Positions 1-64,000 of a stretch of 64,000 nt of DNA are shown here, in pieces (within the stretch, counting starts at the first letter, position 1; each line of letters opens with the position of its first letter). The stretch comes from Aphrocallistes beatrix (Eukaryota; Porifera; Hexactinellida; Sceptrulophora; Aphrocallistidae): the NCBI GenBank assembly GCA_963281255.1, contig OY725489.1, positions 124,001 through 188,000 of the forward strand, read 5' to 3'. Under the pieces are notes generated by a model, which was not told the origin of the DNA, did no database searches, and saw only the letters and a list, made by a program, of their open reading frames with translations. A program made the position numbers and the translations under genes.

Positions 1-83
1 ATCAAATTGAACTGCAAGTATAGCAGTGTGATGATAACTGTATGGCTGAAAACTGACATGGGCTGTTCCTCTGAAGATACGTA

Positions 84-267
84 CAGTCAGGGTCGCTTAT
101 TGTGAACCACCAGGGGACCAAAAAATCTGTTCATAATAGAGATACTTCATATTAAGTGAACTTGGTTCAATACAAATCCTATCTAAAGATGAAATTGGGA
201 CCAGGAGGTTAGTTCATAATAAACGAATGTTCATGTTAAGCGGGTTCATAATAAGCGACCCTGACTG
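84..267. mobile_element. Pogo/Tigger-like MITE
   Basis: A 184 bp element begins CAGTCAGGGTCGCTTATTGT and ends with the inverted copy (ATAAGCGACCCTGACTG). A TA dinucleotide flanks each side, as expected for Tc1/mariner/pogo insertion. It has no coding capacity. The CAGT start and the degenerate TIR resemble several other elements in this window (11515, 22101, 45751, 49096, 57240, 62423). Confidence 0.75.
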
Positions 268-488
268 TATTATGTTTAGAATATTATTATTGTATTAGCA
301 CAGGCGCCCAGGGGTTGACCAATCAATTGTCCCGCCTTTTATGTCATTCATAAATCTTCTAAATAAGATCAAAATAACTTTGAATGATTGTACAACTCCC
401 ATCATTGCATATTCGTTTGTAATTATTTCAATGCTATCGCAGAGAAGATTCCCTACTACCTACTGACTAGGCTTTGGCCAAATACGGA

Positions 489-551
489 TTTGTACGTATT
501 TGTATTTGTATGTGTATTTGTATTTGTATTTGTATTTGTATTTGTATTTGC
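489..551. repeat. TTTGTA hexanucleotide microsatellite
   Basis: About ten imperfect copies of GTATTT/TTTGTA lie in tandem. A shorter patch of the same hexamer recurs at 770-790. Confidence 0.85.
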
Positions 552-944
552 AAATACTCATGTAACAAAGGGAAGTCATTTGTCAAGTAATCAAGTAATT
601 AGTCTTGTCGCTACACTTGACCACGTTGGTATGTTTTAAATTAATTCTTGTATTGTAGGTTCCTCAAGTTTGGCTTAATAAATACTAGATTATAGTTTAT
701 GTGTATGCAGTTAAATTCCTTTGATTCTCCATATTAGGATGCCAAGTTGTTTATGTGAGGCTTGGGTGTACGTATTTGTATTTGTATTTGAGTGAGTAGT
801 TGTGCAATTATATTTGTAAACGATTAAAAAAACTGTATTTGTGCCAAGCGTGCCACTTAATGCTGTAACACTATACCTATGTATTAGTCTTCATATTCAT
901 ATAAAGGATATGTTGCACAGTCAATGGATTAGTTGGGACAGAAA

Positions 945-2633
945 ATGTCGAGCTATACTTCAGTGAATATAGTGAGAGAACTGATCGAGAGTAAAATACA
1001 GAAACTGCACGAACTGCTGGATGAGAGGAAGTCAGCATTGAACGAAGAGTTGAACGAGATTGAAGAAGCTTTCGCTGCTGATAACAAGAAGGATCAAGAA
1101 GAGTTAGAAAAGTGGAGAAAATATAAAGAAGACACACTGGAACTCTTGCAAGGTGATGCTACAGTGAAATGTGCAGCTGAGTAAGATCGAGGCAAGGATC
1201 GAAGAAGTTTCTAGAAAATTGGAGATGAGGCGGCTACGACTCCAATGGGATGAAGATAAGTTGAAGATGGAAATTAGTATTATTGGGTTTCTGGGAAGAC
1301 CAGGACTAAAGCCAAAGTCTGAGACACAACAGATAACCAAAAGTGAATATAAGACCATGGATGACAGTACTTTAATTGATGAATATGGAGATATTCCATC
1401 AAGAACCTATGAAACCATAGATGAGTCTATTTTAGGTGACATCCCCTCTGTTCTTCCAAAAGATGCTAGTCTAGGAAGCGAACGAAAGTTGACACCAAAA
1501 GAGACACAATTCGAAGAAAACGCGGCCTTCATAAAACGATCTCCAAGTAAGTTCCTTGAACCGATGCAACAAGCGCTTTGTAAAAAGTCAGACATAATTC
1601 CTCCCTTTCAGGAATTGTCTCCTAATGTTAAGAAGAAGGAAGTATCGAAAAAGTTGAGCAGTAACATGGAGCGAGAGGAAGCGTTGTATCGTGAATTACC
1701 TGAGCAGAAACCAGGTTTGCAAAGCCACTTTAGTCACAAGTCTGAAGACAATTCCAGTCAGACAGGACTGTATCCAACTCCGAAACCAGAGGATTGCACT
1801 GTGGTTAGCACCTGCACAAGGGGGACAGATCCAGGACAAATTCTGAAACCAAAAAACGTAGCTGTCTCCCCTAAGACAGGTTGCATATTTGTGGCTGAGA
1901 AAGGGAACAACCGAGTGCAAATGTTCACACCTACCGGAGAACCATTGTCCTCGTTTGGTACGCGGGGTAAAAGACTGCTGATGGCAGAACCTTACGGCGT
2001 ATGTGTACTGAACGAAAAGGTGTACGTATCCCAGACTGAGAATCATTGCATCATGGTCTTCAAGACTAAAACGGAGACTGTTGCATGCAAGGAGGAAATA
2101 AGGGAAATAATGAAGGTAGCTTAAAATATCCGACAGGACTAAGCACAGATGGGATCAATGTCTTAGTGTGTGACTTTGGGAACAATCGTGTTCAAGTCTT
2201 TTCAAATAATCTCCTTTTCAAACAGTTGATCGGAGTTGGGAAGCTAACGAATCCGACGGACATAGCAGTTAACTTAAATTCTGATTTGGTCGTTCTAGAC
2301 AGATCTCCAACTTGTGTTCATATTTTCAACAGCAAAGGTGTCTACCAACGTAAACTCATCAATGTGTCCAAATGTCCGACACTCTCAAACCCTCTCTTCA
2401 TCGCCATCAGTCCCAGAGGCAACATAGTGCTCTCTGACATGCTGACTTGTAGCGTCAACGTTTTCACCATGGATGGACAGCTACTCTGGAGTTTAGGCGG
2501 ACTACACGACAAGGAGACGTTTGGAGAACCGAGAGGTGTGGCATGTGACCAATCGGGTCGACTGGTCGTAGTGTGCAACAAGGAGATAGGCTGTCTTAAG
2601 ATTATAGAGATTCGTTTACCGAATCTATTCTAA
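945..2633 (+). pseudogene. Coiled-coil/NHL-repeat protein, copy A1, with two frameshifts
   Basis: This is a paralog of the intact gene at 3051-4751. The ATG at 945 starts MSSYTSVNIVREL and an N-terminal coiled coil. The frame breaks near 1165-1172, where an extra A in GTGAAATGTG separates the coil from VQLSKIE. It continues in the second frame to about 2075, where another one-base shift in AAAACGGAGAC moves into the frame used to the stop at 2633. Restoring both shifts would give the same layout as its neighbour: coiled coil, acidic/charged linker, six NHL blades. Both lesions are single-base and near short A runs, so they may be assembly errors rather than true decay. There is no splice-site explanation, because the paralog aligns without a gap. 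It lacks RING and B-box domains, unlike classical TRIM-NHL proteins. Confidence 0.75.
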
Positions 2634-3050
2634 CGTTGTATTGCATTGTCTAAGTTCTCTAGTAATATGTTTGTATGAAATAAGTTAGTTTTTGTCTCAG
2701 TTCTGATCAGACAATCCAGCTTTCTCGCTCTAAGGAAGAGGGCGAACTTTGCTAAAATAGTCCCACACCCTTGTTTCATGATTTCTAAATAATTTAAAAT
2801 TGAATCTCGCGATACGGCAGTGCTAAGGGAAGGGACATGGAATCGGACATTTAAAACAAAATGAAAGTTGAGAATCACGGTTCAAAACACAGCGTTATAA
2901 CTACTATGAAGGGATGAATTGAGATAATAGAATGAGGAAGAGGAAGAGGATAGTCTTCAATTAGAGGTTGAGATGATGCAACCTGATATATAATGTGTCG
3001 GGGTAAACGTGAGGTATAAATAAGTAGAAACTGGATTGAGGTAGAGGATA

Positions 3051-4751
3051 ATGGAAGAAGAAAAAGTGTACACGACTGTGAAAATAGTTAGGAAATTGAT
3101 AGAACGGAGAGTAGAGAAGCTTCATGAGCTCCTGGATGAAAGGAAACTAGCGTTGAATGAAGAGTTGGATGCTTTAGAACAAAGGTTTACTGACGAAAAC
3201 AAAAAGGATGAGGAGGAGTTGGAGAAATGGACAGCTTACAGAGATCAGACAGTAGACCTGTTTAAAGAGTACGAAGGAGTGGACAATGTTCAGCTGAGCC
3301 GCATTGAGCATCAAATCAAGGGAATCAACTCGAGGATAGAGACGAGACGAGTGCATCTGGAATGGGAAGACGACAGAGCTAAGAAGGAAATAAATCTGAT
3401 TGGGAGACTGGAAAGTTCGGAATCGATGGGTCAGACTGACTCGAATTACGAAGTGTTTCAGGCAATGAACTTAGAAGTCAACGACAAAGTACTCTACGAG
3501 GTGATGGATGAGGGAACTCCAGACCCCAGTGAGGCCTCTGTAATCGAAAGTACGTTCGTCCCGATCAAGAATAAACCCGGAGAATATCTAAAACCGCTGA
3601 GACCAGCACCTAGAGCGCCCTCACGAACACCCCCAATACCCCCACTCCCCTCGATACCCCCAATACCCCCACCACCCCCACAGGATAGGAAGCTCAAACG
3701 AATGTCGAGCCATGGTTACACTCTGGACAGCATAAAATATCCGTTGGAGAGGGCCCAATCGATGGACGATTCGAGTTTCAGTAATCCACAGGAATCAGAG
3801 CTGTACTGCGCCCTGCCCCCCTCGCAGAAACAAGGATGGCGGAACATCCTGCGGAAGAAGTCGCGGAGTATCGGAGATAAGCTGGACATGCCTGGAGTCC
3901 CGGCCCCTCCTACGCGAGACTACACGGTCACCTGTAAGTGCATGCTAGGCACTGGTCCCGGGCAGATTCTGAAGCCCAAGAATATAGCCATTTCCACCAA
4001 AACTGGCTGCATTTTCGTGGCTGAGAAAGGAAACAATCGAGTGCAAGCATTCGCGCCCACAGGAGACCCCATGTTCTCGTTCGGCAAGCGCTTGAAAGGG
4101 AACTCAATGATGAAACCGTATGGAGTCTGTGTGCTGAACGAAAAGGTGTACGTTTCTCAGACACAGTCTAACTGCATCATGGTGTTCAATACCAATGGGG
4201 AGTATTGTATGCAGTCGGGAGGGGAAGGAAGGGGGGAAGGCTGCTTCAACTTTCCGGCCGGATTGTCCACAGACGGGACAAGAATATTAGTTTGTGATTG
4301 CGCGAATAATCGGATTCAGGTCTTAACCCACCATCTCATGTTCCTTCAGTTTTACGGAATCGGGAAACTAACGTATCCGACGGACATAACAGTTGATTCA
4401 AATTCTAATTTGGTCGTTCTAGACAGATCTCCAACTTGTGTTCATATTTTCAACGGCAAAGGTGTCTACCAACGTAAACTCATCAATGTGTCCAAATGTC
4501 CGACACTCTCAAACCCTCTCTTCATCGCCATCAGTCCCAGAGGCAACATAGTGCTCTCTGACCTGCTGACTTGTAGCGTCAACATTTTCACCATGGATGG
4601 AAAGCTACTCTGGAGTTTAGGCGGGCTACACGACAAGGAGACGTTTGGAGAACCGAGAGGTGTGGCAACTGACCCATTAGGTCGACTGGTCGTAGTGTGC
4701 AACAAGGAGATAGGCCCTCTCATGATTATCCAATTCTCAAATGACCATTAG
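3051..4751 (+). CDS. Coiled-coil/NHL six-blade propeller protein, copy A2
   Basis: A 566-residue intronless reading frame. Residues 1-125 form a charged coiled coil (KLHELLDERK, EELEKWTAYRD). Residues about 180-220 are a proline-rich linker (PPIPPLPSIPPIPPPPP), a possible SH3/WW/EVH1 ligand. Residues about 300-566 hold six NHL blades with the usual P-x-G start and (V/L)xD/E..NNR(I/V)QxF end, for example VAEKGNNRVQAF and VCDCANNRIQVL. The architecture resembles TRIM2/3/71 without RING and B-box, so a ubiquitin-ligase role cannot be assumed; a scaffold or ligand-binding propeller is more likely. It lies tandem to A1 and A3 on the same strand, with about 420 and 235 bp spacers. A canonical AATAAA lies 117 bp after the stop (4868). 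Its last third is almost identical to A1, which suggests gene conversion. Confidence 0.88.
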   Translation: MEEEKVYTTVKIVRKLIERRVEKLHELLDERKLALNEELDALEQRFTDENKKDEEELEKWTAYRDQTVDLFKEYEGVDNVQLSRIEHQIKGINSRIETRRVHLEWEDDRAKKEINLIGRLESSESMGQTDSNYEVFQAMNLEVNDKVLYEVMDEGTPDPSEASVIESTFVPIKNKPGEYLKPLRPAPRAPSRTPPIPPLPSIPPIPPPPPQDRKLKRMSSHGYTLDSIKYPLERAQSMDDSSFSNPQESELYCALPPSQKQGWRNILRKKSRSIGDKLDMPGVPAPPTRDYTVTCKCMLGTGPGQILKPKNIAISTKTGCIFVAEKGNNRVQAFAPTGDPMFSFGKRLKGNSMMKPYGVCVLNEKVYVSQTQSNCIMVFNTNGEYCMQSGGEGRGEGCFNFPAGLSTDGTRILVCDCANNRIQVLTHHLMFLQFYGIGKLTYPTDITVDSNSNLVVLDRSPTCVHIFNGKGVYQRKLINVSKCPTLSNPLFIAISPRGNIVLSDLLTCSVNIFTMDGKLLWSLGGLHDKETFGEPRGVATDPLGRLVVVCNKEIGPLMIIQFSNDH

Positions 4752-4985
4752 TTAATCCAGCTCATTAGAATGTATAGTATGTAGTCAAGTTTGTTATTTC
4801 AATGTATGTAATCGTACACTTTACACCTTGTCAGAGTTCCATTGTAATCACCGAGAGGAGGAGTTTAATAAAATCTTACACAGTGATGCTTAGATAAATA
4901 CGTAGGAGGCGAATCTAAGTTTCAGTATAATAAGCTCACTGCTTTATTATAATATAATACCCTGGATTAGATCAATCACTATAGC

Positions 4986-6470
4986 ATGAGTGTAGTGGAA
5001 GTTTGTGAATCTTTCTTAACTGTGGAGGAGGTAGGGGATAGAATAAAGGAAAATATCTCCAACCTGAGAAGTCTGATAGACGAGAGAGAATCTGAACTAA
5101 ATCTCCAACTCCAGCGATTCAAAGTGGAATTAGGAGAGAGCAGTGACGGAAGAGAGATCAAGTTCGTTTGGGAAGCAGGGGAATTGTCCGAATACATAAA
5201 TCAACTCGGCCGTATCGAGCTGAGAGAGAAGAGAGTAGAAGTTAAAGAGTCTGAAATCCAGGATGAGAGAACCTTAGAAGCAGAGACGAATGAAAGTATG
5301 ACCGAAAAAGACGCCGCAACACACGAAACAGAGGAGAGTATCCCCAAACAGGAAGAATACATCTCGATGCAGCCTGTGAAGAGTAAACCCGCTTTATGGA
5401 AGAGAACTATGTCCGTTCCAGCAATCTTGGACGAAGAGGCGAACTACCAAGTCATGCACCCCATCGACAGAACCCCGGGATCGGATATAGACTTGGACCT
5501 CTACGGGTACGGCGCTGAAAGGGTGGAAGATAGCATGTATGACGTCATAGACGAATCGCGGCTCGGAGATCTGAGTGAGTACGCGGATTATAAGCGGAGA
5601 GTCACTCAGAAACTCAGCGCTAAAAAGAGCGGCGGTAAGAAAGCGGTCCCACTCATGGACCTACCGGTCGTGGCCACCTGTACAACCGGGAAGAAACTGG
5701 GACAGTTGAACAAACCCAAAGGCGTGGCTCTATCCGGGAAAGGGGACATCTTCGTAGCGGAGAAGGGGAACAATCGCGTCCAGGTATTCAACAGCGTAGG
5801 CAACAAGCTCTATACGTTCGGAGCAGGGAGGATGTCTGCCCCTTACGGGGTTCTCGTGCTGGGAGATTTCGCGTATGTGACACTCAGTAACATGCACATG
5901 CTGCAGATGTACACGGTGGAAGGAGACTTTGTGAAGCAGAAAGGGAAGGAAGGAAAGGAGGAAGGAAAACTGAAACACCCCACAGGGATCGACGGGGACG
6001 AAGTGAGGGGGAAGCTGTTCGTTTGCGACACAGACAATAACCGAGTCCAGATATTCGACAACAATCTCAGATTCCTCAAAGTCCTCAAAACGGTGAAACT
6101 GGATCGACCCTTAGAAGTGAAGGTGATCAAGTTCGGAGCTATCGTGGTGTTGGACAGGTCCCGTGAATGCGTGCACTTCATAAGCAGCACAGGGGAGCTG
6201 ATCAGGGAGATAGTGGACACGGAGCGATACCCTATGGTCCTGAACCCCCTGTACATAGCCCTGTCCCCTGATGGGAACCTGCTTCTGTCCGACTTCTCCA
6301 ACCACTGTATCCACGTGTTCTCTGAGGAGGGAAAACCGCTGTGGAAGATAGGACAGGAAGGAAAGGGGAAACCGTTTGAGGAGCCAAGGGGCATTGCATG
6401 TGACGACAAGGGGAGACTAGTGACTGTTTGTAACAAGAGCAAAAATATGCTACAGATCTTCGAGATCTGA
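4986..6470 (+). CDS. Coiled-coil/NHL six-blade propeller protein, copy A3
   Basis: A 494-residue intronless reading frame starting MSVVEVCESF at 4986. Residues about 10-110 are coiled coil (LRSLIDERESELNLQLQRF). An acidic linker contains YDVIDESRLGDLSEY, shared in spirit with the YETIDESILGDI linker of A1 and possibly a tyrosine-phosphorylation or docking segment. Residues about 230-494 are six NHL blades (VAEKGNNRVQVF, VCDTDNNRVQIF, LLSDFSNHCIHVF). It is the most diverged of the three tandem copies, with higher GC and no sign of a conversion tract. It is convergent with ATP6V1F, 108 bp away. Confidence 0.88.
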   Translation: MSVVEVCESFLTVEEVGDRIKENISNLRSLIDERESELNLQLQRFKVELGESSDGREIKFVWEAGELSEYINQLGRIELREKRVEVKESEIQDERTLEAETNESMTEKDAATHETEESIPKQEEYISMQPVKSKPALWKRTMSVPAILDEEANYQVMHPIDRTPGSDIDLDLYGYGAERVEDSMYDVIDESRLGDLSEYADYKRRVTQKLSAKKSGGKKAVPLMDLPVVATCTTGKKLGQLNKPKGVALSGKGDIFVAEKGNNRVQVFNSVGNKLYTFGAGRMSAPYGVLVLGDFAYVTLSNMHMLQMYTVEGDFVKQKGKEGKEEGKLKHPTGIDGDEVRGKLFVCDTDNNRVQIFDNNLRFLKVLKTVKLDRPLEVKVIKFGAIVVLDRSRECVHFISSTGELIREIVDTERYPMVLNPLYIALSPDGNLLLSDFSNHCIHVFSEEGKPLWKIGQEGKGKPFEEPRGIACDDKGRLVTVCNKSKNMLQIFEI

Positions 6471-6578
6471 TTTTTTACTGAATGGTGTATATAGTTATTT
6501 TGTAGAATGAACAATTGATATTAATACTAATCTCCAACTAATCCACAAGCATATATACATATACATGGCGTCATCATT

Positions 6579-6944
6579 CTATCTGAAATCCTCTGCATTG
6601 AACATTCCTTTGGCCCGCTTCAGTATCGAGTCCTTGCTCGGGTCGTAAGGATGGTCCTTGGAAGGGATCTCTAGGATCGCTGGGATGCACTCCGTGTACG
6701 CGTCCAGGAGGTACCTAATCTCCTCGGCGATCGTCTGCGTGATGAGAAGAATAGCGATGTCATTCCGTGTTGTAAAAGTCCTGAACTTATCTTCGATATC
6801 CTTGGTGCTCGTGTCCTTACTCACAGCGAAGAAGTTGGCTTGTTTCGCGGCGTTTAGTTCCCCTATGCCCCCTAACAGGAACCCGGTACACGTGTCCTCG
6901 TCCCCTATAACTGCGATGAGCTTGCGATGGATTGAAACTGCCAT
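6579..6944 (-). CDS. ATP6V1F: V-type proton ATPase subunit F
   Basis: A 121-residue single-exon reading frame with strong family signatures: [20 protein letters not shown] at the N terminus, then [19 protein letters not shown] and [20 protein letters not shown] near the C terminus. Length matches animal subunit F (about 119 residues). The protein sits in the central stalk of the cytosolic V1 sector, coupling ATP hydrolysis to proton pumping across endomembranes. The ATG at 6944 is the natural start. It is intact and housekeeping in character. Confidence 0.97.
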
Positions 6945-7109
6945 TTAGGCTGCTACAGCTGCTGAGTACTTATAACGGATAAGAGCATACATTGAATCCA
7001 ACCAAGTAGGACATATGGACTCAAACAATGAGATTTAATAATAGTAGGGAATCTATATATAGGTGTTAGCTCGCAATGAGAAATGTGCTATTTTTAGTGT
7101 ATATAATTA

Positions 7110-7379
7110 TCATTTTTCAGTTCTAAATAATTCTAGTGTTTGCGTAACAACCAGGAGAAGGTCTAAGAATGCGCCAACAGCTACCCTCAATATCTTTGCT
7201 TCCTTAGCAACGTATCTTACTCTAAGAATGTTGCTATCCAGAATAAATTCCTTCGTTACAAGACTGTTTCTAGGCTCAGGATCTGGAGAGAGAGAATTAA
7301 GAGCGATCTCTGCAAATTCATTGGTTGGAAACGGAACCGAAATTTCACACCTAATTGGGAATTCTTCTGTAGTTGCCAT
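7110..7379 (-). CDS. LAGE3: EKC/KEOPS complex subunit LAGE3/PCC1
   Basis: An 89-residue single-exon reading frame of the Pcc1 family. The recognisable core is ISVPFPTNEFAEIALNSL, then PEPRNSLVTKEF, then DSNILRVRYVAKEAKILRVA and a C-terminal FLDLLLVVTQTLELF helix. Pcc1/LAGE3 is the dimerising subunit of the KEOPS complex, which makes the N6-threonylcarbamoyladenosine base (t6A37) of ANN-decoding tRNAs. Length is near the minimal family length (80-90 in yeast and archaea). The ATG at 7379 gives MATTEEFPIRCE. It lies between ATP6V1F and the 3' end of DNAH10, all on the minus strand. Confidence 0.9.
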   Translation of the reverse strand: MATTEEFPIRCEISVPFPTNEFAEIALNSLSPDPEPRNSLVTKEFILDSNILRVRYVAKEAKILRVAVGAFLDLLLVVTQTLELFRTEK

Positions 7380-7548
7380 GGAAATTGCTAAGTATGCAAA
7401 CTATTCGTTAAATAACTATTTATTTGTTTGCATGGATACATAATAAGAGGAAAGATATGTAATAGAATCGATGATAAAATGCGAAAATCAAGTAAATATT
7501 AGTAAGCGTATACAGTTTGAGTCAAAAGAGTAAATTCGAGTGAGGCAG

Positions 7549-8790
7549 TTAGTCCGTATTGAGCAGCAAAGCAACTCCTTGCAGAGTCCAATGAGAGGCG
7601 TGTTCCTGTGTGAACAGGTCCGCTTGGAACACGAGACCAACTCCCATAGCATTCCTCCGGTTGGAAGTGACGTAGACAGGTGTCATAAAAGTGTCGAGCA
7701 GTTTCAGTCGATGGGATTCCACCGGGATTATGTGCAGGATAGGCAACTCCTCGATCAGAGCTTTGGGGGCAGACCTAGCGAGACACATCTTGTTCTTGTC
7801 CCAGATGGCGCCCTCCAAGTACAATCCCTCGATATAGCAGCCTAAAAATAGAACACCATAACGTTACTATTTATAGCGACAGCAGGTGTTAATAAGTACC
7901 AGATTCAGGTTTCTCGTCCATCTCTTCGCCTCGCATCTCCTCCTTCACGTTGGTGTAGAGGGTGGACTTGTCCAGAGGCCAGCCGTTCTTCCGACAGGTG
8001 GACTGCACCAGAGCTGTGAGGTAGGACTCCGGGATGTGGAGGCCTGACAGCCACATCACCTTAGGCTCTCCTAGAGTGGGTAGTGAGAAAATAGTAAATG
8101 GTAGGCATTAGGCAATGAGGTTTTAAGGGTAGTAAGAAAATAGTAAATTGTAGGTAATGTAGGTTTGAGGATAGTAAGAAAATAGTAAATTGTAGGTAAT
8201 GTAGGTTTGAGGATAGTTAGAAAATAGTAAATGGTAGGTAATGCAGGTTTGAGGATAGTTAGAAAAAGTAAATGGTAGGCAATGCAGGTTTTGAGTGTAG
8301 TAAGAAAATAGTAAATTGTAGGCAATGCAGGTTTTGAAAAGGTAGATAGGACTGTGCTAGTACTAGTATGGTAAGTAAGTTGAGGTAGAAGATAGTTGTC
8401 ACCTCACCTTTCACCCATCGGGTGTACTGGTCGAATCTTCTCAGGAAGTGGAGCATCCAGTTCGCGAGGGATTTAAGTGTCTCGGGCGCCAAACTTCGCC
8501 ACATGGAGGGCAGCTGTCCGTTGTAGAGGGACTTCGCCAGCTCGTCCAGCTCGTTACTCATCCCCACCTCTCCCGCCAGGGCCCTCTGAAGATTCACGAG
8601 AGAGAGGGACATCCGCTTCACCAGGTTGTTGAACCTCTCCAGCTCCTGCAGGAGGACTACGTTGGTCGGGGTCAAGATTCCGAACTTCTTCTTAATCTGG
8701 TCCAGCTCGAAGAGGGTGGGAAGCTTGCTTTGGATGTCTGCCGCGATTCCGCTGATGAAGTCTTCTCTGCTGATGCCTGTAAACAAGCAG

Positions 8791-8843
<53 letters not shown>

Positions 8844-9813
8844 AACAGCAAGCTATCAGGTTACAAAGACACACCTGTTCCAGTTTCTCCGGTCTGTGGC
8901 TGGAGCTCCACCAACTGTGACCACAAGTCCTTGGCGGCCCGTGTGAAATATCCGATCTCGGCGTTCGGATGCAAACCGAACACGTCCGGTCCGTTCACTA
9001 GCGGTAGCCGCTCTATCTCCTCTGTGTACCGGTCCTTCGTCCCGAATTCCGGTATCTTGTAGTCCATTTCTGGTCCTGTGAAGAAGTGGAAAGGTTGGAA
9101 GGTGTCAAAGATGAAATCTCCGAAATATTCGTCCATATAAGTCTTGAGGACTCTCCTGTCAAAGTTGTCGATTGCTCTGCCTCCATACATCACCTACGAA
9201 CCAGCTGATTAACACCTCAAACCGGAACTAGGACCAGGACTGGAACCAACTCACCTCCCCTATCAGGTACTTGAGGGACCCCCAGGGCATCTTGGGGTCC
9301 TTTGACTCGTATGCCTTGGTAAGGTAAGTCTTCAGCAGCTCCATACTCACTGTGAAATCTGACTCGTTGAAGTCATAGCTAATGTTCCATCCAATCTTCC
9401 CGTACTTCCTCCGTTCCTGCACTACGGCGTGGAAGAACGCCAGCACGTAGACCAGCGGCTTGAAGGCTGTGTGGGAACATTCCTCTAGCGAGGTGTGAGT
9501 GATCTTATGGTAGGTGTTGCGCATGTTCAGCTTTAAACCGTTAGGTGGTTCTGTGACAACTTTGAGGGAGCGCTGGAGGATGGAGATGGGGAAGTCTGGC
9601 GTGGGCGCGGTTGTGAGCCACAAGCGGAAGTCAGGGTGTTGGCGCGTCATTTTCTCCAGCGCCTTGTCGAGATCTCTGAGCCACTTGACCAGCAGGTGGC
9701 AGTTCTGTAGCAGCAGCCACTGTCCTCGCTGGGACGCAGTCTCCAGCATCTGGAGCGCTAGCTTCTCCTGGCCCTGTCCCATCGCCAGGAACTTCAGACG
9801 GCTCCCGCCAGCC
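7549..9813 (-). CDS. DNAH10: DNAH10 part: AAA6 end and C-terminal domain (exons 30-34)
   Basis: Five exons follow the giant intron. Exon 30 starts [20 protein letters not shown] and continues into [16 protein letters not shown], hallmark dynein AAA6 sequence. Exon 33 (7900-8070) has no internal ATG and is easy to miss; it encodes [17 protein letters not shown] and a charged [14 protein letters not shown] tail, and joins exons 32 and 34. The final exon holds [17 protein letters not shown] and ends NTD-stop at 7549. Intron 32 (8071-8407) is a minisatellite and intron 31 carries a CAA repeat. Confidence 0.92.
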
Positions 9814-12800
9814 CTGTGTGTAGAAAAGAGTAAACAACAACAACAACAAAGTGTATACATGTTAAATAAGTACTACAATGGTCTTATAGTAGAGTACTGA
9901 TGATAGTGAACTAGTAGTCCCATTATTCGCAATGTTGGAATATATCTGCCATATGCTAGAAAGTAAATAAAGCAATTTAGTAACAAAACAGTCAAATTAG
10001 AAGAATTATAACATAGCATTAGCATCCATTGTTGTTAGCTCCAGGGGCTTAACAACAAAATATAAAAATTAATTAGACATAAAAGACAATGGTTATGATA
10101 TACAAACAGGATAGAATAGGGGAAGTTATGAATACTAATTGTAAATTGTACATATGCACTTGTCTTATTCACCAGTGTCATTATTACACCCAATCCAACT
10201 TTATCCAGTGCATTGCAAAATGCTGTCTATAAATATTATTTGTTCCTTGCATTCGAATGTATCTAGCCTGATACAGCCTGGATAAGCTAATGTCCAGAAG
10301 TTTTTGGCCTGACACTTGAGAAACCACGGAAATCCAGGTTGCTCTATCAAGGGATACCTGTATGCTGACAATTGAAACCCTCTTATCATATTCGTAAAAG
10401 TAAATTTGTATCCTATTGAGAGTGAGTGGCTCAGCAAGATCGATGTAAAGCCAATTGGGATAGACAATCGAACAATGATCGGAGTTTCTCGCTGCACAGG
10501 GAAATTGTAGCTTAAAGTTTGTTGGTAGACAATAATACCCAATACCACTGATTCTAGCGTTAACGATAGCATATTCCAACTTCTCCCTCATCTCATCCTT
10601 CTCAATATGATTCTGCAAATTTTGATTCTGCAAACTCAAAGTCTCTACTTTCTTCACAATTTCGCGCTCAAATGCTTCATGTGTGTGGACGGTATTGTTC
10701 AGTTGATCAATCAGCCTTTTCTGCTTGCTTATGAGGAGTTTGGACTTTTGGAAAAGGTATAAATACCTTGCATCTGCTTCATCAATCGGAGATAGCCTTT
10801 GTCTTGGAAATTGTTCAAAATAAACCAATGCTTTATTTCTCTGAGAATTCGGATGATTCACAGTTGGAGCAGCACTGAATATTTCACACAATTCACTCAT
10901 TTCATAGTCATCCACGATCATAGTTTTAAAGTAGAGACTCCCTTTCCTATTGGAGTACATAATATTCGCTTCTCCAGTGATGGCATCCAACACTATGATG
11001 AGGCTACGCCCTTCTATCTGATGGCTGAATGTCCTGACCAAAGAGGAATCTGTCTCGTTTTGAGGAGTGCAAGGAATGTAGCAAGAAGGACACTGATTGG
11101 ATGATTCTAGGACTGCACTACTCACGAATGACAGCAGAACGAGGACAATGCTACTACGAGATGATGCAAACTTCATCTAGATAAGCTCAGTATTGATTGG
11201 ATGATATTTGGAGTAACTAACCTGTAATATGAACCCTTATTTATACTACAAAGTCTAACCCTAGATATTGGTGGAAATATGATGTCACAACAAAATATTT
11301 TACATATATCAACACTTCGCATATAGAGTACTAATAGAATCAGAGAAATATGACTCACGGCAACTTACAATAATAAAAGATGAATCAACGAACAAATCCG
11401 TATGTCATCTTGATTGTATAATAATGAAGATGAGTGCAAGGCTAATTAGTATGAGTCATCTCACAGTAAATAACACGATATATTATAATTATGGACTATT
11501 TCAAAAGTTTAGTACAGTCAAACCCCTTTGTATTGAACACCTTGGGGCCCCGAGATCTTGTTCAGTATATCGAGGGGTTTACTATCAGAGGTTTGACTGT
11601 AGTACTGTTTTAAATGTTTATCAACTGATTTACAATATTTATGATTAATTCAACAACAACAAAATGAACTTGTCTTGTACTTCATTGTTTGACACATCAT
11701 AAAAACATAAAAATTAATTAGACATAAACAAACAAAGACAATAAAATACAAAGATGATAGAGTAGGGGAGGTTATGTAATACTAATTGTAAACACATGGA
11801 CTTGTACTCATTAGTGTCATCATTACACCCAATCCAACTTTATCCAGTGCATTGCAAAATGTTGGTGGCTTAAATTACATGTTCCTTGCATTCGAATGTA
11901 TCTAGCCTGATAAAGTCCAGATAACCTAATGTCCAGAAGTTTTTGGCCTGACACTCGAGAAGCCACGGTAGTCCAGGTAGCTCTATTAAGGGATACCTGT
12001 ATGCTGACAGTTGAAACCCTCTTATCATAATCATAAAAAAATATTTGTACTCTATTGAGAGTGATTTGTTCAGCTAGGTCTATGTAAAGCCAATTGGGAT
12101 AAGTAATTGCACAGTGATCTCTATTTCTCGCTGCACTGGGAAATTGCAGCCTAAAGTTTTTTGATGAACAATATAACCCAATACCACTAATTCTAGAATC
12201 AAAGATGGCGTATTCTAACTTCTTCCTCATCTCATCCTTCTTAATGTGATACTGCAACTTATGATTTTGCAGAGAAAACTGAGATTTGAGAGAAAAGAAT
12301 TATGAAGTCGAAGTCTCATTGAAAGAAGAGAGTTGTGAATTCAATGTCTCTACCTTCTTCACAATTTCGCGCTCAAATGCTTCATGTATGTGGACGGTAT
12401 TGTTCAGTTGATCAATCAACCTTTTCTGCTTGCTTACGAGGAGTCTGGACTTTTGGAAAAGGTATAAATACCTTGCATCTGCTTCATCGATTGGAGATAG
12501 CCTTTGTCTTGGAAATTGTTCAAAATAAACCAATGCTTTATTTCTCCGAGAATTCGGGTGATTCACAGTTGGAGCAGCACTGAAGAGTTCACACAATTCA
12601 CTCATTTCATAGTCATCCACGATCATAGTTTTAAAGTAGAGACTCCCTTTCCTATTGGAGTACATAATATTCGCTTCTCCAGTGACGGCATCCAACACTA
12701 TGATGAGGCTACGCCCTTCTATCTGATGGCTGAATGTCCTGACCAAAGAGGAATCTCTCCCGCTTTGAGGAGTACAAGGAATGTAGCAAGAAGGACACTG

Positions 12801-15800
12801 ATTGGATGATTCTAGAACTGCACTACTCACGAATGACAGCAGAACGAGGATAATGCTAATATGAGATGATGCAAACTTCATCTAGATAAGCTCAGTATTG
12901 ATTGGATGATATTCGTTATAACTTAAAACGTGTAAGATGAGTATTTATTTATACACAAAAGTTCAACCCTTTTTTTTTGGTAATACGGTAGATAGGTAAT
13001 GGTGGAGATATGATGTCTTAACAAACATCTAAATACATATGCAATTAACTCTCCGATCGGCGAATATGATTCGCGACAACTTACTATAATGAAAGATGAA
13101 TCAATGAACAAATACGTATGAGTCATCTCGAGTGTATTAATGAAGACAAGCGGGCTAAGACAAGCAGGCTTACTTTGTGCCCGCAGGAGGCACCCTTTGG
13201 GCGCCTGAGCTCACATTTATCAATTATCAGAGAGATCACATCTCTAAATATGTATGTCTTACTGTTAAAATCGATATAACTCGAAATATGAAAATAATAT
13301 TAAGCAGGCCAAGGTTTTCCATCAGGAAGAATGGTTTATTGTGCAATACAACGATCCGAAACACACTGCGAACCATACTGAAGCCTGGATGGGACAATTT
13401 ATGGACAAAATTAGGATTGACTGGCCAAGTTAAAGTCCGACTTAAACCCTATAGAGAACTTATTCGCCAGGATCAAGTTAGAACTAATCAAACACAAACC
13501 ATAAACTAAAAGGGGTAATAGTTGAATTGACCAATGTCTGGGCCGGGATAGATGGATGTTTCTTACATTCCTATTGGAATTCAATCTCAAAAGGTGTAAT
13601 CTAGTATTCAAAAACAGTGGTTATAAAATCTTATATAGTAAAACGCTAGGATTTTTTTGTTTGTTTGTTTGTCGTCGTAGAGATACGAAAATTGGTATGT
13701 AGGTGTCAAATGATATCACTACGATTAAATTCTAAGATCTAAGCAAAATTTTAACACCTCTGTAAAAAAATGGAAAACAATTTTTCACACCTTTTCTATA
13801 CAATACTATGTACGGCTTCACTCTAACAATAGAAATCATTGTATGACACTATGGTAGGCTGTCTTTGTTTTAAAAACTGCAAAGCAATAACTTATATAGA
13901 TTTCTCAATTATATTATAGTGTATATGTTTACCTTTGTTTACAATATATACATAAAGTAAACAAATAAAAAATAAGCTAGACCGAGTAACCAGACTGAGA
14001 CACAATGTCCGTACGCCGCACAGCGCAAGTAAGCGAAGCGCGCTTGTGTTAAATAAGTACTATACTGGTCCTAATGATAGTTAACTAGCCCTAATATTCG
14101 CAATGTTGGAATATATTTTGTCATATGTTAGATAAGTAAATATCCTAATTAGTAACATAACAGTTTAATTAGAAGAATCAGAACATAGTATTAGAACCAA
14201 ATGTTGCCAGCCCCCAGGGGCTTTACAAAAATTTATCACAACAACAAAATATAAAAATTAATTAGACATAAACAAAGATTATGAAATACAAACAGGATAG
14301 AATAAGGGAAGTTATGTAGTACTAAAGTTGTAAACTGTACATGTACTTGTATTCATCAATGCCATTATTAAACCCAATCCAACTTTATCCAGTACATTGC
14401 AAAATCATAATAAAGATTACTTCTTCCTTGCAATCGAATGTATCTACCATGATACAGTCCAGATAACATAAAGTCCATAAGTTTTTGGCCTGACACCTGA
14501 TTAGCTACAGTAGCCCAGTTTGCTCTATCAAGGGATACCTGTATGCTGACAGTTCCAACCCTTGTATCCTGATCAAAATGATAAATTTGTATTCTATTGA
14601 GGGTCAGTTCTTCAGCTAAGTCAATATACAGCCAATGGGGATAATAAATTATACAGTGATCGGTATTTCTCGCTGCACGGGGAAACTGCAGCTTAAAATT
14701 TGATGGCCTACATACATACCCAGTACCACTGATACTAGCATTGAAGATAGCGTATTCTAACTTCTTCCTCATCTCATCCTTCTTAATATGATTCTGCAAA
14801 GTCTCTATTTTCTTTAAAATTTCGCGCTCAAATGCTTCATGTGTGTGGACCAGGGTTGCCGTGGGAATGGAATTTCAATACCCATCCCCATCCCATTCCC
14901 ACAGGATTTCTGTGGGAATACCCACAAAAACCCACAGAACCCACAGGAAACCTCACAAAAAACCCATAGAAACCCACAAGAAAATTAGGCATCTTAACCC
15001 GCCCCGTCCCGGAAGTTAGGTACCTTTTATGTCCCATCCGGGAGATTAGGCATTTTGACTCGTCCCGTCCCGGAAATTAGGTACCTGATGGTTCCGTCCC
15101 GTCCCGGAAATTAGGCATGCCCCAAGAAAACCCACAGAAATCCACAGGAAAACCCACAGAAACCCACGGAAAACCCACAAATACCCACAGAACCCACATG
15201 TGGGAATACCCATAGGCCTAAAGTCATTCCCATTCCCATCCCATATGGGAATACCCATGGGAAAATCCACAGATTCCCATTCCCACGGCAACCCTGGTGT
15301 GGACGGTATTGTTCAGTTGATCAATCAACCTTTTCTGCTTGCTTATGAGGAGTTTGGACTTTTGGAAAAGGTATAAATACCTTGCATCTGTTATATCAAC
15401 CGGAGATAGCCTTTGTATTGGATTTTTGTCAAAATAAACCAATGCTGTATTTCTCTGAGAATTCGGATGATTCACAGTTGGAGCAGCACTGAAGAGTTCA
15501 CACAATTCACTCATTTCATAGTCATCCACGATCATAGTTTTAAAGTAGAGACTCCCTTTCCTATTCGAGTACATAATATTCGCTTCTCCAGTGACGGCAT
15601 CCAACACTATGATGAGGCTACGCCCTTCTATCTGATGGCTGAATGTCCTGACCAAAGAGGAATCTGTCCCGCTTTGAGGAGTACAAGGAATGTAGCAAGA
15701 AGGACACTGATTGGATGATTCTAGAACTGCACTACTCACGAATAGCAGCACAAGATAAGCTACGAGGACAATGCTACTACGAGAAGACGCAAACTTCATT

Positions 15801-18800
15801 TACGTAGATAAGCTCAGTATGGATTGGATGATATTTGGAGTAAATATCCTGTAATATGAGCCCTTATTTATACTGCAAAGTTCAACACTTTTACGGCAGT
15901 AGATATTAGTGGAGATATGATGTCACAACAAACATTTAAGTCCTTACGTATACTAACACTCCGTATAGCGAGTACTAATAAATCAGAGAAATATGATTCA
16001 CGACAACTTACAATAATGAAAAATGAATTAACGAACGAATTCGTATGAGTCATCTAGATTGTATAATAACGAAGATGAATAATGTTTCACATATGTAAGG
16101 CTAGTATGAGTCATCTTGCATTAAAAAACATGACATATCATAAATACAAGCGCGTCGCTTGCTTGCGCTGCGGAGCTTGCGGACACTTTGTGTCCGCAGA
16201 GTCGCCCTGCAAGTACCTGGGGATATCAGAAACGGTTGATTGCTTCCTAATTCTGACTAAAAAACCGTCATTTATCTGCGTTTAATCATGACTTCAGAAC
16301 TGGAGAAGAAAAATTAGATTCATGATAAAAGGAATTTGCTTAATATTAGGCTAACTAATCCTTGATGTAATGTCAATTTTAAACCACAAAGTTCACATTT
16401 TTAAAGATTATTATATTTGGACAACTTAAACAACTTCAGTCGAGTAACCTTAAAAAAATCGAGGTATGTGTTATGTACTATAATCAATCAATTTGATCAT
16501 AATATAACTTTTACAATCGAATAATAGACTCAAAATAGCTGTATTTAATGATTTAAGTGAAAATTTGAAATATAATCGTGTGAATCGCATTATAAAAACC
16601 TGATGATCGATTGGTTCTCACATGAACCAATGAATTTAAATCACAAATAGTCCCTTCGATTGTATGCATTTTAAATGTAAGTCTCTACTGATCATAACAT
16701 ATAATAAAAACTGTAATTATTGTTAAAGTCACTCGACTGAAGTTGGTTGACTCATTCAAATATAATAATATTTGATAATGTAAACTTTGTGGATTCAAAT
16801 TGACATTTTTTAAAGTTTTTCCTCAGTTCTGAATAGTTAGTATAACGTAGATAATTGCCTACTCAATACACGGTTTTGTATGTCGCCAAGAAGGCTTGAA
16901 AAATAGAAGGCCAGTTTTAACACTGCCAAAATTTAATTATACCGATAAATCAAAAACCGTATACGACAGAGCATTAGAAATGCTGATAACGATGTTTTAA
17001 ATGAGCTAGAACAACAGCATTTTTCGCTCTAAAAGAGCATATTGCGCAATCACATGATGACATATCAAATTTTACAGCTGAATTGGATACTCTGATATAA
17101 TGTTTGTATATGGTGATAATATATTTAAAGGTCTATCGTATACGGTTTTTGATTTATCGGTCTAAATTTTGACTGTATTAAAACTGGCCTTTTATTTTTC
17201 AAGCCTTCTCGGTGACATTAAGTAGGCCATGCCATAGCCTACTATACATAAGGCCTCACAACTGATTGTGGATTTTGGACCGCTTAGGAATATATTATCA
17301 GCATATATAAATATGGTGTCAAAGTACCCATATCCATTGTTAAAAATTTGATTAGTCACCATATGGTTGCGCAATAGGTTATATTTGTGACAAATTTGGT
17401 GATTTTCAGAGGCCGTTTAGGGGCACTTCTAAGTGTTTTGAATGGGTTAATACGAAAAATTTGGAATTTTTTCATGGAATGTTGGTACATTCCAGTGTTG
17501 CTATGAAAACGTGTTTTGGTCAGTTGGCGTTATATCTTGAAAACTGCAATGGCTACACATTCAAATGTAATTCCATTTGATAGCGAATTTACTACTTCCT
17601 ATTAAGTGATAATATAATTTCGACTTCTAAATTCAATAGTTTATGAGATATTCGACAATGTACCATATTGGTCACATTTGATAATTTGTCGATTATCTCA
17701 TAAACCTTTGAATTTAGAGGTTGAAATTATATTATCACTTAATAGGAAGTAGTATATTTCCAATCAAATGGAATTACATTTAAATGTCTAGCTCTTGTGG
17801 TTTTCAAGATATGACCCAAACTGACCAAAACACGTTTCCATAGCAACACTGGAATGTACCAACATTCCATGAAAAAATTCCAAAATTTTCGTATTAACCC
17901 ATTCATATCTCAGTTTTATGCGAAAAATTTTACAGTAAAACACTTAGAAGTGCCCCTAAACGGCCTCTGAAAATCACCAAATTTGTCACAAATATAACCT
18001 ATTGCGCAACCATATGGTGACTAATCAAATTTTTAACAATGGATATGGGTACTTTGACACCATATTTATATATGCTGATAATATATTCCTAAGCTCTATT
18101 GTGCTTTGTAAATGATTTAAGGCAGCTCATGCATTAGTTCAACGGTCTTCCTCCGCATCCCTGGTCCAAAATCCACAATCAGTTGTGAGGCCTTATGTAT
18201 AGTAGGCTATGGCCATGCCTAGATAGATGAGATTTTTTTAGTAGAGAATTAGAAATCAGTCAACCATTTCTTTGACATCGACAAGCCGTGCAGCGCGCAA
18301 GCAAGCGAAGGGCGATTGCTTATGATTAATTCAACAACAACAAAAGAACTTATCTTGTACTTCATTGTTTTATAATTCATAAAAAACATATACAAATTAA
18401 TTAGGCATAAACAAACAAAGACTATGAAATACAAATATGATAGAAAAAGTTATGTAATATATTCATTGTAAACTGCACACGTATAATCAATGTCATTTTT
18501 ATACCCAATCCAACTTCATCCAATGCATTGCAAAATGTTTTCCCCATATATTTTCTTTTCCTTGCATTCGAATGTATCTAACCTGATGCAGTCCAGACAA
18601 CCTAATGTCCATAAGTTTTTGACCTGACACACGATAAGCCACGGTATTCCAGTTTGCTTTATCAAGGGATACCTGTATGGTGACAGTTCCAACCCTTTTG
18701 TCCTGATCATAATGATAAATTTGTATTCTATTTAGAGTGAGTTGTTCAGTTAGGTCGATATACAGCCAATGGGGATAAACAATTATACAGTGATCGGCAT

Positions 18801-21800
18801 TTCTCGCTGAACGGGGAAATTGTAGCTCAAAATTTGATGGCCTACATATATACCCAGAACCACCGATTCTAGCATTAACGATGGCATATTCTAACTTTTT
18901 CCTCATCTCATCCTTCTTAATATGATACTGTAAACTATGACTCAATGTTTCTACTTTCTTCACAATTTTGCGCTCAAATGCTTCATGTGTGCGGACGGTA
19001 TTGTTCAGTTGATCAATCAACCTTTTCTGCTTGCTTATGAGGAGTTTGGACTTTTGGAAAAGGTATAAATACCTTGCATCTGCTTCATCGATTGGAGATA
19101 GCCTTTGTCTTGGAAATTGGTCGAAATAAACCACAGCTGTATTTCTCTGAGAATTCGGATGATTCACAGTTGGAGCAGCACTGAATATTTCACACAATTC
19201 ACTCATTTCATAGTCATCCACGATCATAGTTTTAAAGTAGACTTCCTTTCCTATTCGAGTACATAATATTCGCTTCTCCAGTGACGGCATCCAACACTAT
19301 GATGAGGCTACGCCCTTCTATCTGATGGCTGAATGTCCTGACCAAAGAGGAATCTGTCCCGCTTTGAGGAGTACAAGGAATGTAGCAAGAAGGACACTGA
19401 TTGGCTGGTTCAAGGACTGCACTACTCACGAATGACAGCAGAACGAGAATAATGCTAATACGAGATGATGCAAACTTCATCTAGATAAGCTCAGTATTGA
19501 TTGGATGATATCTGTTATAACTTAAAACTTGTAAGATGAGTCCTTATTTATACACAAAAGTTCAACCCTTTTTTTTGGTAATATGGTAGATAGGTAGATA
19601 TGATGTCACAACAAATATTTAAATACATACGTATACTAACACTCCGTATAGCGAGTAATAGAATCAGAGAATATGATTCATGGTAACTTACTACTAGTAT
19701 AATGAAAGATGAATCAACGAACAAATCCGTATGAGTCATATCGATCGTATAACAATGAAGATGAATAATGTTACACAAATGCAAGGCTAGTATGAGTAAT
19801 CTTGTATTAAATAACATGACATATAAATACAAGCGCGTTTGCTTGCTTGCATAAAAAAAGGTGACAATGACGTCATAATACCATGATGACATTTTCGTCT
19901 GAGGTCAAATTTAGTGGAGCCATAGTCAATGGACTCCCACATGCCAAAAATCAGCTTTTCTGTCGCTGGCAGTTTCCTCAATCAATTCGTTACAGAAATG
20001 CTGGTTCGCAATATTCATGATTAAGTCAATAACAACATAAAGAACTTGTCAAGTACTTTATTATTTTATGAATCACAAACAGACAATGGTTATGAAATAC
20101 AGATATAATAGAATAGGGGAATTTATGTAATATTTAATGCACACTGTACTTGTATTCATCATGTCAGTATTACACCCAATCCAACTTTATCCAGTGCATT
20201 ACCAAATTAGAATGAAGCGGATTTGTTCCTAGCATTCGAATGTATTTAACCTGATACAGTCTAGATAAACTAAAGTCCAGAAGTTGTTGGCTTGACACTT
20301 GATAAGCCACGGTAATCCAGTTTGCTTTATCAAGGGATATCTGTATAGTGGCAGTTGTAACCCTCTTATCATGATCATAAAAATATATCTGTATTCTATT
20401 GAGAGTGAGTTCTTCAGCTAGGTCGATATACATCCAATGGGGATAAGGAGTTCCACAGTGATCGTAATTTCTCGCTGCACGGGGAAATTGGGGCTTATAA
20501 GTTGATGGCCTACATAAATAACTATAACCACTGATTCTAGCATTAGCGATAGCATATTCTAACTTCTTCCTCGTCTCATCCTTCTTAATATGATACTGCA
20601 AATTATGATTCTGCAGAGAAAACTGAGATTTGAGAGAAGAGAGTTGTGAATTCAAAGTCTGTAAACTATGACTCAAAGTCTCTACTTTCTTCACAATTTT
20701 GCGCTCAAATGCTTCATGTGTGTGGACGGTATTGTTCAGTTGATCAATTAGCCTTTTCTGCTTGCTTACGAGGAGTTTGGACTTTTGGAAAAGGTATAAA
20801 TACCTTGGATCTGCTTCATCGATTGGAGATAGCCTTTGTCTTGGAAATTGGTCAAAATGAACCACCGCTTTATTTCTGTGAGAATTCGGATGAGTCAAAG
20901 TTGGAGCAGCACTGAATATTTCACACAATTCCCTCATTTCATAGTCATCCACGATCATAGTTTTAAAGTAGAGACTCCCTTTCCTATTCGAGTACATAAT
21001 ATTCGCTTCTCCAGTGACGGCATCCAACACTATGATGAGGCTACGCCCTTCTATCTGATGGTTGAATGTCCTGACCAAAGAGGAATCTGTCTCGCTTTGA
21101 GGAGTACAAGGAATGTAGCAAGAAGGACACTGATTGGACGATTGTAGGACTGCACTACTCACGAATAACAGCAGAAAAAGGACAATGCTAATACGAGATG
21201 ATGCAAACTTCATCTAGATAAGCTCAGTATTGATTGGATGATATTTAATATAACTTAAAACTTGTAAGATGGGTCCATATTTATACACAAAAGTTCAACC
21301 CTTTTTTTGGTAATACAGTATATAGGCAATGGTGGAAATATGATGTCTTAACAAACATCTAAATACACATGTAATTAACTCTCCGTATATCGAGTAATAG
21401 AGTCAAGGAAATATGATTCACGGCAACCTACAATATTAAAATATGAATCAACGAGCAAATCCGTATGAGTCATCTCGATCGTATAATAATGAAGAAGAAT
21501 AATGTTACACATATGCAAGGCTAGTATGAGTCATCTCGAGTGTATAATAATGAAGACGGGTGCAAGGCTAATTAGTATGAGTCATTCTTACTATTAAAAC
21601 TCGATTAATGCGCATATATATATATATATAACAAATTGATTGAAAAAACTGCCAGGCACAGAAAGCTGATTTTTGGCATGTTGGAGTCTTTTGGCTAAGG
21701 CTCCAGTAAGTTCTGAGCTCAGAGCAAAATGTCGACTCATCATGGAATTATGATGTCATTGTCACATTTTAAAAAAAGTTAAGCAATACAGTAATTCGAG

Positions 21801-24800
21801 CATAACTCAGCCATCATTGGGGATAGAAGGCTGAAATTTTAATAAAATCTGTATACTAACAACCTCACATATGATGCAATTATCACCAAAAAATGATGCC
21901 TCATCACTCTGTTATGACGTCATCATTACGCATCAAAATTTTAAAAATTGACAAATTCGGTGCTTTTACAAAGTGTCCGCCAGCCCTGCAGCGCAAGCAA
22001 GTGAAGCGGGCTTGTCTTACAATTAAAGAACACGATATATTATAATTATACACTGCATGAACAAAAGTATTCGTACACCCCATAATTCCCCATACAAATA
22101 CAGTCGACTCTCGTTAATACGAACACGGATAAGGAGTACAATCGGATAAGAAGTACAAGTTTTGATTCCCCAACCTAATCTATGGCAAAATATATACAAA
22201 CGAACTCCGGTTAACACGAACACGGATAAGACGAAATATCGGATAATAAGTACGATTTGTGGGTCCCCTTCAGTGCGTTTTAAATACTAAATACATCGGT
22301 TAATACGAACACGGATAATACGAACAGGTGTGTGCCTACAAGCATTTTGAATATGGTACGTAGTATGTACGTAGATAGATACCAGACAGATATTTCTCAA
22401 TGAAAATACAGTCGAATCTCGTTAATACAACATGGATAATGAGTTCTCTATTTGACAAGTACAATTTCATACTCTCACGTAGTTATCACTATGTATATTA
22501 AGTATTTTGGACAAATGTGGCTATGTACGTACTTCGGTTAATACGTACTCCGGATAAGGAGTACAAATCTCCACGGTCCCTTGGTGTACGTGTTAACGAG
22601 AGTCGACTGTAGTTATAATACTGATTTTTTTAGCGAGTAAAGGTATTTAATTGGTAAGAGATACGCTTAATTTAACTTCAAATTCAAATTCTCCATATTC
22701 GAATTACTCACTTTTAATCTTTCAACTTGTTTACACTCCCATAAGGTTAAAAATTTTCAAACTGTGCCACCTTATACCACCAATGCCATCATATACAATG
22801 GTGATCACTCGCGACATGTGGCATAGGAAAGCAAATGCTGAAAATACTTAATCTTGAAGAAGGGTAATTAATAGCATAGCGAGTACTAAATGGAGTCAGA
22901 GCAATATGATCCATGGAAACTTACATAATGAAAGATGAATCAACGAACAAATCCGTATGAGTCATCTCGATCGTATAACAATGAAGATGAATAATGCTAC
23001 ACATATGCAAGACTAGTATGAGTCATCTCGATTGTATAATAATGAAGATGAATGTCATTTGAGTCATCTCACAGTAAATAACGACAAATTATAACATTGT
23101 AAAACTATGAATCATCTCTTCATACAGAATCATTAGAAATTGATCCATTAGCGTCTATTCCGGAATTCGTCCATAAAACATTCTAAAAATAACTCAACCA
23201 CTGACCCTGTCCTGCTGGCCAGCTTGTGCAGCTCTCCGGCTGGGTCTGCCCCTGGGCTGAGGATGAAGACGATGGGAGAGGCGGAGGAACTCCTGTCGAA
23301 CACCTGCTCGTAGGAGATGACGGGCGGAGTCACGAAGCTCTCCCCCATCAGTTTGGTGATGTAGTTGGTCATGGCACGGTAGATACGGTCCACGCGGAAG
23401 CATCTGAGCACCAACAACAGCTGGAGGTCTGATAGGCCACTGGAGTAGGAGCCTGGGAGTGGTGTTGACTAACAGGTGTGAACAATAAACAATAGATGCA
23501 TACTTGTAAACATTTGTGGGTGTTGAATGTTGGTTCCAATAGGAACTAACCTCAGGCGCATCTGAATCGAACCAGGTCTTCCAGCTGGACTCGTTCCTCT
23601 CCACGGCGTCCGCCAAACCCCCGAACACCTCTCTGCTGACCTGAGTCAGCTTGATGATGTCCTCCCATCCCTGGTCCGGAATCCAGCTGTAGGGCCTGCC
23701 CCTAGCGCTCTTCTCCAGGGAGATGCTGCCCTTCAGGAAGAAGTCTAGCTCCTCCTGGTTCAGATCTCCTTCTGCCTCCTGGCGTGATAAGTAAACAAAT
23801 AAGAAAGCAAACAAGCAAACAAACCGTTAACAGACCATTAGCTCCATTAACTGGAGGGATGAGATATGTAGTTATTTAATAGTCGAACTCTCTAAGTACT
23901 AAATTTGGAATCTACATATGGAATACCTCATCGTAAACCGTTGAGATCTCATTTCTAACTTAAAATATGACTTTATGTCAAAGATGAAAACATATTTTCA
24001 TTTCAGTCAATCAGATTTCAAGTTGAGAGAGTCGTTATGAATCAATATGACTGAGTTAGGTCTATTCCCTATCAACCAATATATCTAACTCTGCTGTAAT
24101 GTTAAAATCCTCCAATTTCATTGGTCAGCAGAATTTTTCATGTGTGAGGCTGGTGTGAAAATGTGGATAATTGTTTACCTCGGATACAAATCTACGCTAT
24201 ATACGTAAGGAATGTCCATACGAAGTTTGTAAATATCGTTAAAGTATATTTTTCAAGAACGTCAAAGTCGCACATCGTCTATGTCAATAGGGTATCTTCT
24301 ATAATAGGAACTGAACTAGAAACAAACAAACAAACAAACAAACCTGTATCTTGATAGTCATCTGGAAGGAGAAGAGCAGTTTGTGAACTTCGAACAGTCC
24401 CGTACAAGCGTAGTGGTACACGTTAGTGGTGAGAGTATCGACAATGTTCCTGACTCTTTTCTTCACGTCATTGCTGGGGTTGCTCTTCTTGAGTGAGTGT
24501 CTGAACAGCTCCAGGTATGAGTTGAGACTGTACTGGTACATGGTGTTGATGCTAGCCATGTCTGAGAGAACGAAGAACAGCACTGCTCCACGCTTAGCCG
24601 CTGCTCTGTACAAGTTCCGGAGGTCTTCTATCTCCTTGGAGGTCTTGTCTGCCTCTCTCAGTTTCTCTTTCACCTGGACCACACACACTGAACTGAAACA
24701 GGAACTTAGACCGGAAGTAACACCTCACAGCAACACACCTCAGTGGCTTTAGTCTTGGTCTCCTCCAGCGTCCCCACTAGCTCCAGATTGTCGAGCATGT

Positions 24801-27800
24801 TCCCCTGGGAGCTGGCCAACTCCCTGAGAAGAGTGTCCTCCAGTTCTTTCAAGAACTTCTTGTTGTCGCTGGTCTGGATGATCAGTTCCTCTCTGGCGGT
24901 CTCCAACTCCGGACGCTCGTTGCCCACGATCACACTCAACAGCTGATCCTCCAGACCTGTGAACAACCACGTGAACCACTGAGACACAATCAACCACCTA
25001 TTTCACACCTTTCAGCGTCACTGTGTAGTTTATAACCATGGCTCGCGAGAAGATGGCAGGCGTGTACTTGGGGTTGGCGAGTTTGGAGGTGAGATAGAGG
25101 CGGAAGTTGGGGTCATAGTCCACATCCTTGTCCCCTAGCCTCACAGTCAGCTGTTGTCCCGACCCTTTCAAGTTCTTCCCCAGCACGTCATCAATCACGG
25201 GGTCGATGTACCCCTCCACGTCCTTGAATAGGAACGGAGAGCCGTACTTTATGGCGAGCTCCAAGCTCTTGATGAAGTCTGAGTCATTGAAGGTGGATAT
25301 CTATGTGTGATGTTAGGTGTGAGGTAAGTGATACAGGTGTGGAGTGTAAATTTGTTGTTATGTACAAGTCAGAGGTGTGAAGGCATGAGGACAGTTACCT
25401 TGAGGTTGTTGTTGGCTTCCCTCTTCCGTATCCAGTTGATGGCTTGCTGCTGCGGGTCTATACAGATAGGAAACCGCGAAGCGTTCGTGGTCAGAATTCC
25501 GTTCTGAATTGAGAGGTCATCAGGAGGTAGCCCTTCAGACGTCCATCTAAGAAGACAACAATAAACATTGGTGTTGTTGTTTGTTTGTTTGTTTGTCTAT
25601 TTTGTTTGTTTGTTTGTTTGTTTGTTTGTTTTGTTTGTTTGTTTGTTTGTTTGTTTGTTTGTATGGTTTGTATGTTTGTTTGTTTGTTTGTTTGTTTGTT
25701 TGTTTGTTTGTTTGTTTGTTTGTTTGTTTTTGTTTTCACACCTGCTTATCTCCACATCATTGGTGAGAAGCTGCTCCAGTTTGAATGGCTGTGAGAGCGG
25801 AATCTTCCTGTCCGTAATGTCCTTAAGGAACATTTCAAACACCATGTCATTCCTAAAGTCCCAGCTGAAGGCTCCGACGTAGCTCAGGAAAGAGGAGGCC
25901 AGCAGGCAGTCCCCGAGGAGACGTACCCTCTGTCCCTTCAGCGTCTCCAGGTCCTCTCCCCATCGCTTCTTCTCGGAACCGAGCCCCGTTATGAGTTTAT
26001 CCGCTGCTATCAACCTCCGCTCCATGATAGCGGTCTCTTCCTCCAACTCTCGTTTCTCCGTCATCGCCTCCTCGTATCTACCGACACAATAAACGAGACA
26101 CGAGGCAGACAGTGGTAGAACTGGAACTCACTTCTTGGATAGCTCCGCTAGCATCTTAGTGACGGCGTTCAGTTCCTTGTTAATCTTGTCCAAGTCCCGC
26201 TTACTCACTTGGTAGTCGTGCTCGAGCTTAGCCACTTTCTCCCGTTTGGGTTTTATCTTTTTGGCGACGTCGCAGTAGCCCAGTACTGCACACGCGAACG
26301 TGTACAACCCAGCACCAGCCTTGCTCTTCGACTCCATCGCCTCTTGAGTGATCCCCTCCTTGTCCAGGATCGTTGTGATCTTCGTCGCCTCCTTAACCTC
26401 CTTGTCCTTGATGTTATCCACTTCCAGGTTCTGCAGTGAAGTTAGGAAGTTAGTGTCCGACATCATTCCCCGACAGGTCTTCCAGTCGGCCTGTTTGTAC
26501 CCTTTCAGGAAGGCGACACAGGCACACACGTACTGGACAGCTTGAGGGGGGTTGGCGAATTGTCGGATTTCTGTCACGTCCTCCTTGTTGAGGTTTTCCA
26601 GCGCCTTTCTTGCCCTCTCCAGAGCCGGTAGAGCCTCTGCGAGCTGTTCTTCTGCGTCCGCCTTCTCAACCGCGATAACTACAAAGTCATCAGTCTCGTA
26701 GCATGAGCCTAGCCTCACTCCAATCTTACTAACCAGATCCCATCCAAATTGCATTCATTTACTACCACTACAGTCCAATCACTACCTTTATTCTGCTCCT
26801 CAATATCCGTACTCTTCTTCTCGGCCAACTCTTTCTTATCCTTGGCCTCAGCCGTGCGAGTCGATATCTCTTCAAGCAACTTCTCACACGCCTCTGTTTT
26901 GGCTGCCACTGCCACTTTTTGCACCTCTAGCTTCCCGTTCAGGATGTTTAGCTGGACACTGGCCTCTATGATCTTAGACATGCCACCTTCCAGCCTCTTG
27001 CACTGGTCCATCATCAGTTTCTCTTTGCTCTCAAGGAGCCCTGTCAGAGGCAAGGTTAGCCTTATGAAACGAGTCTAAAGGCAATTTAGGGAACTCACCT
27101 GAGTACGAGTGAATGAAATCGAGGTAGTTTTTAGGTGTGACGTGGTTGACACGTCTCCACTTCTCAAGATATTTAATGGACATATCCGACACACTAAGGT
27201 GCACATAAACCACGTGTTCCACCACTTCATCGCGCTGAGACTCCGGAACTAAACTTACCTCGGTTAGAAAGGCTTTCCCTACCGCGTGCAGTGCCTGTTT
27301 CGGCCAAGGCATGAACCAATCAATTACCGTACAGTTCACGAGCCCTGGAAAGTTCCGGCATCTTCTGCGGAGGTTTTCACCGGCTGGGGACATTGCTAGG
27401 ACAATGTGCAAATTCATCGAGCACTTTTTAATGAAATAAGTCCAACAGGATTCTTTCGTTTGAGGCAATCCGAGACTCTTAACCTCGTTTCTGACCTGGA
27501 AACATCAACCAATGAATAGCTGCATATCAGCTGTTTAATGGAATGTGTCGCCTTACTTGTCCAATGAGTGCCTCCTTCTCATCATCAGGGAATAAAGCCG
27601 GCACCATTCCGGAGGTGAGCATGTTGTTTATCAGTTCCAGGAACCCTTCTTGTGCTACGTGAGCGTCTGTAAACAGAAACACAACCTTTTTGTTCTCACT
27701 CCCGAGCATTCTGTACAGAATCTTGAGATCCTCTCGGAATTCGTTCTCTCCGTAACCACGACTCAACATTATCTCGAACACCTAACACATCACAGTTTAA

Positions 27801-30800
27801 AGAAGTTGCACCGTTTTAAATTGATGAAATTATGGACGTCCAATGAGTGAGTTTACCTCGCAACCAGCCGCAAAAGCCGCCAGTCGAGTGAGACTCTGCT
27901 TGCCAGACCCACCAACTCCGACCAGGAGACAGTGCCCTAGGTCCATCCGTATAACTCTGTGTATCCTAGTCAGGTGGTCAAGTGCGTCATCAAAGAGCAC
28001 CAAATTCATCGGAGAATGGTCCTGGCTATACTCTTCCATGATCTCTTCGAAAAGTGCTTTAGCCACGTCGTAATCCTAAACGGTTCTACATGATCACTTA
28101 TCTAACATGACGTCATGCCACAGCTTACCTGAATGTTCTCGTAGATCCTAGGCTTATCTGGCTGCAACGCGGTTTTGTAGTCTCCGAACAGGATTGGTTC
28201 CATCGTTGCGTACTCTACGAAATCAGGGAAATGTTCTCCCAACAAATCGGTTATTTTCTCCTTCACATAAGCCTTGTCTTTCTCATTGGTTAAGCGGTCG
28301 AAGAAAATCCTCAAGCACTCATTCCTCCAGACTCTGACGAGTTCTTTGGGGGCGTTAAAGCGATCGGGTGTAGTCAGGGAGAGTCCGTGGTAGATCCGGG
28401 ACAGATCTCTCAAGTTGAAAATGTAATGGAACTTGGAAGGTGTTGGTGGCAGATCCAGTACGATCTGGTCGTAAAGCTGCATTGTGACACGAGTAACCAC
28501 CTCAGACAATTCCTGGACTTCTTTCTTGAAGGCCAGTAGGTGCCCGACGAACAGAGAGTGGTAGATGTGGAATAGAGAATCGTTTGATGGGAAAGTAACA
28601 TGGAAAACACTGAACAGTGAAATAAAGCGTGTATCCACCTCATTACGCCCTCCACCTGCCTTCCCCATAGCAGCCAAGTACCGAATATCCTTATAGAGTT
28701 TGTAGTTCAAATCTTTTCCGCGGTCATACATACCGCCACGTTCCAGTAGCAGTTTCAACAAGGCGATTGGCTGCTGAGTCCCGTACTTGTCAACTTGTGG
28801 CATATTCATATCGTCAATGAAGACCAGGAGTTTCTTGCCTATTGGGGGTCCGAATGTGTCCTTGGTCCGTTTTTCAACGTTCGCCTCTAAAGTTCGCTGG
28901 ACATCCATTGAAGAGGTTCTGGAGGAGAAGTTTATATTTAGTAACATATATTTCTCTGAATCGAGCGAGCGAAGATAGTTGGCAATGGTGGCCGTTTTCG
29001 AAGTTCCAGTTTCTCCAACTAGCACCACTGGCCGGGCTATTTTTAGCATCAACTGCAGCAGCCAAGTGGTACGCTGTGTGTCGATAGTCGGAACTAATAT
29101 CTCGGTGAACCTTTTGGAACTGTCATGTGCGTATTCCGGAACTAACTGCGACCACGGGACCCAAAGCTGCTTTTTGGGGTCGTAATAGTATTGGTACAGG
29201 GTGTCAAGGTCCGTTGGAATCTCGCCAGCTTTAGCGCTAGAGCCTGGTCGCGGATTGGTGGACAGATTCGACAACTTTTTGCACATTTGATCAAATTTAA
29301 CTCGTCCGTCCTCCAGGAGCCCAGCTCCCACTGACCAATAGAGAGCCTGCAAAAAGTACGCCTCCATCTCCTCCAAAGTGATCCCGAGACCTTCGTCGTT
29401 CTCAACCGCTTTCTCGTCCAACTCGGGAAGGAGGGCATCCAGCATGTGTGCCAGCTGTGTCACCATGTTGAGGTTGGTGATGGGCACAATATTGGGCAGT
29501 TTCTCCTCAGCTCTGCCATCCACGAACCCTTCCAGGATCATCGTAATGTTAGCAGGAACGTATTTGTCGAAAAGATGCGACAGAGTGGTTCTGTCGTCCT
29601 TCCCAGACCTCGAATTGACCCACTTCTGCCAGAAAGGCATGTACCCTAGGTTCTTAGGGTCCACGTACACCATGCCACATCGCGACACAGTGGCAGGGGA
29701 AGCATACTGAAGGTCAAACACTTCAACTAACAATGCGCAATGCTTTTGCAGTCGAATCCTTTCACCATTCGCCAGCGTCAACAGCTTATTATCATCCATC
29801 ACGGAGTTCATGTTCTCTACCCAGAGAGAGTCCACGTCGCCGTCAAATACAATGTACCGTCTCTCTTGCTTCTCAGTGGGGTGGTTTATCTCACGAAATA
29901 TGTTGGACAACAGGCCATCCGTCCAATCACGTGTTATTGGGTCGAGTATCCCGTACAGTTCTATGACACTCAAGGCTTTCGGGTTGAGTGTGTACAGCTT
30001 TGTGCTCAGTCCGAGTTTGGTTTGTGCACGTGCGAGGGTGTTAATAACGACACTTTTCCCGCCACCAGTCGGGCCTACCACCATGGTAGTGTGCCGGGTT
30101 AACATGGTCTCATACAGTTGAACCACTTTGTCCGCTTGTTTCTCCAACAAAATGTATTTGTTATCTTCCAAGCAGCCCTCCACTGCGTCGTTAAAGTTGG
30201 GGTACCTAACTCGAGGACAATCGAGACCAGGAAACAGGTCTCCAATCAAACCAAGGAACAGTGGCACGTCTTCGAATATGAACTTTGGCAGATTCATGTC
30301 TCGCAGTGCCCGCATTAGGACCACGTCTTCATCGAGGTTGAGTGCCCCGCGCTTTAGCTCGCCGGCCATCACAAGCACGGCTTTCAGGGCTCTCAGACCG
30401 AAGTCGTAGTGGTACTGTCTGGACAGCTGGCCTTGAGAGAGCTTGTAGAGGACGGTCATTTTCTTGGCGAGGACCTTGGCCATCATGAATCCCTCCGAGA
30501 AGAGCATAATCTCACAGATCTGCATCAGGTCCGGCACGATCACGACTACCGGACGAAAAAGGGCTTTCACACTTTCTGGGAGTTCCGTACGGCCGGCGTA
30601 CCCGGGATTCATGGTGATGAAGATCCCCATTCGGTCGTCCAAAGCGATGTCAACACCTTCAAACTGAAACCGTTCCAGGCCCATGAGCAGTGCGTTCTGA
30701 ATGGTCTTAATCTGGGTGGAGATGACGGATAGCACAGAGATGTCGATACGGTTGAACTCATCAAAACACCCCCAGGCGCCACACTGTGCCAGACCAGCAA

Positions 30801-33800
30801 ACAGCTTCCCCACGGCCTTGTAGTCCATCCCCTCCCCACAGTTCGTCACGACACAGAACAGACCCATGGCCTTCGCGAGGTCTTTCACAGTCTCCGTTTT
30901 GCCGGTGCCAGCTGGTCCGGCAGGGGCACCTCCCAATCTTGCGGAGAGTGCTTGCGTCATCGTCAGATAAATCCGGTCCGTGAGTGGAGTGATCACGAGG
31001 CGACCGTTCAGACCCATGTACTCATACCCGTAGCCGAAACCGCCGGTACATTGCCGGACCAACAAGTTGTCCTCCGACTGCTCCCAGTAGAACCGCAGCT
31101 GGGACTCCCATTCGAACTCTCTGGCGTCCATAATCGAGTCGCGCACAAATCGATCAGTGATATCACGGTTGTGCACGTCGACAATCAAAAGTGAATTGAA
31201 CTTTTTGCGGTCATTTTTGGACAGCTGTGAGCGGATTTGTACGACAATGTCGTCAATTTGACTGGTCAACTTTTTAGCATAGAGTTTGAGCGCCATTTTC
31301 TCACCTTTCTTGATCTTACTAAACACATCCTCGACCTCCCAAGTCCACCAGACTTGGTTCGAGGCGAGGACAATCATTCCTTGATAGTTGTACACCCATT
31401 CGACACGAGACCCCCCTTCATGGCCGAAATAGAAGATCGCCTCTTTGGTTAGCAGACGGTTTGAACGACGCATCTCGGCCAATACATTCGTCATCCAATG
31501 TTCCACTTTCCCTTCCGCACGGACACTCGATCGAAAGTCCATTTGCTCCCCTTCTGACGAGATCATTGCTGTAGCGAGGGGTTCTCCGTTTGATCCGATT
31601 TGGAATTTGAGCTTAGCGATGTTATCAAACATTTTAATCATGTGCTCTTGAACTGCGGTGTGCTCGTGGGACCCGAGGATTGAGAGCAGTTCTTCATCAG
31701 AAATGAAGAAGAAACGGGGGAACGCATTCCGCTTCGAGTCCAGATAGTCGTTGAGACTCTTCTGACACTTTTCCATGCCACTTAACACCATCTGTAGATC
31801 TTGGAGTCTACCATCCTGGTGGCAGGCATCAATAACTTTCGGATTCTTGAAAGTTTCACTCATAATTTTCTTAAAAGTCTTATCCAAAGAATCGAATTTC
31901 TTTGCCTCCTCTGGCAATTGTGTCCGAATATCTCCGCCAATGAAAATGGATTCCAGATACATCCACTTCCGCTGTACATTCATCCACACGTCCACTACTT
32001 CGCTGACGTGTGAGAGGGACTTCTCCCATCTCTGAACCCGCTCGAAGAATGGCACCACATACCTGGAAGCAGACATGCTCTGCAAGTTCATCGCATTGTC
32101 ATCCAGCGCTTGAAGGATGTCATCAATTACTCCTAGAATTATGCCACGTTCCTCTGTACCTTTCATGTATCTAGGAAGAGAAACATAAATTTGGGATGAA
32201 AGGAAATTGAGTGAGCCATGCCCTACTACATATAAGGCCAAACTTTATTTTAGGCAGCTCATGTATTAGTACTGTTTCGTGCCAGGTTGATTCACGTGCC
32301 AGATTGATTCACTTGTATTAATGGACCATGGACACTGTAGTGTCGTGCCAGATTAATTCACTTGTATTACTGAACCATGGATGCTGAGTTACCGTACCAG
32401 ATTGATTCATTGTTTGTGTAATTATGTGATACGAACAATATGCATTGCTTACACAGTATCTGCCAGGGTTGCCGTGGGAATGGAATTTCAATACCCATCC
32501 CCATCCCATTCCCACAGGATTTCTGTGGGAATACCCACAAAAACCCACAGAACCCACAGGAAACCTCACAAAAACCCATAGAAACCCACAAGAAAATTAG
32601 GCATCTTAACCCGTCCCGTCCCGGAAATTAGGTACCTTTTCTGTCCCGTCCGGGAGATTATGCATTTTGACTCATCCCGTCCCGGAAATTAGGTACCTGA
32701 TGGTTCCGTCCCGTCCCGGAAATTAGGCATGCCCCAAGAAAACCCACAGAAACCCACAGAAAACCCACAGAAACCCCACAAAAACCCACAGAACCCACAT
32801 GTGGGAATACCCATAGGCCTAAAGTCATTCCCATTCCCATCCCATATGGGAATACCCACAGATTCCCATTCCCACGGCAACCCTGGTATCTGCACTTTAT
32901 GAGGGAGTTACTGTATGATAATTATCACATTTTCGCATACGCAGCTAGTAATTCCGAATTTATTCAAAGGATTATCTAATTTATCTTTCAAGGATTGGAA
33001 TTGGTAAGCATTTCAACTACGTAGTTTCTGAAAATGGAATAATATTTGATTTTTATTCGTTAATCACTTATGCTGTCATACAAAGTTTGAATCAATCTGG
33101 TACGGTAACTCAGCATCCATGGTTCAGTAATACAAGTGAATTAATCTGGCACGACACTACAGTGTCCATGGTCCATTAATACAAGTGAATCAATCTGGCA
33201 CGTGAATCAACCTGGCACGAAACAGTACAACCATCTTCTACCGCATCCCTAGTCCAAAGTCTGCAAGTTTCTGTTTGACCTTATATGGAGTAGGCCATGG
33301 GTGAACTTACTTGTGTGTCGTGAATTTGAGATCTCTCCAAATCTCCTCCACTTCTGTGAGTCCCTTCTCAATGCTGAGCTCCTTAGTGGCGGAGGTGATG
33401 ATGTCCTCTATCACCTCTTGGAAGCGGTGCAGCTCCATGGAGAACAAGTTCGCGAGTGTGAAAGTGTCAGGACTCATGTCAAAACTCTTTCCGGTCTCCT
33501 TCATCAACCGCTCCCAGTGCCGCTCCCTCATTCCGTCCGTCTTCAGATTTCCGATGAGTGGCAGTGAGTTCTTGAATTCCTTCATTTTCTCCTCCAGCGT
33601 CTGACAGACAAGCATCCCTTTAATCTCCTTGGGGAACTTCCTCAGTTTCCGGAGGTACTCATCGATGCCGTCTGACAGTGTCTTCATGTTCAGATTGGCC
33701 CACAGAGTGTTGGCCCACTCCTCCCTGGTCTTTCGCTGCTCTTCGTACAAGGAGTAGATACGGTCCAAGGCCTTTATTTCACGGTCCATCTCCAGTAGTT

Positions 33801-36800
33801 GGGGGAAGGAAGTTATCTGGAGGTCAAAAAGTTTCTCTGCCTTCGCTAGCTCAACTCTCTGAGCCTCCAACTCGACCTGCTGGGTACGAAACGCCCGTAG
33901 CACCGATACCCCGCGTTCCAGATCCGCCCCTACGCTGCTAGGGCCCTCATCCCGGAATTTTATGTGAAAGTCAGCTGCGACATCTGTGAAATCTGTCACC
34001 TGTTTCAGAGTTATTTTGGTGAACTGGCGCTTAACTGGAATTAAAGATTTGTCGGTTTTTCTTGTCTTGAGCAACAGTTCCAACCACTGCTCCTCCAATT
34101 TGTCACAGATCAGCTGTTCATCAGCTGACACCCCTATCTCATACATTCCAAGCGTCCGATACCGTTCCTAAGATAACAAGTTAAACTTGAGTCTATAAAT
34201 AGCAGCAGAGCGTCTAAATTTAGCACCTGTATGTCTCTGTACTGCAGTTCCACTTCGATGGGCATGTCCCGTATGTCCGAGATCTTCTGCAGCACAAACT
34301 TCAAGGACTCCAGAGAGTCGGGAGAGTTGTCCAGATCTTCACTCAGCTGATTCAGCTCTCCGTGGAGCTTCATCAGAGACTCTTTCGCTGCTGTGTTGAG
34401 GAGGCCTCCTAGACACAGATTGGTCACTTGATCATGCCACTTAACACCTTAACCAAGTTTTTATCTGTTGGGGGTTGCACAAATTTTTGTAATTCCTCAT
34501 CACTTCAAACATGTCCTCGCCTCTACAAACCGGAACTATACCACCTTTTGGTTCCTATTGCAACTAACCGAGAGATCTGATCCAGTTCTTAATATAGATC
34601 TGTACTGAGTTGGCCAGAGAGCCTAGCTGCAGGTGGATACACCTGACGCGCTGGAAAGACGGAGATTGATTGGCCGCCTCCAACCAACGAACAGCTGATT
34701 GCAGTCGGTAGTCAAACTGAATGACAGACAGTTTCTTCTGAGCGATCTTCTCAACGTCCTTCTGCTGCTGCCACAAGTGTCGGTATCTGAGTGGTTAGTT
34801 CCAGTTACAATTTGATAAGTAAACAACAAGATTAAGTAAACAAACAATTGGTGATGTAAAGTTTCCAAATTTGATCTAAATATAAAGTTTTTGTGTATCC
34901 CTGGTCCAAGAGAGAAGTTCTACCTCATCTTCCACTTAGAGTGGAGATACTGCTCAATATCTATTCTGGCATCTTGGCAGCTCCTGACCACACCTCCCAC
35001 CATCTCCGAGATGTCGCCGTGGTTCTGAATGTCCTGGAAGAAGGAGAACACGTACGGCTCATCCTGCCCCTCCACTGGCTGAGGTGGCGCCTCTATGCAG
35101 GTCCCGTGCAGCCACCTGATGAACACATTCGTGCCCTCCACGAACGAGCGGACCTAGAACACGTGATAGTTCCTGTTTACGCATATCTTAGTTCCGGTTA
35201 GACTAGTTGGTTCCATATTTACCGCGTGAGTGTACATCTTGAACAGCTCAGATCCAGGCGGGTGAATGACAATCTCTGGCACGGAGAGGATGGCTTCTAG
35301 GGAGAAAAGTGGCGGCGACAACTCGTCCTCCATTCCCTGCAGGAGATCTGATAGGCTGTTGCACACCATGGACACAATCGCCCTGTGCACCCCTCTCTCC
35401 CAGTAGCTGTAGTACTGCTGCATCTTCGCGGACCGACCTATAAATAGAACAGGTGTCAGCTGGTCTGCTCATCAGCTGATTGGTGGGTTGGGGGGACTAC
35501 CTGAGCTGGTACGGAAGACAGTTCCCTCCATCTTGGTGAGGATTGGGCCAATGGCGTGGTACTTGCGGACCAGGGAGCTCATCACCTCGCAGCGGTGGCT
35601 CTCTAGGTGGTCGAAGAAGGACTTGGCGTCTGGCGGGCTGCCATCGATCTGGAGTGGTGCGGTCGTGAATAAGTTCGCCTCTGAAATGGTGCGCAACCGC
35701 ATTCCTATCTCCTCCGAGTTCTTCGTCACCTGGATGCGATGAGGTGTCAAAGGAATTCACGCGTATGAAACTATAAATATAATTGTGGCATACCTGAGTG
35801 ACGAATGACTCGAAATTGCTGAGCGCCTCTTCACACCTGTTGATGTAGTCTGCGATGGCGAGGCTGTTCCAATTGTGTCGCTTCACACCTGGCCGTATGG
35901 TCTTCTGCAACACCCTAACTCTCTCTTCGAGCAGAATGAATTCCTGCTCTGGGAGGGACCGCACCAGACTGCAGTACCTGCTGACACTCCGCTCCAATCC
36001 GTCCCGGTACCTAACAGAACTGGAACTAAGAATCGGAACTAAGAGTGATTCGTTGATAATAACTTCGTATTATTAATTGGCATTACTGGACCATGGATGG
36101 AATGGAACTGACTTGATGTAGCTCTCCTCCTGTAGTGCCACATTCCTGGCCAGCTCCGGAATGGCATAGCCCAGCTGTTCCAGGTACTTCGTCTCCTGGA
36201 TGATCTCATTCAGTTCGTGTGCGAAGTTCACGATAAATATGTCACTAGGTGGCAGCGACACAAACACCTGTTCTGATTGGTCAGCCGCCACAGAGCGACA
36301 CATTCTCTCTTCTCCCCCCGGTGTCATGGACAGCTCATGACTCTCAACTGCCACTTCTGGTTTGTCAGGTGTTAGTTCCGAATCACCAGTCCTCAAGATG
36401 GTTCTCTTGAGGTATGAGGCGAGGTGGAGATCTTGATGCTCCACCCAATTCTGGTACAGCTGGTCTTCATACTCCTTCATGGCTCGTGCCACCACTAAAT
36501 ACTTGTTCTTAGCAGCCCTGCCCCTCTCACTGTCGATCAGCTCCTTCATGCCCTACAAGGCAAAGTGGAACTGTCACCTCATAGTTCCATATTGTGACAC
36601 CAAACTGGAACCGGCCTACCTGGAACTTGAGGACGGACTTCTTGATCTTCTGGAAGAGGGAGCGGCTCCAGTGAATGGCGCCCGCCACTTTGGGGAAACT
36701 CTTGTAGATGGGAGGGTCAGACTTCCGGAGTTGGAACAGCTGACCAATCGAATCCACTTCCTTCTCAAACTGAGACATAATCTCTCCGAACTTGCGCATG

Positions 36801-39791
36801 AGGGTGCTCTTGATGGCGGGACGGGACCCAATGGTCTGGTACTTCTGCAGGAGGTCGAACGCCCCTTCCGAAGAACGCAGCGCGCGAAATGATTCGTCGA
36901 TGAACTGGACGGCTTGCTGCTCCAGCTGCTCCACGTTACTCTGAAATGTCTCAATCAGACTCAGCCAATCGGATTGCTTGGAAGGGTCGAACACTTCGAA
37001 TCGGACGATTTCGAAAGGTGTGACTAAGTCGTGCACCCGCATCCTCACCTTGTCGATACTCTTCGACTCTCCTAAGGTGCATAGTGTCAGTAAACAAACA
37101 AACAAACAAACAAATAAACAAACAAACAAACAAACAAACAAACAAACAAACAAACAAACAAACAACAAACAACAAACAAACAAACAAACAAACAAACAAA
37201 CAAACAAACAACAAACAAACAAACAAACAAACAAACAAACAAATAAATAAATAAACAAACAAACAAACAAACAACAAACCTGTGACGGCTTTCAGATCCT
37301 CTCCGAATATGTTGAAGAAGTCCTCCATCGTCTGAGAGAGAGTGTGTATGTCCTTGCAGATCCCAGCCATGTACCCACTCACCCTGAAGAGTTTGCTTCT
37401 GTCGAACTCCCAACGCGCATCTCTTCCCGAACTCTCAATCTTGGCGCGGACCTCCATGTACGAACTCTGCCACTGCTCCAGTGTCTGTTTGGCCTCCGTG
37501 GTCAGCTGTAAACAGACTCGTAAACAAGTAAACAAACAAACAAACAAACAAACAAACAAACAAACAAACAAACAAATAATGCTAAGAGATGAGAATTGAG
37601 TAATAAACGAATTTCAAATATTCTGGAAAGAAAATTTGACACATAACTCGCCTGCTTGATGCTGTCGAGTGTTTGGGGGCTCCTATTCTTGAACAGGAAT
37701 TTGATATTCAGAGTGGCCTGCACTTTCTGTGACAGCTGCCACGCCACTCTCTCCATGAGTGGGACCATCTGGTCGTCCCGGTTGAAGTGTCGCGATATGA
37801 TCCACACCATCCTGAGAGCATTCATCATCGGAGGAATGGAGTCCTTGATCAGGGAGAAGCTCCTGCCTACAGGAGGGAGGGAATGGAATGTCAGTTTGTT
37901 GCACGTTAGGAAATGTATATTAGCAGGTTTTCGCGAGTGGAATGTTGCTCAATTATAACACTAGTTCTATTAATAGAATTCGATAGGACTCACCAGCTGT
38001 GATATTCTTGAAGTGTCGCTCTAGTGTCATCAGGAATCTCACGTTGTCCTTGGCCTCCACGTACATCTTCCCGAGCTCAGACTTGCTGGAGTCGTAGCCA
38101 ATCAGAACCATGGATTCTGCCATTCTCAACACCTCGAGACACGCCTCCACCTGACAACGGAATACGGCTCAGATATGTAAACTTATCAAGTTATAGTATC
38201 AGATTAGAAGCGATAGAGTAGTCATTGCGCCCGTAGGACGCCTGAGGGGACACAAGTGTTGTCAGCTGTTCTGATTAAGCGCCAAAATATGCATTCCAGA
38301 ATTTAAACGTGTCAGAAATAAGAAGTCTTCCTTAAACTAATCTAATACTTCTAATTGAATAGAACTATGGATGTACATAATTGCAACTGGGACTATGGAT
38401 ATCCGTGTACTATAAATAGGCACCTGTGGCAGCTTGATCTGCTCCCACATGCTGCTGAGGACTCCGCTCCGTTCCTTCCAGTAGTCCACCTCAGCCAGCG
38501 GTCCGCTCCCCACCCTCTCTCTCTGCAGACACGAGTCCACCACGGACTGGATGGAGTGCGCCCAGTTGGTGGCGCTGTACTCCAGTCGCTCCAGAGTGCG
38601 CGCGTCTCTGGAGATAGTTCCGGTTCCGAGGTTCGGAATGTCTGGTAGTTCCAGTTTGATCTCTCCTTCTATCTGCTGGATGGTCTGGCTGATCTGAGAC
38701 AGGAACTTCCTCACATTCACCACCAGGTCGTCTCGCACTAGCCTCTTCGTGGAACCTAGACACGGTACAGTTGGATTGGAATTTGGAACTAATACAGCCA
38801 TAGTTCCAATTGGAACCAAGCGTTCACACCTGCTAGGAAGTCAGCTGAGGAGAGCTGGGCCTGAATGGGTTCACAGGTGGCCAAGCTGTGGATAGACATG
38901 GCGCTAACTGCTCGAGAGGGCTGTTTTGATTGGCCAAGGTTCCCTTGTTCTCCTTGATTGACTAATAAAGCACAGCTAAATATCCATAAACTATAACTAC
39001 GAGTAATCGCCAAGTGAGGATTTACTAAATCTTACTAGAGATTGCCCACATAATTATATGCATTTACTAGTTTTGCCTCGTACCTACGGCTCCGGCCTGG
39101 AAGAGGGGGAGGTAGACGTAGGTGAGGAGGTTCTCGAGGGCTTTCAAGCTATTTCCAGGGACAGAACCGTACTCGAATAGTTCCCCCATCTGGACCTTCG
39201 CAGCTGATTGGGTGTCCATGGGCGGGATGGGATTGGGGGTGTTGGGGAGGAAGTAGACGATGTTGGCATAAGTGAGGTCCTCTGTGATCTCCTTGATGGA
39301 CATCTTCAGCTCGACACTTGCGGACTGTGCTGTGGACTTCTGCCCATTCTTCTCCACTCCTATTTCGTGGTTATACATTTAGACACTTCCATATAAGTTC
39401 ATTTAGTTATTGTTCTAAATAATAATAAGATTCATCTATGAATTTCGTGAAAACTATAAACTTGCTATACTATACTCCCTAGCAACGTACCTACAGGAGA
39501 GGAACGTCCCTCCGCCAATACTGCACTGTCGCCATTCCCCTGATTGGCAGGTGTATCCTGGATACCATTTCTTTTCAAGGAATTCGCTTCGTAAAACACA
39601 ATAGCTGGCATATCCTCAAGAATTCCATCCCTGTTGTCAAGGTAACGCACCAGACTGGTAGGAATGTTTTCGTCTGATCCAAGCAAGGTGACAAATGGCG
39701 AGTCTCCATGGTGACCCAAAAGACACGAAACTATTTCTTTGAACCACCACACCCGGAGGTCATCATTCCACAATCCACCTTTGGTTGTCAT
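7549..39791 (-). CDS. DNAH10: Axonemal dynein heavy chain, DNAH10 type (34 exons)
   Basis: The whole gene can be assembled from GT-AG junctions. Approximate exons, 5' to 3': 39791-39491, 39359-39084, 38960-38826, 38757-38420, 38150-37995, 37866-37665, 37506-37280, 37071-36620, 36555-36114, 36011-35795, 35730-35503, 35437-35224, 35155-34925, 34788-34571, 34410-34227, 34168-33311, 32170-28129, 28075-27857, 27781-27557, 27496-27100, 27040-26786, 26685-26134, 26079-25743, 25546-25399, 25300-25007, 24957-24739, 24676-24344, 23779-23549, 23453-23206, 9813-9255, 9193-8875, 8776-8408, 8070-7900, 7841-7549. The sum is about 4,630 codons, the expected length of an axonemal heavy chain. The C terminus ([16 protein letters not shown], then [14 protein letters not shown]) is diagnostic of DNAH10, the beta-type heavy chain of inner-arm I1/f dynein. 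Reading frame and phases are intact throughout, including across the 13.4 kb intron. Confidence 0.95.
8071..8340. repeat. Minisatellite filling a DNAH10 intron
   Basis: About five imperfect tandem units of roughly 50-60 bp, each containing AGTAAGAAAATAGTAAAT and GTAGG(T/C)AATG(T/C)AGGTTT. They occupy most of the 337 bp intron between exons 32 and 33. Reading frames through it are repetitive and not genes. Confidence 0.85.
8795..8842. repeat. CAA trinucleotide microsatellite in a DNAH10 intron
   Basis: About fifteen CAA units lie within the 98 bp intron 8777-8874. The opposite-strand poly-cysteine frame is an artefact. Confidence 0.9.
10184..11176 (-). CDS. Secreted coiled-coil + F5/8C-like protein, array copy 1 (intact)
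   Basis: A 330-residue intronless frame. Residues 1-22 are a signal peptide ([17 protein letters not shown]). Then comes a CPSCYIPC cysteine cluster, a domain I do not recognise (about 35-150, [20 protein letters not shown]), a short heptad coil (about 135-190, [29 protein letters not shown]) and a C-terminal beta-sandwich (about 195-330). The last part resembles the F5/8C-like domain of BTBD9: [19 protein letters not shown], then [12 protein letters not shown], then YIRMQGTNN and an [11 protein letters not shown] end. It is probably a secreted oligomer that binds a glycan or surface ligand through the C-terminal domain. The coil is shorter than in copy 5. It lies inside the DNAH10 intron on the same strand, with its own TATA box. 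Confidence 0.82.
   Translation of the reverse strand: MKFASSRSSIVLVLLSFVSSAVLESSNQCPSCYIPCTPQNETDSSLVRTFSHQIEGRSLIIVLDAITGEANIMYSNRKGSLYFKTMIVDDYEMSELCEIFSAAPTVNHPNSQRNKALVYFEQFPRQRLSPIDEADARYLYLFQKSKLLISKQKRLIDQLNNTVHTHEAFEREIVKKVETLSLQNQNLQNHIEKDEMREKLEYAIVNARISGIGYYCLPTNFKLQFPCAARNSDHCSIVYPNWLYIDLAEPLTLNRIQIYFYEYDKRVSIVSIQVSLDRATWISVVSQVSGQKLLDISLSRLYQARYIRMQGTNNIYRQHFAMHWIKLDWV
11238..11245 (-). promoter_or_regulatory. TATA box of array copy 1
   Basis: TATAAATA on the minus strand, 62-69 bp upstream of the ATG at 11176. The same spacing and flanks recur in all five copies. A TGAGTCA heptamer lies further upstream at 11452-11458. Confidence 0.6.
11515..11599. mobile_element. Pogo-like MITE, 85 bp
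   Basis: TIRs CAGTCAAACC and GGTTTGACTG, flanked by TA on both sides. It is inserted in the 5' flank of array copy 1, just outside the TGAGTCA module. Confidence 0.65.
11823..12881 (-). pseudogene. Secreted F5/8C-like protein, array copy 2, in-frame stop in the coil
   Basis: The frame starts [17 protein letters not shown] at 12881 and is in register to the end (KLDWV at 11823), except for a TAA at 12300-12302. The stop lies in an in-frame extra segment (FNETSTS-stop-FF) of about 30 bp in the coiled coil that copy 5 lacks. The N-terminal half is nearly identical to other copies. The F5/8C-like half differs in loops (GTCNLSHQH). It is either a nonsense pseudogene or a gene that removes the segment by splicing: a GTAGAG donor at the KKVETL step and a TCTCAG acceptor after the stop would rejoin in phase 0. 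The splice idea is inference. Confidence 0.75.
12946..12953 (-). promoter_or_regulatory. TATA box of array copy 2
   Basis: TATAAATA 65 bp upstream of the ATG at 12881, in the same context as the other array copies. A TGAGTCA heptamer is at 13119-13125. Confidence 0.6.
13151..14043. mobile_element. Helitron-like element ends in opposite orientations
   Basis: 13151-13290 is the reverse complement of the 3' part of the Helitron-like element at 58041-58536; shared landmarks are CATCTCTAAATATGT and AAATCGATAT(A/C)ACTCGAAA. At 14018-14043 a plus-oriented 3' end (CAGCGCAAGTAAGCGAAGCG, then CGCTTG) is present. I see no gene between them; the ORF at 13177-13509 overlaps the element and is not supported. 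Confidence 0.45.
14851..15296. mobile_element. hAT-like MITE composite, copy 1
   Basis: TIR CAGGGTTGCCGTGGGAATGG at the left and its reverse complement at the right. The 8 bp target duplication GTGTGGAC (14843-14850 and 15297-15304) is the hAT hallmark. The interior is rich in CCCACAGAAA units and contains a second, nested element (14985-15122). A sister copy is at 32464-32885. Confidence 0.92.
14985..15122. mobile_element. Second MITE nested inside the hAT-like MITE
   Basis: Sequence related to the element at 43894-44176 (CCCGTCCCGGAAATTAGG units, right end ATTAGGCATGCCC). It is flanked by CAAGAAAA on both sides (14977-14984, 15123-15130), an 8 bp duplication. The left TIR is missing. Confidence 0.7.
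15865..15872 (-). promoter_or_regulatory. TATA box of array copy 3
   Basis: TATAAATA 66 bp upstream of the ATG at 15799. TGAGTCA heptamers are at 16046-16052 and 16107-16113. The promoter is preserved although the gene is split. Confidence 0.55.
16145..16235 (-). mobile_element. Truncated Helitron-like 3' end
   Basis: ACAAGCGCGTCGCTTGCTTG followed by GCGCTGCGG and GGACACTTTGTGTCCGC matches the reverse complement of the 3' terminus of the element at 58041-58536. The rest is missing. Confidence 0.45.
16257..16880. mobile_element. Palindromic foldback element A
   Basis: Imperfect inverted arms: CACAAAGTTCACATTTTTAA near 16395 pairs with the region near 16790, AACTTCAGTCGAGT (about 16430) pairs with ACTCGACTGAAGTT (about 16732), and AAAAAACCGT near 16260 pairs with ACGGTTTT near 16870. 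It has no coding capacity. Confidence 0.65.
16881..17216. mobile_element. Palindromic foldback element B
   Basis: The arms AGAAGGCTTGAAAAATA and its complement, plus ACCGATAAATCAAAAACCGT and its complement near 17140, pair over about 90 bp. The loop is about 150 bp. It directly abuts elements A and C. Confidence 0.7.
17225..18219. mobile_element. Large (995 bp) palindromic foldback element C
   Basis: Two arms of about 450 bp are near-complete reverse complements around a centre near 17665. Examples: CATTCCATGAAAAAATTCCA against its complement, and CATAAGGCCTCACAACTGAT near both ends. The terminus is flanked by TA on each side. No open frame of interest is present. Related end sequences occur in the element at 32211-33297. 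Confidence 0.85.
18499..19480 (-). pseudogene. Secreted F5/8C-like protein, array copy 4, 2-bp deletion
   Basis: The ATG at 19480 starts [17 protein letters not shown]. The frame shifts near 19243, where all other copies read [10 protein letters not shown]; this copy lacks two bases (GTAGACTTCC instead of GTAGAGACTCCC on the plus strand). After the shift the rest is open to KLDWV at 18499. Terminal-domain loops are again distinct ([14 protein letters not shown]). The intact downstream half and a single small lesion imply recent loss, or a sequence error. Confidence 0.8.
19545..19552 (-). promoter_or_regulatory. TATA box of array copy 4
   Basis: TATAAATA 65 bp upstream of the ATG at 19480. 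A TGAGTCA heptamer is at 19732-19738. Confidence 0.55.
19838..19990 (-). mobile_element. Truncated Helitron-like 3' end, inverted
   Basis: Starts ACAAGCGCGTTTGCTTGCTT and contains CAATGACGTCATAATACCAT and CACATGCCAAAAATCAGCTT, landmarks shared in reverse complement with the elements at 21585-22014 and 58041-58536. The other end is lost. Confidence 0.5.
20170..21213 (-). CDS. Secreted coiled-coil + F5/8C-like protein, array copy 5 (intact, longest coil)
   Basis: A 347-residue intronless frame from ATG 21213. The signal peptide is [17 protein letters not shown], then CPSCYIPC, the shared N-terminal domain, a coiled coil longer than in copy 1 ([20 protein letters not shown]), and a C-terminal F5/8C-like sandwich ([44 protein letters not shown]). 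Most differences from copy 1 lie in the terminal domain, for example [14 protein letters not shown] against [14 protein letters not shown]; the first 150 residues are almost the same. It is the 5'-most gene of the array. Probably secreted and oligomeric; the ligand is unknown. Confidence 0.82.
   Translation of the reverse strand: MKFASSRISIVLFLLLFVSSAVLQSSNQCPSCYIPCTPQSETDSSLVRTFNHQIEGRSLIIVLDAVTGEANIMYSNRKGSLYFKTMIVDDYEMRELCEIFSAAPTLTHPNSHRNKAVVHFDQFPRQRLSPIDEADPRYLYLFQKSKLLVSKQKRLIDQLNNTVHTHEAFERKIVKKVETLSHSLQTLNSQLSSLKSQFSLQNHNLQYHIKKDETRKKLEYAIANARISGYSYLCRPSTYKPQFPRAARNYDHCGTPYPHWMYIDLAEELTLNRIQIYFYDHDKRVTTATIQISLDKANWITVAYQVSSQQLLDFSLSRLYQVKYIRMLGTNPLHSNLVMHWIKLDWV
21278..21285 (-). promoter_or_regulatory. 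TATA box of array copy 5
   Basis: TATAAATA 65 bp upstream of the ATG at 21213. Three TGAGTCA heptamers follow upstream (21466-21472, 21537-21543, 21578-21584); the last abuts the Helitron-like insertion. Confidence 0.6.
21585..22014 (+). mobile_element. Helitron-like non-autonomous element
   Basis: Begins TTCTTACTATTAAAACTCGA and ends AAGCGGGCTTG, the same termini as the element at 58041-58536. Host sequence reads GAGTCA before and TCTTACAATTAAAGAAC after. The paralogous flank at 11452-11478 reads GAGTCATCTCACAGTAAATA without the insert, so insertion was between A and T with no target duplication. Confidence 0.7.
22101..22609. mobile_element. Pogo-like element with internal tandem repeats, 509 bp
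   Basis: TIR CAGTCGACTCTCGTTAATAC and its complement at the right end, with TA on both sides. The interior repeats TTAATACGAACACGGATAA several times and contains an internal CAGTCGAATCTCGTTAATAC near 22411, suggesting a dimer or self-insertion. No transposase is seen. Confidence 0.75.
22862..23100 (-). other. Orphan copy of the array upstream module
   Basis: The sequence matches the 5' flank of the array genes (GAATCAACGAACAAATCCGT, then GAGTCATCTCGATCGTATAA) but no gene follows. It carries three TGAGTCA heptamers (22958-22964, 23019-23025, 23060-23066). It is a sixth, truncated duplication unit at the 5' edge of the intron. Confidence 0.6.
23206..28075 (-). CDS. DNAH10: DNAH10 part: AAA4, stalk/MTBD, AAA5-AAA6 start (exons 18-29)
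   Basis: Twelve exons. AAA4 has [14 protein letters not shown] near 27891-27920. The stalk coiled coil runs through exons 21-23 ([20 protein letters not shown] and [20 protein letters not shown]), enclosing the microtubule-binding domain in exon 22. AAA5 and AAA6 follow ([48 protein letters not shown]). The last exon ends SRTGG in phase 2 with donor GTCAGT at 23205, immediately before the giant intron. Introns carry TTTG repeats near 23790, 24315 and 25570-25735. Confidence 0.92.
25578..25735. repeat. TTTG tetranucleotide microsatellite in a DNAH10 intron
   Basis: About 35 TTTG/GTTT units on the plus strand (CAAA on the transcript strand) in the intron 25547-25742. Frames rich in CLFVCLFV across it are artefacts. 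Confidence 0.9.
28129..32170 (-). CDS. DNAH10: DNAH10 part: giant exon 17, linker and AAA1-AAA3
   Basis: An uninterrupted 4.04 kb exon in a gene whose other exons are 130-860 bp. It encodes the linker and the first three AAA+ modules. P-loops are visible: AAA1 GPAGTGKT near 30897-30918, AAA2 GPTGGGKS near 30052-30075, AAA3 GETGTSKT near 28991-29018. The AAA1 Walker B region CFDEFNRI and the sensor-containing [16 protein letters not shown] stretch are present, so the catalytic site looks complete. The acceptor is TTCCTAG/ATACATG at 32171. The donor is CATTCAG/GTAAGC at 28128. A size this large could reflect intron loss through a cDNA-mediated conversion. Confidence 0.93.
32211..33297. mobile_element. 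Foldback element in DNAH10 intron 16, with a nested hAT MITE
   Basis: Long inverted arms: CACTTGTATTAATGGACCAT near 32310 pairs with ATGGTCCATTAATACAAGTG near 33170, over about 150 bp (32262-32410 with 33087-33235). The outer ends (GCCATGCCCTACTACATATA and TATATGGAGTAGGCCATGG) resemble the ends of foldback C. Almost the entire 1,140 bp intron is this element. Confidence 0.75.
32464..32885. mobile_element. hAT-like MITE composite, copy 2
   Basis: Same TIRs and interior as 14851-15296. The 8 bp target duplication is GTATCTGC (32456-32463 and 32886-32893). The nested second MITE sits at 32597-32734, again flanked by CAAGAAAA. Confidence 0.92.
33311..39791 (-). CDS. DNAH10: DNAH10 part: N-terminal tail (exons 1-16)
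   Basis: Sixteen exons encode the cargo/docking tail and the start of the linker. The ATG at 39791 gives [20 protein letters not shown]; a short hydrophobic/aromatic start followed by a variable stretch is usual in axonemal heavy chains. Checked junctions include exon 1 to 2 (GTA-G/GA, phase 1, giving SSPVGVEKNGQ) and exon 16 to 17 ([13 protein letters not shown]). Tail signatures include the [10 protein letters not shown] region and [18 protein letters not shown]. Introns are 40-200 bp except intron 16 (1,140 bp, filled by nested elements). Two introns are largely made of TTTG repeats. Confidence 0.88.
37088..37276. repeat. CAAA tetranucleotide microsatellite in a DNAH10 intron
   Basis: Nearly the whole 208 bp intron is AAAC/CAAA units with a few AAC slips. 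Opposite-strand CLFVCLFV frames are artefacts. A second, shorter tract lies at 37523-37576. Confidence 0.9.
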
Positions 39792-40011
39792 GGTAAAGTT
39801 ACAATTAGTAACTCATGCAAATTCTAAATCTAGAATCCTAAAATAGATCCGTTAAGCTGTACAATCAACCTATTGTACGACTATGCTATCGTTTAGCTGT
39901 TTAATGAGATAGAAATCAAGTACTTGAGTTGTAAAATGGTTAAATAGTAATAAGTGAGCATAAAAATAAACGATTAGTTCGAGTAAGGAATGTTACTATT
40001 TATAGAAGTGA

Positions 40012-43000
40012 TCATGCCTCCGCGCTGTTGCTAGGTGTGATGACAGGGCGCCACATTTGCGCGCCACATTCCAGCGCCTCTCTATACTTAGCCTCGAGAA
40101 TGGAATTCTCCTTCTGGAGTTTGCTGATGTTGAGGTTTATCATCTTTATCTTCAGAGACCTCTCATGGAGCTCAGACTCTAATTCTCCAACTCGAGTGGA
40201 CAGTTTCAGTTTCTCGCTGAGGATGTTCTGGTGGACCGAGTCAGCTGTTTCCTTCCAGCGCCGCTCTTTCTCCAGTGTCACCTGCAGCTGTGCTATCCTA
40301 TCCTCCAGCTCAAGGACACTTTTTTCACACCTCCCTTTCTCCTCGGACACCTTGACGAGGGAGCCCTTCAGCTTAGTGAGAGACTTCTGCTGCCTGTTTT
40401 CTAGGCGCCGATTCGAGTCCTCTAACTCCACCTCCGTGAAAGACAGCTTGCCTAAAATAGAATTCTATTTATAGAACAAACAGATTTAGTGTCTCAGAGT
40501 CTAAATAGCTTATTTTCATGGATATAATCTAAGCAGAGGAGTTCTAAATTTAGACTCATACCTAGCAAGCTGACGATGTCTCCCTGCATTGTGTCGCAAG
40601 TGGTCTGGATGGTCTTGTAGCCACTCTGCCACTTCTTACACTTCTCGTGCTCTCTCACGGTTCTGGCACGTTCTGACTTCAGAGCAGACCTAGTTTCCGC
40701 AATGGACTGTTGGAATGTTGTAAATTGTGTCTCGTTGTGTCGCTCTTTGTCCTTGAAGTGGTCCAACGACTCACGCAGCAGGTCACATTCCTTTCTCAGC
40801 AACTGGTTGTCCAGTTTCTCATCGGAGTATTTAGCCTTGTATTTCTCAAGGAGAGAGTTACATTCCAAATCCCGTTCCTGTTGTCCGAGAGCTGTGCTAT
40901 GCTCTTGCTCCAGCTGAGCGAGAGTGTCAGTCAGCTGACTCAGTTCCAGTTCCAGTTCCGATTTCTTCTCATCGGAGAGTTCCTTCTCTCTGGAGAGGAG
41001 AGAATGTGTCGCTTGCAGGCGTTCCAGCTCCATTTGTCGTTGGTTTACAAGTGTGTCCATCCGTGCCACTTCTCTCTCGCGCATGCTCAAAGTATGAGTG
41101 AGCCCTTCGAGGGATTTCTGAGAACCAATCAGCTTTGAGTTCACCTCGCTCAGTTCCTGTTTCAAACTTCTCAGTTCCAATTCCAACTGCGCATTCCTAT
41201 CTTCCACTTGGTTTCTATGTCTCAGTTCCCTCTCCAGATCAGCTGACCGCTTCGTTAGTTCCAGTTTCAGTTTGTCACACTCGGAGGCGAGGACTGGCAC
41301 CTTTCCTGATTGATCGCTTCTCCTCAAGGTGTCAATTTCTATATTTAGAACCTCCACTTGAGAATTGAGCGCGTTTTTTGACAATTCGAGGAATTCGATG
41401 GTTTTCTTGCTCCCGGCGCACTCAGTGGCCAGGCTAGTCTGCAGTTTGTGGATTTTCTCTTCAGCCAATCGGCGCTCGTACATTGCTTGCTCTTGGAATG
41501 CGCGCACTTCTTCTGCGCGGGCTGCCAGCTGTTGCGACAAGTGCGCCACTTCTGAGGTGCGAGAGCGACACTCCTGATTGGCTGAGCCCAGCTCTGGTTT
41601 GAGCTGACTCAGTTCTTGCGCTGCGTGGGAGTGCTTGTCTCGTAGCGAATCAAAAGCTTGCGATTTCGCACTCAGCTGACCAGTCAATTGCTCAAGTTCC
41701 GATTTATATCTGTGGCACAACTCAGACAGTTTTGACACCTCATCCTTCCCATTCTCCACTTCCTGCATAATCAGCTGATTATCCTCCTTCACAGCTGACA
41801 GTTCTGTATTCAAATCAGAAATCTTGCATTCCAATTCCATATTCCGTCGTCCGGATTTCCCCTTGTACTCAGCTAGATTTTCGTTTAAAGTTTGTTTTTC
41901 GTTTTCTAATTCGGACAACCGGGACAGCAAATCAGTATTATAGACCTCCACCTCCTCTCTCTCCTTCTCGATACTCTCTAGCGACTGTCTCAGCTGGTTA
42001 GTTTCAGTTTCAATTTGACTTTTCACACCTTTATCCTCGCTCACTTTCCTTTTCAGACCAATCAGCTCTTCTTCCGAAGTTCTGAACCTCTGTTCATAAT
42101 TCAAAGTCAGCTGTTCTATTTCCAGATTTTTCTGAGTCATAACTCGCTTGAGACGATCTACCTCTGCATCCATGGTCTCACTCATTTTGGAACTGGAACT
42201 GTTGTATAGTTCCAGTTTGTCCTGCAGAGATCTGATCTCTTCTCTCCCGCGCCTAATTGTGTCCTGAAGCGACACATTCAGGTCCTGGGCGTGGAGTAAC
42301 ACCTCCTCTTTGTGTGCCACCTGGTGCTTCAACTTCTCGATCTCAATCTCGTACGTGCTGAACTGGAGCTCGTGTTTTTGTTTACTTTTCTCTTCTGTCA
42401 ACATAAACAACTCTGTCTGCGAGCTCAGTTTCTTCTTGGATTCTTGCAACACCTCCACATCCTGTCTCAAAGTCGCCACTTCCCCTCTGAGGTGTTTAAT
42501 CATCTCATCTCGACGCCGACAGCCATCTTCCGCCGTTCTCACCTGTACTTTCAGTTCCGTTTTCTCTCTGCTAATGGAACTAACTCGTCCTTTCTCAGAA
42601 TCGAGCAGAGACGCGTTTTTATTGGTTGCTTGCTCTAGTTCCAATTTCAAACGCTGGACAGCTGACTCTAGTTCCGATTTCTCACTTTGGACATTCTCTA
42701 AACTGCCCTTGAGTGAGCTCATGGATTGGGAGATGGATTCGTTCTCATTTCTCAGCTGCTTAATGTGTCCTTCTTGTGTCGCGTGGAGGGTTTCTGTGGA
42801 GGTGGAGTGGCTCTTGACAAGTTGCCGCAACTTCACAATTTCTTTCTCGTACTGAGAGGCCTGGACTGATAACTGATGTTTCAGTTCAGACTTTTCTTCT
42901 TCGATTTTTTCGCTCAGACTTCTAAGCTCTTTTAAGTGAGACTCCTCAACTAAGGACACATCCTTGTAGACTCTGCCACTCCTGACTGCCATTTTCCCTG

Positions 43001-43810
43001 CCACTGTGTCGTAGTCTAGCTTGCCACTAGCGATGGCTTCCTCCACGGCTATCAGCTGTTCTGACAGCTGTTGCTGCTTAGTGGTCGGAGAGTGACGTCT
43101 TCTAATCTCAAGTTTAGCTCCGTCCAGTTCCTGGCGAAGAGAGGACACTTTTGTGTCGCGTTGTGACACTTCCACTTTCAGCCTCTGCTGCTCTTTCAAG
43201 AGGTGTGAAACAATCTCGTGAACCCCAGCCCCTGATAGGTGCTGGAGACCCTCCGAGGAGACCAGTTTACGCGCCGTAACTGCCTCTCCATACCAAGCCT
43301 CCTTCTCTGTCTCTAGCTCCACTACCTATAAAATGGACCAATCAAATCGCTCAATTAATCGAGATGTTAAGAAGCATAATGGATCATTGGAAGTAAAGTT
43401 TCCCTGAATCATCCGTAATTATTAAAACAAATAAATAAACAAACAAACAAACAAATAAACAAACAAATAGCAACCTGTTGCTTCAAGGCTTCGTTCTCAA
43501 CTTCCAGTTCTCTAGAGAGTTTGTCCCGCTGTTCGCTGAGAGATCTGATGTGAGAGACGTAGCTCTCCACTGCTTGCATCTCATCCCTGGTCTGCTCGCG
43601 GAGAGTGACACTCTCTCCTTGCGCCTTTCTAAGCGATTCCTCCGTGCGACACAATTTCCGCCACAAATGGCGGAGTTTAAACTCGTCACTAGCGGACAAG
43701 GCGAGCCCATCAGTCAGAAAGCAATCAGTGATTTGTTGTAGTTCATCAGGCGCATTCCCGCGACGGGGACTGGTTACTAGGGTAGGAATCTTAGATTTGC
43801 GACTTGTCAT
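40012..43810 (-). CDS. Long coiled-coil protein, three exons
   Basis: Exons 43810-43475, 43325-40562 and 40451-40012 join in frame (ALKQQ/VVELETEKEAW and SLLG/KLSFTEVELED) to about 1,180 residues. The start is ATG 43810 (MTSRKSKIPTLVTS), with a short basic/proline N terminus followed by HLWRKLCRTEESLRKAQGES. From about residue 75 to the end it is heptad coiled coil rich in E, L, K, Q and S (EELIGLKRKVSE; ELSQLTDTLAQLEQEHSTAL). No motor, membrane or enzymatic domain is seen. It could be a centrosomal, basal-body or ciliary-rootlet type protein. I do not recognise a specific ortholog. It lies head-to-tail with DNAH10, about 220 bp upstream of it. Intron 1 contains a CAAA microsatellite (43430-43470). 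Confidence 0.85.
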
Positions 43811-43893
43811 CACTCATTAGGCGCCAAATCGATACAAATCTATTTTTAAACTGAAAAATAAATATCATATTGATCTATTACAGGAAATTTAAG

Positions 43894-44176
43894 GGGGATG
43901 CCTAATTTCCGAGACGGGACGTCCCGTCCCGGAAATTAGGTACCTTTTCTGCCCCGTCCCGGAGATTAGGCATCTTGACTCGTCCCGTCCAGGAAATTAG
44001 GCATCTTAACCCGTCCCGTCCCGGAAATTAGGTACCTTTTCTGCCCCGTCCCGGAGATTAGGCATCTTGACTCGTCCCGTCCAGGAAATTAGGCATCTTA
44101 ACCCGTCCCGTCCCGGAAATTAGGTACCTATATTTTTCAGGATGGTCCCGTCCCGTCCCGGAGATTAGGCATGCCC
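43894..44176. mobile_element. hAT-like MITE of GTCCCGTCCCGG units
   Basis: Inverted ends GGGGATGCCTAATTTCCG and CGGAGATTAGGCATGCCC, flanked by the 8 bp duplication AATTTAAG (43886-43893, 44177-44184). The interior is tandem units with GTCCCGTCCCGGAAATTAGG. It is the full-length form of the element nested in the composites at 14851 and 32464, and lies about 80 bp upstream of the coiled-coil gene. Confidence 0.85.
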
Positions 44177-44217
44177 AATTTAAGTGAGTTGAACAAATAA
44201 AATACTAACAATAGGAA

Positions 44218-45120
44218 TCAACAAGAAAATATCTGCAAACAGAATTTTTGATGAAAACACGCAACAACCAATTTCAGATTGTTAATGAGAGCGACTCCTT
44301 GAGGGTAATAAACCTCTCCAACTTCATTGCTAGAATCGCCGAGGATGTGGAGAAGTGCTCCTTCGTTTGAGAATACTTTGACTTGGCTGGTCTTCGGATC
44401 ACTGATAATTAAATTCTTACTAGAATCGAGACAGAAAAAGTAGGCGCATGTCACCTGTCCTTCCATATCACCCCGTGGGATCATAGATCGAATCTTGTCT
44501 CCGGTGTGAGAGAACACGTGTACGCAGAGAGCGTCTTTATTGCTGAGAACGTACACTTCTTCTGGAGTTAGCTTAACGTCTACGGGATGTGTCATGGAGT
44601 GGTGTAAAATGTGTCGATGATAGTGGAGGCTGCAATCGAGAATTATAATACGATTATTAACTTCATCAGTAATGAAGATTTCGCCGTTGGAAGAGACAGT
44701 GAGTCCATTTGGACCGTTAAATTCCCCAATTTTAGACCCTTTGCAACCAACTTTAGTAACAAACCGGTGGTCTACTGCCATTTTGAAGTGGAGCAGATAA
44801 TGTCCTATCGCATCTGTCAAGTAGATATTATCTCCATGGATCGCAATACCCCATAAATAGCTCATGTACTTATGTGTGAAAGTTTCTAAGAATTCACCAG
44901 AATCAGAAAAGATAGAAACGCGTGAGTTTAATCCTTCTGCAATATATATTCTGCTGGTGGTTGGGTCAATAGCGACACCACTAGGAGATATGTCGCTACA
45001 GGTTCTGCCACGTTTCTCCACGGCTACTAGATGGCCCAATTCTTGATAAGGGGTGTCAGCTGGTACTTCGAAGTGGCTGGTTTCTACAAATTGTGGTACA
45101 TCAGGAAGTTGAACTGCCAT
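44218..45120 (-). CDS. NHL-repeat protein without a coiled coil (copy B)
   Basis: A 300-residue intronless frame. The ATG at 45120 gives MAVQLPDVPQFVETSHF. Six NHL blades fill almost the whole protein: SPSGVAIDPTTSRIYIAEGL, YLWGIAIHGDNIYLTDAIGH, NGPNGLTVSSNGEIFITDEV, THPVDVKLTPEEVYVLSNKD, FFCLDSSKNLIISDPKTSQV, YYPQGVALINNLKLVVACF. There is no coil, RING or signal peptide; probably a cytosolic propeller. It is related to, but clearly distinct from, the NIQE-NHL group downstream. Confidence 0.85.
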   Translation of the reverse strand: MAVQLPDVPQFVETSHFEVPADTPYQELGHLVAVEKRGRTCSDISPSGVAIDPTTSRIYIAEGLNSRVSIFSDSGEFLETFTHKYMSYLWGIAIHGDNIYLTDAIGHYLLHFKMAVDHRFVTKVGCKGSKIGEFNGPNGLTVSSNGEIFITDEVNNRIIILDCSLHYHRHILHHSMTHPVDVKLTPEEVYVLSNKDALCVHVFSHTGDKIRSMIPRGDMEGQVTCAYFFCLDSSKNLIISDPKTSQVKVFSNEGALLHILGDSSNEVGEVYYPQGVALINNLKLVVACFHQKFCLQIFSC

Positions 45121-45546
45121 TTCTGTCACAAGAATATCCAAATAGATTTCTTAGAGAATAAAATCGCTATTTTTATGAACACTTAAGGTTAATATCATTG
45201 GCACTATAGGCTATCTATCTGCCATCATAAAATAGATTTATTTTAACGAAGATTATTAATACTCAATAATAATACCTGAAATTTCAATATTCCTCAAACA
45301 CTCAATTTAATTTGTTCTGAGCCCGAGTACCAGCACAAGGTAAGTACACCTTGCCTATACGAACTACTCCAAATTTTTGCACTAACGATCTCGTTAACTT
45401 CACCGTCCTTGGTGCCAACCTAGAAATTTTACAAACAACTCCCAAAGTACAGTTACACTAAAGATGCAGTATGGTAATATAAGCGTGCTATTTCCCCGAG
45501 ATTTCGCATCCAATGAGGGACAGAATAAGATAATCAAACACTATGA

Positions 45547-45998
45547 CAGTGGTTCTCAACCTTTCAAGGTCCGTGGCCCCCCTACCGAGACCCTCAGTAC
45601 CCGTGGCTCCCTGCCCTTCAATAGAAAAACGTAGATTTCGTTTTAACGTATTTACGTTCTATTATTTTATTCGCCACGCGAGACTGGCAAGCAAAAGACT
45701 CAAAGCCAAAGCTACTAAATATATGTGAAAACAGTATGCAAGATTAAATACAGTAGAACTCGGTTAGTACGTCCCCTCCGCGCGAAGCGGAAAAAGTACG
45801 TACTAACCGAGTTGATATTACATAGGAATCTATATAATAAATAAATTTTGGTTCAGAGAAATGAGTACATACTAAGCCGAATTACTTCTTATCCCGAGTA
45901 CGTACTAACCGAGTTCTACTGTAGTTAGTTTCAATTGGACAGTATGTTTGAGTCAATTCTTAAACATAGCCCCCGGTGATGGTGGTTGAGAAACGCTG
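45547..45998. mobile_element. hAT-like MITE (CAGTGGTTCTCAACC family)
   Basis: Ends CAGTGGTTCTCAACCTTTC and GGTTGAGAAACGCTG. The 8 bp duplication CACTATGA is at 45539-45546 and 45999-46006. It carries a pogo-like MITE inside (45751-45921). A sister copy is at 62220-62607, at the same site of the duplicated MBL gene. Confidence 0.88.
45751..45921. mobile_element. Pogo-like MITE nested in a hAT MITE
   Basis: TIR CAGTAGAACTCGGTTAGTAC and its inverted copy, TA on both sides, 171 bp. Related elements are at 49096-49180 and 62423-62533. Confidence 0.8.
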
Positions 45999-46124
45999 CA
46001 CTATGAGAACACAGAAGAGTTAAACGCTACTATATATAAAATGGCACATCATGGCTCTGCCACTCATGGAAACATCCTTCACTATTTGTATCGAATACAA
46101 CCAAAGTCCGAATATAATAGTTTG

Positions 46125-46372
46125 CGAGCCTGTGGGCCGGAAATCTTGGCAGGACTCCCCGCGATGACAACCGAGACGATGTTTTTAATTGTCACGAAGT
46201 ACCATTTAAGGAATATTTGAGAAAATAGAACTTTGTTAGTTTTCACTTATTTGTGTTTGCAGAAACTCACTTTTTGTTTATAGTTAGTAACTTACAAAGC
46301 TGGACAAAAATATTTATGTGTGCATCTTGCGGGCCGAATAATTTAATTGCGGGCCGCGATTACAAATTGTGG
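46125..46372. repeat. Dispersed repeat module R (GCGGGCCG-rich), copy 1
   Basis: Runs from TTGCGAGCCTGTGGGCCGG to GCGGGCCGCGATTACAAATT. Other copies: 57880-58620 (interrupted by the Helitron-like insertion) and 62727-62975. It supplies the empty site TTTGTTTATAGTTAGTAACT for that insertion. Confidence 0.75.
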
Positions 46373-46384
46373 CATGGATAGTAC

Positions 46385-46470
46385 TTCCTCTCCAAAGTGA
46401 GATCCGATCCCGATCCTAATTTTAAAAAGGATCTTTCGATCATGGATCGAAAGGTCCTAATGCCCTAATT
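46385..46470. repeat. GATC-rich repeat joined to an NHL gene fragment
   Basis: GATAGTACTTCCTCTCCAAA at 46377-46400 is a piece of the NIQE-NHL coding sequence (compare 47880). It is fused to GATCCGATCCCGATCC-type sequence. Longer GATC-rich copies occur at 53165-53520, 59110-59520 and 63545-63870. Confidence 0.55.
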
Positions 46471-46553
46471 GAGACACAAAACTTCCTTTTGGGCTCTGCG
46501 GTTTATGAATTTATTTAGAAAAGTCTCATTTTGCTAAAAATAGAGGTGTTAAA

Positions 46554-46663
46554 CAGGGTTGGGTTCAAGTACAATTGTACTTAGTACTTCTGCACTTAAG
46601 TACATTTTTTGAGTACTTGTACTTGTACTTAAGTACTTACAGAAGTACTTGAACCCAACCCTG
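46554..46663. mobile_element. Short hAT-like MITE with GTACTTAAGTAC palindromes
   Basis: TIRs CAGGGTTGGGTTCAAGTAC and GTACTTGAACCCAACCCTG, with target duplication GTGTTAAA/ATGTTAAA (one mismatch). The corresponding position in the other duplicated units (50011, 53605, 59619, 63965) lacks it, so those are empty sites. Confidence 0.85.
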
Positions 46664-46680
46664 ATGTTAAATTGTGTCAC

Positions 46681-46984
46681 CTTGCAGGTACTGTCGGAGT
46701 TCCTCGAGGTAGGAAGTGTCGCCGGTGTGAACAAGTTGTCGCTCTCTGTCCAGTCCCTCTGCCAGTGCCATCTGAGTGGGCCTCACAGTGCAGTAGAGAC
46801 TGTTCGCGTGGATCACACTCACGGGGTCTATCAGCTCCTGAGGCCCAATCGCCCAACCCACTTTCCATCCAGTCACGGAGAATATCTTCCCTGCGGAGTG
46901 AACGGTTAGTGTCCTGTCCCACATGCCATCCAGACATGCCATTCTCGCCTGCTGTAACCCGTCAAACACGTTGAACTCGTATAC
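46681..46984 (-). pseudogene. Orphan kynurenine-aminotransferase exon, unit 1
   Basis: One 304 bp exon with intact splice sites (acceptor AACGCAG/GTATACG, donor CTGCAAG/GTGACA). It encodes YEFNVFDGLQQARMACLDGM, then the PLP-lysine motif HSAGKIFSVTGWKVGWAIGP, then the helix ending YLEELRQYLQ. This is the centre of a KYAT1/KYAT3-type aminotransferase. No other exon of the enzyme is in the window, so the piece cannot make an enzyme by itself. It could still be spliced to flanking exons. It is repeated four more times to the right. Confidence 0.8.
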
Positions 46985-47252
46985 CTGCGTTAGCCAATCA
47001 GATTAACGGAGAACATTCCAAGGATCCAGAATTTAGGAAAGTCATATTCTGCTAAAATAGAGAGTAAGCTGATGTTATCGACCTAATTAGCCAATCAAAA
47101 ACAAGCATTTTCACACCTTTAAAAATAGATTAAATATCTCTAAGCACTTTGCCTTGTAGCACACTAACAACAACAAATTAAACATTCAAATAAATCAAAT
47201 TTACTTACAATTCTATAATTAGAAAATAACAGAAAACAACTAAATAAACATT

Positions 47253-48506
47253 TTAGAACAATTGTAAACAATAATTAGGATTATCAGACAATACAAACAA
47301 AATGCCAGAATTAGAAATGGCAATACCACGTGGATACATGAATTCTCCTTTCCCGTTCCCTTCTCTTCCAATGGTGTGGAGGAGCTCCCCGGAGTTTGAG
47401 AGTATCTTGATGGCATGGTGTCCCCTGTCACTAACGAGGATATTCTGTTCAGAGTCCAGACAGAAGAACCAAGGACTCCGTACCAAACATCTCAGATCTT
47501 CTCCCTGAGACACGCAGGAGGTAAGGAGGTCTCCACTTCTGGAGAAGAAGTGGATGCAGTTGGGACTCTCGTCTAATACCACCACTTTATCTGTCGTTAG
47601 TTTCACTTCATGAGGTTCTGATAGCGATCCTTGTCCGATAGTCTGTTTGTATTGTAGGAGGTTAGAGAACACGGATACTCTGTGTTCCAATTGGTCAGCT
47701 ACAAACACGTCTCCATTACAGTCCACACTTAATCCCCGTGGATTATACAGCTGTCCTTCATTATTCCCCAAACCACCAGCTCTGTTGAGTAGTTGGTGGC
47801 TGTTCTTACAGAACTGGAATAGCGTGTGATAGTCTGTTACGAGGATGTGATTATCAGTGACTGATATTCCCCAAGGATAGGATAGTACTTCCTCTCCAAA
47901 GTGAGATAGGAACTCTCCTTGGAAGGACAGTACCTGTACGCGACTGTTCCAACAATCCGCTATATAAACCTTCTCATTCACTTCGTCTAGAGACAGTCCC
48001 CTACCATTAAGCTGTTTATCACCTTTCCCTTCCGTCCCAGCGGTTAGGATGGGTTGTGTCTTTTGAGAGTAATGTGGTGCTTCCAGCTGGACTACCTCCC
48101 CGAACTGCTCTATCTGGGTCTGAAGGAGGGAGAGGGTGGGACAGGAGAAGGAGAGGTTGGGGAGTGGGGTGGGAACACACAGCTGCTGCTTGTACTCTTC
48201 GTACACGAGTCCTGCTTGCTCGTGAGCGGGGAGGTTGATGTTCACTTTACTCATTTCATTCAGATGCAGCTGAGTTTGATCCAACTCTTCGATGGCTGCG
48301 ACACGAGTGGACTCTTTGTTGTGGAAATCATCGCGAAGATGTGCCACTACTTGGCAGAGAGTGTCTCTCCTCTCGATCAGCTGATCGATCAGGCCATTCA
48401 ATGTGTCCGTGATTCGCGCGGCGATGCGATCGAAATGCGCAATTGTGTCGTAAGGGACAATTTCTTGAATATTTTCTTGAATATTTTCTTGAATATTGGT
48501 TGCCAT
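47253..48506 (-). CDS. NIQE-NHL propeller protein, unit 1 (C1)
   Basis: A 417-residue intronless frame from ATG 48506. The N terminus is MAT followed by three NIQE repeats and IVPY. Residues about 25-150 are a coil (IAARITDTLNGLIDQLIERR; EELDQTQLHLNEM) as in TRIM coiled coils. Residues about 160-417 are six NHL blades ending NYCLQLF. No RING or B-box is present. It differs from C2 mainly at two spots per blade: LSYPWG, LYNPRG, LSEPHE, VRSPWF, MYPRG, and ADQLEH, LDESPN, SDRGHH. Likely a cytosolic oligomeric binding propeller. An X-box lies about 103 bp upstream, at 48609-48622. It is intact. Blade 2 lacks two codons present in C2 (TDYH against TDHGNH). Confidence 0.88.
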   Translation of the reverse strand: MATNIQENIQENIQEIVPYDTIAHFDRIAARITDTLNGLIDQLIERRDTLCQVVAHLRDDFHNKESTRVAAIEELDQTQLHLNEMSKVNINLPAHEQAGLVYEEYKQQLCVPTPLPNLSFSCPTLSLLQTQIEQFGEVVQLEAPHYSQKTQPILTAGTEGKGDKQLNGRGLSLDEVNEKVYIADCWNSRVQVLSFQGEFLSHFGEEVLSYPWGISVTDNHILVTDYHTLFQFCKNSHQLLNRAGGLGNNEGQLYNPRGLSVDCNGDVFVADQLEHRVSVFSNLLQYKQTIGQGSLSEPHEVKLTTDKVVVLDESPNCIHFFSRSGDLLTSCVSQGEDLRCLVRSPWFFCLDSEQNILVSDRGHHAIKILSNSGELLHTIGREGNGKGEFMYPRGIAISNSGILFVLSDNPNYCLQLF

Positions 48507-48608
48507 TGCTTAGGACTTTGGAAGAATCTTGTTGAATAGAAATATTATACTTTAACTAAGACACAATCTATATTGTATGTAATATGAGAATACCAATTTA
48601 CGTCAATG

Positions 48609-48622
48609 GTTGCTATGGAAAC
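48609..48622. promoter_or_regulatory. RFX X-box upstream of NHL C1
   Basis: GTTGCTATGGAAAC fits the RFX consensus RYYNYY-N2-RRNRAC, 103-116 bp upstream of the ATG. The same 14-mer is at 51724-51737, 55387-55400 and 55944-55957. Confidence 0.6.
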
Positions 48623-49095
48623 TACTGTAAAGTTAGGGAATTTACTGATTGGCTAAGCAAGTTGTTGGAAATACTTGTATGTTGTTATTCTAATTTATGT
48701 ATTGTGGATGAGAGCCATTCTTTCTGACATGGTTGCTATGGTAGGTTAGTTGTTGTGTTGATTAACCACTTACAATTCCTTTGCAACTCATTTCCTTTTT
48801 CAACAGCTTCTGATACTAGAAAAAATTCTGAAAGTTTAAAAATAGATCCTCCATAAATATTTATAGATTGAAAGTGTAACAATTTGAGGATATAGAAAAA
48901 ACTTGTCTCTCCTGGTAAACACTTTCCCAATAAAATCATTGTAAAAACCATCCCGTATTTGAAAACTTTAAAATAAAATTAAATGAATTTATGCACGTAA
49001 AATATGATTATAGACGTTTAAAAATCAGGAAGATGCGAAATTTGGTGAAAATCAAAGTATTAAATTTTGCAGGAGCGCGGATACTGAGATACATA

Positions 49096-49180
49096 CAGTA
49101 GAACTCGGTTAGTACGTACTCGGGATAAGACGTACTTTTTTTCCCTTCCCGGAGGGGTACGTCTTATCTGAGTTCTACCG
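49096..49180. mobile_element. Pogo-like MITE, 85 bp
   Basis: TIR CAGTAGAACTCGGTTAGTAC against ATCTGAGTTCTACCG, TA on both sides. Confidence 0.7.
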
Positions 49181-50021
49181 TACATACAAATGGACGGACG
49201 TGGTACTGCCGTCTTTGCTATAAGGACAGCTCTCACACAAACTTCACTTAAATGGAACCTAAATTTAGCATTCAAATCCTCTGGACTGATTTTGGACAGA
49301 AAGGTCACCGCTTAATCGAGGCAAAATGTCCTCTGACCGATGTGAGCCTATTAAGCGGAGTCGACTGTATATGCGATATATCTACCCTCACTCCAGATTC
49401 ACAGAAGACAGTATTGCAACTAAACTAGCGCATACTCGAATTAACATTGCGTAGCTGAGGCAGAGTGAAGAGTTCGAGAGTGCTAGGAGGTCCGTTGTAT
49501 GCTCCTACGGAAACCTTTGGGACCTAGAGCCACTGAAACTCTATTTATAGTCCAATCAAATACCTGCGTTGCCATTTCATGAACAAAGTTCATAGATTTG
49601 AACAAAAGTCCTGATTTGATCAATGAGAAGTTTTGAGTTGTGGCAAGAACTTGGCATGAATATGTGGCTGTGTGGCATTAACAAGCTAAACAGTCCATCT
49701 GGAACACTGACCACCACCAAACCACAGATGTGTCGACCTGTAGCGACACAATGGCATAGTGGAGAAGACGGGAGTTCCTCTGAGTCAATCTTTCTGACCA
49801 ATGAGAAGCAGCGTTCACTGACTTACAGACAGGGTGAGGTGTTCGGAAATCCAACTAAGGAGCATTTCAGTTGGTTAAAATGGTGACACTTCTGGAACTG
49901 TTAAAGTCGGGAGTAAAAGCGAGTAGATGGAGACACAAAGTGTCTCCATGGTCTCTGCTGTTTATGAACTTGTTTAGAAAAGTCTCATTTTGCTAAAAAT
50001 AGAGGTGTTAGATTGTGTCGC

Positions 50022-50182
50022 CTTGCAGGTACTGGCTGAGTTCCTCGAGGTAGGAAGTGTCGCCGGTGTGAACAAGTTGTCGCTCTCTGTCCAGTCCCTC
50101 TGCCAGTGCCATCTGAGTGGGTCTCACAGTGCAGCAGAGACTGTTCGCGTGGATCACACTCACGGGGTCTATCAGCTCCTGA
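50022..50182 (-). pseudogene. Truncated kynurenine-aminotransferase exon, unit 2
   Basis: Only the 3' half of the exon remains (QELIDPVSVIHANSLCCTVR to QYLQ). The PLP-lysine half is deleted and replaced by the downstream junction ACCTAAATAGAAAAAAAACA. The donor has mutated from GT to GC. Confidence 0.75.
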
Positions 50183-50350
50183 CCTAAATAGAAAAAAAAC
50201 AAGCATTTTCACACCTTTAAAAATAGATTAAATATCTCTAAGCACTTTGCCTTGTAGGACACTAGCAACAACAAATTAAACATTCAAATAAACAAATTTA
50301 CTTACAGTTCTATAATTAGACAATAATAGAAAACAAACAAAATAAATATT

Positions 50351-51622
50351 TTAGAACAATTGTAAACAATAATTAAGATTATTAGACAATATAAACAAAA
50401 TGCCAGAATTAGAAATGGCAATACCATATGGAGACATGAATTCTCCTTTCCCGTTCCCTTTCCTTCCAATGGTGTGGAGGAGCTCCCCGGAGTTTGAGAG
50501 TATCCTGATGGCATGGTGTCCCCACTCACTAACGAGGATATTCTGTTCACAGTCCAGACAGAAGAAAAAAGGAAACAGTACCAAACATCCCTGAGACACG
50601 CAGGAGGTAAGGAGGTCTCCACTTCTGGAGAAGAAGTGGATGCAGTTGGGACTCCAGTCTAGCACCACCACTTTATCTGTAGGTAGTTTCACGTCTTGAG
50701 GGTTAGATAGCGATCCTTGTCCGATAGTCTGTTTGTATTGTAGGAGGTTAGAGAACACGGATACTCTGTGGTTCCATTGCTCAGCTACAAACACGTCTCC
50801 ATTACAGCCCACACTTAATCCCCGTGGACGAGACAGCTGTCCTTCATTACTCCCCTCACCAACAGTTCTGTTGAGTAGTTGGTGGCTGTTCTTACAGAAC
50901 TGGAATAGCGTGTGATTACCATGGTCTGTTACGAGGATGTGATTGTCAGTGACTGATATTCCCCAAGGTCTGGATAGTACTTCCTCTCCAAAGTGAGATA
51001 GGAACTCTCCTTGGAAGGACAGTACCTGTACGCGACTGTTCCAACAATCCGCTATATAAACCTTCTCATTCACTTCGTCTAGAGACAGTCCCGCACCAAT
51101 AAGCTGCTTATCACCTTTTCCTAACGTCCCAGCGGTTAGGATGGGTTGTGTCTTTTGAGAGTAATGCGGTGCTTCCAGCTGGACTACCTCCCCGAACTGC
51201 GCTATCTGGGTCTGAAGGAGGGAGAGGGTGGGACAGGAGAAGGAGAGGTTGGGGAGTGGGGTGGGAACACACAGCTGCTGCTTGTACTGTTCGTACAAGA
51301 GTCCTGCTTGCTCGTGAGCGGGGAGGTTAATGTTCACTTTTCTCATTTGATTCAGATGCAGCTGAGTTTGATCCAACTCTTCGATGGCTGCGACACGAGT
51401 GGACTCTTTGTTGTGGAAGTCATCGCGAAGATGTGCCACTACTTGGCAGAGAGTGTCTCTCCTCTCGATCAGCTGATCGATCAGGCCATTCAATGTGTCC
51501 GTGATTCGCGCGGCGATGCGATCGAAATGCGCAATTGTGTCGTAAGGGACAATTTCTTGAATATTTTCTTGGATATTTTCTTGAATATTTTCTTGGATAT
51601 TTTCTTGAATATTTGTTGCCAT
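50351..51622 (-). CDS. NIQE-NHL propeller protein, unit 2 (C2)
   Basis: A 423-residue intronless frame from ATG 51622, with five NIQE repeats after MAT (C1 has three). The coil is nearly identical to C1 (MRKVNINLPAHEQAGLLYEQ). The six blades share the same frame and flanking codons, but the repeated variable spots read LSRPWG, LSRPRG, LSNPQD, VLFPFF, MSPYG and AEQWNH, LDWSPN, SEWGHH. Three codons of the C1 blade-5 loop (EDL) are absent. The X-box at 51724-51737 is conserved at the same distance. It is intact and probably expressed in the same cells as C1. Confidence 0.88.
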   Translation of the reverse strand: MATNIQENIQENIQENIQENIQEIVPYDTIAHFDRIAARITDTLNGLIDQLIERRDTLCQVVAHLRDDFHNKESTRVAAIEELDQTQLHLNQMRKVNINLPAHEQAGLLYEQYKQQLCVPTPLPNLSFSCPTLSLLQTQIAQFGEVVQLEAPHYSQKTQPILTAGTLGKGDKQLIGAGLSLDEVNEKVYIADCWNSRVQVLSFQGEFLSHFGEEVLSRPWGISVTDNHILVTDHGNHTLFQFCKNSHQLLNRTVGEGSNEGQLSRPRGLSVGCNGDVFVAEQWNHRVSVFSNLLQYKQTIGQGSLSNPQDVKLPTDKVVVLDWSPNCIHFFSRSGDLLTSCVSQGCLVLFPFFFCLDCEQNILVSEWGHHAIRILSNSGELLHTIGRKGNGKGEFMSPYGIAISNSGILFILSNNLNYCLQLF

Positions 51623-51639
51623 TGCTTCACTTTTGAATA

Positions 51640-52525
51640 GTTTGTGTTGAATAGAAATATTATACTCTAACTAAGACACAATCTGGATTATATGTAATAT
51701 GAGAATACCAATTGACGCCAATGGTTGCTATGGAAACTACTGTAAAGTTAGGGAATTTACTGATTGGCTAAGCAAGTTGTTGGAAATATGTTGATTATTC
51801 TAATTTATTGATTATGAAGAGGTACAAGAATTTGTCTGAATCATAATCTGGAATATTATCACTTGAGATTAAAATGCAATTTTTACATTCAATTGGACAA
51901 TAATTTCGAACTTGAAAAGCTCCCTTTCACACTTTTCTGATGATAATTCACATTTACAAAATATTGACTTTCAATCTACGATTCATTATATAAAAAAACA
52001 AAAATTACGATTCGGGCAAATGACCACTTAGAAATTGAGACAAATCCTGCCTTCCTGTTTAGGAATTATTTTTTCTGCCATGGTTGTTAGGGTCGATTTG
52101 TTGAAGGCCATTAAAAATAATTTACTTTTTCAGTAGTAAATGAAAGAATTCTGAAGTTTTGATGAAGACAAGTGCGCTTCGCTTGCTTGCGCTGCGCAAC
52201 TGGCGGACACTTTATGTCTTCCAAGATCAGACATCACACACCCTCACTCTTGGTCTATAGACCACGGTGGAACTCGCATTATTCGTGCTGTATCTTGAGA
52301 TCGTAATATTTTGAGATCCTAGTATTAAGTAACCATGGATGATTTAGTACGAGATATCCTGAGGTTAGCGTAGAATTATGAGATTTCGCTTCGCATACTT
52401 AAATGGCCTTGTAGCTCAATCAGATTTATCGCAGTACAAATACGTATATTTACACAAATACAAAGATAGCATAAACAACTTGTTTAACATCAATATATAC
52501 ATTAGATTTGTCTCCATAGCAATAG
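51640..52525. other. NHL C2 5' flank and spacer
   Basis: Contains the X-box 14-mer at 51724-51737, otherwise AT-rich spacer. A truncated inverted Helitron-like 3' end lies at 52168-52215 (AAGTGCGCTTCGCTTGCTTG, GGACACTTTATGTC). No gene seen. Confidence 0.5.
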
Positions 52526-53118
52526 TTATTGCAAGTAAGAATTTTCCTTGATGACGGCAAACAAGTACCAGTAAAGGAACACCATGAGGCTGTAGTGGAA
52601 TATGGCGCCTTGGATGTTGCACTGAATGGTCGTGTCAGTTCTGGACTCGAATAGGCTCAAGTGTTTGCAGTAGAAAGGCTGTGGGAGAATCTGCCCGCTC
52701 AAAATGCAAACTGATTGGACGAGAACGGACAGAATGAGGTAGAAGAAAATGATGTGAGGGAAATCCCAAAGTGTCCCGCCTATTTTCAGCCACGTGGCGA
52801 TACCCAATAAGCTCACGACGAAACTGATAAAGGCGCCAGAGAATACGAACACGCGCCAAGCGATGAAATACTCGTCACCTCCAGGCGCGAACGCCAGACA
52901 TTCCGGAGTGCACTGTGTGTTGTTATTCACGAACCTAGCCACACAAGTTGTGTTACTAATTAAGGCGCCATACGTTGAGTTGAGTCCTGATTGGTTGGAG
53001 CTGGCAAACTGGAACCAAGTCTGGTAGATATGGAACTTAGCTAGCGCCTGTGATGCGGTGTAAGGACAGGAATTGGAACCAGAAAAGGTGTCCAGGAATG
53101 TGTCGTTTTGTGACACTT
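52526..53118 (-). pseudogene. Frizzled-like 7TM receptor, truncated exon
   Basis: An exon-like open region with acceptor TTCCAG/AAGTG at 53119 (no ATG; starts VSQNDTFLDTFSGSNS). It encodes an extracellular stretch with cysteines and N-glycosylation sites (NTT, NNT), then a first TM (VFSGAFISFVVSLLGIATWL), a second (FPHIIFFYLILSVLVQSVCI), a loop, and a third (HYSLMVFLYWYLFAVI). The spacing and the CN-x-QG-x-IFHYSLM pattern resemble the frizzled/class F 7TM region. It stops after TM3 with no donor visible, so TM4-7 and any CRD are missing. The family call is tentative. Confidence 0.5.
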
Positions 53119-53164
53119 CTGGAACTTTTAAAGTCGGGAGTAAAAGCGAGTAGATTGAGACTAG

Positions 53165-53525
53165 GGCAGTAGTCGATCCTCAAAAAAAGGATCTAGATCC
53201 GATCAAGATCCCCAATTAGATCCCTTCAATAATAGTCAGAGGACTATCATTTTAGTACTACAGCCCTGGAAGGAGATGTCTTATGGCATGGACGGCGTGC
53301 AATGTCCGTCTGCTGCAGCCTGGGGCGTACTTAGTGCTTAAGTTAGTATTCAAACCATAAAACACATATATTTAATCAGCATTAATTTTAGCACTTTCAC
53401 CTCCAACTTGGGGAATAAAAAGAAAAGGATCGGATCGAATTCAGTAAGTAAGTTTCGATCCGAACCCGATCCTAATTTTGAAAATGATCTTTCGATCCTG
53501 GATTGAAAGATCCTAATGCACTAAT
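53165..53525. repeat. GATC-rich repeat block, unit 3
   Basis: Clusters of AAAGGATCTAGATCCGATC and GATCCGAACCCGATCC flank a conserved spacer (TGGCATGGACGGCGTGCAAT). The same arrangement is at 59110-59530 and 63545-63870. Confidence 0.65.
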
Positions 53526-53618
53526 TGAGACACAAAATTTCCTCTTGGTATCTGCTGTTTATGAATTTATTTAGAAAAGTTTCAATTTGCTAAAAATAGA
53601 GGTGTAAAATTGTGTCAC

Positions 53619-53922
53619 ATTGCAGATACTGTCTGAGTTCCTCGAGGTAGGAAGTGTCGCCGGTGTGAACAAGTTGTCGCTCTCTGTCCAGTCCCTCTGC
53701 CAGTGCCATCTGAGTGGGTCTCACAGTGCAGTAGAGACTGTTCGCGTGGATCACACTCACGGGGTCAATCAGCTCCTGAGGCCCAATCACCCAACCCACT
53801 TTCCATCCAGTCACGGAGAATATCTTCCCTGCGGAGTGAACGGACAGTGTCCTGTCCCACATGCCATCCAGACATGCCATTCTCGCCTGCTGTAACCCGT
53901 CAAACACGTTGAACTCGTATAC
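53619..53922 (-). pseudogene. Orphan kynurenine-aminotransferase exon, unit 3
   Basis: A full 304 bp exon, 98-99% like unit 1 by eye. The PLP-lysine motif is intact (HSAGKIFSVTGWKVGWVIGP). The last exon base is changed (CTGCAA-T/GTGAC). Confidence 0.78.
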
Positions 53923-54196
53923 CTGCGTTAGCCAATCAGATTAACGGAGAGCATTCCAAGGGTCCAGAATTTAGGAAAGTGATATTCTGCTAAAATAGAG
54001 AGTAAGCTGATGTTATCGACCTAATTAGCCAATCGAAAACAATCATTTTCACATCTTTAAGAATAGATTAAATATCTCTAAGCACTTTGCCTTGTAGGAC
54101 ACTAGCAACAACAAATTAAACATTAAAATAAATCAAATTTACTTACATTACAGTTCTATAATTAGACAATAATAGAAAACAAACAAAATAAACATT

Positions 54197-55286
54197 TTAG
54201 AACAATTGTAAACAATAATTAGGATTACTAGACAATACAAACAAAATGCCAGAATTAGAAATGGCAATACCATGGGGATTAATGAATTCTCCTTTCCCGT
54301 ACCCTTCCCTTCCAATGGTGTGGAGGAGCTCCCCGGAGTTTGAGAGTATCTTGATGGCATGGTGGTCCCTGTCACTAACGAGGATATTCTGTCCACAGTC
54401 CAGAGAGAAGAAACAAGGATAACATACCAAACATCCCTGATCTTCTCCCTGAGACACGCAGGAGGTAAGGAGGTCTCCACTTCTGGAGAAGAAGTGGATG
54501 CAGTTGGGACTCTGTCTAGTACCACCACTTTATCTGTCGTTAGTTTCACGTCTTGAGGGTTCCTTTATATAATAAAAGATAGTATTTTTTATTAAAGATA
54601 GTACTTATTAAAGATAGTACTTCCTCTCCAAAGTGAGATAGGAACTCTCCTTGGAAGGACAGTACCTGTACGCGTCTGTTCCAACAATCCGCTATATAAA
54701 CCTTCTCATTCACTTCGTCTAGAGACAGTCCCATACCATTAAGCTGCTTACCACCTTTCCCTTCCGTCCCAGCGGTTAGGATGGGTTGTGTCTTTTGGGA
54801 GTAATGCGGTGCTTCCAGCTGGACTACCTCCCCGAACTGCTCTATCTGGGTCTGAAGGAGGGAGAGGGTGGGACAGGAGAAGGAGAGGTTGGGGAGTGGG
54901 GTGGGAACACACAGCTACTGCTTGTACTGTTCGTACAAGAGTCCTGCTTGCTCGTGAGCGGGGAGGTTAATGTTCACTTTTCTCATTTGATTCAGATGCA
55001 GCTGAGTTTGATCCAACTCTTCGATGGCTGCGACACGAGTGGACTCTTTGTTGTGGAAGTCATCGCGAAGATGTGCCACTACTTGGCAGAGAGTGTCTCT
55101 CCTCTCGATCAGCTGATCGATCAGGCCATTCAATGTGTCCGTGATTCGCGCGGCGATGCGATCGAAATGCGCAATTGTGTCGTAAGGGACAATTTCTGGG
55201 ATATTTTCTTGAATATTTTCTTGGATATTTTCTTGAATATTTTCTTGGATATTTTCTTGAATATTTTCTTGAATATTTGTTGCCAT
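54197..55286 (-). pseudogene. NIQE-NHL gene, unit 3 (C3), multiply broken
   Basis: The ATG at 55286 is followed by seven NIQE/NIPE repeats and an intact coil. A CAG-to-TAG change at the KQQLC step stops the frame (54912-54914). Blades 2-4 are replaced at 54559-54612 by an AT-rich filler (TAAAGATAGTA repeats). A one-base loss occurs in the blade-4 LD-x-SPN codons. The last two blades are open to NYCLQLF and show their own variable-spot residues (VCYPCF, SDRDHH, INPHG). Confidence 0.85.
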
Positions 55287-55386
55287 TGCTTCACTTTGAA
55301 TAGTTTGTGTTGAATAGAAATATTATACTTTAACTAAGACACAATCTGGATTATAAGTAATATGAGAATACCAATTGACGTCAATG

Positions 55387-55400
55387 GTTGCTATGGAAAC
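55387..55400. promoter_or_regulatory. X-box upstream of NHL C3
   Basis: GTTGCTATGGAAAC, preserved although the gene is broken. Confidence 0.5.
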
Positions 55401-55449
55401 TACTGTAATGGGGGAATTTACTGATTAGTTAGGTAAGTTGTTGGAAATA

Positions 55450-56752
55450 TGTTGAAAGGAATGTCTGAAGGGTTTAAAAATAGATCTTCAATAAAATTTC
55501 ATAAATCGAAAGTATAACAATTCACGGATAGCGAAGAGGTAACTTATGTCTGTCCTGTAAAGACTTTCCATATAAAGTCATCTAGAATCCATCTACAGCC
55601 GACTCCGCTTAATAGGGTCAACCACTTAATCGGCCACTTTTGGCAGGACTGAAATAGCACCCACACATAGAGCTAATACAGGTTTAGCTAACCACTACGC
55701 TCAGAAATTCATTGGAATCTATCCAGAATCCCAAATCTAAGAAAAATTCATAATTGCCAACTATCCCGTGTTGCTAATATTCTCAGTGCTATATTATAAT
55801 ACATTCTCATTGTGTCGCTTCTATCATGGCACAGGTTGGAATGTATGCAAACTGTTGCTAGCTTCCAGGAACAAAACCCCTGAACTCCACAAGACACAAT
55901 CAATATTATATGTAATATGAGAATACTAGTGTACGTCAATGGTTGCTATGGAAACTACTGTAAAGTGAGGGAATTTACTGATTGGTACCCAAGTTGTTGG
56001 AAATATGTTGATTATTCTAATTTATTGATTGTGGATGAGATCCATTCTTTCTGACAAAATACCTAAGCACGGCTGTTTGAAAATATAATTGGTAATATTT
56101 GTTAATCTAAGTCAGTGTTTCTTATATTTCTCAGACCTCGATACTCTCCCCCAAAGAATTAATCTTTCAAATCAAATTATTATAAGACGGAGTTACTATT
56201 ATGAATAATCGAGTAATTACACTGAATGTCAGCGGTGGACAACCTGGGGCCCGCGGGACATTTGTGCCCCAAGAGACTAGATTTGATGCCAGCGCTTCTT
56301 CCAAAACACTCTATTATGGCGCCTGCGTGTTGGTGATTGCAATATATAATGGGTCCGCCTAATTTTGGAATGGAATTGATGCTGAATAGAAATATATTTT
56401 ATACAATCATTATAGATGTTTCGATGTATTTCACATATTTTCCCTTATATAAGTATAATTTTAGTTTAACATTGCTTCCATATAGGTTATAATGTCAGTT
56501 CTTGCTAAGGCCATGGTAGTGTGACCGTAACAAGAGGTCAGTGTCTATTGACAGTTTACATCGTCGGTGCCTATGGATAGCCTCTATGCTGAGTGTCAAT
56601 GGTCGGTGTCTATAGTGAGTTTATATCGTATTGTGTCGCATTGTGTCGTATTGTGGGTACAGCTGGTCTGTTGTGGAATCTGTCATCCAAAGGAACAGAG
56701 AGGCTGTCCACCATGGCATCGTCATAAAAGAAAATCGATAGTAACAAAAATA
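55450..56752. other. Non-coding spacer with orphan X-box flank
   Basis: 55880-56060 is another copy of the NHL 5' flank including the X-box (55944-55957) with no gene attached. A half pogo-like end lies near 55593 (CAGCCGACTCCGCTTAATAG). 56530-56650 is a minisatellite (GTTTATATCGT, GTGTCTAT units) that resumes at 57617-57695. No coding region is supported. Confidence 0.55.
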
Positions 56753-56817
56753 CAGTGTTCTGCATTTGTACTTAAGTGCACTTAAGTACAATTGTACTTA
56801 AGTACTTCTGTACTTAA

Positions 56818-56918
56818 CCGTAGAATGCCCAGAGGGGACACAGTGTCCCCGATATCGCGGATGTCTCCCAGTCATTTTCTATGGCACTGAAGCCATATAA
56901 ATGCTGGGCATTCTACAG
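56818..56918. mobile_element. PiggyBac-like MITE nested in the hAT relic
   Basis: TIRs CCGTAGAATGCCCAG and CTGGGCATTCTACAG, flanked by TTAA on both sides (56814-56817, 56919-56922). 101 bp. Confidence 0.82.
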
Positions 56919-57239
56919 TTAAGTACACATTTTTGAGTACTTGTACTTGTACTTAAATACTTTCCAAATGTACTTGAAATTTAAATGACTTTTTAAGTAC
57001 TTTGAAGTACTCATCTGCTCCTGTTGAGCGCCTTTTCAGTATCGCTGGAAAGGTCTTTCGTCCAGATAGATGGAATCTTTCTGACAAAACTTTGAAACAC
57101 TGATGTTCTTAGGTCTAACACGGATTGACCTTCATTATTCATTTACATTTATTGTGTCTGAACGTAGAGAACTAATCATCATCCATCAGCAATATTAATT
57201 CCCATTCAATTTCAAAAGTACTTGTAATTGTACTAAGTA

Positions 57240-57534
57240 CAGTACACCCTCGCTAATCCGAACAGCTCTGTGCCAATGGTCGAAAAAATCGTTCGGATTA
57301 GTGAATTTGTTCCGATTAGTGAAATAACACTAATTCAATGGGGTATTAACTGTAAAAAATTTGAATTGTTATAATATTAAGAACAATAATTTGTTATAAT
57401 TGCTTCTTTAATGAGGTTTCTCAATCTGAAGTGTATAATATTATAAAGTTGATTTAAAGCATAGAGGCGAAAAATATTATATTTCGGGTGTTCGGATGTA
57501 AGAATGAAGGGTTCGGATTAGCGAGGGTGCACTG
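57240..57534. mobile_element. Pogo-like MITE nested in the hAT relic
   Basis: TIRs CAGTACACCCTCGCTAATCC and GGATTAGCGAGGGTGCACTG, TA on both sides, 295 bp. Confidence 0.82.
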
Positions 57535-57879
57535 TACTTTCATTTCAATTGTAATTGTAATTTTTTTTGGAGTACTTGTACTTAAGTACTTTCAAAAGTA
57601 CTTAAACCCAGCACTGATTGTCAGTTTATATCGTCGGATCCTATGGGTAGCTTCTATGATCAGTACCAATGGTCAGTGTATATTGTCAGTTTAACTCTTC
57701 TTCCAATATTGAACAAGAAAGGTCATCACAAGCTGTCATTCTAGTTAATACAGCTGTTGGGCTGGCATCGTTCATGTAATAATATAGTGACCGATCAGCA
57801 TCTGAGATGGGCACAGACCAGAGTTGCACGCGGCCGACATTTCTTATCGGCCCGTGGGCCGTGTAGATCGAATATAATA

Positions 57880-58620
57880 GTTTGCGAGCCCGTGGGCCGG
57901 AAATCTTGGCAGGACTCCCAGAGATGACAACTGAGACGATGTTTTTAATTGTCAGGAAGTACCATTTAAGGAATATTTGACAAAATAGAACTTTGTTAGT
58001 TTTCACTTATTTGTGTATGCAGAAACTCACTTTTTGTTTATCCTTACTATTAAAACTCGATTAATGTATATTTATATATATATATATGATTTTTGGCATG
58101 TGGGAGTCTTTTGGCTATGGCTCCAGTAAGTTCTGAGCTCAGAGCAAAATGTCGACTCATCATGGAATTATGACGTCATTGTCACATTTTTAAAAGTTAA
58201 GCAACAGAGTTATTCGGGCATAACTCAGCCATTATAGGAGATAGAAGCTTGAAACTTTAATAGAATCTGTATACTAACATGCCTCACATATGATACAACT
58301 ATCATCAAAAAATGATGACTCATCACTCTGTGATGTCGTCATCATTACGCATCAAAATTTTAAAATTGACAAATTTGGTGATTTTTCGAGTGATATCGAT
58401 TTTCACTAAGATGGACATATTTAGAGATGTTATCTCCCTTTTAATTAACCAATGTGACCCCAGGCGACCGAACGGAGCCTCCGGCGGACACAAAGTGTCC
58501 GCTAGCCGCGCAGCGGAAGCAAGCGAAGCGCACTTGTAGTTAGTAACTTACAAAGCGGGGCAAAAATATTTGTGGGCATCTTGCGGGCCGAATAATTCAA
58601 TCGCGGGCCGCGGTTACAAA
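57880..58620. repeat. Dispersed repeat module R, copy 2 (interrupted)
   Basis: Matches 46125-46372 up to TTTTTGTTTA at 58040 and again from TAGTTAGTAACTTAC at 58537. The interruption is the Helitron-like element. Confidence 0.75.
58041..58536 (+). mobile_element. Helitron-like non-autonomous element, 496 bp
   Basis: Starts TCCTTACTATTAAAACTCGA and ends AAGCGAAGCGCACTTG. A short CCGCGCAGCGG hairpin lies about 20 bp before the 3' end. Comparison with two empty copies of module R (46281 and 62889) shows precise insertion between A and T with no duplication. The TC start, 3' hairpin and A/T target fit Helitrons; the CTTG end departs from the usual CTRR. Confidence 0.72.
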
Positions 58621-58752
58621 TTTTGATCTGCGATCAAATCTGGTAAGACTTCCATGCTTGTTTTTTTAGTATTAGGGGGTTGTTTAAAAATATTTATTTC
58701 GTGGATTGATCTTAAATGAATGTGTAATCCATTGGTGCTTCGATAATGTTAT

Positions 58753-59060
58753 CTACCTTCCTCTCCTCGTCTTCGACATATGTAGCCTGGCAATGACTCC
58801 TGACTTCTTCCAAGAATTGATGAAGGTCTCCTCTTCCACGTCATCCGGAGTGCACTGTGTGTTGTTATTCACGAACCTAGCCACACAAGTTGTGTTACGA
58901 ATTAAGGCGCCATACGTTGAGTTGAGTCCTGATTGGTTGGAGCTGGCAAACTGGAACCAAGTCTGGTAGATATGGAACTTAGCTAGCGCCTGTGATGCGG
59001 TGTATGGACACGAATTGGAACCAGAAAAGGTTTCCAGGAATGTGTCGTTCTGTGACACTT
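58753..59060 (-). pseudogene. Frizzled-like receptor exon, second copy, shorter
   Basis: The first 69 residues after the acceptor repeat those at 53118 (NDTFLETFSGSNSCPYTASQ to NNNTQCTP). The sequence then leaves homology (DDVEEETFINSWKKSGVIAR), so all TM segments are missing. Confidence 0.6.
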
Positions 59061-59109
59061 CTGGAACTTTTAAAGTCGGGAGTAAAAGCGAGTAGATTGA
59101 GACTAGGGC

Positions 59110-59530
59110 AGTAGTCGATCCTCAAAAAAAGGATCTAGATCCAGATCACGATCCTAACTTATAAAAGGATCTTCGATCCGATCAAGATCCCCAAAAAGAT
59201 CCTTTCAATAATAGTCAGAGGATATCATTTTAGTGCAGCTCCTGGAAGGAGATGCCTTATGGCATGGACGGCGTGCAATTCCGTCCGTCTGTGGCAGCCT
59301 GGGGCGTACTTAGTGCTTAAGTTAGTATTCAAACCATAAAACACATTAAAAAAATATATTTAATCAACATAAATTTCAACACTTTCACCTCCAACTTGGG
59401 GATTAAAAGAACAAGGTTTCGATCCGATCTCAATCACGATCCTAATTTTATATTTAAGGATCGTCGATCCGATCTCGATCCTCAAAAAAGGATCGCGATC
59501 CGGATCTTTCGATGGATCGAAAGGACCTAA
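59110..59530. repeat. GATC-rich repeat block, unit 4
   Basis: Same order of parts as 53165-53525, with expanded GATCCGATCTCGATCC clusters near 59420-59510. Confidence 0.65.
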
Positions 59531-59632
59531 TGGCATAATTGAGACACAAAATTTCCTCTTGGTCTCTGCTGTTAATGAATTCATTTAGAAAAGTCTCAAT
59601 TTGCTAAAAATAGAGGTGTTAGAATGTGTCAC

Positions 59633-59936
59633 CTTGCAGGTACTGTCTGAGTTCCTCGAGGTAGGAAGTGTCGCCGGTGTGAACAAGTTGTCGCTCTCTG
59701 TCCAGTCCCTCTGTCAGTGCCATCTGAGTGGGCTTCACAGTGCAGTAGAGAGTGTTCGCGTGGATCACACTCACGGGGTCTATCAGCTCCTGAGGCCCAA
59801 TTGCCCAACCCACATTCCATCCAGTCACGGAGAATATCTTCCCTGCGGAGTGAACGGTTAGTGTCCTGTCCCACATGCCATCCAGACATTCCATTCTCGC
59901 CTGCTGTAACCCGTCAAACACGTTGAACTCGTATAC
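59633..59936 (-). pseudogene. Orphan kynurenine-aminotransferase exon, unit 4
   Basis: A full 304 bp exon with intact GT donor and AG acceptor. The PLP motif is HSAGKIFSVTGWNVGWAIGP, with K-to-N after the catalytic lysine step. The frame is open. Confidence 0.78.
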
Positions 59937-60210
59937 CTGCGTTAGCCAATCAGATTAACGGAGAGCATTCCAAGGATCCAGAATTTAGGAAAGTCATATT
60001 CTGCTAAAATAGAGAGTAAGCTGATGTTATCGACCTAATTAGCCAATCGAAAACAATCATTTTCACATCTTTAAGAATAGATTAAATATCTCTAAGCACT
60101 TTGCCTTGTAGCACACTAGCAACAACAAATTAGACATCCAAATAAATAAATCAGATTTACTTCACAGTTCTATAATTAGAAAATAACAGAAAATAAACAA
60201 AATAAATATT

Positions 60211-60634
60211 TTAGAACAATTGTAAACAATAATTAGGATTATCAGACAATACAAACAAAATGCCAGAATTAGAAATGGCAATACCATATGGTTCAATGAA
60301 TTCTCCTTTCCCGTTCCCTTCCCTTCCAATGGTGTGGAGGAGCTCCCCGGAGTTTGAGAGTATCTTGATGGCATGGTGTTCCAAGTCACTAACGAGGATA
60401 TTCTGTTCACAGTCCAGACAGAAGAAATGAGGATTCCATACCAAGCATCCCTGATCTTCTCCCCGAGACACGCAGGAGGTAAGGAGGTCTCCACTTCTGG
60501 AAAAGAAGTGGATGCAGTTGGGACTCAAGTCTAGTACCACCACTTTATCGGTCGTTAGTACGTCTCGAGGGAAACGTAGCGATCTTTGTCCGATAGTCTG
60601 TTTGTATTGTAGGAGGTTAGAGAACACGGATACT
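60211..60634 (-). pseudogene. NIQE-NHL gene, unit 4 (C4), 5'-truncated
   Basis: Only blades 4-6 and the end of blade 3 remain (VSVFSNLLQYKQTIG to NYCLQLF). The frame is open, with yet another set of variable-spot residues (LRFPRD, LDLSPN, VWNPHF, SDLEHH, IEPYG). A codon is lost before LTTDKV. The 5' junction at 60635 looks like a splice acceptor (CATTTCCAG/GAGTATC), so it could still serve as an exon. Confidence 0.75.
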
Positions 60635-60635
60635 C

Positions 60636-61082
60636 CTGGAAATGAAAAGAAATGGAAATGGATAGATGTGTCGTCAAAAAGTATTCGTCCTAGATCAAAA
60701 ATAATTATACCAGTGGAAAGAAGAGAGTTGGTGTATTTCATTTTTAAGTTTAAAATCTTAAATTTTCACAAAATGAGTTAGCAGTGACACATCAAATTAG
60801 GTCTCAGTTTTTGGTTAATATCTCATGAAATATTTATGATAAAAACTTTTCCTTTAAACTACGTTTATTTCAGCCTTGGTGTATTTTGTATTTCAAATTT
60901 CAAATTAAAATATTAATTTTTGAACGAATTATTAATATTTGAATTTACATTATAATAATGTGATATCACCGGGATTGAATCTATCAAAATATTTTCTTTT
61001 GATTACACCAGATCATATTTTGATTGCTGAATTCGTGTCCAGCACTAAATTTCCAGCAATTTGATATATATATTGACCATAT
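60636..61082. other. AT-rich spacer
   Basis: No gene or recognisable repeat seen apart from the junction with NHL C4. Confidence 0.4.
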
Positions 61083-61311
61083 TTGGAGAATTATTTTGGT
61101 TGCCCGTTCCTAGCAACGACCAGGAATGTTAAAACATTCCGATCTCCAAATTTTGGAGTACCATATCATAATATGGATAATATGGAATATATGATAGTTA
61201 TGTGCCATGCCTTTGTGGCAGGTATATTTGAATGTGGTAAAACTTTCAATATTCCTCAAACAGTCAATCTAATTTGTTCTGAATCCGAGTACCAGCAGAA
61301 GGTAAGCACAC
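61083..61311 (+). pseudogene. Exon-like fragment preceding the MBL-fold gene
   Basis: An open stretch ends FNIPQTVNLICSESEYQQK at a GTAAGC donor (61312). The same exon end and donor occur at 45285-45337 with the same downstream order, so it is a duplicated piece, probably from an MBL-family neighbour. I do not recognise the domain. Confidence 0.4.
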
Positions 61312-62219
61312 CTTGCCTATACGAACAGTGCATTAGCCTATTAGCAATCAATTTATAAGTTTCATGTATACCTCACTATGTTTCACTCCACCTCATACCA
61401 GTCCCTCATTCTCCTAGATGTTATGCTTTTAAGTATACATTGCTAGTGCAAACATTTATTAGTAAATCTTTTAGATAATATTCTTGCTAAAGCAATGAGG
61501 TTGATTGCAATAATATTGTTCGAATTATTACTAATACTGGCCAATCCGCTTGACGAGAAAGAAGAGTGGATGGACTCCAACAAAATTAGATTCAACTCAG
61601 CTAAACAACTGACTGGAGATGTTAATGGGAATGAAGTACACATTAAAAAGTCTCACGAGGAAATTGTTCCGAATCAGATAACCGTCTTGGCACTAGCAGT
61701 GGGACAGGGAGATAGTACATTCATAATATGTCCTAATAACGACCTCGTCATAATAGATATGGGATCATCAAACAGCAACAGTCCGTATGTATTGAACAAT
61801 AAAAATGTCCATAACATATTGGATAATCATCTCACATCTTATCCTTCTTCCAAGATCAGGATAATCATAACACATCCAGATATTGACCATTATAACTACT
61901 TTCAAGGTGCATTGGAAGGGTTGGAGTCCTCTGTTGAATATTTCATCCTAGGAGGAGACCTAAGCCAATACACGGACGGAAAATTCAACAGTTGGTTGTC
62001 AAACAATTTCGTAACAAAATACACTAAGCAGACCAAAGTATTTTTTTGTCGCTTAGTGTATATTCAATCAATAGAGGGTCATCTTGTTTTGGAAATAAAG
62101 ACTGCACACAAACCCTAAAGTACAGTTACACTAAAGATGCAGTATGGTAATATAAGTGTGCTATTTCCCCGAGATTTCGCATCCAATGAGGGACATAATA
62201 AGACAATCAAACACTATGA

Positions 62220-62607
62220 CAGTGGTTCTCAACCTTTCATGGTCCGTGGTTCCCCTACCGAGACCCTCAGCACCCGTGGCCCCCTGCCCTTCAATAGAAA
62301 AACGTAGATTTCGTTTTAACGTCTTTAAGTTCGATTATTTTATTCGCCACGCGAGACTGGCAAGCAAAAACTCAAAGCCAAAGCTACTAAATATATGCAA
62401 AAACAGTATGCAAGAATAAATACAGTAGAACTCGGTTAGTACTATATAATAAATACATTTTGGTTCAGAGAAATGAGTACGTACTAAGCTGAATTACTTC
62501 TTATCCCGAGTACGTACTAACCGAGTTCTACTGTAGTTAGTTTCAATTGGACAGTATGTTTGAGTCAATTCTTAAACATAGCCGATGATGGTGGTTGAGA
62601 AACGCTG
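62220..62607. mobile_element. hAT-like MITE (CAGTGGTTCTCAACC family), copy 2
   Basis: Same element and target as 45547-45998. The right duplication has drifted (CACTATGA at the left, CAGTATGA at the right). Contains the pogo-like MITE 62423-62533, which is shorter than in copy 1. Confidence 0.82.
62423..62533. mobile_element. Pogo-like MITE nested in the hAT MITE, internally deleted
   Basis: TIR CAGTAGAACTCGGTTAGTAC and its complement, TA on both sides, 111 bp against 171 bp at 45751. Confidence 0.78.
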
Positions 62608-62726
62608 CAGTATGAGAACACAGAAGAGTTAAACGCTACTATATATAAAATGGCACATCATGGCTCTGCCACTCATGGAAACATCCTTCACTATTTGTAT
62701 CGAATACAACCAAAGTCCGAATATAA

Positions 62727-62975
62727 TAGTTTGCGAGCCCGTGGGCCGGAAATCTAGGCAGGACTCCCCGAGATGACAACTGAGACGATGTTTTTAACTG
62801 TCACGAAGTACCATTTAAGGAATATTTGAGAAAATAGAACTTTGTTAGTTTTCACAAGTTGTGTCTGCAGAAACTCACTTTTTGTTTATAGTTAGTAACT
62901 TACAAAGCTGGCCAAAAATATTTCTGTAGGCATCTTGCGAGCCGAATAATTTAAGCGATTGCAAATTTTGGTCTG
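62727..62975. repeat. Dispersed repeat module R, copy 3
   Basis: Follows the MBL gene exactly as copy 1 does. It is uninterrupted at the Helitron-like target (TTTGTTTATAGTTAG). Confidence 0.7.
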
Positions 62976-63978
62976 CGATCAAATCTGGTAAGACTTCCAT
63001 GCTTGTTTCTTTAGTATTAGGGGGTTGTTTAAAAATTTAATTTCGTGGATTGATCTTAAATGAATGTGTAATCCATTGGTACTTCGATAATGTTTGCAAA
63101 ACAATTCTCTGGCAACTATTGTAAAGTTAGAAAATTTACTGATTGAATACGCAAGTTGTTGTGGAAATACAGTCCACTTCGGGTTTTTCGACACCTCATT
63201 TGCATAGAAAAATTTCACAATAACCTTTGTGCATTCCATAACGTAGAACATTAATTTAGCTATCTTAGTATGTAATATCAAGTCAGTAAGCGTTAACCAA
63301 AGTATGAAGTACGTGGGAGATCTCAGTGGTCAGTGGTTTGGGAGAATAAACCAGTTATCACAGTCTGCTTGTGAGGTCCCCGCAAGAGTTCCACGAGTTT
63401 GGTAGTCTCCATTGGAGGTCCAAGCAGAAGCGATGAATCATCATCGTTTCTACCTCCATCAGACGGTAGATGTCAGTATCTCCGGAGGGAACAGAGAGGC
63501 TGTCCTCCATGGCATCGATCTCATCATTATAGTCGTTATCCCAAAAAGATCTTTTCAATAATAGTCAGAGGATATCATTTTAGTGCAGCTCCTGGAAGGA
63601 GATGCCTTATGGCATGGACGGCGTGCAATGTCCGTCTGTGGCAGCCTGGGGCGTACTTAGTGCTTAAGTTAGTATTCAAACCATAAAACACATTAAAAAA
63701 TATATTTAATCAACATAAATTTCAACACTTTCACCTCCAACTTGGGGATTAAAAGAACAAGGTTTCGATCCGATCTCAATCACGATCCTAATTTTATATT
63801 TAAGGATCGTCGATCCGATCTCGATCCTCAAAAAAGGATCGCGATCCGGGTCTTTCGATGGATCGAAAGGACCTAATGCCCTAATTGAGACACAAAATTT
63901 CCTCTTGGTCTCTGCTGTTTATGAATTCATTTAGAAAAGTCTCAATTTGCTAAAAATAGAGGTGTTAGAATGTGTCAC
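62976..63978. other. Duplicated spacer leading into unit 5
   Basis: 63000-63095 repeats 58660-58755. 63105-63170 is a decayed NHL 5' flank (GTAAAGTTAGAAAATTTACT). 63545-63870 is the GATC-rich block. The minus-strand frame at 63358-63558 (DEIDAMEDSLSVPSGDTDIY) is repeated in part near 56690 and may be a fragment of an unidentified coding sequence. Confidence 0.45.
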
Positions 63979-64000
63979 CTTGCAGGTACTGCCTGAGTTC
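63979..64000 (-). pseudogene. Kynurenine-aminotransferase exon, unit 5 (cut by the window edge)
   Basis: The first 22 bp of the 3' end of the exon (CTTGCAGGTACTGCCTGAG on the plus strand), with the GT donor intact. Confidence 0.6.

Follow-up and report, generated by a model that had tools for sequence, protein, structure and literature searches.

Hypervariable codons on one propeller face in a large NHL gene family of Aphrocallistes beatrix suggest a recognition repertoire

The glass sponge Aphrocallistes beatrix has a large family of NHL propeller genes. Of 411 testable codons, 24 hold most of the variation: across 39 close paralogues, these NHL codons are hypervariable while the others hardly change. 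An initial annotation of this DNA had proposed that a constant scaffold with a diversified face marks a putative recognition repertoire, and this broad reading is supported, at the level of sequence, by the concentration of the variable sites, the selection tests and the location of the variable loops on one face. We consider it rather likely that these genes together form a recognition repertoire, encoded in the germline by many genes that share an NHL scaffold, with a face diversified under selection. Three genome searches, once merged, gave at least 245 distinct loci; several of their rows carry stops.

The window, that is the whole stretch of 64,000 nucleotides that was analysed, contains the genes and copies listed in Table 1. 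C1 combines NIQE repeats, a helical region and a six-blade NHL propeller. C2, which served as numbering reference for residues and sites, has a propeller that is six-bladed by Pfam and by the structure model (24 strands; pLDDT 74-96 in ten-residue blocks from residue 161 onward), and a long helix is predicted at residues 27-95 with a pLDDT of 50-60. The four copies had been described as sharing one frame. C1 and C2 are intact open frames, but alignment to C2 showed C3 and C4 to be broken. C3 aligns over query bases 12-653 and again over 922-1275, with about 51 unmatched bases replacing the middle, and C4 matches only from query base 860 on, so that both the N-terminal region and the initial blades are absent. 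The blade 5 codons previously quoted were found on the minus strand at 47466-47480 (RSPW), 50564-50578 (LFPF), 54410-54424 (CYPC) and 60424-60438 (WNPH).

Table 1. NHL genes of the window and hypervariable codons of C2 (C2 residue numbering; the basis of every codon row is site variation, FEL and loop assignment)
Feature	Position	Strand	Basis
C1, intact single-frame NHL gene	47253..48506	-	open frame; Pfam NHL 2.2e-28
C2, intact NHL gene, 423 aa	50351..51622	-	open frame; Pfam NHL 2.6e-26; structure model
C3, broken copy	54197..55286	-	middle missing; frame change in C-terminal part
C4, truncated copy	60211..60635	-	propeller C-terminal part only
NHL gene with longer, proline-rich linker	3051..4751	+	Pfam NHL 3e-19
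Another NHL gene	4980..6470	+	Pfam NHL 3.6e-23
NHL gene without long N-terminal helical region	44218..45141	-	Pfam NHL 4.3e-19
Conserved helical region at the N-terminus of C2, possibly a coil; internal rate control	51338..51565	-	helix 27-95, low confidence
Codon 177, blade 1 D-A loop	51092..51094	-	site variation, FEL, loop assignment
Codons 193, 194, 196, blade 1 B-C loop	51035..51046	-	site variation, FEL, loop assignment
Codon 218, blade 2 D-A loop	50969..50971	-	site variation, FEL, loop assignment
Codons 234, 235 (236 variable too), blade 2 B-C loop	50915..50923	-	
Codons 256, 258, 265, blade 3 D-A loop; 267, start of strand A	50822..50857	-	
Codon 283 (285 variable too), blade 3 B-C loop	50768..50776	-	
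Codons 307, 309, blade 4 x-P-x	50696..50704	-	
Codon 323, blade 4 B-C	50654..50656	-	
Codons 349, 350, 352, blade 5 x-x-P-x (LFPF)	50567..50578	-	
Codons 367, 368, blade 5 B-C	50519..50524	-	
Codons 397, 399, blade 6 x-P-x	50426..50434	-	
Codon 414, blade 6 B-C	50381..50383	-	

Among the 101 rows listed by the first search, 50 loci were fetched, and 39 of them were kept for having a long open frame and an identity of at least 70%. This set includes C1 (as L010) and two shortened members, L015 and L021; per-cluster sets comprise 10, 8 and 17 genes, 4 of the 39 paralogues lying outside them. Three other subfamilies were sampled as well: 14 and 15 loci fetched from the second search, together with L004, gave the c3 and c12 sets (n=15 each, L006 being left out as a duplicate of L070), while 13 loci from the third search plus L001 gave the c8 set (n=14).

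Within clusters, pN at the hypervariable codons reached 0.42-0.46, compared with a scaffold pS of 0.08-0.15. In the closest pair, 3.1% of scaffold bases differ against 18 of 23 hypervariable codons. Each of the 39 paralogues carries a unique hypervariable string, the two nearest differing at 11 sites, and 5-14 residues occur per site. When sites were picked in one of the three clusters and tested in another, in all six directions, pN was 0.38-0.43 as opposed to 0.04-0.06 at the remaining NHL codons, and the same procedure applied to the N-terminal region as a control gave 0.025-0.073. From cluster to cluster, 14-17 of the top 24 sites were in common where 1.4 were expected. In the three other subfamilies, at about 25% identity, variable sites lie at the same positions; with the columns set beforehand, pN was 0.31-0.44 versus 0.06-0.13 at other NHL codons. 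The hypervariable codons at recurring spots of the blades are thus real and above chance, and the variation is far from evenly spread over the codons.

The variable positions had also been placed in loops on one side of the fold, and the loop assignment bears this out. On the propeller model, 20 of the 23 mappable sites fall within D-A and B-C loops and the other three adjoin at the start of strand A; 20 of 87 D-A/B-C loop residues are hypervariable against 0 of 49 A-B/C-D loop residues (p=5e-5). In this model the sites form one propeller face, made of the D-A/B-C ends of all six blades. The nearest solved structures by sequence are those of TRIM-NHL proteins (TRIM2/3, TRIM71/LIN41, Brat and Thin; E 5e-34 to 5e-15), which have the same propeller and the same ligand-contact positions, and 20 of the 24 hypervariable sites stand at motif positions that are occupied by the 14 named RNA-contact residues in zebrafish LIN41.

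Selection on single sites was assessed on trees that ignore recombination, and dN/dS at the variable sites came out above 1, with unequal clarity between the tests. FEL gave p<0.05 at 16 of the 24 sites and a shared-dS model placed 24 of 24 above 1 (omega 3-30), whereas a parsimony counting test yielded no Bonferroni-significant site and four at p<0.05, a negative outcome that we judge to be due to saturation and path averaging. With FEL, only two sites survive Bonferroni correction, and 12 of its 28 sites at p<0.05 lie outside the 24, including four in the N-terminal region and one in an A-B loop. Because the path-averaged pS at the hypervariable codons is itself raised (0.17-0.29; 0.15-0.32 in cross-validation), local pN/pS there reached 1.5-2.5 for the first family and only 1.1-1.4 for c3, c12 and c8. 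Besides, the alignable flanks show 8-14% divergence, exceeding that of the coding scaffold, so the neutral rate may be higher than scaffold pS suggests. Two other origins of the pattern were considered. Old haplotype blocks beside a homogenised scaffold were rejected, as silent divergence is not raised next to hypervariable codons. Blade shuffling between genes found no support: sharing at one site predicted sharing within the blade no better than chance, with 13, 19 and 35 out of 100 column shuffles doing as well as the real data.

A targeted mutator of retroelement or deaminase type that rewrites the hypervariable codons could account for whole-codon swaps, with so many residues per site, and for codons near saturation inside young clusters. 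Nevertheless, it appears very unlikely in view of the silent changes. Silent third-base T/C mismatch was 0, 0.054 and 0.076 at hypervariable codons versus 0.032, 0.050 and 0.070 in the scaffold, with 0.30-0.50 at positions 1 and 2 of the hypervariable codons; in c12 and c8 it was 1.7x and 1.5x the scaffold value, still far below codon positions 1 and 2. As silent changes there occur at no more than 1.7x the scaffold rate, codon-wide hypermutation was rejected and the data argue for selection at the residue level; a mutator limited to codon positions 1 and 2 would still fit. Diversity-generating retroelements confine variation to template adenines, which leads to AAY-derived codons, whereas at the variable sites TGG and GAA/GAG belong to the most common codons, and AGG and TTG are frequent too. 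Relaxed constraint, with the family decaying after excessive duplication, would agree with the broken copies, namely C3, C4 and the search rows with stops. It is nonetheless extremely improbable, for pN/pS within clusters was 0.34-0.63 in the scaffold and 0.43-0.61 in N-terminal columns, purifying selection was detected at 79 sites by the counting test and 83 by FEL (uncorrected p<0.05), the residues at variable sites are non-random and a dN/dS near 1 throughout was not seen.

As regards the ligand, the propellers might differ in the RNA that they bind (of viral or transposon origin, or the animal's own mRNAs), using the same face as LIN41 and Brat. The overlap with the LIN41 contact positions and the kinship with TRIM2, TRIM3, TRIM71 and Thin point that way, but the chemistry of the face renders an RNA-specificity repertoire decidedly unlikely. 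Arg or Lys accounts for eight of the 14 contacts named for LIN41, while the net charge of the variable sites spans -8 to +5 (median +1), so that there is no common basic surface, and the acidic residues Glu (2.2x) and Asp (1.6x) are enriched over random codons. Enrichment was strongest for W (5.0x), Y (2.8x) and C (2.3x), and Pro was absent from the variable sites. Alternatively, the face may read polymorphic self proteins rather than microbes, in fusion or gamete compatibility or in the choice of endogenous clients. Such a role would match the geometry of the fungal HNWD allorecognition receptors, and sponges have specific self/non-self discrimination (PMC5450542). A sponge-like host is also indicated by the 18.0 kb mitochondrial contig, where an atp9-type gene (Pfam ATP-synt_C 2.6e-12) and TGA within COX1 would suggest a demosponge. 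It is still an unlikely one: no signal peptide or membrane segment is apparent by eye in the proteins, which makes display at the cell surface improbable, and a single self ligand would hardly call for so many genes.

Under the preferred reading of a recognition repertoire, each gene would encode a helical segment at the N-terminus that may act as a dimerising coil, followed by the C-terminal six-bladed propeller, and the proteins are probably cytosolic. Copies would have arisen by gene duplication and diverged at the face as the ligands that exert selection changed; these ligands would most likely be microbial or viral proteins or those of non-self cells. Binding as a dimer would confer avidity, and the outcome would be passed on to a partner protein, since a Pfam scan (E<=1) of the five NHL proteins of the window revealed no RING, B-box, TIR or NACHT domain, nor WD40. 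Genome-wide, none of 24 B-box matches lies within 10 kb of the 245 loci, four of them (C3:486-496 kb) being 14-24 kb from one NHL locus, and no TIR partner was found with PF01582, the sole TIR model used. At least 94 NACHT loci are present; in the one that was read, L102, Pfam gives NACHT and a sub-threshold death effector domain without NHL, so that this one locus lends no support to a link with NLRs.

TRIM-NHL proteins are usually single-copy conserved regulators with RING/B-box, and the literature compared, as far as it extends, describes no hypervariable face in them. A close parallel is found in the HNWD genes (het-d, het-e) of Podospora anserina, likewise a multigene family with a beta-propeller and a constant scaffold, whose receptors trigger incompatibility cell death. 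In every repeat, positively selected codon pairs flank a conserved residue; the d-a loop holds one pair and the b-c turn the second, and together they occupy a single face (PMC1805685). The same arrangement was found here, with mixed per-site selection strength. In contrast, the HNWD propeller is WD40 instead of NHL, HNWD proteins carry the NACHT domain that the five window proteins lack, the family counts 10 members compared with at least 245 loci here, and near-identical repeats within a gene exchange units (PMC1805685). Here no such repeat showed: among 20 of the 29 repeat families listed (minimum length 60), none but the NIQE units was a within-gene repeat. The finTRIM genes of teleosts and TRIM5alpha also represent an expanded TRIM-type family with positively selected loops in a C-terminal ligand domain, 16-17 selected sites being given for the B30.2 domain; they combine B30.2 with RING and B-box in place of an NHL propeller (PMC2657112).

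Taken further, it is quite possible, although short of probable, that this non-bilaterian animal relies mainly on NHL propellers, in their hundreds, for inborn variable reception. They would be soluble and antibody-like in their binding, with a diversified face of 20-24 residues, and would form an independent animal counterpart of the fungal WD40 non-self receptors. Variable receptor families elsewhere are built on Ig, LRR, B30.2 and FREP, and on WD40 in fungi. An NHL-based repertoire in an early-branching animal would add a scaffold to these, with the same propeller face chosen twice, and the D-A/B-C face could then be a general solution for recognition repertoires. Since the positions of the 24 sites and of numerous paralogues are established, direct tests of ligand capture, of polymorphism in populations and of the response to grafts or microbes are feasible. 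Coral tachylectin-2 is also a beta-propeller, a lectin that is not of the NHL type and is not known to belong to a family with hundreds of loci. This putative immunity gene is reported to show positive selection and a high diversity of amino acids (PMC2880987). Finally, NHL repeats are very abundant in sponge transcriptomes (PMC3538665), an abundance that an NHL recognition repertoire could explain.

Whole-codon variation at fixed spots of otherwise constant NHL propellers, as described in the initial annotation, was recovered in a codon alignment of 39 paralogues with at least 70% identity to the window gene C2 (39 of the 101 rows of one search). Variation was concentrated in 24 NHL codons, each occupied by 5-14 residues, and most remaining columns were almost invariant. 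Within three clusters of 10, 8 and 17 of these genes, pN at the 24 codons reached 0.42, 0.44 and 0.46, and the rest of the NHL codons, referred to as scaffold, displayed a pS of 0.08, 0.12 and 0.15 and a pN of 0.05, 0.04 and 0.06. By path averaging, pS at the variable codons themselves was likewise elevated (0.17-0.29). In the closest pair, the scaffold mismatched at 37 of 1188 bases, yet 18 of 23 variable codons differed, and all 39 variable strings were unique, the nearest two being 11 sites apart.

As a control for circularity, each cluster in turn supplied the sites that were then measured in the other two, giving six directions. The cross-picked NHL sites gave a test pN of 0.38-0.43 (pS 0.15-0.32) versus 0.04-0.06 at other NHL codons; the same procedure yielded a pN of 0.025-0.073 in the N-terminal region. 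The top-24 sets of any two clusters had 14-17 sites in common, for 1.4 expected. The pattern was also found in three further subfamilies of 15, 15 and 14 genes, whose identity to the first family is about 25% in each case (and 66% between two of them), at columns fixed beforehand from that family: pN was 0.35, 0.31 and 0.44 (pS 0.32, 0.27 and 0.32) versus 0.07, 0.06 and 0.13 at other NHL codons. Top-24 overlap between any two of the four families was 14-16, for 2.3 expected.

In an up-and-down four-stranded blade, the D-A and B-C loops lie on one common face. An AlphaFold2 model built on an alignment of 7 window sequences predicted a six-bladed propeller, with ten-residue pLDDT blocks of 74-96 from residue 161 on, a poor N-terminal part (160 residues, pLDDT 27-60) and an overall pTM of 0.62. 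When loops were classified from these predicted strands, 20 of the 23 mappable variable sites fell in D-A or B-C loops, the other three being the second residue of strand A, and none of the 49 residues of the A-B and C-D loops belonged to the 24 (Fisher p=5e-5), in agreement with the single variable face first proposed. The 24th site corresponds to an insertion that gene C2 does not have, close to the D-A end of blade 4/5. In the zebrafish LIN41-RNA structure, 14 contact residues are named in the available text (PMC5908797), all of which match the human TRIM71 chain in letter at a single offset and occupy blade-motif positions P-2, P-1, P+1, D+1 or D+2. Judged from printed sequence contexts, 20 of the 24 variable sites take such contact positions, including two (blade 1 D-A, blade 6 B-C) in which the motif residue itself is replaced. 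The variable face therefore coincides with the ligand face established for NHL propellers.

A comparable arrangement is found in the Podospora HNWD proteins, for which the accessible passages report positive selection on four codons of each WD40 repeat, paired around a conserved residue, the d-a loop and the b-c turn holding a pair each (PMC1805685). In the sponge NHL, by comparison, the conserved P of x-P-x has variable residues on either side, and further ones come after the D of D-x-x-N. On these passages, the same geometry is thus used by two unrelated propeller families. The nearest TRIM-type parallel in the text available is finTRIM and TRIM5alpha (PMC2657112). Transcriptomes of sponges have been noted to be very rich in NHL repeats (PMC3538665), and a figure on sponge receptors includes NHL in its domain key (PMC8242945). 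No description of a hypervariable NHL face was found among the matches listed in the open-licence PMC literature.

The expectation of dN/dS above 1 at the variable sites held in part. An in-house FEL implementation (411 sites, single tree, no recombination) returned dN>dS at p<0.05 for 28 sites, of which 16 belong to the 24 and one of the others lies in an A-B loop; two survived Bonferroni correction. Under a shared-dS model, with one dS for the whole gene, 27 sites passed Bonferroni, including all 24, with omega from 3 to 30. Parsimony counting put the local ratio for the 24 at 1.79 and gave four sites at p<0.05, none Bonferroni-significant. In the smaller subfamilies, the p<0.05 level was reached by 4, 4 and 9 sites under FEL, and Bonferroni significance by 10, 6 and 1 sites under shared dS. 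Positive selection is therefore clear for the site class and its strongest sites, and less so site by site. Scaffold pS may understate the neutral rate, since the flanks, alignable over short stretches only (5/21 to 45/45 pairs by cluster and side), diverge by 8-14%.

A mutator replacing whole codons would be expected to raise the silent rate strongly. Contrary to this, silent T/C mismatch in variable codons ending in T or C was 0/361, 15/276 and 107/1404 pairs (0, 0.054, 0.076) in the three clusters, versus 0.032, 0.050 and 0.070 in the scaffold, and positions 1 and 2 of the same variable codons mismatched at 0.30-0.50. In the three subfamilies, silent mismatch was 0.081, 0.108 and 0.202 versus 0.066, 0.062 and 0.133 in the scaffold, with 0.36-0.59 at positions 1 and 2. 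Old linked haplotypes are spoken against by the codons adjoining the variable ones, whose silent divergence was not elevated.

Measured against random codons of equal base composition, variable sites were enriched in W (5.0x), Y (2.8x), C (2.3x) and E (2.2x) and depleted in V, I, T and A (0.2-0.35x), P being absent, a mix that resembles a binding surface. Their net charge ranged from -8 to +5 (median +1) across the 39 paralogues, which therefore have no common basic RNA-binding surface. The family consists of duplicated genes with a constrained scaffold and one diversified face, whose residues are selected as a class. The proteins might form coil-mediated dimers and would probably be cytosolic, as no signal peptide was apparent on reading them by eye; their ligands may be mainly microbial, viral or non-self proteins, with the signal presumably relayed via a partner. 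In the assembly (100.5 Mb, 28 contigs), at least 94 NACHT loci, many of them with one open frame of around 1100 codons, and 24 B-box matches were detected, and TIR model PF01582 had no match.

Whole-genome searches with three protein queries (101, 101 and 102 rows), with pieces up to 600 bases apart merged, identified at least 245 distinct NHL loci, a lower bound because scoring in each search is confined to about 100 candidates. Of these, 176 span at least 1100 bases, and a neighbouring locus lies within 10 kb for 170 and within 20 kb for 190. The evenly spaced copies on G000:C12 are a very recent tandem amplification. Between clusters, silent divergence of the NHL scaffold versus the N-terminal part was 0.208 versus 0.343 (C2-C6a), 0.188 versus 0.324 (C6a-C6b) and 0.150 versus 0.164 (C2-C6b), which suggests that the NHL part has been exchanged between arrays.

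Among the copies of the window, which occupies G000:C2:124001-188000, the four blade-5 codon sets initially listed were found exactly at the expected positions. The shared frame claimed for C1-C4 applies to C1 and C2, each an intact minus-strand gene with one open frame of about 420 codons; in C3 the middle is missing and the C-terminal part carries a frame shift, and C4 is devoid of the N-terminal part. Pfam matched NHL and related propeller models in five window NHL proteins (including C1 and C2), and no RING, B-box, NACHT or TIR. The nearest solved structures by sequence were TRIM2, TRIM3, TRIM71 and Thin.

Example NHL arrays and other loci (G000:Cn, contigs of the assembly)
Location	Strand	Feature
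G000:C2, 0.17-0.41 Mb		NHL array
G000:C6, 4.72-4.90 Mb		NHL array
G000:C6, 5.22-5.27 Mb		NHL array
G000:C3, 2.1-2.25 Mb		NHL array
G000:C12, 3.8-4.27 Mb		NHL array
G000:C8, 0.19-0.98 Mb		NHL array
G000:C12:4250346-4265122		five NHL copies at exact 3380-base spacing; four score identically against the query
G000:C15:410071-415407	-	B-box match a few kb from two NHL matches, same strand
window 43920-44134		minisatellite, unit about 30-31 bases, adjoining NHL gene 44218-45141
window 10184-21213	-	tandem genes with C-terminal F5/8 type C domain (Pfam 4.6e-10 for copy at 10187-11176)
window 28102-32244	-	1380-codon open frame, dynein heavy chain motor region (Pfam AAA_6 2e-153)
G000:C28 (L103, L104)		18.0 kb mitochondrial contig; ATP synthase subunit C frame at 193-456

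The B-box and NHL matches on G000:C15 may together form an intron-containing TRIM-NHL gene of the conventional type. The five F5/8 type C copies, perhaps a second diversified family, diverge most strongly within a few short segments of the domain. Simple-repeat stretches occur in other frames near the dynein heavy chain frame. On the mitochondrial contig, 11 TGA codons lie inside the COX1 match, ARAGORN run with bacterial settings reported one tRNA, and short segments appear, by eye, to recur between genes.
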